The notes below the pieces were generated by a model. The model saw only the letters and a program-made list of their open reading frames with translations. It searched no databases and was not told where the DNA came from. A stretch of 33,033 bases of DNA from an uncultured Bacteroidales bacterium (GTDB lineage Bacteria; Bacteroidota; Bacteroidia; Bacteroidales; F082), in NCBI GenBank assembly GCA_900317055.1, contig ONFF01000029.1, positions 1-33,033 on the forward strand, written 5' to 3'. Positions 1 through 33,033 of this stretch are shown here, in pieces (the first letter of the stretch is position 1; the number at the start of each line of letters is the position of its first letter). Position numbers and translations under genes: made by a program.

Positions 1-1
1 A

Positions 2-490
2 TTACCTGACGGCTCATATTATGACTTGGATGGTAACCATTATGACGCTAAACATCATCTTATTAAGGCTAAAGAAAGGACTCTTGATGAATTATTAAAG
101 ATGAAGTTTATTATGCAAGATGGTAGTTATTACGACGATGAAGGAAACCACTATGATAGTCAAGGTAACTTAATTGCAGAAAAAGAAAAAACTCTTGAAG
201 AGTTACAGAAAGAAAATGCAGATAGAATGGTAAATCTTAAAAAAGATTTTGAAATTCAAAAATCTGGGTTTGGTCAAGTTATTAGTGATTTTTGCGATAA
301 CTGGAAAAGTGGTTTTGATAGTATTTGTGATACTATAAAAGGAGCCATCGATGGCTGGAATAATTTCTGGCAAGACCGTGGTGCTGAAGACGTTGACCCT
401 GTGTCAACTGCTCTTCCAGTTTGGCTTCGGCATTCCCGCTGCCTCGGCACGGATTGCGTTGAAGGACGAGATACACTTCTGCATCGGTGA
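2..490 (+). CDS. Partial phage-like protein, 3' end fused to foreign sequence
   Basis: The frame is open from the window edge, so the true start is outside. It encodes two copies of a roughly 38-residue unit built on DGSYYD..GNHYD....LI..KE.TL.EL, then a charged stretch and a segment (KSGFDSICDTIKGAID) that resembles the helical repeats of tail tape-measure or other large phage structural proteins. That resemblance is weak and I do not assign a function. The DNA is AT-rich up to about position 365. From about 370 it turns GC-rich and the next frame reads as MutS, so residues after about 122 (positions 370-490) are out-of-frame translation and not part of the original protein. The first ATG in the window is at 26. 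Confidence 0.4.
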   Translation, partial: LPDGSYYDLDGNHYDAKHHLIKAKERTLDELLKMKFIMQDGSYYDDEGNHYDSQGNLIAEKEKTLEELQKENADRMVNLKKDFEIQKSGFGQVISDFCDNWKSGFDSICDTIKGAIDGWNNFWQDRGAEDVDPVSTALPVWLRHSRCLGTDCVEGRDTLLHR

Positions 491-941
491 CGAACAGTCG
501 GTCGAGAAAGGCCTGTCGTCGTTTGCCGCAGAGATGAAGAACATCGATGCCGTCATCAAGGCATCGCGCGAAAACAGAAAGATAGTGGCGTTGATTGACG
601 AGCCGGCCCGCACCACCAATCCCACCGAGGGAACGGCTTTGGTGTCGGCCTTGGTGAAGGTGTTGAGGGGTGACAATGTGAGCCTCGTCATGACCACGCA
701 TTACGATATAGAGCCGACCGATGCCCGTTGCCTCCGCGTGAAGGGCTTCGAGAACGGCACGATGAACTACGAACTCGTCGAGGTGCAAGACGGCGAAGTG
801 CCGCACGAGGCGCTGAATATTGCTGAAAGTTTGGGGATTGATAAGGAGTGGATTGAGACGGCGAGGAAGATTTTAAACCCCTCGAATTCGAGGGGTTTAG
901 ATAGGGGGTCGAATTCGACCCCTTTGGGTGTTAAAAGTTAG
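351..941 (+). pseudogene. C-terminal fragment of a MutS-like ATPase, possibly KamC
   Basis: From about position 370 this frame reads as the ATPase domain of a MutS-family protein. It starts inside Walker A (only GKTVVLKT remains; the expected upstream GANMG is replaced by foreign residues), then shows a Walker B region LIDEPARTTNPTEG and the following TTHYD. A stop at 336-338 closes the frame upstream, so no N-terminal domain exists here. It lies upstream of kamD/kamE. In known lysine-fermentation clusters a MutS-related gene (kamC, a proposed reactivating or chaperone factor for the aminomutase) occupies a similar place, so I infer a kamC remnant rather than a general mismatch-repair gene. 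The last 22 or so codons run through two palindromic repeats (874-922), which have replaced or extended the native C-terminus. As it stands the fragment cannot bind ATP normally. Confidence 0.65.
874..922. repeat. Two adjacent TCGAATTCGA-core palindromes
   Basis: Positions 874-899 form a perfect 26-bp palindrome: TAAA, four C, the core TCGAATTCGA, four G, TTTA. Positions 905-922 form a second perfect 18-bp palindrome with the same 10-bp core but flanks swapped (four G before, four C after). Both lie at the 3' end of the MutS-like fragment and are read through in its frame. The same core recurs at 1076-1103 and 1327-1352. No poly-T follows, so they are not obvious terminators. The core contains an EcoRI hexamer. 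Confidence 0.85.
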
Positions 942-1013
942 TTATATAAACAAACAATGTATTAAATATTATTAATTATAAGATAGGAAAACATTTGAAT
1001 AACAATGATTTAT

Positions 1014-1078
1014 AATTGTGAACGCACTGCGTTCACAATTTGGAAGAGTTTTAATTATGGCGAAATCGCCACAATTAA
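1014..1078. repeat. Two further inverted repeats in the KilA-N upstream gap
   Basis: Positions 1014-1025 (AATTGTGAACGC) and 1029-1040 are perfect 12-bp inverted arms around a 3-base loop. Positions 1051-1056 with 1073-1078 (TTAATT/AATTAA) and 1058-1063 with 1066-1071 (TGGCGA/TCGCCA) make a second stem with one unpaired base pair and a 2-base loop. Both sit in the AT-rich gap of 942-1138, directly before the third TCGAATTCGA palindrome, so almost the whole gap from 1014 to 1103 is made of self-complementary sequence. Their role is unknown. Confidence 0.8.
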
Positions 1079-1103
1079 ACCCCCTCGAATTCGAGGGGGT
1101 TTA
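1076..1103. repeat. Third TCGAATTCGA-core palindrome
   Basis: This is a perfect 28-bp palindrome: TAAA, five C, TCGAATTCGA, five G, TTTA. Its left end overlaps the preceding TTAATT hairpin and its right end supplies the first base of an in-frame ATG at 1103, upstream of the more likely KilA-N start at 1139. Confidence 0.85.
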
Positions 1104-1138
1104 TGACCGGCGATGAAAAAAGATGGAGGAAAAGAAGC

Positions 1139-1945
1139 ATGGCAAAGATATTAGTTCAAGATACAAACATTACGATTCTTTCCATTGACAGCAAGGATTA
1201 CATTTCTTTGACTGACATTGCAAAGTATAAAACGGACGATCCGCCAGCGGTCATTGCCAATTGGATGCGGAATCGTAATACGATTGAATACTTGGGGATA
1301 TGGGAATCGTTGTATAATCCCAATTTTAACCCCCTCGAATTCGAGGGGTTTAGAAAGCAGGCAGGACTAAATGCTTTCACCATGTCGCCAACGAAATGGA
1401 TTGATGCTACTGGCTCCGTTGGTATCATAGTTAAGACTGGCCGTAATGGTGGCACCTACGCTCACAAGGACATTGCCTTTAAGTTTGCCAGTTGGATTTC
1501 GGTTGAGTTTGAGTTGTATGTTGCCAAGGAATTCCAACGCCTAAAAGAAGAAGAACAAAAACAACTCGGTTGGTCGGTAAAACGAGAGTTGGCGAAAATC
1601 AACTATCATATTCATACTGATGCGATTAAGGAGAACCTTGTGCCGGAAGAAATTGACCGCTATCATGCGTCGTTGATTTACGCCAACGAAGCCGATGTGC
1701 TGAATGTGGCCTTGTTTGGTGTGACGGCCAAGGAATGGCGCGATGCCAACCCCGACTTGAAGGGCAACATCCGCGACTATGCGAACATCAACCAACTGAT
1801 TTGCCTCTCGAATATGGAAAACCTCAATGCGGTCTTTATTAATAAAGGTATGCCGCAGCGGGACAGACTGATTGAACTGAACAAAATCGCCATCCAACAG
1901 ATGAAGGTGCTGGAAGGCGTGGAAGAAAGGAGGATGCTAAAATGA
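1139..1945 (+). CDS. KilA-N domain protein
   Basis: This 268-residue protein has an N-terminal KilA-N DNA-binding domain (about residues 1-125; DYISLTDIAKY, NWMRNRNTIEYLGIWE, GGTYAHKDIAFKFASWIS). The C-terminal half (about 130-268: IHTDAIKENL, YANEADVLNVALFG, KGNIRDYANINQL) is typical of the stand-alone KilA-N proteins scattered through Bacteroidales genomes and phages. Their function is not established beyond likely DNA binding. I chose the start at 1139 because the family begins MAKI and a purine-rich GGAGGAAAAG precedes it; an in-frame ATG at 1103 would add 12 residues, the first base lying in a palindrome. Codons at 1327-1352 (FNPLEFEGFR) coincide with a dispersed palindrome, yet the protein is not lengthened there compared with family members as I recall them. 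The gene is an intruder between the MutS-like fragment and kamD. Confidence 0.85.
   Translation: MAKILVQDTNITILSIDSKDYISLTDIAKYKTDDPPAVIANWMRNRNTIEYLGIWESLYNPNFNPLEFEGFRKQAGLNAFTMSPTKWIDATGSVGIIVKTGRNGGTYAHKDIAFKFASWISVEFELYVAKEFQRLKEEEQKQLGWSVKRELAKINYHIHTDAIKENLVPEEIDRYHASLIYANEADVLNVALFGVTAKEWRDANPDLKGNIRDYANINQLICLSNMENLNAVFINKGMPQRDRLIELNKIAIQQMKVLEGVEERRMLK
1327..1352. repeat. TCGAATTCGA-core palindrome inside the KilA-N coding sequence
   Basis: Positions 1331-1348 are a perfect 18-bp palindrome (four C, TCGAATTCGA, four G). With the flanking TAA/TTA it matches the intergenic copies over 26 bases apart from one mismatched pair (1330/1349). It is translated as part of FNPLEFEGF in the KilA-N domain. 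Confidence 0.85.
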
Positions 1946-2526
1946 TTAAACAATTAAATATCAATAAGATGAAGAACTTTAGATCATTCATTTTATTTGC
2001 GCTCCTTTTACTTACCTCCTGCGCTGTCATTGAAATCAACGGATTGGGGAACGATTATAAGGATTTGGACGAAAGCCACAAGGCATTAGTGCGTCCATTG
2101 GAAAGTTTTGAGGAGGCACAGCCGGGATTGGTTTACAAATTGACCATGCCGATGCTTAAGGTAGAGTTGGAGCAACAGCCCAGGACCATTGTGCGTGTTT
2201 TCAATGCTGCTTGCAGAGGCAATGCCTGTAAACCTCTTTCCACTTTTCAGCAATATGCCCAAGAAAACGGATACACCATATACCAAGTGATGATCAGTTA
2301 TGCCGGGATGGAGAACGCAATTGAACAGGCAAAGGATTTCCCGCTGTTTGTCATCGACAACGACTACTACAAGACATCTTTGCAGCCGCTTTATCTGCGT
2401 TATTTCACCAATGAACTGGTAGGACTACCGCGCAAGACGAAGGAACGGGATATACCAGAAGAACTGGATGGGGAGTTTTACTTTTTCGAATATGGACAAT
2501 TGACAAAAGTCACGGATGATTTGTAA
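1942..2526 (+). CDS. Predicted lipoprotein, function unknown
   Basis: The ATG overlaps the stop of the KilA-N gene (ATGA arrangement) and gives 194 residues. An in-frame ATG at 1969 gives a tidier signal peptide (MKNFRSF, a leucine-rich core, lipobox LLTSC) and may be the real start. The cysteine of LLTSC (residue 27 from the first start) is the likely lipidation site. The mature part holds a region VRVFNAACRGNACKPLSTF followed by YTIYQVMISYAG that loosely recalls a thioredoxin fold with cysteines four residues apart, but the spacing is not a CxxC motif and I would not call it an oxidoreductase. Composition resembles ordinary host genes. There is no obvious link to the kam genes downstream, from which it is separated by 76 bp in which I see no clear signal. 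Confidence 0.7.
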   Translation: MIKQLNINKMKNFRSFILFALLLLTSCAVIEINGLGNDYKDLDESHKALVRPLESFEEAQPGLVYKLTMPMLKVELEQQPRTIVRVFNAACRGNACKPLSTFQQYAQENGYTIYQVMISYAGMENAIEQAKDFPLFVIDNDYYKTSLQPLYLRYFTNELVGLPRKTKERDIPEELDGEFYFFEYGQLTKVTDDL

Positions 2527-2602
2527 GTTATTACAGAAAAGTGGAAAATGGATAAAAGAACAATAAATAAAACATCAATTATTTAAACAACATACTAGTA
2601 AT

Positions 2603-4156
2603 ATGGAAAGTAAATTAGGACTTGATTTTAAGAAAGTGGAGTATGCAAGAGGGCTGGCAAAGAACATCGCTGACGATGTGCAGGCCTTCTGCGAGCAATA
2701 CACCACGGTGGCCGTGGAGCGCACCCTCGCCCGACTGATGGGCATCGACGGGGTGGACGAAAGCGATGTGCCGCTGCCCAATGTGGTGGTGGACGCCATC
2801 AAGGACAAGGGCGTGCTCGGCGAGGGCATCCTGTTCTTCATCGCCAACACCATGATCCAGACGGGCCTCAACCCGCAACAAATCGCCGAGAAGGTGGCCA
2901 AAGGCGAACTCGACATCACCAAAGTGGTGACGCGCGACCAGAAACAGATTGCCGCCACGCTGCAGCCCGTCATCGACGAGAGCCTGACACGCATCCGCAC
3001 CCGCCGCGCCCGCCGCGAGCACTACCTCGAAACCATCGGCGAAGGCCCCAAGCCATACCTTTATATTATTGTGGCCACGGGTAACATCTACGAGGATGTG
3101 GTGCAGGCCCAGGCCGGTGCCCGTCAGGGAGCCGACATCATCGCCGTGATCCGCACCACAGGCCAGAGCCTCTTGGACTATGTGCCTTACGGCGCCACCA
3201 CCGAGGGCTTTGGCGGCACCTTCGCCACGCAGGAGAACTTCCGCATCATGCGTAAGGCCTTGGACGAAGTGGGCGAGGAGGTAGGCCGCTACATCCGCCT
3301 CTGCAACTACTGCTCGGGTCTCTGCATGCCCGAAATCGCCATCATGGGCGCTTTCGAAGGCCTCGATGTCATGCTGAACGACGCCCTCTACGGCATCCTG
3401 TTCCGCGACATCAACATGCAGCGCACCCTCATCGACCAATATATGAGCCGTATCATCAACGGCTTCGCGGGCGTCATCATCAACACGGGTGAGGACAACT
3501 ACCTGACCACCGCCGACGCCGTGGAAGCCGCGCATACCGTGTTGGCCTCCGACCTCATCAACGAGCAGTTGGCCAAGATTGCCGGTCTGCCTGAAGAGCA
3601 GATGGGCTTGGGTCACGCCTTCGAGATGGACCCGATGCTCGAAAACGGCTTCCTCATGGAACTCGCGCAGGCACAGATGACCCGCGAGATCTTCCCCAAC
3701 GCGCCGCTGAAATACATGCCGCCCACCAAGTTCATGACGGGCAACATCTTCCGTGGCCACATCCAAGACGCGCTGTTCAACATCATCGGCATCTGGACGC
3801 ACCAAGGCCTGCAACTTTTAGGTATGCCTACCGAGGCCATCCACACGCCGTTCATGAGCGACCGTTACCTCTCCATCGAGAACGCCCGCTACATCTTCAA
3901 CAACATGAAGGACATCGGCGAGGAGATGGAGTTCAAGGAAGGTGGCATCTGCCGTCAACGCGCCCACCTGGTGCTCGACAACACCATCAAGCTGCTTGAG
4001 GAACTCGTCAAGGAAGGCCTGTTCACCGCCTTGGAGAAAGGTATCTTCGGCGATGTGAAACGCCCGAAGAACGGCGGCAAGGGCTTGGCCGGCGTGACGC
4101 TGAAGAGCGAGAATTATCTGAATCCGTTTGTTGAACTAATGAAAGGAAAAAAATGA
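2603..4156 (+). CDS. kamD: Lysine 5,6-aminomutase alpha subunit
   Basis: This 517-residue protein matches the length and content of the large subunit of the adenosylcobalamin- and PLP-dependent lysine 5,6-aminomutase, which moves the terminal amino group of beta-lysine (or D-lysine) to the neighbouring carbon, giving 3,5-diaminohexanoate. Recognisable family stretches are DFKKVEYARGLAKNIADDVQ at the N-terminus, RTTGQSLLDYVPYGATTEGFGGTFATQ in the middle (TIM-barrel core) and YLSIENARYIFNNMKDIGEE near the C-terminus. It is GC-rich and well conserved with no visible damage. The partner subunit kamE follows after a repeat-filled gap. The step belongs to fermentation of lysine to acetate and butyrate in the cytoplasm. 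I saw no cobalamin riboswitch or clear promoter in the short upstream gap. Confidence 0.93.
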   Translation: MESKLGLDFKKVEYARGLAKNIADDVQAFCEQYTTVAVERTLARLMGIDGVDESDVPLPNVVVDAIKDKGVLGEGILFFIANTMIQTGLNPQQIAEKVAKGELDITKVVTRDQKQIAATLQPVIDESLTRIRTRRARREHYLETIGEGPKPYLYIIVATGNIYEDVVQAQAGARQGADIIAVIRTTGQSLLDYVPYGATTEGFGGTFATQENFRIMRKALDEVGEEVGRYIRLCNYCSGLCMPEIAIMGAFEGLDVMLNDALYGILFRDINMQRTLIDQYMSRIINGFAGVIINTGEDNYLTTADAVEAAHTVLASDLINEQLAKIAGLPEEQMGLGHAFEMDPMLENGFLMELAQAQMTREIFPNAPLKYMPPTKFMTGNIFRGHIQDALFNIIGIWTHQGLQLLGMPTEAIHTPFMSDRYLSIENARYIFNNMKDIGEEMEFKEGGICRQRAHLVLDNTIKLLEELVKEGLFTALEKGIFGDVKRPKNGGKGLAGVTLKSENYLNPFVELMKGKK

Positions 4157-4254
4157 ATGCGGAGTGGCTGTTAGCATTTAGCCATTAGCTGTTAGCTAGT
4201 TAAAGCTGCTAAAAGCTAACGGCTAATAGCTAAAAGCCAAAAAAACCGCATTCA
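4154..4254. repeat. Nested inverted repeat of TTAGC units between kamD and kamE
   Basis: The outer arms are perfect 9-mers: TGAATGCGG at 4154-4162, which includes the kamD stop codon, and CCGCATTCA at 4246-4254. Inside, 31-bp arms at 4165-4195 and 4208-4238 pair with about five mismatches; both are built of TTAGC/GCTAA units spaced about every 8-10 bases. There is no terminal T-run, so read-through into kamE is plausible. The element could act as an RNA-processing or stability hairpin, or be a passive mobile repeat. Confidence 0.8.
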
Positions 4255-4291
4255 GTGAAAGAGAGAAGTTAAACAATTAAACAGAGAAAAA

Positions 4292-5080
4292 ATGAGCGAA
4301 GGATTATATTCAATGGAGGCCAAGGATTACGACAAAACCCTAGACCTCACCAAGATAAAGCCCTACGGCGACACCATGAACGACGGCAAGATGCAGTTGA
4401 GCTTCACCTTGCCCGTGCCTTGCGGCGCAGAAGCCATCGAAGCGGCCAAGCTGCTGCTGAAGAAGATGGGATTGGAAAACCCCAGCGTGGTGTATTACAG
4501 GGAACTGACGCCCGGTTTCACCTTTGTCAACTGCTATGGTAGTTGCACGCACACCGTCGATTATTCGACCATCTATGTGCCGAAGGTGGAATCCACGACG
4601 ATGGACATGTACGAGACCGACAAGTACATCAAGGAGAACATCGGCCGCAAGATCGTCATCGTCGGCGCCTCGACGGGTACCGACGCCCACACCGTAGGTA
4701 TCGACGCCATCATGAACATGAAGGGCTATGCCGGCCACTACGGACTGGAGCGCTATGAGATGATTGAGGCCTACAACCTCGGTTCGCAGGTGCCCAACGA
4801 GGAGTTCATCGCCAAAGGCATTGAACTTCATGCCGACGCACTGCTCGTCTCGCAGACCGTGACCCAGAAGGACGTTCACATCCACAACATGACCAACTTC
4901 ATCGAGTTGATGGAGGCCGAAGGCCTGCGCGACAAGATGATTTGCTGCTGTGGCGGCGCCCGTATCACCCACGAACTGGCCAAGGAACTCGGCTTCGACG
5001 CCGGCTTCGGCATGAACACCTACGCTGACGATGTCGCCTCCTTCGTAGTTCAAGAAATGGTGAAAAGAGGCATGAAATAA
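4292..5080 (+). CDS. kamE: Lysine 5,6-aminomutase beta subunit (B12-binding)
   Basis: This 262-residue protein is the small subunit of lysine 5,6-aminomutase. The base-off/His-on cobalamin motif DxHxxG is present at D131-H133-G136 (TDAHTVG). Lys144 (in MNMKGY) sits where the family's PLP Schiff-base lysine lies; both numbers equal those I recall for the Clostridium sticklandii beta subunit. A Rossmann-like B12 domain fills about residues 118-262 (IVIVGAS, LLVSQTVTQKDVH, ICCCGGARI). The N-terminal 100 residues are the dimerisation part. The ATG follows a run of A-rich sequence, and no alternative start fits better. All key residues are intact, so KamDE should be active if adenosylcobalamin and PLP are supplied. 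Confidence 0.95.
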   Translation: MSEGLYSMEAKDYDKTLDLTKIKPYGDTMNDGKMQLSFTLPVPCGAEAIEAAKLLLKKMGLENPSVVYYRELTPGFTFVNCYGSCTHTVDYSTIYVPKVESTTMDMYETDKYIKENIGRKIVIVGASTGTDAHTVGIDAIMNMKGYAGHYGLERYEMIEAYNLGSQVPNEEFIAKGIELHADALLVSQTVTQKDVHIHNMTNFIELMEAEGLRDKMICCCGGARITHELAKELGFDAGFGMNTYADDVASFVVQEMVKRGMK

Positions 5081-5084
5081 AGAC

Positions 5085-5154
5085 GGCCCTTCGACGAGCT
5101 CAGGGACCTTTGCTTTTACTGAAGTTAAGGGTGCTTGAGCCTGTCGAAGGCCCC
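5085..5154. repeat. Inverted pair of the CTTCGAC/GTCGAAG repeat, kamE-atoA gap
   Basis: Two 24-26-bp units face each other: 5085-5108 (GGCCCTTCGACGAGCTCAGG, continuing GACC) and 5129-5154 (centred on TTGAGCCTGTCGAAGGCCC). They match about 19 of 24 bases when inverted. The same pair arrangement occurs at 26480-26539. Such units are common in intergenic DNA of many environmental and gut genomes. The gap from 5155 to 5212 is AT-rich with tandem AAACAATAATCAATCA-like sequence. Confidence 0.8.
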
Positions 5155-5212
5155 GACTCAAAGCATAATCAACAATTAAACAATAATCAATCAACAATTA
5201 AACATTTCAACT

Positions 5213-5872
5213 ATGGACAAAAATGAAATGAGAGAAGTGATCGCCAAGCGTGCTGCCAAGGAACTGCACGACGGCGATGTTGTCAATCTGGGTATTGGCA
5301 TTCCGACTTTGATCCCCAACTACCTTCCTGAAGGTGTCACTGTGACCCTCCAGACCGAGAACGGTGCCATGGGCATGGGCCCGACCCCCGAAGAAGGCAA
5401 GGAAGACAAGAACCTCATCAACGCTGGTGGTGGCGCCATCACGCTGCTGCCTGGTGCATGCACCTTCGACTCGGCCACTTCGTTCGCCATCATCCGTGGC
5501 GGCCATGTGAACGTGTCGTTCCTCGGCGCCCTGCAAGTGGATGAGAAGGGCAACCTCGCCAACTGGATTATCCCTGGCAAGATGGCTCCCGGTATGGGCG
5601 GTGCCATGGACCTCGTCGTGGGTGCCAAGCGCGTGATCCTCACCATGGAACACACCCAGAAGGGTGCTCCCAAGATCCTGAAGGAGTGCACGCTGCCTCT
5701 GACCGCTGCCGGACAGGTGAACATGATCATCACCGAGATGGGTGTCATGGACATCACGCCCGAAGGCATCGTGGTGCGCGAAATCCACCCCGAGTTCACC
5801 TTCGAGCAGATGCAAGCTGCCACCGAGGCCAAGCTCATCCTTGACCCCAACTGGAAACCCATGGACATCTAA
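5213..5872 (+). CDS. atoA: Butyryl-CoA/acetoacetate CoA-transferase beta subunit
   Basis: This 219-residue protein belongs to the 3-oxoacid CoA-transferase B-subunit family. VVNLGIGIPTLIPNYLPEG opens the fold and the TENGAMGMGP motif carries the catalytic glutamate (Glu49), which forms the enzyme-CoA thioester. INAGGGAITLLPGA and GGAMDLVVGAKRVI are further family blocks. In a lysine-fermentation cluster the expected reaction is transfer of CoA from butyryl-CoA to acetoacetate, releasing butyrate. Normally an alpha subunit (atoD type) is encoded beside it, but none is present in this window; it must lie elsewhere, perhaps upstream with kce and kdd. The crotonase gene starts 11 bp later, so the two are likely cotranscribed. 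Substrate choice is inferred from context. Confidence 0.88.
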   Translation: MDKNEMREVIAKRAAKELHDGDVVNLGIGIPTLIPNYLPEGVTVTLQTENGAMGMGPTPEEGKEDKNLINAGGGAITLLPGACTFDSATSFAIIRGGHVNVSFLGALQVDEKGNLANWIIPGKMAPGMGGAMDLVVGAKRVILTMEHTQKGAPKILKECTLPLTAAGQVNMIITEMGVMDITPEGIVVREIHPEFTFEQMQAATEAKLILDPNWKPMDI

Positions 5873-5883
5873 TCCCTGCGGAC

Positions 5884-6663
5884 ATGGACTACAATTTCTT
5901 GAAGATTGAGCAGCACGACCAGATCACCGTCATGAAAGTGTCAGCGCCCAAGTCGTTGAACGCGCTCAACTCAACAGTCCTGAAGGAAATCGACGACTTC
6001 GTGAGCAACCTCGACACGAAGCAGACGCGCGTCCTCATCATCACGGGCGACGGCGAAAAGGCCTTTGTGGCCGGTGCCGACATTTCCGAGATGGTGCATC
6101 TCTATGAGAAGGAAGGCTACGAGTTCAGCAAACTCGGTGCCATCGCGTTCCGCAAGATTGAGACGCTGCCGATACCCGTCATTGCTGCCGTCAACGGCTT
6201 CTGCCTCGGCGGTGGCTGCGAGTTGGCCATGGCTTGCGACTTCCGTTATGCCTCGTCGAAGGCCAAGTTCGGTCAGCCCGAAGTGGGACTGGGCATCACG
6301 CCTGGTTTCAGCGGCACCTACCGTTTGGCCAAACTCGTCGGGCAAGGCTACGCCAAGGAGATGATTTACACGGGCAAGGCCATCCGCGCCGACGAAGCCC
6401 TGCGTATCGGCTTGGTGAACGCCGTCTATGAGCCGGAGGAACTGATGGACAAGGTGATGGAGACCGCCCAGAAGATGGTCGCCAATGCGCCTTTGGCCAT
6501 CGCCTACGCCAAGCAGTGCATCAACGAGAGTTACGACCTGATTGCCGCCGACGCCATCGAACTGGAGAACACCAACTTCGGCAAGTGCTTCGCCACCGAG
6601 GACCAAAAGGAGGGCATGACGGCGTTTCTGGAGAAGAGGCCTGCGAAGTTTAAAGGGAAGTAA
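5884..6663 (+). CDS. crt: Crotonase / 3-hydroxybutyryl-CoA dehydratase
   Basis: This 259-residue enoyl-CoA hydratase-family protein has the usual length. The oxyanion-hole segments AGADISEM (residues 63-70) and NGFCLGGGCELAMACD (104-119) are intact, and both catalytic glutamates are present: Glu113 in GGGCE and Glu133 in QPEVGLG. It should interconvert 3-hydroxybutyryl-CoA and crotonyl-CoA. It starts 11 bp after the CoA-transferase gene. A less likely alternative is 3-aminobutyryl-CoA ammonia-lyase activity, since no separate kal gene is seen; however Kal enzymes are usually a different, hot-dog-fold family, so I favour the hydratase. Confidence 0.9.
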   Translation: MDYNFLKIEQHDQITVMKVSAPKSLNALNSTVLKEIDDFVSNLDTKQTRVLIITGDGEKAFVAGADISEMVHLYEKEGYEFSKLGAIAFRKIETLPIPVIAAVNGFCLGGGCELAMACDFRYASSKAKFGQPEVGLGITPGFSGTYRLAKLVGQGYAKEMIYTGKAIRADEALRIGLVNAVYEPEELMDKVMETAQKMVANAPLAIAYAKQCINESYDLIAADAIELENTNFGKCFATEDQKEGMTAFLEKRPAKFKGK

Positions 6664-6674
6664 GAGCGCAAAGC

Positions 6675-6792
6675 GGGTTTTCGAATCCCCCTTGCCCCCT
6701 TAAAAGGGGGACGCGCAAAGCGGCGCAAAATATGCGTCCGGTAGGCGTCCCCCTCTTGAGGGGGGGACGAAGGGCGGGGGAGACGAAGACCC
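6675..6792. repeat. Nested C/G-rich inverted repeat after crt
   Basis: The outer arms at 6675-6691 and 6776-6792 pair with about three mismatches over 17 bp (GGGTTTTCGAATCCCCC type). The inner arms AGGGGGACGC at 6705-6714 and GCGTCCCCCT at 6745-6754 are perfect. A GCGCAAAGCGG unit occurs twice (6666-6676 and 6713-6723). The element fills most of the 154 bp between crt and the FISUMP gene. C/G-run repeats of this sort are common between Bacteroidales genes. Confidence 0.75.
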
Positions 6793-6817
6793 GAAATGAA
6801 CGAATTATGAATCATAA

Positions 6818-7402
6818 ATGTTTTGTATAATGGACTATATTGATCTTGGACTTCCTTCGGGAACAAAATGGGCAACTTGCAACCTTGGTGCAAACAAATC
6901 GACAGAATATGGAGGTTATTTTGCATGGGGTGATGTTTCTACAAAAGGCAATTATGTCGGGAGAACATGTGAGACTTATGATTTAGATATCATAGCCTTA
7001 AAAATGGATGATTATCTAAACACTAGAAATGTGTTATCTGCCAATTATGACGCAGCAGCTCAAATTTTGGGCGAGAATTGGAGAATTCCTTCTGGTGAAC
7101 AAGCTTTAGAACTCATAAACAACTGTAAGTGGGAATGGATAAATAATTATGAAAACTCAGGAGTTAATGGTAGATTAGGAATTAGTAAAATAAATGGAGC
7201 CAGTATTTTCCTGCCAGCCGCTGGATATGCTCATAATAGTGACACACTCATGGATGGGGATAATGGAGGGTATTGGACTGGATCTCCAAATATGCATGCT
7301 TCAAATAGAGCTTGGTCTATTGCTTTTGACACTCATGTAATTAATGTGTTTGATCATGGACTTAGATATTATGGTTACTCTATTCGTCCTGTTTTCCAAT
7401 AA
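6818..7402 (+). CDS. FISUMP-type domain protein
   Basis: This 194-residue protein shows the full set of motifs of the Fibrobacter succinogenes major paralogous (FISUMP) domain: YIDLGLPSGTKWATCNLGA at the start, YGGYFAWGD, GENWRIPSGEQALELIN, FLPAAGY, YWTGSPN, AWSIAFD and a closing YGYSIRPVF. Family members are usually C-terminal domains of secreted or surface proteins; here the domain stands alone without a signal peptide. A second in-frame ATG at 6830 would remove four residues. The gene is markedly AT-richer than its neighbours and separates crt from hbd, so it looks like a late insertion into the butyrate cluster. Its function is unknown and I see no link to butyrate metabolism. Confidence 0.8.
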   Translation: MFCIMDYIDLGLPSGTKWATCNLGANKSTEYGGYFAWGDVSTKGNYVGRTCETYDLDIIALKMDDYLNTRNVLSANYDAAAQILGENWRIPSGEQALELINNCKWEWINNYENSGVNGRLGISKINGASIFLPAAGYAHNSDTLMDGDNGGYWTGSPNMHASNRAWSIAFDTHVINVFDHGLRYYGYSIRPVFQ

Positions 7403-7477
7403 TAACAAGCCCATTAAAAACACACATTTTAATCCTGAATATGTAAACAAAATCTTTAATCTTTAAATCATACAAAT

Positions 7478-8314
7478 ATGAAAATCTGTGTTATCGGAAC
7501 CGGCACCATGGCTAAAGGTATCGTGAAAGCATTCGCCGCCAAGATGCCCGTCGTCATGAAGAGCCGCACGCAAGCCAGCCTTGACAAGGCCATGGCTTCC
7601 ATTGAAAAAGGTTACGGTAAGCTGGTGGAGAAAGGCAAGATGACCCAAGAGGCCGTCGATGCCCTGCTGAAGAACATCTCCACCACGACCGACTATGCCA
7701 CCTTCGCCGATGCCGACCTCGTGATTGAGGCCGCCGTCGAGGAGATGCAACTGAAGAAAGATGTCTTCATGGAGCTTGACAAGATCTGCAAGCCCGAGAC
7801 CATCTTTGCCACCAACTCGTCCTCGCTGTCGATCACCGAGATCGCTGCCTGCACGAACCGTCCCACCCAATTCATCGGTATGCACTTCTTCAACCCCGCC
7901 GACCGTATGGAATTAGTTGAGGTCATCAAAGGTCAACTGACTAGCGATGAGGTGACCAAGTGCATCGTTGAACTCGCCACCTCCATCGGCAAACAACCCG
8001 TGGAAGTGAAGGAAGCCCCTGGCTTTGTCGTCAACCGCATCCTCATCCCGATGATCAACGAAGCTGTTGGCATCTTGGCCGACGGCATCGCCAGTGCTGA
8101 GGATATCGACAAGTGCATGAAGCTGGGTGCCAACCACCCGATGGGTCCTCTGGCTTTGGCCGACCTTATCGGTAACGACGTCAACCTTGCCATCATGGAA
8201 GTGTTGTACAAAGAGTTCGGTGACCCGAAGTACCGTCCTCATCCCTTGCTCCGCAAGATGGTGAGAGCTGGCTTGCTCGGTCGTAAAACTGGAGAAGGAT
8301 TCTATAAGTATTAA
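7478..8314 (+). CDS. hbd: 3-Hydroxybutyryl-CoA dehydrogenase
   Basis: This 278-residue protein has the length of short-chain 3-hydroxyacyl-CoA dehydrogenases. The NAD(P)-binding loop is GTGTMAKG (residues 7-14), a variant of the usual GAGTMGxG. The active-site stretch [13 protein letters not shown] and the catalytic histidine of GMHFFNP (His136) are in place. The C-terminal domain shows [16 protein letters not shown] and [16 protein letters not shown]. It should reduce acetoacetyl-CoA to 3-hydroxybutyryl-CoA, feeding crotonase. The upstream 75 bp are AT-rich with no palindrome. The gene ends in front of another large inverted repeat. Confidence 0.92.
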
Positions 8315-8316
8315 TT

Positions 8317-8421
8317 TGCCTCTGGCTACTGGCCTCTGGCTACTGTCTGCTTGAATAAAAGAGTGAGGTCCTACCTTATCATAAAGCTGCCAGAAGCCAG
8401 GAGCCAAGAGCCAGAAGCCCA
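8317..8421. repeat. Inverted repeat of CTGGCT units between hbd and bcd
   Basis: The left arm, about 8317-8351, and the right arm, about 8386-8420, pair at about 25 of 35 positions. Both consist of CTGGCT/AGCCAG units about every 8-10 bases, separated by a 35-base centre. The architecture (short tandem units in inverted arms, starting at a stop codon and ending at the next start) is the same as at 4154-4254, where the unit is TTAGC. There is no T-run. It fills nearly all of the 118-bp gap. Confidence 0.75.
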
Positions 8422-8432
8422 AAAAAAGAAAA

Positions 8433-9572
8433 ATGGATTTTAGTTATTCAAAGACAGAACAACTCTTCCTGCAGATGATCCGTTCGTTTGCGGAGAATGA
8501 AGTAAAGCCTTTGGCCGCCGAAGTCGATGAGCAGGAGCGCTTCCCGATGGAGACCGTCGAAAAGATGGGCAAACTCGGACTGATGGGCATCCCGATTCCG
8601 AAGCAATACGGTGGCGCAGGCGGCACGGTCCAGATGTACATCATGGCCGTCGAAGAACTGTCGAGAGTGTGCGCCACCACAGGCGTCGTCCTCTCGGCCC
8701 ACACCTCTTTGTGCATGGCTCCCATTCTGGAGAACGGCACCGAGGAACAGAAGATGAAGTATCTGCCCAAACTCGCCTCGGGTGAATGGATTGGCGCTTT
8801 CGGTCTGACCGAGCCCAACGCCGGCACCGATGCCGCCATGCAGCAGACGACCGCCGTCGACGCTGGCGACAAGTGGATCCTGAACGGCACGAAGATCTTC
8901 ATTACCAACGCATCCTATGCCAATGTGTTCATTGTCATGGCCATGACGGACAAGTCAAAGGGCACGAAGGGTATCTCTGCCTTCATCGTCGAGAAGGGCA
9001 TGCCTGGCTTCAGCATCGGCAAGAAAGAGCTGAAGATGGGTATCCGCGGCAGCGCGACCTGCGAGCTGATTTTCGAAAACTGCGAAGTGCCGAAGGAAAA
9101 CCTCCTTGGCCAACTCGGCAAGGGCTTCAGCATCGCCATGAAGACCTTGGACGGCGGCCGTATCGGTATCGCCTCGCAGGCTTTGGGTATCGCTCAAGGT
9201 GCTATGGATGAGACCGTTAAGTACACCAAGGAACGCAAGCAGTTTGGCAAGGCCATCGCCCAGTTCCAGAACACCCAATTCCAGATGGCCGACCTCAAGA
9301 CGAAGGTCGAGGCTGCCCGTTTCCTCGTGCGCAGCGCCGCTTGGAAGAAAGACAATGGCATCCCGTATTCGGCCGATGCAGCCATGGCAAAACTTTTTGC
9401 CGCTGAAACGGCTATGGAAGTCACGACCAAGGCCGTGCAGTTCCATGGCGGTTATGGCTACACCCGTGAGTATCCTGTGGAGCGCATGATGCGTGACGCC
9501 AAGATTACGGAGATTTACGAAGGTACATCGGAAGTCCAGCGCATGGTCATTGCCGGTCATTTGTTCAAATAA
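8433..9572 (+). CDS. bcd: Butyryl-CoA dehydrogenase (acyl-CoA dehydrogenase)
   Basis: This 379-residue acyl-CoA dehydrogenase has intact family signatures: FGLTEPNAGTDAA (FAD/substrate binding), WILNGTKIFITNA, RIGIASQALGIAQGAMD, and the C-terminal QFHGGYGYTREYPVERMMRDAKI. The catalytic base is Glu363 in IYEGTSE, the position used by short-chain enzymes. It should reduce crotonyl-CoA to butyryl-CoA. With etfB and etfA directly behind it (15 and 11 bp gaps), a Bcd-Etf complex is likely, possibly electron-bifurcating to ferredoxin as in Clostridium; bifurcation is inference only. Confidence 0.93.
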   Translation: MDFSYSKTEQLFLQMIRSFAENEVKPLAAEVDEQERFPMETVEKMGKLGLMGIPIPKQYGGAGGTVQMYIMAVEELSRVCATTGVVLSAHTSLCMAPILENGTEEQKMKYLPKLASGEWIGAFGLTEPNAGTDAAMQQTTAVDAGDKWILNGTKIFITNASYANVFIVMAMTDKSKGTKGISAFIVEKGMPGFSIGKKELKMGIRGSATCELIFENCEVPKENLLGQLGKGFSIAMKTLDGGRIGIASQALGIAQGAMDETVKYTKERKQFGKAIAQFQNTQFQMADLKTKVEAARFLVRSAAWKKDNGIPYSADAAMAKLFAAETAMEVTTKAVQFHGGYGYTREYPVERMMRDAKITEIYEGTSEVQRMVIAGHLFK

Positions 9573-9587
9573 TAGGAGGGAAGCAGT

Positions 9588-10370
9588 ATGAATATTATCG
9601 TTTGTATCAAGCAAGTTCCGGATACCACCGAAATCAAGATTGATCCGGTAAAGGGTACGCTGATTCGTGAAGGCGTTCCGAGCATCATGAACCCCGACGA
9701 CAAGGGCGGCCTCGAACTCGCCCTGCGTCTGAAAGACCAGTTCGGCGCCAAGGTCACCGTCATCTCGATGGGACCTCCTCAAGCCGATGTCATCATGCGC
9801 GAAGCCTTCGCCATGGGTGCTGACCGCGCCATCCTTCTCTCTGACCGTAAGTTCGCAGGCTCCGACACGCTGGCTACCTCGTATGCCATCTCCGGTCTCT
9901 GCCGCACTTTGGACTATGACCTCATCATCGCTGGCCGTCAGGCCATCGATGGCGACACCGCACAAGTGGGTCCCGAAATGGCCGAACACCTCGGTCTGCC
10001 TCAGGTCTCCTATGTCTGCGATGCCAAGTTACTCGACAATGGCAACCTGCTGGTCCACAAGGAGAACGAAGACAGTGTCCAAGTCCTCGAAGTGGAAGGC
10101 AAGTGCCTGCTGACCGTCCTCGCTTCCGCCTTTGAACCTCGTTACATGACCGTAAGCGGCATCGTTGAGGCCTACAACAGGGAAGTGGAAGTTTGGGGTG
10201 CCGACAAGATCGACTACGATGAAAACCGTCTCGGTCTGAGTGGCTCACCCACCAAGGTGTTCCAGTCGTTCCCGAAGGCCATGAAGGCCCCAGGCGAGGT
10301 TCACGAAGTGAGCGAAGAAGAAGCCGTCGAGCTGATTGTCAATAAACTGAAAGAAAAACATATCATCTAA
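9588..10370 (+). CDS. etfB: Electron-transfer flavoprotein beta subunit
   Basis: This 260-residue protein begins MNIIVCIKQVPDTTEIKIDP, the classic EtfB start. It carries GADRAILLSD, DLIIAGRQAIDGDTAQVGPEMAEHLGLPQ (AMP/FAD-binding region) and a C-terminal arm EEEAVELIVNKLKEK. A GGAGG-containing sequence lies 10 bases before the ATG. It pairs with EtfA to pass electrons to or from the adjacent butyryl-CoA dehydrogenase. No defect is visible. Confidence 0.95.
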   Translation: MNIIVCIKQVPDTTEIKIDPVKGTLIREGVPSIMNPDDKGGLELALRLKDQFGAKVTVISMGPPQADVIMREAFAMGADRAILLSDRKFAGSDTLATSYAISGLCRTLDYDLIIAGRQAIDGDTAQVGPEMAEHLGLPQVSYVCDAKLLDNGNLLVHKENEDSVQVLEVEGKCLLTVLASAFEPRYMTVSGIVEAYNREVEVWGADKIDYDENRLGLSGSPTKVFQSFPKAMKAPGEVHEVSEEEAVELIVNKLKEKHII

Positions 10371-10381
10371 AAGTTACAGCC

Positions 10382-11404
10382 ATGGAATTGAAAGATTATA
10401 AGAACGTATTCGTTTTCGCTGAACAGCGTGAAGGTAACATCCAATCCGTTGCCTACGAACTTTTAGGTAAAGCCCGCGACCTCGCCGACACCCTCGGGGA
10501 GAAGGTTGTGGCTATGTTGCTCGGTTATGGCATCAAAGACCAAGCCCAGAAACTGATTGAATTCGGTGCTGACGAGGTTATCGTCGCCGACTGCCCCGAA
10601 CTGAAAGATTACTTGAGTGAGCAATACACTCAGGTCGTTGACCAGATCATCAAAGAGCGTTGCCCCAACATCGTGCTCTATGGTGCTACTACCATTGGCC
10701 GTGACATGGCTCCGCGTATCGCTTCGCGTCTGAAGACCGGTCTGACCGCAGATTGCACTAAGCTCGAAGTCGTCAGCGACGAGAAGAGCAACGGCGAGCC
10801 GCAGTTCCGCATGACGCGTCCAGCTTTCGGCGGCAACCTGATGGCCACCATCATTTGCCCGAACACCCGTCCGCAGATGTCGACCGTGCGTCCTGGCGTG
10901 ATGCAAAAGCGTCAACGCCAAGAAGGCCGCCAAGGCGTGGTCACTGTCTTCGCGCCGAAGTTCGACACCAGCAAGTTCAAGGTGAAACTCGTTGAGACAA
11001 TCAAGGAAGACAAGGCCATGGTCGACATCGCTGATGCAAAGATCTTGGTCTCTGGCGGTCGTGGCGTCCACAACAAGGAAGGCTTCGACAAGTTGCAGGC
11101 TTTGGCCGATGTGCTTGGCGGACAGGTTTCGTCGAGCCGTGCCATGGTCGACAACGGCGTGATGCCTCACGAGCGTCAGGTCGGTCAGACGGGTAAGACC
11201 GTCCGCCCGAACCTCTACATGGCTTGTGGTATCAGCGGTGCCATCCAGCACTTGGCCGGTATGGAAGAGTCCGACTTCATCATCGCCATCAACAAGGACA
11301 AGTTTGCGCCCATCTTCAGCGTCGCCGACCTCGGCATCGTTGGAGACCTGCACAAGATTGTCCCCATGCTGACGGAGAGACTGAAGAAGGAAATCGAGAA
11401 GTAA
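10382..11404 (+). CDS. etfA: Electron-transfer flavoprotein alpha subunit
   Basis: This 340-residue protein has the EtfA N-terminal domain (NVFVFAEQREGNIQSVAYELLGKARDLA, IVLYGATTIGRDMAPRIASRLKTGLTADCT). The conserved FAD-binding C-terminal domain shows VSGGRGVHNKEGF, SSSRAMVDNGVMPHERQVGQTGKTV, YMACGISGAIQHLAGM and INKDKFAPIFSVADLGIVGD. It follows etfB by 11 bp and is the last gene of the butyrate cluster, since a strong hairpin follows 18 bases after its stop. Confidence 0.95.
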   Translation: MELKDYKNVFVFAEQREGNIQSVAYELLGKARDLADTLGEKVVAMLLGYGIKDQAQKLIEFGADEVIVADCPELKDYLSEQYTQVVDQIIKERCPNIVLYGATTIGRDMAPRIASRLKTGLTADCTKLEVVSDEKSNGEPQFRMTRPAFGGNLMATIICPNTRPQMSTVRPGVMQKRQRQEGRQGVVTVFAPKFDTSKFKVKLVETIKEDKAMVDIADAKILVSGGRGVHNKEGFDKLQALADVLGGQVSSSRAMVDNGVMPHERQVGQTGKTVRPNLYMACGISGAIQHLAGMEESDFIIAINKDKFAPIFSVADLGIVGDLHKIVPMLTERLKKEIEK

Positions 11405-11422
11405 TTAATTACTACCACATTC

Positions 11423-11456
11423 AGCAGAGGCACCGAATGGTGCCTCTGCTATTTTA
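11423..11456 (+). terminator. Intrinsic terminator after etfA
   Basis: The arms 11423-11434 (AGCAGAGGCACC) and 11439-11450 are a perfect 12-bp stem with a GAAT loop, followed by ATTTTAAT. It closes the butyrate cluster. It ends 10 bases before the ThrE-type gene, leaving no room for a separate promoter, so some read-through may feed that gene. Confidence 0.85.
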
Positions 11457-11466
11457 ATCTATCATC

Positions 11467-12708
11467 ATGTCCACCAACTCAACCCCCCTTGACCTAGCCT
11501 ACGAAGCTGGTGCCATTCTTTTGGAAAATGGTGCTGAGATTTCGCGCGTGGAGGAGACTATGAAGCGCATCGCCAGCCACTATGGTGTGGAGGATGAGAG
11601 CTTCTTTGTGCTCAGCAATGGCATCATGGCAACGGGCAAGGACTACGCCCGCTCCAAGTTTATCCCCATCAAGGGTGCAAGTTTGGATAAAGTGGTCGCT
11701 GTCAACCAATTATCGCGAGAAGTGGAGCAAGGGCAATGCACTCTAGAACAATTGGAGCAAAGACTCAAAGCCATCCGTGCCATGAAAACAAAACCTGCAT
11801 GGGAACAAATACTCGCTTCAGCTGTGGGTAGTGCGGCTTTCTGCATCATCTTCGGTGGTGGCTTCATGGATTGTTTAGCCTCATTTATCGCAGGGTTGGT
11901 GTTATGGGTGTATTTGCTTTTTGTTGCCTCCAAGCGACTGTCACGCATCGTTGGGACGGCCTCGGGGGGATTGCTGGCCACCTTGATTTGCTTTGGCATG
12001 TACCGCATCGGCATCGGCAACCATCTGAGTAACATGATTATCGGTGCCATCATCCCTTTAATTCCCGGTGTGGCATTCACCAACGGCATCCGCGACATGG
12101 CCAATGAGGACTACATCGCAGGCACTACGCGCCTTTTGGACGCCATGCTGACTTTTTTCTGCATTGCCTTGGGTGTGGCTTTGGCATTCATGTTTGATGA
12201 GAATGTTTTTGGCGAAATGCATAGACTGGAAGGTCTCATCGCCGACCCGCAGACCTCTAACTTTGTCGTGCAACTCGTTGCGGCATTTTTGGGCACGGTA
12301 TCGTTTGCCGCACTCTTTGGCGTACCGCGCAAGTATTATTTTGATGCCGGTTTTTGTGGAACGATAGGATGGCTGCTTTATCTTGTCTTGAGTTGTTACA
12401 CTGCCATGTCGCCTGCCGAAGTCATCTTCTGCGCCACTGCCTTGGTGACTATCACAGCCTTATTGCAGTCGACAGGGCGGAAGTGCCCAATTACCGTATT
12501 CCTCATCAGTGGCATCTTTCCTTTGGTGCCAGGTGCCGGCATCTTTTGGACGAGCTACAACATCGTCTCCAACCAGCTCCCTGATGCCATCAACACGGGT
12601 TTTACTGCACTTAAGGCTACTGTCGCCATCGCTTTCGGTATTCTCGTTGTTATGGAACTCAATGGCAAGGGTAGGATAGGGAAGTGGTTTAAAAAGAAAA
12701 AAAGATGA
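11467..12708 (+). CDS. ThrE-type threonine/serine exporter family protein
   Basis: This 413-residue membrane protein has a soluble N-terminal domain (about 1-105: AGAILLENGAEISRVEETM, FFVLSNGIMAT), then about ten hydrophobic segments. It contains both halves of the ThrE family in one chain: a first membrane domain with IGAIIPLIPGVAFTNGIRDM and a second, ThrE_2-like, with VFLISGIFPLVPGAGIFWTSY. The paired PLIPG/PLVPG motifs suggest an internal duplication. Members export threonine or serine in Corynebacterium; substrate here is not determined. It lies 62 bp after etfA behind a terminator, and its link to lysine fermentation, if any, would be amino-acid efflux. The basic tail (GKWFKKKKR) is cytoplasmic. 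Confidence 0.85.
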   Translation: MSTNSTPLDLAYEAGAILLENGAEISRVEETMKRIASHYGVEDESFFVLSNGIMATGKDYARSKFIPIKGASLDKVVAVNQLSREVEQGQCTLEQLEQRLKAIRAMKTKPAWEQILASAVGSAAFCIIFGGGFMDCLASFIAGLVLWVYLLFVASKRLSRIVGTASGGLLATLICFGMYRIGIGNHLSNMIIGAIIPLIPGVAFTNGIRDMANEDYIAGTTRLLDAMLTFFCIALGVALAFMFDENVFGEMHRLEGLIADPQTSNFVVQLVAAFLGTVSFAALFGVPRKYYFDAGFCGTIGWLLYLVLSCYTAMSPAEVIFCATALVTITALLQSTGRKCPITVFLISGIFPLVPGAGIFWTSYNIVSNQLPDAINTGFTALKATVAIAFGILVVMELNGKGRIGKWFKKKKR

Positions 12709-12738
12709 TTGTCTAAAACAAAAAAGGTGGTACTTTTG
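12708..12738 (+). promoter_or_regulatory. Bacteroidetes-type promoter for the LolA-like gene
   Basis: TACTTTTG at 12731-12738 matches the -7 consensus TAnnTTTG, and ATTG at 12708-12711 approximates the -33 TTTG element with a 19-bp spacer. The start codon is 43 bp further on. Confidence 0.6.
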
Positions 12739-12781
12739 CATTCTAAACCGAATCACAAATCAATCAAAATAACATACCACT

Positions 12782-13411
12782 ATGAAAAAACTGATTGCTA
12801 TCATTAGCTTTATCGCCTTGGCCACCACTGCCATGGCACAAACCGCAGAAGAAATCATCACTCGTATGGAGGCTGAAATGAGCAAACATGACGAAAGTGA
12901 AGGAACTGCAATGACTATGGACATGAAGATTATCTTTGTTGGCACAATAAGCTCCCGAAATTATGTCTTAGGTGACAAAATGCGTATCGAGGCAATTAAT
13001 GATGATGGCAAGAATTTCGTCACTTGGAGCGATGGTAAAACTGAATGGGTTTATGACTCCGAAAAGAATGAAATCGAAATCACGAACGCAAAACCCAAGG
13101 AAAAATCTGAAACCAATGGCGATACTAAGCTGTTCCAAGACATCACTGACGGTTATGATGTGAAAATCGACAAAGAAACTGCCACTGAATGGCACATTCG
13201 CTGCAAGAGGTCGAAATCGAATCCCGACAAAGATGCTCCCAAACGAATGGACTTGGTTGTGGCCAAAGGAACCTATTGGCCTGTCAGCCTATCCACAAGC
13301 GTTACGGCTGCGACAGTGACCATGCGAGACTTCTCTTTCGGCGTCACAGAAGAACAAGTCACTTTCAACCCAAAGGAATTTCCCAACGCCACAATAATTG
13401 ATAAGAGATAA
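12782..13411 (+). CDS. LolA-like outer-membrane lipoprotein carrier family protein
   Basis: This 209-residue protein starts with a signal peptide (MKKLIAIISFIALATTAMA, cleavage before Q20). The mature part reads as the LolA-like/lipoprotein-sorting fold seen in many Bacteroidales: AEEIITRMEAEMSK, a beta-rich core with GDKMRIEAINDDGKNFVTWSDGKTEWVYDSEKNEIEI, and a late TVTMRDFSFGVTEEQVTFNPKEFP. It would act in the periplasm. Many Bacteroidetes carry several LolA-like paralogues, so this need not be the main lipoprotein chaperone. It appears to have its own promoter and to be cotranscribed with the small gene that starts 11 bp later. Confidence 0.75.
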   Translation: MKKLIAIISFIALATTAMAQTAEEIITRMEAEMSKHDESEGTAMTMDMKIIFVGTISSRNYVLGDKMRIEAINDDGKNFVTWSDGKTEWVYDSEKNEIEITNAKPKEKSETNGDTKLFQDITDGYDVKIDKETATEWHIRCKRSKSNPDKDAPKRMDLVVAKGTYWPVSLSTSVTAATVTMRDFSFGVTEEQVTFNPKEFPNATIIDKR

Positions 13412-13422
13412 ACTTTTCTGAG

Positions 13423-13764
13423 ATGGCTACTGTCAATGTTTACGAACAATATTTTTCTGCCAAAGCCGAATTCAACGATGTTCCTCGCCATGCGGCTTTG
13501 GTCTTGCTCATTGCCGATTCCGAAGAAGGAAACATCCGCTATGAGGCGGCAGTGACCTTTTTCCCACATAATGACGAAGAGGATTATGCCGTGTCATATG
13601 ACGCCTATTTCAGCAAGGTTCTTTATGAAGCCAAAGGCAGGCGCTCGAAGAAAAGAGAAGAAACACTATTACAAGAGTTTCAGCAAAACATAGACATTAT
13701 CGCCCAAGAAGCAGGCGGAACTGTTTATTGGGAAAAACCTTTGCGCGAGGCAAGGAGGGACTGA
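13423..13764 (+). CDS. Small protein of unknown function
   Basis: This 113-residue acidic protein has no signal peptide or membrane segment. It reads as a mixed alpha/beta domain: AALVLLIADSEEGNIRYEAAVTFFPHNDEEDYAVSYDAY, then a charged helix (AKGRRSKKREETLLQEFQQNIDIIAQEAGG). I do not recognise a family. It begins 11 bp after the LolA-like gene and ends 20 bp before a bidirectional terminator, so it is the last gene of that short operon. Confidence 0.65.
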   Translation: MATVNVYEQYFSAKAEFNDVPRHAALVLLIADSEEGNIRYEAAVTFFPHNDEEDYAVSYDAYFSKVLYEAKGRRSKKREETLLQEFQQNIDIIAQEAGGTVYWEKPLREARRD

Positions 13765-13784
13765 TATTATTAGTTGTACAGAAT

Positions 13785-13818
13785 AAAAAAAGGCCTGAAC
13801 CGAAGTCCAGGCCTTTTT
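13785..13818. terminator. Bidirectional terminator between convergent genes
   Basis: Arms AAAAAGGCCTG (13787-13797) and CAGGCCTTTTT (13808-13818) enclose a 10-base loop, with A-run and T-run on opposite sides. It can stop transcription from the + strand small gene and from the - strand NRPS gene, whose stop codon begins 2 bases beyond it. Confidence 0.88.
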
Positions 13819-13820
13819 GC

Positions 13821-16800
13821 TTAATCGAAGTAGCCGAACCCGCCGATAGTCACCAGCATCTGGTCGACATAGTCCCATGAGGTACTCGACCAACGGAAAC
13901 CTAGGCGATACAACACTTGCGTAGTGTATTGGTTATCAGTAGGAATCATCACGGCCTTTTGTCCGTGCGCCATGTCCTGATAGGCCAACAAGCTCGACAG
14001 ACGCTTGGCTTTCTCCGGGTCTTGCTTGGCGGCTTCAAGAGCCTCGTTGAAGACCTCATTTTCAACTTGTTGTGGTGCATTCCCGATTTGTGACAACTCA
14101 GCCAACACATCGCCGAAATGTACATAGTGGTTGTTGAAAGGATGGAACAGACAGCACGATTGCGGTGTTTCCGACAGCAACACGATGGCTTTGGCAACTT
14201 CGTTGATGGGGGAGAACTCCATGGGTGAGTCAGTCATTTCATAAGGATAGCACCCTAACATCTCATACACTCTGATGCGACCCATAGAGCTGTTGGTTTG
14301 GAAGTTGATTTGGAACTCGCCATCGGTAGAACGCGGCGCAAGGTTACCCACACGCATCACCTTAGCGTTAAGTTTGTGCAAGGCCACAGCATCGAGGACG
14401 ACACGCTCGGAGATGAACTTGGAATGGGCATATTGGTTGCCAAGGTTCTGGCCAAAATAGAGTTTTTGCTCAGTGTAGACTGTGTCCTCAGGCGGCATTC
14501 CATTGATGGACATGCCTGCAGTGCTGTAGGTCGAAATATGTATCAGCCTTGCATTGTTGAGCAGACAGAAGCGGACGCAATGCGATGCACCGCCAACATT
14601 GACATCCTCAATTTCAGTGCCTTTCGAGAAGTGCTTCACCACGGCAGCGCAATTGAACACGGTGTCCACTTTACCATCCACCTTGATTTCTTGGGTCACA
14701 TCGCCGTTGATGACGCGCAAACGATTGCCAAACAACTCGTTGTAGTTCTTACTGAAGTAATAATACAGCATACCTTTCAGGCGGCGTTCGGCCTTTTCCT
14801 CGTTCTCCGCCCTAACCATGCACCAAATGACAGGCACATCATCACGGTCAATGAGTTCCTTGAGTACATGGATGCCCAAGAAGCCCGTTGCACCCGTAAT
14901 AAGCGCATTGCCAATGGGTTGGCATTCGCCATCGCGGAATGCTTGAATGGTGTTGGACTCTAAAACGGTATTGATTGGACCATAGTTATAGTTGCGAGCC
15001 TCATCATCCTCATCGGCAGCACCACCTGCGAGGAAGTTAGCCAGCTGACGAGGTGTCGGGTTGGCAAACACATCGCCGTAAGCGATATGGTGACCACTCT
15101 TATCGGCCTCGATAATGACACGCGTTACCATGAGCGAGGTGCCGCCCAACTCGAAGAAGTTGTCAGTCGCGCCTATTTTGTCCATCGACAAAATGTCGCT
15201 GAAGATCTTGCAGAACAGTTTCTCAATGTCGTTAACCGGTGCCACATATTCGCGGTCGGCAGCCTGAATGACGGGGGCCGGCAATGCTTTGCGGTTCACT
15301 TTCTGGTTCTGATTCAGCGGAATACTGTCAATCTGCATCGTGGCCGCCGGAATCATGTAAGGAGGTTTCTGCTGGCCGATAAAGGCATTCAACTGCTTAA
15401 TGTCCACCTTTTCGTCGCTGACAATGTAGGCAGCGATATACTTACCACCATTCTCATAGTCAAAGGCTTGCACGGTCACATCCTTAATGCCTGGGAACTG
15501 TCGGATGACGGCTTCCACTTCCTTCATCTCAATACGGAAACCTCGGATCTTCACCTGTCCGTCCTTACGGCCAACAAACTGGATGTTGCCGTCGGAGAGA
15601 TAACGCACGATATCACCCGTGCGATACACTCTATCGTGTTTCGGATCGTCGCAGAAAGGATTCTTCAGGTAGGTCTCGGCGGTCTTTTCCGGACGGTTAA
15701 GGTAGCCTCGGCTCACCTGAGGTCCGCTCACCCACAACTCACCAGCCGCTCCAATGGGCAGTCTATTGAATTGCTTGTCAACGATATAGAGTCTCAAATT
15801 ATCCAAAGGCTTACCGATGGGGATGTCCAATTCGTAATCCTTCACCCAGTAATTCGTGGTGAAAATAGTGCATTCCGTCGGGCCATAGCCGTTGTACATC
15901 TTGTAGTTCGTCGGCGGGTTGAGTGCCGAGAGCTTTTCACCACCCACGGCAAAGCACCTTAATGAATGATTCTCAACATTGGTCGCAAACTGGTAACCCA
16001 CCTGCGTCGTGATGAACGAGTGGGTGATGCCTTGTGCGTTGAAATAGTCATTCAGGTCGGGCAGGTTGAGGCGGATATCTTCTCCGATGATGTGGACACA
16101 AGCGCCACAGGTTAGGGCGGGGTAGAGGTCCATCATGCATGCATCGAAGCCGTAACTTGCATAGGCGGCCACCTTGTCGTTGGCAGTCAGGCCATAATGC
16201 CGTTGGTACCAGTGGCAGAATGCCACAAGGTTGCGGTGCTCGAGTTGACAACCCTTCGGCGTGCCCGTTGAACCCGAAGTGTAAAGCATGATGAAGAGGC
16301 TTGAAGGCGAAATGTCAGCCTTTATTGGCTTCGCATCGGGCAGCGTGTCTATGTCTTTCGTCAGCAACACTTTACCTTGATATTCGTTGACGAGAGGACG
16401 CAATTCCTCGTCAGCGATAAGCAACTTGGCATCGGCATCCTTCATCATAAAATTCAGACGCTCAGATGGATAACTTGGGTCGAGAGGCTGATAGGCGCAA
16501 CCGGCCTTCAACACACCCAACGATGCGATGGCCATCCATTCGCAGCGCGGAATGAGCACCGAAACCACATCCTCATTGCCAAGACCTTGCTTCACGAGGT
16601 AATTGGCAATACGCTCCGAAATCTCGTCAATCTCACGATAAGTAAACTGCTTGTCGTGATAGACAACAGCCAAATTGTCGGGTGTTTCTGCAACCTGGCG
16701 GCGGAATAATGAGATGATGGTCTGTGTGTCGTCGTAAGGCACATCAGTTTGGTTGAAGCCATCAAGAACGGCAGTTTGTTCGGCATCCAGCAACGACACT

Positions 16801-19800
16801 TGCTGCAACTTCATCTCTGGCTGACGAATGAAAGCATTCACTGCATTGCAGACCGATTGGGCCAAATGCTGCATCAGGTCGTGGCTGTAGCGTCCGTTGT
16901 CATATTGTACACAGACACAGGGTTGATCCGTCTCATCATTAGTAATGTAGAAAGCGATACGGAACTTTGGCACATCCAACTCAAGACTCTCAACCTCAAG
17001 CGTTTGACCTTTGCAAACATAGTTACTGACCACACCCACTTGGTAGGCAAACATGATTTCAGCCGAGAGGTCGTAGTCGTTGGCGATTTGCGCAAAAGGA
17101 TAGTTTTCATGCCGCAAGGTCTCGTCAAAATTCTTACTAGTCTCGTTCAAGAACTCCATTACACTTTGTTCCCCAATAGTGGCGCTCAATGCTAATGTGT
17201 TGACGAACATGCCAATGGTGTTGCTGATACGGAGGTCCGAACGACCGTTGCTGATGGTAGTGATGCAGAGTTGCTCGTTGTTGGTGAAACGCGAAAGCGT
17301 ATAAAAAACTGCAGCAAGGGTGAGGTGGGCTGGCGTGAGGTTATGCAGACGGCAGAAGTTCTCAACCGCATTGAAATCCAGCTTTCCGATGACCGTTTCT
17401 GTGACACCTTGCTCCTTTGGATTGGTCAGGTCTGACGGAACCTCTGTCACACCTTCCACCTTACCCAGACGCTCTTGGAAGAAGTCTTTGGCAGCAGTGT
17501 GTTCTTCACTGTTTTCGGATGCTTTCTCGGCAGCGACAAAGTCGGCATAACTGAATGTTTCGACTTCAACCTCCTTGCCATTCATCAAGTCGCAAAGCTG
17601 GTTCATGAACAGGTCGAATGAGCCACCGTCGAAGACAAGATGGTGCACATCGGCCAAAAGGTAAACCCACTTCTCGGTGGTGACAATTTCCATGTGATAG
17701 AGCGGACCAAGTCTCAAGTTGAACGGCTTGACAAACTCCCGTTTGTATTGTTTGAAATCCGCCTCGCTATACTGACTCTTCACAATTTCGATAGTTTGAT
17801 CCAAGTCAACGGTTTGAATGATGTCAGAACCCGAACTTCCAAAATGAGCCCGCATCTGAGGATGCGCCTTAATGACGGTCTCCACGGCTTTTGCGAGCAG
17901 TGAGATGTCGGTATCCTTTGGGAAACGCACCAACGAAGGAATGTTATACAAGGTGGACTCTGGCTGCTTCATGCACTCCACATAAACACCCATTTGCGCA
18001 TAGGACAAGGGTATGTTACTCAATTCGGCATGTTTCTCCTCGCCAATCTCTTGTTTTCCAGTATCTTCGCTCATCAATTTGGCCAAAATCTCGTTCTCTA
18101 TGCTTTGCACCGTGCCGGTCTTGGCTAAAGTCTTGGAGTCCAATGTCACGCCAAAACGCTTGTTGATTTGGATGGCCAACTTGATGGCCATGATAGAGGT
18201 GAGTCCTGCATAACCCAAAACGGTAGTAACGCCAAAATTCTCGTTTCCAACGATTTGTGCGATAATGGCATGGATTTCCTTCTCCAACACATTCATCGGA
18301 ACATTGCCTCCCTCTTGGATAGCTGATTCAGCGGGCTTTTCGGGTTTCGGCAATGCCTTTTTGTCTACCTTTTGGTTCTGGTTCAAGGGAATACGGTCAA
18401 TCTGCATCGTCACGGCGGGAACCATGTAAGGTGGTTTCTCATCCATGATAAACGCATTAAGTTTTTGGATATCAACTTGTTGTTCGCTGACAACATAAGC
18501 TGCGATGAACTTTCCACCGCTTGGTTCATCGAAGGCTTGAACGGTGACCTCCTTGATCCCAGGGAATTGTCTAATAACGGCTTCTACCTCTTTCAATTCG
18601 ACACGGAAACCACGAATCTTCACCTGACCGTCCTTACGCCCAACAAACTCAATATCGCCAGAAGGCAGATAACGCACGATGTCGCCAGAGCGATAGACGC
18701 GATTGTATTTCTCCTCTTTGTCAAAAGGATTCTCGAGGTAGACTTCTGCAGTCTTTTCGGGACGGTTGAGATAGCCTCGCGTCACCTGTGGAGAAGCCAC
18801 CCAGAGTTCACCAGAGGCACCCACGGGCAGACGATGTCCATATTTATCAACGATATAGCACTTGATGTTGCGTTGTGCCTTGCCGATAGGAATGTTCTTG
18901 CGTTCCTCGGTCACATCAAAATTGGTGACATAACAAATGGACTCCGAAGGACCGTAGCCGTTAGCTACCACATAATTCTGAGGCGGCACCATAGAAGGCA
19001 ACTTTTCGCCACCCGTCAACAGGCGTTGCAGCGACTTGCACTCGAAATTGGTGGCAAACTGATAGGCCACTTGCGTCGTCATGAAGGAGTGCGTGATGCC
19101 ATTTTGCTCGAAATAGTCGTTCAAGGCCATCAAGTCGAGACGGATGTCTTCAGGAATGATGTGAAGCTCTGCGCCAATGGTCAAACTACCAAACAGTTCC
19201 TCAATTGATGCATCGAAACCAAAACTGGCATATGCTGCAATCTTGCTTTGCTCGGAAATGTTGTGACAAGCTTGGTGCATCAAGCAGAAAGCCACCACAT
19301 TACGGTGCTCGATTTGACATCCTTTAGGAACTCCAGTGGTGCCCGAAGTGTAAATCATAGTCATAAGGCTGTGCGCCGTAGGTGGGGTGATTTGCACATT
19401 TGTTTCAACGCTTTGGTTGAGGTCACGGGTGAGCAACACCTCGCCATGGTAAAACTCCACAAGCGGTAGCAACTCTTCATCGGCAATGAGCAATTTGGTG
19501 CCAGAATCCTTGATCATAAACTCCAATCGCTCGGTGGGATAGGACGGATCCAAAGGCTGATAGGCACAACCAGCCTTAAGTACACCTATGGAGGCAATGG
19601 CCATCCATTCGCAGCGCGGAATCAAAATGGCCACCACATCCTCGTTACACAAACCTTTGGCAGCTAATTGCTTGGCAATCTTGTCGCTGAGTTCGCCAAG
19701 TTCACGATAGGTGTATTGCTTGTCCTTGTAAACCACAGCCACTTTGTCGGGATGTTGCTCCACCTGTTTATTCAACATTGAGACGATGGTTTGGCTCTCA

Positions 19801-21083
19801 TCGTATTGGAAATCAGTTTCATTGAAACTATCCAAAAGACCTTGCTGTGCTTCCGAAACAACATGAATCTCTTTCAAAGGCATATTCATGTCAAGCATTT
19901 GGTTTATGACGGTCTCAAAACTCTCCAGCAATTGCTCGACAAAAGTTTCAGAATAACGGTGTGCATGATAGGAAAAGATTGCGTGAAAGCCTTCATCGGT
20001 TTGGAAAAGTTGAAACTCCAAAGGCTGGTTGGTCGTGTTGTCGGCCAACTGCTCAATGGTTAATAATTTATTGTTCAACTTCAAGTCACGGAACAGTTTT
20101 CCTTGATACACAAACATTTGATGCGTTTCAATTCCTTGCTCTCCACAAAAATCGGCATAGGAATACAGCGCGTGTTTGCGGGTTTCCTTCGTGGTTAATG
20201 TACCTTGTTCAAGCAAGTCGCCCACGGTCATATCGTCCTTAATGTTGAAGTAGGCAGGCACAGTGCTCACATACATGCCAAGGCTTTGGGTTAAATGGTA
20301 GTCGCCACGACCATGCCAAATGGTGGAAAACAGCACTTGCTCATCGCCCGTGTAACGCGACATCAGAAGGGCATATGCCGAAGTGAAGTAGCCGCCCAAA
20401 CCCACATTGTTTTCCTTGCAAAATCTCTCGATGGCCTTTGCATCCACTTTCAGCTGCCTTTCGATGGTGTTGCTGCGGAAAGCCGTTTCATCCAAATCGG
20501 GCTGCAAAAGGGTATCCACCTCGTCGCAAAAGAAGTGTTCACGATACCAATTTTGGTCGTTTTTCCAAAGCTCTCCTTGCCGTTGCTGGTATTCATCGAG
20601 CGCGAAATCAATGGATGAAACAGGCTCGTTGTCAACGGGTTTCCCTTGATAGGCATTGTCAATATCTTGCAACAAAATCCGAAATGAGGCTCCATCGAAA
20701 ACGATGTGGTGGAACTGGAAATAGATATATTTGGCCTCAGACGAACTCAACAGCTTGAAATAGAGCAGTTGGCTACCGTCAAAAGCCATCTTCTTGTAAA
20801 GTTTCGGCTTCTCGGCTTCAATGTCATTGACGGCTTCTATCTGAATATCGAATTCTTGTGCTTCAATATATTGCTCCGGGATGCCTTCTTCGTTCACTTT
20901 CACACGACAATTGGCGTAAGGGTGAGCCTCCAAAGCCTTGAGAATGGCCATTTTAAGCCGTTCAAGGTCAATGTCTTTGCTAAGGGTGAAAAGATAAGAA
21001 AGTTGGTACAAGTCGCTTTCCGGATTGTTCATACACTCCGCATATATGCCGACTTGGGATTGAGTTAATGGTGCGGTTTTCAT
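13821..21083 (-). CDS. Dimodular NRPS, C-A-T-C-A-T-reductase
   Basis: This 2420-residue synthetase has, in order: condensation domain 1 (HHIVFDG at 125-131), adenylation 1 (YTSGTTGVPKG from 578, NGYGPSE from 708, YRSGD near 798, NQNQKVDKK near 901), carrier 1 (Ser963 in AGLTSIM), condensation 2 (HHLVFDG at 1147-1153), adenylation 2 (YTSGSTGTPKG from 1601, NGYGPTE from 1731), carrier 2 (Ser1983 in LGGTSLM) and a terminal NAD(P)H thioester reductase (GATGFLG at 2064-2070, YAHSK at 2218-2222). All core motifs look intact. A reductase instead of a thioesterase predicts release as an aldehyde or alcohol; dipeptide aldehydes of this type can cyclise to pyrazinones, as reported for gut NRPS clusters. 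A condensation domain before the first adenylation domain suggests N-acylation of the first residue. Substrates are not assigned. No phosphopantetheinyl transferase is in the window. The porin gene lies 6 bp upstream. Confidence 0.95.
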   Translation of the reverse strand: MKTAPLTQSQVGIYAECMNNPESDLYQLSYLFTLSKDIDLERLKMAILKALEAHPYANCRVKVNEEGIPEQYIEAQEFDIQIEAVNDIEAEKPKLYKKMAFDGSQLLYFKLLSSSEAKYIYFQFHHIVFDGASFRILLQDIDNAYQGKPVDNEPVSSIDFALDEYQQRQGELWKNDQNWYREHFFCDEVDTLLQPDLDETAFRSNTIERQLKVDAKAIERFCKENNVGLGGYFTSAYALLMSRYTGDEQVLFSTIWHGRGDYHLTQSLGMYVSTVPAYFNIKDDMTVGDLLEQGTLTTKETRKHALYSYADFCGEQGIETHQMFVYQGKLFRDLKLNNKLLTIEQLADNTTNQPLEFQLFQTDEGFHAIFSYHAHRYSETFVEQLLESFETVINQMLDMNMPLKEIHVVSEAQQGLLDSFNETDFQYDESQTIVSMLNKQVEQHPDKVAVVYKDKQYTYRELGELSDKIAKQLAAKGLCNEDVVAILIPRCEWMAIASIGVLKAGCAYQPLDPSYPTERLEFMIKDSGTKLLIADEELLPLVEFYHGEVLLTRDLNQSVETNVQITPPTAHSLMTMIYTSGTTGVPKGCQIEHRNVVAFCLMHQACHNISEQSKIAAYASFGFDASIEELFGSLTIGAELHIIPEDIRLDLMALNDYFEQNGITHSFMTTQVAYQFATNFECKSLQRLLTGGEKLPSMVPPQNYVVANGYGPSESICYVTNFDVTEERKNIPIGKAQRNIKCYIVDKYGHRLPVGASGELWVASPQVTRGYLNRPEKTAEVYLENPFDKEEKYNRVYRSGDIVRYLPSGDIEFVGRKDGQVKIRGFRVELKEVEAVIRQFPGIKEVTVQAFDEPSGGKFIAAYVVSEQQVDIQKLNAFIMDEKPPYMVPAVTMQIDRIPLNQNQKVDKKALPKPEKPAESAIQEGGNVPMNVLEKEIHAIIAQIVGNENFGVTTVLGYAGLTSIMAIKLAIQINKRFGVTLDSKTLAKTGTVQSIENEILAKLMSEDTGKQEIGEEKHAELSNIPLSYAQMGVYVECMKQPESTLYNIPSLVRFPKDTDISLLAKAVETVIKAHPQMRAHFGSSGSDIIQTVDLDQTIEIVKSQYSEADFKQYKREFVKPFNLRLGPLYHMEIVTTEKWVYLLADVHHLVFDGGSFDLFMNQLCDLMNGKEVEVETFSYADFVAAEKASENSEEHTAAKDFFQERLGKVEGVTEVPSDLTNPKEQGVTETVIGKLDFNAVENFCRLHNLTPAHLTLAAVFYTLSRFTNNEQLCITTISNGRSDLRISNTIGMFVNTLALSATIGEQSVMEFLNETSKNFDETLRHENYPFAQIANDYDLSAEIMFAYQVGVVSNYVCKGQTLEVESLELDVPKFRIAFYITNDETDQPCVCVQYDNGRYSHDLMQHLAQSVCNAVNAFIRQPEMKLQQVSLLDAEQTAVLDGFNQTDVPYDDTQTIISLFRRQVAETPDNLAVVYHDKQFTYREIDEISERIANYLVKQGLGNEDVVSVLIPRCEWMAIASLGVLKAGCAYQPLDPSYPSERLNFMMKDADAKLLIADEELRPLVNEYQGKVLLTKDIDTLPDAKPIKADISPSSLFIMLYTSGSTGTPKGCQLEHRNLVAFCHWYQRHYGLTANDKVAAYASYGFDACMMDLYPALTCGACVHIIGEDIRLNLPDLNDYFNAQGITHSFITTQVGYQFATNVENHSLRCFAVGGEKLSALNPPTNYKMYNGYGPTECTIFTTNYWVKDYELDIPIGKPLDNLRLYIVDKQFNRLPIGAAGELWVSGPQVSRGYLNRPEKTAETYLKNPFCDDPKHDRVYRTGDIVRYLSDGNIQFVGRKDGQVKIRGFRIEMKEVEAVIRQFPGIKDVTVQAFDYENGGKYIAAYIVSDEKVDIKQLNAFIGQQKPPYMIPAATMQIDSIPLNQNQKVNRKALPAPVIQAADREYVAPVNDIEKLFCKIFSDILSMDKIGATDNFFELGGTSLMVTRVIIEADKSGHHIAYGDVFANPTPRQLANFLAGGAADEDDEARNYNYGPINTVLESNTIQAFRDGECQPIGNALITGATGFLGIHVLKELIDRDDVPVIWCMVRAENEEKAERRLKGMLYYYFSKNYNELFGNRLRVINGDVTQEIKVDGKVDTVFNCAAVVKHFSKGTEIEDVNVGGASHCVRFCLLNNARLIHISTYSTAGMSINGMPPEDTVYTEQKLYFGQNLGNQYAHSKFISERVVLDAVALHKLNAKVMRVGNLAPRSTDGEFQINFQTNSSMGRIRVYEMLGCYPYEMTDSPMEFSPINEVAKAIVLLSETPQSCCLFHPFNNHYVHFGDVLAELSQIGNAPQQVENEVFNEALEAAKQDPEKAKRLSSLLAYQDMAHGQKAVMIPTDNQYTTQVLYRLGFRWSSTSWDYVDQMLVTIGGFGYFD

Positions 21084-21089
21084 ATTAGA

Positions 21090-22412
21090 TTATTTTTTGT
21101 CTTGCCATGTGGTTGTATAAAGTTTTGGTGTAATGGACAACATCAGCCAACCCCAACTCATCCTTCGCCTTTCATCGAGTTGCTGTAGGGTGGCCATGGT
21201 GTCGGTACCAATCAAATAGGAGTAGCCTGCCGATAGTCTAATATCATCGGAGAAGGCATAACTGGCCTTGATCTCCAAATCGTGACCAAGGGTCTTTGAA
21301 GGAATTCTTTCCAGATTGGTCGTGATGGCATAATAATGGTACGATAAGTCAACATTCAACTTTTTGATTGGATTAATAGTGCCGCCGAAATATAGCATCT
21401 GAAGACCGGGCGTGTAGTTACCGACAAAACTGTCGAGGTAGAAAAAGTCCATCGCTCCATAAAAGTCGTGGTGCGAGCCATAAATGGCATTGAAGCCTCT
21501 GATTGTGTCGTGCAAGGCCATTCCTATAGCGCCATGAGGAGGCAACGCAAAAAACTTATCGCCACTCAAATAGTCATAGCCGGCATAGAGGGAATAAATA
21601 CCTGGGGAGTAAACCACTTTTGTGCTACCCATGAAAGCTCTGATAGGGACACCATCTTCCTGCTTGCCCATCTGGTAATAGAACGATCCCGTTAGTTTCC
21701 ATTGTTTGGGAGTAATAGTCAAATAAGTACCCAACAGCTGCTGGTAATAGGTGTTGGGGTGCTCTGTGTCAGTGCTTTGCATACCGACATTCATAAGCAA
21801 CAAAGACGCGCCGAACAACGATATTGGCGTATCATAGTGATACCAAAGTGTTTGCATCGACTTGTGAGGCTGAATGCCGTCAGAGTAATAGGTGTTGCCT
21901 GTATCAGGGTTGTCGGCGTTTTGGTTGTAGGATAAAATAAGGTGTACCTTGTGGCCGTAGCCTTCGTAGCCAAACTTCAGCACATCGTGGGTGGGGGCAG
22001 TCATTGTCCAATCATCATAACCCAAGATGCGTTCGTCGTCATAATTCAGAATCTGACGGCCGATTTTGGCAAAAAAGCCGTTTTCCGATTTCACCAAAGC
22101 CCAAGCTTCGGCAAGACCCAAACCACCAACAGCCTGACCCCAAACGCCCGCTTGTTTTGGCGAAAGCCGCAACTCGAGCCATGAACGCTTATAGTCGAAA
22201 TCAAGTTGGTATGAGCCTAAGATAAAATTGGCCATACGGTCGTTATCTATGCTGTCGGCCTTAAATCCTCCAATGCGTAGTTCGCCACGGGAATTCAATT
22301 TGGCACCTATTGTAAACTCGTTGTCGGCTTCCTGTGCTTTAAGTCCAATCGCAAACGATAAAGCTATCACCATGCAAAACCATTTTGCAGGTTGGTTGAA
22401 ATAGAGTTTCAT
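21090..22412 (-). CDS. Outer-membrane beta-barrel, alginate-export/porin-like
   Basis: This 440-residue protein has an N-terminal signal peptide (to about residue 26, ...IGLKAQ) followed by alternating beta-strand pattern throughout: GAKLNSRGELRIGGF, FDYKRSWLELRLSPKQAGVWGQ, FFAKIGRQILNYDDERILGYDDWTM, KLTGSFYYQMG, LNVDLSYHYYAI, IRLSAGYSYLIG. The KIGRQ..YDDERILG.DW segment is typical of alginate-export-like barrels of Bacteroidetes. It should sit in the outer membrane. Its start is 16 bp after the STAS gene stop and its stop is 6 bp before the NRPS start, so it probably shares their transcript. A role in releasing or taking up the NRPS product is conceivable but only inferred from position. Confidence 0.8.
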   Translation of the reverse strand: MKLYFNQPAKWFCMVIALSFAIGLKAQEADNEFTIGAKLNSRGELRIGGFKADSIDNDRMANFILGSYQLDFDYKRSWLELRLSPKQAGVWGQAVGGLGLAEAWALVKSENGFFAKIGRQILNYDDERILGYDDWTMTAPTHDVLKFGYEGYGHKVHLILSYNQNADNPDTGNTYYSDGIQPHKSMQTLWYHYDTPISLFGASLLLMNVGMQSTDTEHPNTYYQQLLGTYLTITPKQWKLTGSFYYQMGKQEDGVPIRAFMGSTKVVYSPGIYSLYAGYDYLSGDKFFALPPHGAIGMALHDTIRGFNAIYGSHHDFYGAMDFFYLDSFVGNYTPGLQMLYFGGTINPIKKLNVDLSYHYYAITTNLERIPSKTLGHDLEIKASYAFSDDIRLSAGYSYLIGTDTMATLQQLDERRRMSWGWLMLSITPKLYTTTWQDKK

Positions 22413-22428
22413 ATGTACTTAATTATGA

Positions 22429-22731
22429 TTATTGTATCTCAAAAAGGTCGATGAAGCCCGTCATCTTGAAGACTTCCTTGATTTCATCGTTGAGGTTCTT
22501 CAAAACGACATGGTTGTCTTTCGCCTTGGCACTTTTCAGCAAACCTAAAAGAATGCGCAAGCCGCTGGAAGCGATGTATTCCAACTTTGTGCAGTCGATG
22601 GTGATTTCCTTTCCGTTGAGTTCGTACAAAGGTTGCATGGCTTGTTCAACCTCCATAGCATGAGCAGTGTCGAGTTCGCCTTCAAGGGCAACGATGTACT
22701 TTCCTTCTAATTCTGTGATAGTTGTATTCAT
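22429..22731 (-). CDS. STAS-domain anti-sigma factor antagonist
   Basis: This 100-residue protein is a single STAS domain of the SpoIIAA/RsbV type. ALEGELDTAHAMEVEQ opens the fold and IDCTKLEYIASSGLRILL carries the phosphorylatable serine loop (Ser55/Ser56). Such proteins bind an anti-sigma kinase when dephosphorylated, releasing a sigma factor or other partner. A matching PP2C phosphatase/HATPase fusion is encoded just upstream on the same strand, beyond a terminator, and the porin and NRPS genes follow. I saw no convincing TAnnTTTG promoter in the 117-bp gap upstream. Confidence 0.9.
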   Translation of the reverse strand: MNTTITELEGKYIVALEGELDTAHAMEVEQAMQPLYELNGKEITIDCTKLEYIASSGLRILLGLLKSAKAKDNHVVLKNLNDEIKEVFKMTGFIDLFEIQ

Positions 22732-22810
22732 AGTATGCTTCTATATTTGTTTGTTGAAATCAAAATAAACTCAAAAAAGGCTCATAATTTGAGAAATTGC
22801 AAATAAACAA

Positions 22811-22845
22811 AAAAAAATCCACTCCCTTGAAAGAAGTGGATAGAT
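22811..22845 (-). terminator. Terminator after the PP2C/HATPase gene
   Basis: On the - strand, ATCCACT (22835-22841 complement) pairs with AGTGGAT (22817-22823 complement) around an 11-base loop and is followed by a run of T (the A-run at about 22808-22817 on the + strand). It begins 4-8 bases after the stop of the phosphatase gene and separates it from the STAS-porin-NRPS set. Confidence 0.75.
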
Positions 22846-22848
22846 TTT

Positions 22849-25047
22849 TCAACCGTATATTTTCTCCAATCGAAGAATGTTTTTGCCTTCAACGCGCTCG
22901 TAGTTGATGCTGTCCATCAGATTACGGACGAGCAGGATGCCCAAACCGCCGATGGGACGCTCATCTACCGTTAGCGTTGTATCGGCCTTGCTGACCGCTG
23001 TTGGGTCGAACTCGGCACCCGAATCGATGATGATGAAACGTATCCTTTCCTGATCAGCCTCAATAGTTACATTTATATCTCCCTCTGTGCCATGAGGATA
23101 GGCATATTCGATAACATTTGTTGCGGCCTCCTCAATGGCTAACTTAACCTTGTTGGCAAGCCCGCTTTCCAAGTTCAGGGTTGCTGTAGCCGACTTCACA
23201 AAAGCATTGAGCTTCGTGATTTCGCTCACCTTATTCATTATAAGAAGTGTGTCGCGGAAAATGACAGGCTTTTCCTTGGGCGTATATTGGATGGCCAGCA
23301 AAGTGAGATCATCGCTCTGTTCAGCACCATCGACGAATTCCGCAACTTTTTCCTTCATCTCATGGATAAGGAAATCAGGTGTAATAGATTTATCTTCAAC
23401 ACTTTTCCTCAAAATCGACTCTAAACGCTTTGCTCCAAACTGTTCGTGGCTTTCGTTCTTGGCTTCAGTCAAACCATCGGTAAAAAGGAACAAGGTTTCG
23501 TTAAGTGACAAGGTCATTTCTTGGACATCATAAAGCATGTCGTCCATTACGCCCAAAGGCAGATTGGGTTTGGCTTGGATGCTCCTAAAAGTTTTACTAA
23601 TGACATACGGAAGGTCGTGTCCAGCATTACTGAAGCGCAATCGTCCTGTGGGCAGGTCAAGCACACCGATGAAGAAGGTTACGAACATGTTCTGCTCATT
23701 GCGTTGGCAAGTAGTCTCATTCAATGCATGCATGATGCGCGCAGGATTGGTCTCGTGCGCTGATATTGAACGGAATAAGGTGTGTATAACAGCCATCACT
23801 AAAGCAGCAGGAACGCCTTTTCCACTCACATCACCGATACAGAAAAACAGTTTTTCGTCGCGGATGAAATGGTCGTATAGGTCTCCACCAACCATTTTAG
23901 CGGGGTCGAGCGAGCCGACTACATTGCAGTCATCTCGCATAGCGATTTCATCAACTTTGGGCAACATGTCCATTTGGATTTTCCGTGCGATATTCAACTC
24001 ACTGTCAATGTGTTCCCGTTCCAAAGTGGCTTGTTGCAGTTTGGAAATGTTCTTGGCGGAACGCTGAATGATGAAGGCGAGAATCAGCAGACCGGCCAAG
24101 GTCAAAAACAGGTTTCGCCAGCTCATTTTTAGCAAAGGCTCAAAAACCTCGTCATCGTAATTGACGACAGCGATTCTCCATGGTTTTAGGCTTTTTGGGG
24201 AACTGTAAAAAACACTACCCTTTGAGCCGTCCTCTTTGTCGATAAAGGACAAAAGCGTGGAATTTCCCGAAGAACTCACATGACGTTGCAGGCTGCTGTC
24301 GTTAATCATGGCCACAGTCTCTTTCGCAAGCTGGTGCGAGTTTCCGCTTTCCTTAGGACCGCAAATCAACTTGCCTTCACCCGAAATCAGGATGTCGTAG
24401 GAAGAAGGAAACATGTGTCTGGCATTCAGCATATTGCCAAGCCATTCAGATTCCAAATCAACACCAACGACACCTGCTATGCGTCCCGATGCATCATAAA
24501 CAGGAAAAGTATATGTGATAAGCGTCACATTCGGGTCGTCTTCATCTAAATAAGGTTCGCTCCAAAAAGAGGAGTCTTTTTCAACCGAAACGGTGAAATA
24601 TATGTTTTTGGAATAGTCATGCTCCTCAGAACCAAGTTGATATGTTTCAACCACCTCGCCCCGACGCACGGTATAAGGCTCAAACAGACGGCCCTTTTCG
24701 GGATAATAATCGGGCAACATAGCAATGCAGCAACCATCGAAATTTGGGTTTTGTTCGACGAAACGGCGTGTGACGGCAAACAAGGAATCAGGATATGGGA
24801 GGATCTGCTCGAATTCCCAGCGGCGGTTCCGAAGCGCAAGTTCCACATCCTCTAGCGCGTGTTTAGCAGACAAGGCTTTGACCACCAATTCCATCTCTGC
24901 ATTATTCTCCAAGTCGATTCGGATTTGATTGCGCGAAAAATACTGCTGGATGCCCGAAATCAATAGCATAAGTACCGCTGCTGTGATGAGAATAGCGATA
25001 CTGGCCTTGTTACGGACTTTTTTCGATGTAGTGCTCTTCTTGCTCAT
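22849..25047 (-). CDS. Sensor with PP2C phosphatase and HATPase domains (RsbU/RsbW fusion)
   Basis: This 732-residue membrane protein begins with TM1 (about 15-37), a large extracytoplasmic Cache-like sensor (about 38-310; FPVYDASGRIAGVVGVDL is typical), TM2 (about 312-328) and a short helix. A SpoIIE-type PP2C phosphatase follows with its metal-binding motifs: VGGDLYD (387-393), GDVSGKGVPA (405-414), NAGHDLP (474-480), FTDGLTEA (522-529), SDDLTLL (578-584). A C-terminal HATPase of the anti-sigma kinase type has an N-box EEAATNVIEYAY (639-650), DSGAEFDP (675-682) and GGLGILLVRNLMD (700-712). It thus joins in one chain the phosphatase and kinase of a partner-switching module; the nearby STAS protein is the natural substrate. 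It starts 6 bp after mnmE. Confidence 0.93.
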   Translation of the reverse strand: MSKKSTTSKKVRNKASIAILITAAVLMLLISGIQQYFSRNQIRIDLENNAEMELVVKALSAKHALEDVELALRNRRWEFEQILPYPDSLFAVTRRFVEQNPNFDGCCIAMLPDYYPEKGRLFEPYTVRRGEVVETYQLGSEEHDYSKNIYFTVSVEKDSSFWSEPYLDEDDPNVTLITYTFPVYDASGRIAGVVGVDLESEWLGNMLNARHMFPSSYDILISGEGKLICGPKESGNSHQLAKETVAMINDSSLQRHVSSSGNSTLLSFIDKEDGSKGSVFYSSPKSLKPWRIAVVNYDDEVFEPLLKMSWRNLFLTLAGLLILAFIIQRSAKNISKLQQATLEREHIDSELNIARKIQMDMLPKVDEIAMRDDCNVVGSLDPAKMVGGDLYDHFIRDEKLFFCIGDVSGKGVPAALVMAVIHTLFRSISAHETNPARIMHALNETTCQRNEQNMFVTFFIGVLDLPTGRLRFSNAGHDLPYVISKTFRSIQAKPNLPLGVMDDMLYDVQEMTLSLNETLFLFTDGLTEAKNESHEQFGAKRLESILRKSVEDKSITPDFLIHEMKEKVAEFVDGAEQSDDLTLLAIQYTPKEKPVIFRDTLLIMNKVSEITKLNAFVKSATATLNLESGLANKVKLAIEEAATNVIEYAYPHGTEGDINVTIEADQERIRFIIIDSGAEFDPTAVSKADTTLTVDERPIGGLGILLVRNLMDSINYERVEGKNILRLEKIYG

Positions 25048-25053
25048 AATCCA

Positions 25054-26469
25054 TCATTTACCGATGCAAAACCTTGAAAAGATAGTTCCCAATACCTCAT
25101 CGGTCGTAATCTCTCCTGTGATACTTCCAAGATAATGCAATGCTTGTCGCAAGTCTTGAGAAATCAAGTCGGTATGGATATTTATTTCAAGTCCTTGTTG
25201 AACTGATTTTAGACTATCAGAGGCATGAAGCAAAGCCTCATAATGCCGAATATTGGTGACCAATGTGGCGTCGGGAGCTGCAAGAGGCTGGCTGTGTTTT
25301 AATGCATTGTAAAGGTCATTGAGGCCGAATCCATGCTTGGCGGAAAGACAAATGACCATAATGTCGTCGTTGTCGAGGTCAAGACGAAGATCCCCCAACA
25401 GGGCTTCACCTTGGTCAACAATAGTATCCACCTTATTAATACATAGTATCAGTTGCTGGATTGACAAGTCCACTTTGGATCGGATGTCATTCGCAGCCGA
25501 AAGCATTGATTCATATCCAGTTGTGGCATCCAGCATACCGATAATGACATTGGCCTCGGCGATTTTCTTGTACGACCGCTCAATGCCAATTTTTTCTATG
25601 GTTTCATCGGTATTGCGAAGTCCAGCCGTGTCGATAAAACGGTAGAGTATTCCGTTGATATTCAGTGTTTCCTCAATGGTGTCGCGGGTGGTGCCAGCAA
25701 TGTCGCTTACAATAGCGCGGTCTTCGCCTAAAAGGGCGTTAAGTAAGGTGCTTTTGCCCGTATTGGTCTGGCCAACAATTGCCACAGGGATACCATTTTT
25801 GATGGCATTGCCTAGACGAAACGAGTCTTTCAGCTTATCGACATGAGTCAGCGTTTCTTGTAGCAAAGTCTTCAGTTGGCTACGGTCAGCAAACTCAACA
25901 TCTTCTTCAGAGAAGTCTAATTCCAATTCCATCAATGATGTCATTTCCAATAATTTGGAACGCATCATTTGAAGTTCTTTGGAAAATCCGCCTTTCAGCT
26001 GGTTGATGGCAATGCGGTGAGCGGCTTCACTCTCAGAGCTGATCAAATCCGCGATAGCTTCAGCCTGTGCCAGGTCGAACTTTCGATTGACGAAGGCACG
26101 GCAGGTGAATTCTCCGGCTTCGGCCATGCGGCAACCGTGAGCAATCAACAATTGCAGGAGTTTCTGCTGAATGAATACCGAACCGTGTACACTGATTTCA
26201 GCAGAATCTTCGCCCGTGAAAGAGTGGGGGGCTTTGAAGAAGGTCACCAACACCTCGTCAAGCATCTCGCCATGGTCTACGATGTGGCCATAATAGGCTT
26301 TATTTGCGACCATTTTTCCAATATCGAAAGCCTTGCCGTTCTGCATAAACAACTGACTTACAACTGGAAAAGATGCAGATCCTGAGACGCGTACAACTGC
26401 AATAGCACCCATCCCATGTGGGGTGGCAATGGCGCAGATGGTATCGGTATTTAAGATGTTGGTTTGCAT
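25054..26469 (-). CDS. mnmE: tRNA uridine-5-carboxymethylaminomethyl GTPase MnmE
   Basis: This 471-residue protein modifies the wobble uridine of certain tRNAs together with MnmG. Visible blocks are the folate-binding N-terminal domain (DTICAIATPHGMGAIAVVRVSG; EAGEFTCRAFVNRKFDLAQAEAIADLI), the G domain (Walker A GQTNTGKSTLL, DIAGTTRD, DTAGLR, NKVD) and the terminal FCIGK with its catalytic cysteine. Walker A has Thr where most MnmE proteins have Pro. I chose the ATG at 26467-26469; an ATG 15 bases upstream (giving 476 residues) lies inside a dispersed repeat and is less likely. The sensor/phosphatase gene starts 6 bp after its stop. Confidence 0.96.
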   Translation of the reverse strand: MQTNILNTDTICAIATPHGMGAIAVVRVSGSASFPVVSQLFMQNGKAFDIGKMVANKAYYGHIVDHGEMLDEVLVTFFKAPHSFTGEDSAEISVHGSVFIQQKLLQLLIAHGCRMAEAGEFTCRAFVNRKFDLAQAEAIADLISSESEAAHRIAINQLKGGFSKELQMMRSKLLEMTSLMELELDFSEEDVEFADRSQLKTLLQETLTHVDKLKDSFRLGNAIKNGIPVAIVGQTNTGKSTLLNALLGEDRAIVSDIAGTTRDTIEETLNINGILYRFIDTAGLRNTDETIEKIGIERSYKKIAEANVIIGMLDATTGYESMLSAANDIRSKVDLSIQQLILCINKVDTIVDQGEALLGDLRLDLDNDDIMVICLSAKHGFGLNDLYNALKHSQPLAAPDATLVTNIRHYEALLHASDSLKSVQQGLEINIHTDLISQDLRQALHYLGSITGEITTDEVLGTIFSRFCIGK

Positions 26470-26479
26470 AACAAAAACC

Positions 26480-26539
26480 GGCATTTCGACAGGCTCAATG
26501 ACCTTAGCTGTAGCAGGTCCCTGAGCCTGTCGAAGGGCC
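26480..26539. repeat. Inverted pair of the CTTCGAC/GTCGAAG repeat upstream of mnmE
   Basis: Units at 26480-26503 (core TTTCGACAGGCTCAATGACC) and 26516-26539 (core CCTGAGCCTGTCGAAGGG) are inverted copies separated by 12 bases. They match about 20 of 24 positions and can form a large hairpin. It is the second occurrence of the arrangement at 5085-5154. It lies between the DUF3127 gene and mnmE and overlaps the alternative mnmE start. Confidence 0.85.
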
Positions 26540-26557
26540 GTTCAATTTAACATAATA

Positions 26558-26959
26558 TTAGAAGGGCAAGTCGTCCGTACTGTCTTCCGTAGGCGGATAG
26601 AAATCCTGTGCAGGAGCTGCGGCAGGCGGTGTCTGATGCATCATCGGTTGCTGGGCGGGTTGCGCGGGTGCTGCTGCAGGAGCAGCAGCGACACCAACGG
26701 GATCAAAACGCCACACACGCACATCCGTGTACCATTTTCCGTTGAATTCGCGCGACGAAATCTCAATCTGCGCTTTTATGGTCTGCCCAGGCGCGAATTT
26801 CTGAATCTCGTCAATTTGGTTCGTCCAACAGGTCAGACAAACGGTACGCGGATACTGTTCCTCGGTTTCGATGATGAGATCTTGCTTGCGCCATGGACCG
26901 CGGGCGCTTGTACCTTCGGTCAGATTACCGAGTCTGACCACTTTTCCAATAATTTCCAT
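26558..26959 (-). CDS. DUF3127 protein with SSB-like tail
   Basis: This 133-residue protein has an N-terminal OB-like domain of the DUF3127 family common in Bacteroidetes (MEIIGKVVRLGNLTEGTSARGPWRKQDLIIETEEQYPRTVCLTCW, then IKAQIEISSREFNGKWYTDVRVWRF; residues 1-85). A low-complexity Ala/Pro/Gln linker (about 88-120) leads to an acidic C-terminus ending DDLPF. That layout copies single-stranded DNA-binding proteins, whose DD(I/L)PF tip recruits repair and replication partners. A DNA- or RNA-binding role is therefore likely but not shown. A promoter with good -33 and -7 elements lies 80 bp upstream. Confidence 0.85.
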   Translation of the reverse strand: MEIIGKVVRLGNLTEGTSARGPWRKQDLIIETEEQYPRTVCLTCWTNQIDEIQKFAPGQTIKAQIEISSREFNGKWYTDVRVWRFDPVGVAAAPAAAPAQPAQQPMMHQTPPAAAPAQDFYPPTEDSTDDLPF

Positions 26960-27286
26960 AATATACTGTAATTTAATATTTAAGATTCAAAATTTAAAGA
27001 TTCAAATACCATCCCAACTGGGTGGTTTTGTGAAGATGCAAAGGTAATCATCATTTTGGTTTTAGCAAGCGAAAAACTGATGGAAATGGCAAATTTTGGC
27101 GTTGTTTCCGAATTTCCACTTTTTGAAAATAATCAACATTATGTTAAATAGTATATTTTGGAGTATGCCCCACTTGGACACAAAACACTTTTCTTTTGAA
27201 CACGACAACGATAATAACATAAACCAATTCTTGCTTAGTCCGCTTTTATGGATTTTCAAGGGAATGACATAAAAGCTACACATTTT
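26960..27286. other. AT-rich intergenic region (327 bp)
   Basis: This is the gap between the DUF3127 gene and the exonuclease gene, both on the - strand. It contains the DUF3127 promoter at 27039-27069. An imperfect ATTTAAGATTCAAA direct repeat lies at 26979-27005. The stretch 27070-27286 is AT-rich; a 73-codon frame on the - strand there has no coding character, and I see no hairpin terminator for the exonuclease gene. Confidence 0.6.
27039..27069 (-). promoter_or_regulatory. Bacteroidetes-type promoter for the DUF3127 gene
   Basis: On the - strand TACCTTTG (complement of 27039-27046) matches TAnnTTTG exactly, and CTTG (complement of 27066-27069) serves as the -33 element with a 19-bp spacer. 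The predicted leader is about 75 bases. Confidence 0.65.
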
Positions 27287-27865
27287 TCAAAAAATATTCA
27301 TCGCAATCACCGCACAAGCCTCCGCATCAGCCACTGCGTTATGATGATTCTTTGCCAAGTCGTAACCAAAATACTTGGCCACTGTCTGAAGCTTATGGTT
27401 TTCCAACTCTGGAACCAATTGTTGCGACCCAAGATGCGTGCAATAGAATTTGAAATTCGGGTACGGAATGTGATACAACTCATGCAAAGCCTTCAGCACC
27501 CGCTCATCAAACGAAATGCCATGTGCCACCATGGGCAAGCCTTTCACTTTGTCCTTGACCTTGTCCCATACTTCGGGAAACAACGGTGCATGATTCGTGT
27601 CCTTATAAGTTATGCCATGCACCTTGGTCGTCCAAAAGTCGTATCTATTGGGTACCGGTTTAATCAAGCTATAGTAACGCTCTGCAATTTCATCATTTCT
27701 CACGATGACTATGCCCATGCTACATGCACTCGTCACCTCACCGTTGGCTCCTTCAAAATCAATGGCGACAAATTCATGTAAATGATACTTGGGAATATAT
27801 GAAGGCCACTCGGCATCTGGCCAGTCAGCACCTTTAATTTTCTCCCTATTTCGATCAAAAATCAT
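27287..27865 (-). CDS. DnaQ-like 3'-5' exonuclease (DEDDh)
   Basis: This 192-residue protein has the catalytic set of DEDDh exonucleases: Asp36 and Glu38 in VAIDFEGAN, Asp120 in HGISFDERVL, His175 and Asp180 in NHHNAVADAEA. Family blocks SMGIVIVRNDEIAERYYSLIKP and VHGITYKDT also fit the DNA polymerase III epsilon-like group. It has no polymerase-binding or BRCT extension, so it is probably a stand-alone nuclease in repair or RNA/oligonucleotide turnover rather than the replisome proofreader. It is transcribed divergently from rubrerythrin. A -7-like TAATTTTG lies only 8 bp before the ATG, suggesting a leaderless or nearly leaderless mRNA. Confidence 0.88.
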   Translation of the reverse strand: MIFDRNREKIKGADWPDAEWPSYIPKYHLHEFVAIDFEGANGEVTSACSMGIVIVRNDEIAERYYSLIKPVPNRYDFWTTKVHGITYKDTNHAPLFPEVWDKVKDKVKGLPMVAHGISFDERVLKALHELYHIPYPNFKFYCTHLGSQQLVPELENHKLQTVAKYFGYDLAKNHHNAVADAEACAVIAMNIF

Positions 27866-27873
27866 AGCGGTTG

Positions 27874-27881
27874 CAAAATTA
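27874..27881 (-). promoter_or_regulatory. Candidate -7 element for the exonuclease gene
   Basis: The complement reads TAATTTTG, matching TAnnTTTG. It ends 8 bp before the start codon, so the transcript would start at or next to the ATG. I found no clear -33 TTTG at the usual distance. Confidence 0.4.
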
Positions 27882-27886
27882 CGGAA

Positions 27887-27922
27887 TTTGTGCGGCTTTT
27901 CAGAAAAATAATGTTACCTTTG
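27887..27922 (+). promoter_or_regulatory. Candidate promoter for the rubrerythrin operon
   Basis: TACCTTTG at 27915-27922 is an exact TAnnTTTG match. TTTG at 27887-27890 is the nearest -33 candidate, but the 24-bp spacer is longer than the usual 19-21. An imperfect inverted repeat GTAGG/CCTAC (27932-27947) lies just downstream in the roughly 80-base leader and could be an operator. Confidence 0.5.
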
Positions 27923-28007
27923 CCACGAAAAGTAGGTTAACCCCTACCCTTTCATAACATTGAATATTTTATAACTAACTCATAATCAATTAATAAACTA
28001 TTCTATC

Positions 28008-28547
28008 ATGGAATTAAAAGGCTCAAAAACCGAAGCCAACTTGATGGCTGCATTCGCTGGCGAATCACAAGCCCGCAACAAGTACACTTATTACGCCTCC
28101 AAAGCCCGCAAGGAAGGCTACAACCAAATCGCCGACCTTTTCGAAGAGACTGCCCATAATGAGCAGGAACATGCCAAGATTTGGTTCAAACTCTTGCACG
28201 ACGGCGAGGTGCCCGACACCAAAACCAACCTGAAAGATGCCGCCGATGGCGAAAACTACGAGTGGACCGACATGTATGCCGGCATGGCCAAGACGGCTCG
28301 CGAGGAAGGTTTCACCAAGATCGCCGTACTCTTCGAACTGGTGGCCAAAATCGAGAAGGAACATGAAGAGCGTTATCGCAAGCTCCTAAAGAACATTGAG
28401 GATGGCCTGGTGTTCTCACGCGAAGGCGACATGGTGTGGCAATGCTCCAACTGCGGTCATATTGTCATCGGCAAGAAGGCTCCTCAAATCTGCCCCGTGT
28501 GCAACCATCCACAGTCCTACTTCCAAATCAAGGCTGAAAACTATTAA
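28008..28547 (+). CDS. rbr: Rubrerythrin
   Basis: This 179-residue protein has a ferritin-like diiron domain (residues 1-135) with two ExxH iron ligands (Glu52/His55 in NEQEHA and Glu116/His119 in IEKEHEE) plus further glutamates such as Glu19. A rubredoxin domain follows with cysteines 146, 149, 162 and 165. It reduces hydrogen peroxide in anaerobes using electrons passed by rubredoxin. It heads a set of oxygen-defence genes and is preceded by its own promoter. Confidence 0.96.
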
Positions 28548-28575
28548 TCCATTATTAATCAAATATTTATTTAAA

Positions 28576-28737
28576 ATGAAAAAGTACGTTTGCGACGTCT
28601 GCGGTTACATTTACGACCCAGAGAAAGGCGATCCCGATAGCGGCATCGCTCCCGGCACTCCCTTTGAAGCCATCCCTGACAATTGGAAATGCCCATTATG
28701 CGGCATCGGCAAGGACAGCTTCTCTGTCATGGAATAA
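28576..28737 (+). CDS. rub: Rubredoxin
   Basis: This 53-residue protein is a complete rubredoxin: Cys6 and Cys9 ([12 protein letters not shown]) and Cys39 and Cys42 ([10 protein letters not shown]) bind one iron, with the conserved [12 protein letters not shown] between. It carries electrons to rubrerythrin and to flavodiiron protein. It starts 28 bp after rubrerythrin and is followed by a GTAGAGACG hairpin with a T-run. Confidence 0.96.
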
Positions 28738-28748
28738 TTCATTATGTT

Positions 28749-28785
28749 TGTAGAGACGCGATTTGATCGCGTCTCTACATTTTTT
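28749..28785 (+). repeat. GTAGAGACG hairpin with T-run (possible terminator)
   Basis: Arms 28749-28762 (TGTAGAGACGCGAT) and 28766-28779 form a perfect 14-bp stem with a 3-base loop, followed by TTTTTT. It could terminate transcription after rubredoxin. The arms are the same dispersed-repeat sequence as at 29425-29454, so it is also a repeat copy. The next gene starts 18 bp later. Confidence 0.85.
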
Positions 28786-28802
28786 AAAGGATTGAATAAC
28801 AA

Positions 28803-29423
28803 ATGGATACCAAAGCATTATTCAATATCGGCTACGGCCTCTATGTGCTGACCACCAATTACGACAACATCGACAACGGCTGTATTGTGAACACGGTGAT
28901 TCAAGTCACGAGCAACCCTTTACAGGTTGCTGTGACGGTCAACAAGGGCAACTATACGCACGACCTCATCAAGGACTCTTGTGTGTTCAATGTCAGCATG
29001 CTGACCAACGAGACACCCATGAAGGTCTTTGAGCATTTCGGATTCCAGTCGGGGCGCAAGGTGAAAAAGTTCGCCGATTGCGAAGCTGAACATCGTGCCG
29101 TCAACCATGTGCTCTACATCCCGAAATACACCAATGCCTACCTGGCCTGCCGTGTCACCAAGAGTATCGACTTTGGCACGCACACCATGTTCATAGCAGA
29201 TGTACTCGATGCCCAAGTGTTGTCCGACAAGCCCTCGGTGACCTACGACTACTATCAAAAGAACATCAAGCCCAAACCGCAGCCAGCCGAGAAGCCCAAG
29301 GACGGCAAACGCCGCTGGGTCTGCAAGGTCTGCGGCTATGTATATGAGGGTGATTCCCTCCCACCCGATTTCGAATGCCCGTTGTGCAAACATGGCGTTG
29401 AGGATTTTGAGGAGGTTTTTTAG
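28803..29423 (+). CDS. Flavin reductase-rubredoxin fusion (high-molecular-weight rubredoxin)
   Basis: This 206-residue protein has an N-terminal FMN-binding flavin reductase-like domain (about 1-150: MDTKALFNIGYGLYVLTTN, NTVIQVTSNPLQVAVTVNKGNYTHDLI, VFNVSMLTNETPMKVFEHFGFQSGRKVKKF). A Pro/Lys linker (about 155-170) leads to a C-terminal rubredoxin domain with Cys174, Cys177, Cys192 and Cys195. Such fusions (Hrb in Moorella) pass electrons from NAD(P)H to flavodiiron proteins. The FprA gene follows directly, so that role is very likely here. Confidence 0.92.
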   Translation: MDTKALFNIGYGLYVLTTNYDNIDNGCIVNTVIQVTSNPLQVAVTVNKGNYTHDLIKDSCVFNVSMLTNETPMKVFEHFGFQSGRKVKKFADCEAEHRAVNHVLYIPKYTNAYLACRVTKSIDFGTHTMFIADVLDAQVLSDKPSVTYDYYQKNIKPKPQPAEKPKDGKRRWVCKVCGYVYEGDSLPPDFECPLCKHGVEDFEEVF

Positions 29424-29424
29424 C

Positions 29425-29454
29425 TGTAGAGACGGTGTGCACACCGTCTCTACA
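29425..29454. repeat. Perfect 30-bp GTAGAGACG palindrome
   Basis: The sequence is TGTAGAGACG, then GTGTGCACAC, then CGTCTCTACA, a perfect palindrome right after the Hrb stop codon and 19 bp before FprA. The arms equal those of the hairpin at 28749-28779, but the centre differs. There is no T-run on the + side. Confidence 0.88.
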
Positions 29455-29473
29455 AAACAAAACAGATTCAATT

Positions 29474-30664
29474 ATGCAACAAATACAATTAACCGAAAAC
29501 ATCTATTATGTCGGTGTCAACGACCGTCACACCGATAAATTTGAAAACCACATGGAGCTGCCTAATGGTGTCTCCTACAATTCTTATCTCATCGTCGATG
29601 AGAAGGTCGCCTTGATTGACCCCGTAGAAGCCAACTTCCTTGAGGAATACCTCTTCAAGGTGAAGTCGGTGCTGCAAGGCCGCAAAGTCGACTACCTTAT
29701 TATTAATCACGACGAGCCCGACCACAGCAGCACCGTGGCCGCTGTGCTTCGCGAATATCCCGAAGTGCAGATAGTCGGAAACGCCAAGACTTTTGCTCCT
29801 TTGGAGGCTTTCTATGGCCCCATTGAAAACAAGAAGGTTATGGCCGAAGGTGAGACTTTAAGCCTCGGTAGCCACACCTTACAGTTCTTCATGGTGCCTA
29901 TGGTGCACTGGCCAGAGTCGATGGTGACCTACGAGCAAAGCAGCAAGATTGTCTTCAGCAACGATGCCTTTGGTGGCTTTGGTGCTCTCAATGGCGGCAT
30001 CTTCGACGATCAAGTCAACCTTACTTTCTATGAGGACGAGATGCGTCGCTACTATGCCAATATCGTTGGCAAGGTTGCCATGCAGGCCTTGAAAGCCATC
30101 GAGAAGCTCAGTGCCTTGGAGATTAAGATGATTGCCCCTTCACATGGTCTTGTGTGGCGTAGCAACTTGGCTTGGGTCATCGGCAAATACACCCAATGGA
30201 GTAAACAGGAGTCGGAAGAAGGCGTGGTCGTCGTCTACGGTTCGATGCATGGCAACACAGCTCGAATGGCCGAAATTGTGGCTCGTGGCGCCGCCGAAGC
30301 TGGCATTAAGGAAGTGAAGGTCTACGATGTGGCTAAGACCGAGGTGTCATTCATCATGAGCGACATCTGGAAATACAAAGGTGTCATTATCGGTGCCTGT
30401 GCCCATTATGCCAACATGTTCCCAGACATGACACTGTTAGTGCACGAAATCAACGAGTTCAAGCCGAAGGACAAGTGCTACGGCATTTTCGGCGGCATGA
30501 GTTGGAGCGGCGGCGGTGTGAAGACCCTCGCTAAATATGCTGAGGAAGGCAAATGGGCTCTTGTGACAGACAATGTCGAAGTGAAGGGCGCACCTATCCG
30601 TGAAGAGGATTGGGACAAACTCTACTCCTTAGGCAAAGCCGTTGCAGAGGCTGTGAAAGCCTGA
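29474..30664 (+). CDS. fprA: FprA-type flavodiiron protein
   Basis: This 396-residue A-type flavoprotein reduces oxygen (or nitric oxide) to water. The N-terminal metallo-beta-lactamase-like domain carries every diiron ligand: His79, Glu81, Asp83 and His84 in NHDEPDHSS, His145 in VPMVHWPESM, Asp164 in FSNDAFGG and His224 in PSHGLVW. The C-terminal flavodoxin domain starts about residue 250 (VVVVYGSMHGNTARMAEIVARG) and contains FGGMSWSGGGV. I chose ATG 29474; an ATG at 29435 would fall in the palindromic repeat and lacks family homology. Together with Hrb, rubredoxin and rubrerythrin it completes an oxygen- and peroxide-scavenging chain. Confidence 0.95.
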   Translation: MQQIQLTENIYYVGVNDRHTDKFENHMELPNGVSYNSYLIVDEKVALIDPVEANFLEEYLFKVKSVLQGRKVDYLIINHDEPDHSSTVAAVLREYPEVQIVGNAKTFAPLEAFYGPIENKKVMAEGETLSLGSHTLQFFMVPMVHWPESMVTYEQSSKIVFSNDAFGGFGALNGGIFDDQVNLTFYEDEMRRYYANIVGKVAMQALKAIEKLSALEIKMIAPSHGLVWRSNLAWVIGKYTQWSKQESEEGVVVVYGSMHGNTARMAEIVARGAAEAGIKEVKVYDVAKTEVSFIMSDIWKYKGVIIGACAHYANMFPDMTLLVHEINEFKPKDKCYGIFGGMSWSGGGVKTLAKYAEEGKWALVTDNVEVKGAPIREEDWDKLYSLGKAVAEAVKA

Positions 30665-30725
30665 CCTCTACCCTATTGTTTTTGAATTACCATTCACTTA
30701 TTCAATAACTTAAAACTGATTAATT

Positions 30726-31130
30726 ATGATCAAGAAAGCATTCAAAGTGTTGACAGTGTGCCTTTTGCTAGCATTCATGTCATCGTGCCAAACACAGACA
30801 CAGGAACAAAAGGTCATCAGCAAGATGCAAGCCCTTGCAGAGCGTGTTGAAAACAACAAAGAGACCTACAGCGATGCTGAGTGGGACAAGGTTATCAATG
30901 AATTCAATGCGCTCCAACAGCAAGCCAAGGAATGCGAGTTCTCAAAGGAACAGCTCAAAGACCTGGCCAAGGTTGAAGCTGAGCTGACCGCAGCCATCGC
31001 CAAACAAGGTGCCAAGAGGGTCGGCAGTGACATCAAGGATGCCATCGACGAAGGCAAAGAAATGCTCAATGGTGTCATTGACGGAATCAAGGAAGGCATT
31101 GGTAGTGGTGAGGAGGCAACAGAAAAGTAA
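30726..31130 (+). CDS. Predicted lipoprotein with helical domain
   Basis: This 134-residue protein has a lipoprotein signal (MIKKAFKVLTVCLLLAFMSSC, lipidated Cys21). The mature part is helical and charged: EQKVISKMQALAERVENNKETYSDAEWDKVINEFNALQQQAKECEFSKEQLKDLAKVEAEL. The pattern YSDAEWDKV..EFNALQQ occurs in small Bacteroidales lipoproteins (DUF6565-like, from memory). The tail has an amphipathic repeat (DAIDEGKEMLNGVIDGIKEGIGSGEE). The function is unknown. It lies 61 bp after fprA and ends before a shared terminator. Confidence 0.75.
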   Translation: MIKKAFKVLTVCLLLAFMSSCQTQTQEQKVISKMQALAERVENNKETYSDAEWDKVINEFNALQQQAKECEFSKEQLKDLAKVEAELTAAIAKQGAKRVGSDIKDAIDEGKEMLNGVIDGIKEGIGSGEEATEK

Positions 31131-31146
31131 GCTTCTCTTCTACCCT

Positions 31147-31190
31147 AAACAAAAAAAAATCCCCATCTTTCGATGAGGATTTTTTTGTTT
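31147..31190. terminator. Bidirectional terminator, convergent genes
   Basis: A-rich arm 31147-31162 and T-rich arm 31177-31190 pair (AAAC..AATCC with GGATT..GTTT), extended by CATC/GATG in the middle. With A- and T-runs on both sides it serves the lipoprotein gene on + and the secreted-protein gene on -. Confidence 0.8.
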
Positions 31191-31204
31191 AAGTTCGTGG
31201 TTCT

Positions 31205-32809
31205 TTATTCAACCACAATCTTCTGAACCTTCACATCGTTGTTATTGATGAGACGGAGCATGTAGACACCAGGAGCAGCATCGATGCGCTTGCTGACGCT
31301 ACCGCTGATTTCTTCGTTGCTCAAGATACGACCATTGACGTCGATTACTTGCAGAACGGCATCACCTTCATTGTTGATGATCCAGTTGCCATTGTTGCAG
31401 AAGCTGAAGCTAATTCCGCTATTGCTGCTGAACAATTCTTTGAACTGACTGGACTTTTTGAACACCAATTCGAAACGACCAGGTTTACCATTTGTCTTGG
31501 CTTCAAATTTGTAAACTGGATCTTGGAGCAAGTCGAAATCCAAACCAGCTTCGTGATCGACAAGGTGCAAGTATTTCATATTGCTAAGATTCTCAACCGA
31601 AACATTGATGAAGTACACACCATCTTGAGCAGGCTCGAAGTTGACAGGGAGTCTGCCTGAGTTGCTGCTACGCACTACGGCGAAGTCTTTGTTATCTTTG
31701 GGGATATACAACTTGGTGTTGTTCTGGTTCAGCATGAACTTAGGCAATGTGCCGCCTTGACCGAAACGAACGATGGCACGGTCAATGACATTGCCTTGGT
31801 CTTGAGTGACATTGAGAACAATCTGGCCCTTGCCTAAGTTAGCATTGGTCGTGCTGAAAGTCACATATTCTCCGTTCTCTGCTGCAACGACGAAAATTCC
31901 TTCCAGGGCACCAATTTCATTGCTTTCGGGAGTAATGACTTCAGTACCATCTGATTTCATCACATAGAACTCAGTACGGTCGATATATGCCGTCTCAGCA
32001 AAGGGGTTACCCACAAGGTTCCAACCTTGGAAATCAACAGTCTCATCATCGGTCTTGGTCAACTGGACTCTACCATCACCATTGTAACGAGGGCCGACGA
32101 AAGTCAATGTAACATCTTCACTATTGGCATAGAGGTAACCTTTACCAGGGACAAGGTTGAATCCAGGGTTAGTGGAACCCTCACCGGGTTTGTAGTTGAT
32201 CCATTCCAAATCTTTGGTTTGGTCGAAATAATAAAGATCGTAGTTGTTAGAAGTCATGCTTAACACAGCCTCAGGGCTTTCCTCCTGATTGAGTGGAGAA
32301 GTGATGAGGTACCAACCACCATCCGCAGAATAACCCTCGATTTCCTTCGTAGTTGTTGTGAAGAAGGAAATAATGGGCATCACATTGAAATCCCAGCTGC
32401 TATGCGGTTCTTGAGTTAGAATATCCTCAGTGCATGTGAAATAGTCGTACAAAATTCCCGTGTTGTGGTCATACAGCTTGAAATGAACAGGTAGTTTTCC
32501 CTCATTTGGACTGTAAGTCGGATTGTAATAAATATCAACAGCCACGCATGGGTATTCATCACCACTATAATATTTCATAAAGCCGTGACCACGATAATCT
32601 TCATTTTCTCCTTCACCAACAAATGCACCTACTTCATAGTAAGAGTAGTTATCTTGAGTAGTAATGAGGTGGTTGTCAAGGCGTACCATGGCAACGACAG
32701 GATCGTAATCCTCAAATACACCAATTCCCAAGTCAGGCCAAATGGCATCTTGGGCGAAAACCGAACCGCATATTGCAAATGCGGCAATTAAAAATAATAC
32801 TTTTTTCAT
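31205..32809 (-). CDS. Secreted protein with T9SS type A C-terminal sorting domain
   Basis: This 534-residue protein has a signal peptide (MKKVLFLIAAFAICGSVFAQ). The N-terminal third (about 20-150) is beta-rich with VGAFVGEGENEDYRGHGFM. The middle (about 160-330) has the GWYLITSPL...LVPGKGYLYAN...GWNLVGNPFAETAYI pattern that is frequent in surface proteins of this group. The last 75 or so residues (NEGDAVLQVIDVNGRILSNEEISGSVSKRIDAAPGVYMLRLINNNDVKVQKIVVE) are a type A T9SS sorting tail, with the conserved NG and PGVYMLRL elements. It should be exported by SecYEG then T9SS and anchored or released at the surface. Its substrate is unknown. A -7 element lies 38 bp upstream. Confidence 0.9.
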   Translation of the reverse strand: MKKVLFLIAAFAICGSVFAQDAIWPDLGIGVFEDYDPVVAMVRLDNHLITTQDNYSYYEVGAFVGEGENEDYRGHGFMKYYSGDEYPCVAVDIYYNPTYSPNEGKLPVHFKLYDHNTGILYDYFTCTEDILTQEPHSSWDFNVMPIISFFTTTTKEIEGYSADGGWYLITSPLNQEESPEAVLSMTSNNYDLYYFDQTKDLEWINYKPGEGSTNPGFNLVPGKGYLYANSEDVTLTFVGPRYNGDGRVQLTKTDDETVDFQGWNLVGNPFAETAYIDRTEFYVMKSDGTEVITPESNEIGALEGIFVVAAENGEYVTFSTTNANLGKGQIVLNVTQDQGNVIDRAIVRFGQGGTLPKFMLNQNNTKLYIPKDNKDFAVVRSSNSGRLPVNFEPAQDGVYFINVSVENLSNMKYLHLVDHEAGLDFDLLQDPVYKFEAKTNGKPGRFELVFKKSSQFKELFSSNSGISFSFCNNGNWIINNEGDAVLQVIDVNGRILSNEEISGSVSKRIDAAPGVYMLRLINNNDVKVQKIVVE

Positions 32810-32847
32810 CTTTGTAATGTAATTTTGTGTGATTTAAATTGTTGCTG

Positions 32848-32855
32848 CAAAAGTA
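32848..32855 (-). promoter_or_regulatory. Candidate -7 element for the T9SS-tail protein
   Basis: The complement reads TACTTTTG, an exact TAnnTTTG match, 38 bp before the start codon. No good -33 TTTG is seen at 19-21 bp upstream. Confidence 0.45.
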
Positions 32856-32906
32856 TGAAAAACTTTTTTACGATGTCTTTTTTTTCTTTTCTTTTGCGTA
32901 TTTGGT

Positions 32907-33033
32907 TCATTTTGCGTTCATTCCATAGGTAAATGTCTTGCTTTCCGTCGCGTTGGACTGGTAGATGTAACCCTGTCCAGGTTCAAGTATGCTCAACCCT
33001 TGTGACCTCCAGTTGCCATTACTATATCTAGCG
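32907..33033 (-). CDS. C-terminal end of a surface/secreted protein (partial)
   Basis: The frame enters from the window edge and ends at a TGA (complement of 32907-32909), giving 41 residues. They include GNWRSQGLSILEPGQGYIYQSNATESKTFTY, the same PG.GY.Y..N pattern as in the neighbouring T9SS-tail protein (VPGKGYLYANSEDVTLTF). The protein ends soon after this motif with no sorting tail, so it may be prematurely stopped. It is too short for the current track of long frames, but the motif makes it credible. Confidence 0.6.
   Translation of the reverse strand, partial: ARYSNGNWRSQGLSILEPGQGYIYQSNATESKTFTYGMNAK

Follow-up and report, generated by a model that had tools for sequence, protein, structure and literature searches.

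A dimodular, reductase-terminated NRPS of a Bacteroidales lineage, its sensory STAS and porin neighbours, and its variable front half

The window analysed here, a stretch of 33,033 nucleotides from an uncultured Bacteroidales bacterium (contig ONFF01000029.1), carries a minus-strand NRPS gene (13821..21083) that is the last gene of a same-strand operon, preceded by genes that encode a sensor, a STAS protein and a porin with an AlgE-like fold. It is fairly probable, in our judgement, that the product is a working dimodular NRPS releasing peptide aldehydes, encoded in a cassette with a sensory STAS switch and the porin. The enzyme belongs to a known class; the new part is the sensory-switch cassette together with the variable front half of the enzyme. 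An earlier note on this DNA had proposed that the product may be new, NRPS genes of this size being uncommon in Bacteroidales, but for the NRPS as such novelty was overstated: the available text of Anderson and Fernando 2021 (PMC8241843) counts 5,346 NRPS clusters across 8,160 rumen genomes, with 934 of the clusters belonging to Bacteroidaceae. Such clusters are thus counted by the thousand, with products unnamed in that text, and the present locus represents one defined recurrent unit among them (sensor, STAS, porin and NRPS, sometimes with a PPTase and a MATE gene).

The synthetase and its release chemistry

The frame begins with ATG and runs for 2420 codons with zero internal stops; its strand had been left unstated in the earlier note. 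Pfam matches (Condensation, AMP-binding and PP-binding twice each, and the thioester reductase family NAD_binding_4 once) fall in the order C-A-T-C-A-T-R, just as had been claimed. The reading of frame, Pfam matches and motifs places, all on the minus strand, C1 at 19794..21083 (residues 1-430, with HHIVFDG at residue 125), A1 at 18354..19778 (about residues 436-910), T1 at 18069..18296 (about residues 930-1005, with its serine in GLTSI at residues 960-964), C2 at 16764..18026 (about residues 1020-1440, with HHLVFDG at residue 1147), A2 at 15279..16721 (about residues 1455-1935), T2 at 15024..15251 (about residues 1945-2020, with LGGTSL) and the thioester-reductase domain R at 13824..14966 (about residues 2040-2420), in which GATGFLG is accompanied by HISTYS and YAHSK, the Ser/Thr-Tyr-Lys triad, its Tyr being residue 2218. 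The A3 and A8 motifs are present in both A domains, and the carrier serines of T1 and T2 are each found in 78/78 family proteins. As the earlier note had it, the window protein has intact core motifs, and so do most of the 78 full-length family proteins in the alignment (taken from 79 long ORFs, the window protein included and L054_6 left out as unrelated).

A chance origin of this frame is excluded by whole-length matches at E = 0 to many relatives and by low dN/dS values in comparison with the three nearest full-length relatives (0.043, 0.055 and 0.063, at 98, 96 and 95% identity), to which the estimate is limited because synonymous change is near saturation beyond them; the gene is under strong purifying selection. 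That the locus is decayed and silent is highly improbable: one related site (L126) does combine a decayed sensor gene with loss of the NRPS, but the open frame, the intact motifs and dN/dS of 0.04-0.06 largely contradict decay in the window. Directly after the NRPS stop codon lies a terminator-like hairpin (13787..13818, minus strand, 14 pairs with a T-rich tail), which is suggestive only, since one was found past the stop where shuffled sequences average 0.5.

The C-A-T modules, the C-terminal SDR-type R domain, its NAD(P) motif and its Ser/Thr-Tyr-Lys residues are those of a terminal-reductase NRPS, and the window protein combines two modules and one R domain in a single chain, as gut NRPSs that make dipeptide aldehydes or pyrazinones do. 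By comparison with solved structures, the T-R part matches 6vtj (E 5.7e-94), which we take to be the M. ruminantium T-R didomain of Deshpande 2021, and the T-R of AusA/PznA (E 2.9e-53), the Staphylococcus aureusimine synthetase, which also has two modules and a terminal reductase; the proposed assignment to dimodular NRPSs with the aldehyde-releasing type of terminal reductase therefore stands. Both carriers hold the phosphopantetheine serine, and the genome has one PPTase-family gene (201 aa, AASDHPPT_N match), so a Sfp/AASDHPPT-type PPTase encoded elsewhere in the genome would arm T1 and T2, A1 and A2 would load two amino acids, C2 would make the peptide bond, and R would use NAD(P)H to free the dipeptide as a C-terminal aldehyde, which from the domain content is the likeliest release chemistry. 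According to the available part of PMC12783407, R domains perform two- or four-electron reduction, and a four-electron reductase would here produce a peptide alcohol; this is quite unlikely, given that AusA, which supplies the matched R domain of known product, releases an aldehyde by two-electron reduction in the available text of PMC8210680.

At the front of the enzyme, C1 may add an acyl or aminoacyl cap onto residue 1. With an N-acyl cap, a dipeptide aldehyde lacks the free amine needed to close to a pyrazinone, so that aldehyde and pyrazinone are not independent outcomes: a capped product would stay an aldehyde, and one with a free amine could close. C1 is probably catalytic, because its predicted model (pLDDT 89.4) has a complete C fold and its second His (residue 126) and its Asp are kept in 71/71 proteins with the region. 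The model is nearest to the elongation C domain of LgrA (TM 0.88), with about 0.80-0.82 for other elongation C domains (TycC, Txo2, SrfA-C) and 0.74-0.80 for those of the starter type (RzmA 0.77-0.79, CDA 0.74-0.80), and at the sequence level C1 has remote, mixed matches to solved C domains (best E 1.8e-11); its fold is weak evidence, at most, against a lipid-starter type. A gate rule described for RzmA in the available part of PMC7804268, by which the residue eight positions after the second His reflects acyl chain length, would read F134 as a short acyl chain if C1 were a starter; this reading was rejected, C2 also having F at that position in 41/78 proteins. An N-acyl tail may also stabilise an aldehyde, according to the portion of a review that was available.

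It is possible, though doubtful, that C1 is instead a structural remnant and that an uncapped dipeptide aldehyde cyclises to a pyrazinone as with AusA. The release logic is that of AusA, and NF047350 (AusA) is the top NCBIfam model for the NRPS, at 1146.8 bits, a score below the cut-off of 2500 for AusA equivalogs; the nearness of the C1 fold to an elongation domain agrees with this idea as well. Seven family NRPSs are N-terminally short, three of them (L016, L017, L019) cut by contig ends and four (L053, L092, L094, L098) keeping the rest of the protein and beginning inside C1, with no C1 N-lobe (HHxxxDG) found upstream by nine N-lobe queries. A useless domain should decay, however, and C1 not only retains its second His and Asp throughout the family but is 95-99% identical between the window and its three closest relatives. 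AusA itself starts without a C domain, so that the C1 of the window NRPS is an addition by comparison.

Exchange of C1 and A1 among relatives

C1 and A1 have been exchanged among relatives, together or separately, while A2-T2-R has been kept (83-93% identity). Between the window and seven relatives (L056, L039, L015, L042, L087, L070, L040), identity is 33-36% in C1 and 61-63% in the A1 core, as against 70-77% for C2, 87-91% for T2, 83-92% for R and 89-93% for the core of A2. Among 204 mutually non-independent pairs with R domains 85-97% identical, identity falls more than 20 points below that of R for C1 in 125 pairs, for A1 in 112 and for C2 in 30. The 71 C1 sequences long enough for grouping at 50% identity form one group of 56, one of 9 (the window's type, a minority in the family) and six singles. 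The idea that C1 and A1 always travel together was rejected, since mixed combinations occur: in L043, L048, L052 and L097 the A1 core is 78% identical to that of the window and C1 just 34-35%, and L044, L071 and L091 have the window's C1 type (44-49%) with an A1 core of just 60-61%. The earlier note had overlooked this exchange.

The ten-residue specificity codes, at positions that we take from PheA numbering, are DAEFLGGCYK for A1 and DAMFAGGIFK for A2, and we know of no classical or textbook code that matches either. Among solved A domains, LgrA A1, which loads Val, comes nearest to A2, and a branched aliphatic residue is therefore guessed as the most likely second amino acid; of the substrate predictions that had been suggested for both A domains, the one for A2 yields this guess and the one for A1 a code only. 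Across the 78 family proteins there are 34 codes at A1 and 11 at A2, the A2 code being DAMFAGGIFK or DAMFSGGIFK in 51/78, so the aldehyde-adjacent position appears mostly held and the first position variable. Because C1 and A1 are exchanged while A2-T2-R stays, the front of the product would vary and its aldehyde end would be kept, and the cassette is predicted to yield a series of aldehydes with a near-constant reactive end.

The sensory genes and their linkage to the NRPS

The first gene of the cassette (22849..25047, minus strand) encodes a sensor protein with a Cache/PDC domain, a SpoIIE (PPM) phosphatase and an RsbW-like HATPase, and the second (22429..22731, minus strand) a STAS protein of the anti-sigma-factor-antagonist type with a conserved SSGLR phospho-acceptor site, in which Ser55 is found in 59/59 sequences and Ser56 in 58/59. 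Among 51 sensor-protein sequences, the window's included, the GGD and GDxSGK positions of the phosphatase are kept in 51/51 and the kinase boxes in 50/51, and median identity to the window is 32% in the sensor part, 52% in the phosphatase and 53% in the kinase. The STAS Ser, the PPM metal-site motifs and the kinase ATP boxes of an RsbU/RsbV/RsbW-type partner switch are thus present. By the proposed mechanism, the Cache domain would sense an extracytoplasmic cue, the RsbW-like and PPM domains would respectively phosphorylate and dephosphorylate the neighbouring STAS protein, and the state of the latter would gate production. The operon of sensor and STAS genes and the AlgE-like porin were absent from the earlier note. 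AI-2 sensing by a Cache domain, an idea taken from the available part of PMC9540692 with its five AI-2 residues, is not claimed for this sensor.

In the accessible text of PMC10120452, SypE of Vibrio fischeri also joins kinase and phosphatase in one protein for a STAS partner, SypA, which works below transcription; SypE differs in having a receiver domain where the window sensor has Cache, and its output is polysaccharide.

Linkage of the switch to the NRPS was scored in 80 sources (79 loci and the window), of which 62 have a distinct family NRPS of at least 2150 aa, the 18 dropped being fragments or duplicate proteins; 53 of the 62 have at least 4.5 kb upstream. Within 6 kb of the NRPS, these 53 loci contain STAS in 41 cases, the sensor in 37, both in 37 and neither in 12. 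The porin is present in 27 of them and a PPTase in 16, and MATE and an SNF-type symporter occur in 11 each, the last three families being assigned by Pfam on examples. Short RsbW-like ORFs (L044, L051, L079, L082) were excluded from the sensor counts. The 12 loci with neither are L042, L047, L057, L062, L079, L080, L088, L092, L098, L100, L102 and L108; L057 and L108 are counted there on a second NRPS copy and L079 has its short RsbW-like ORF, and the remainder are genuine exceptions, so the switch is optional. Linkage is kept where the switch genes lie on the opposite strand (L044, L071, L091; L044 and L071 fall outside the 53) or downstream (L089, L107). Chance linkage in most loci is very unlikely, because the window's genome of 3.5 Mb has two STAS genes and four SpoIIE-domain genes. 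Three loci from other Bacteroidales families (L138, L139, L140; NRPS 37-46% identical) have STAS, sensor and PPTase genes near the NRPS, the STAS of L139 at just 27% identity, with MATE also in L138 and L140; in L141-L146 (NRPS 26-36% identity) STAS and sensor are missing, the NRPS reaching the contig end in L142, L144 and L145.

In 99 genomes of the window's genus, a close sensor orthologue (58% identity or more, aligned across 459 residues or more) is found in 21/25 NRPS-positive and 0/74 NRPS-negative genomes (Fisher p 8e-18, uncorrected for phylogeny or for one-step loss of one locus), NRPS-negative meaning no match at E <= 1e-100, a definition that leaves weaker NRPSs aside. The four NRPS-positive genomes without one are G054, G055, G101 and G110. 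Distant sensor homologues (E <= 1e-60) occur in 51/99 genomes of the genus, and G058, G075, G081, G119, G121 and G137 are examples of NRPS-negative genomes with a full-length homologue at 38-40% identity. The gene on the outer flank of the cassette, mnmE (25054..26484, minus strand), is adjacent in the closest relatives only and lies outside the cassette; it adjoins the cassette in L038, L039, L041, L050, L065, L068 and L076 only, many other loci being short. At the mnmE site of 11 NRPS-free genomes, STAS was not found. There, the sensor gene of L126 is reduced to a stump in two frames, followed by the far flank, STAS, porin and NRPS being gone; L135 is an empty site; L128, L130 and L132 keep the porin without NRPS, STAS or sensor, and L137 keeps a porin fragment; and L127, L129, L133, L134 and L136 have other or unidentified sequence after mnmE.

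A parallel that the earlier note did not draw is found in a methanogen. As described in the available text of Leahy 2010 (PMC2812497), genes for a pair of serine phosphatases, a MatE exporter and an anti-sigma factor antagonist surround that of the two-module NRPS mru0068 of M. ruminantium. A separate cluster of this organism joins a PPTase to regulators of like kinds; the authors proposed that these genes sense the environment, regulate how the NRPS is expressed and provide export. By that description, mru0068 resembles the window NRPS in its two C-A-T modules and its phosphatase and antagonist neighbours, and differs in being archaeal and in its release domain, which is named a thioesterase in the text and a thioester reductase in the legend of Figure S8. 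In a search of open-licence papers, Leahy 2010 alone was listed as combining three or more of the elements NRPS, serine phosphatase, anti-sigma factor antagonist and MatE efflux, and the portions seen of Leahy 2010, PMC10120452 and PMC8241843 describe neither a switch-NRPS cassette in Bacteroidales nor the exchange of C1 and A1.

The classical targets of STAS/RsbW/SpoIIE sets are sigma factors, and the sensor and STAS protein might control one here, or serve some other process, their adjacency to the NRPS reflecting only shared descent of one locus. The 12 of 53 loci without either gene and the distant homologues in NRPS-free genomes would fit such an arrangement, which nonetheless seems rather unlikely: the linkage survives altered gene order and strand, different outer flanks, passage into three other families and co-loss, and sigma-factor families have zero Pfam matches among the 29 window proteins scanned. 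Archaea, to our knowledge, are without bacterial sigma factors, so the target of archaeal regulators of this kind must be something else. Similar genes do flank an archaeal NRPS in the text available of PMC2812497, and bacterial and methanogen NRPS loci are in this way linked through their neighbours. A wider proposal, which we advance tentatively, is that of a dedicated, sigma-factor-independent on/off switch that acts directly on the synthetase or its supply and has spread with NRPS genes among gut and rumen microbes, even between bacteria and methanogens, swaps of C1 and A1 giving lineage variants of a community-wide aldehyde signal or protease inhibitor. The similarity network in the available part of PMC8241843 has 2.0% of its Euryarchaeota edges leading to Bacteroidota.

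The porin, distribution and related clusters

The third cassette gene (21090..22412, minus strand), which ends 6 bases before the NRPS start, encodes an outer-membrane beta-barrel with an AlgE-like fold, with 31 relatives of 40-95% identity. The barrel predicted for it (pLDDT 81.6) most resembles AlgE, the alginate outer-membrane exporter (TM 0.61, E 2e-14; sequence identity just 10-12%), and then MOMP and the Occ/Opd porins, and the protein scores 21.6 bits against Pfam Alginate_exp (PF13372), under the gathering cut-off of 25.2. The porin may pass the product or a precursor through the outer membrane, export and uptake both being possible. A role as dedicated exporter was considered and downgraded: retention of the porin where the NRPS is missing disfavours a strict role.

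Like the window NRPS, gut clusters making dipeptide aldehydes combine two-module logic with reductive release. Such clusters in the human gut, reportedly described by Guo in 2017, share this module logic. Ruminopeptin shares it too in the available text of PMC12327764; the window differs from the human gut clusters in belonging to Bacteroidales, and its operon includes sensor, STAS and porin genes.

The claim that such genes are uncommon in Bacteroidales holds for the order, where an even sample has the NRPS in 10/393 genomes (E <= 1e-150, the window's own included), and less so for the window's lineage, where 24/173 genomes of the family have it (E <= 1e-100), all in one of 16 genera, the window's; an additional genome (G140), one of 12 first taken to be NRPS-free, has the NRPS at a contig edge and was moved to the positives. 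Plasmid NRPSs are distant (26-29% identity among the best 25 of 2734 records), and a scan of viral_contigs with the sensor protein returned zero relatives. In a species-level genome collection, 415 stretches encode some relative (tblastn E <= 1e-3), the best 79 of which, at 47-98% identity, are the family loci used here. The titles of 25 of these 79 state no source, and the record names of the other 54 come from ruminant studies: 43 are RUG (presumably rumen uncultured genome) or Tb.RUG, 10 are RGIG with a ruminant species and 1 is Reindeer. Since peptide aldehydes inhibit cysteine and serine proteases, as the available source shows for one such compound, the product might affect proteolysis in the rumen as well as interactions among microbes.

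A decayed sensor gene, short RsbW-like ORFs and cassette loss

The cassette of sensor, STAS, AlgE-like porin and NRPS genes has recently been lost from the NRPS-free genome represented by locus L126, as indicated by a decayed stump of the sensor gene (L126:3438-4140) at the NRPS site and by the mnmE gene of this genome, which is 95% identical to that of the window. Short ORFs encoding RsbW-like proteins of 146-162 aa are located close to the NRPS gene in other loci (L044, L051, L079, and L082), and are either a substitute for the fused sensor protein or a remnant of it.

Variation in and beside the NRPS genes

In a subset of loci (L051, L055, L067, L092, L098, and L116), the gene immediately upstream of the NRPS encodes an SNF-family sodium symporter, which occupies the position of the porin gene in other loci and perhaps supplies an amino acid precursor. 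NRPS genes also occur in tandem within a single genome or locus (L012 with L033, L013 with L032, L049, L056, and L087); the second NRPS protein of L056 (2903 aa) had no match to the thioester-reductase domain.

Other genes of the window and its genome

Another SpoIIE-HATPase-STAS set is present elsewhere in the genome of the window (contig C27, L124:5148-8667), with the phosphatase and the kinase encoded by separate genes. The genes immediately after this set encode one protein with a RelA/SpoT domain and one with an HD domain, and the set is possibly a switch that controls alarmone synthesis.

Within the window, genes for lysine 5,6-aminomutase, CoA transferase, enoyl-CoA hydratase, 3-hydroxyacyl-CoA dehydrogenase, acyl-CoA dehydrogenase, and ETF (2603-11404) constitute an operon resembling those of lysine fermentation. 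A KilA-N domain protein (1103-1945) and a MutS domain V protein (351-941) are encoded near the start of the contig.
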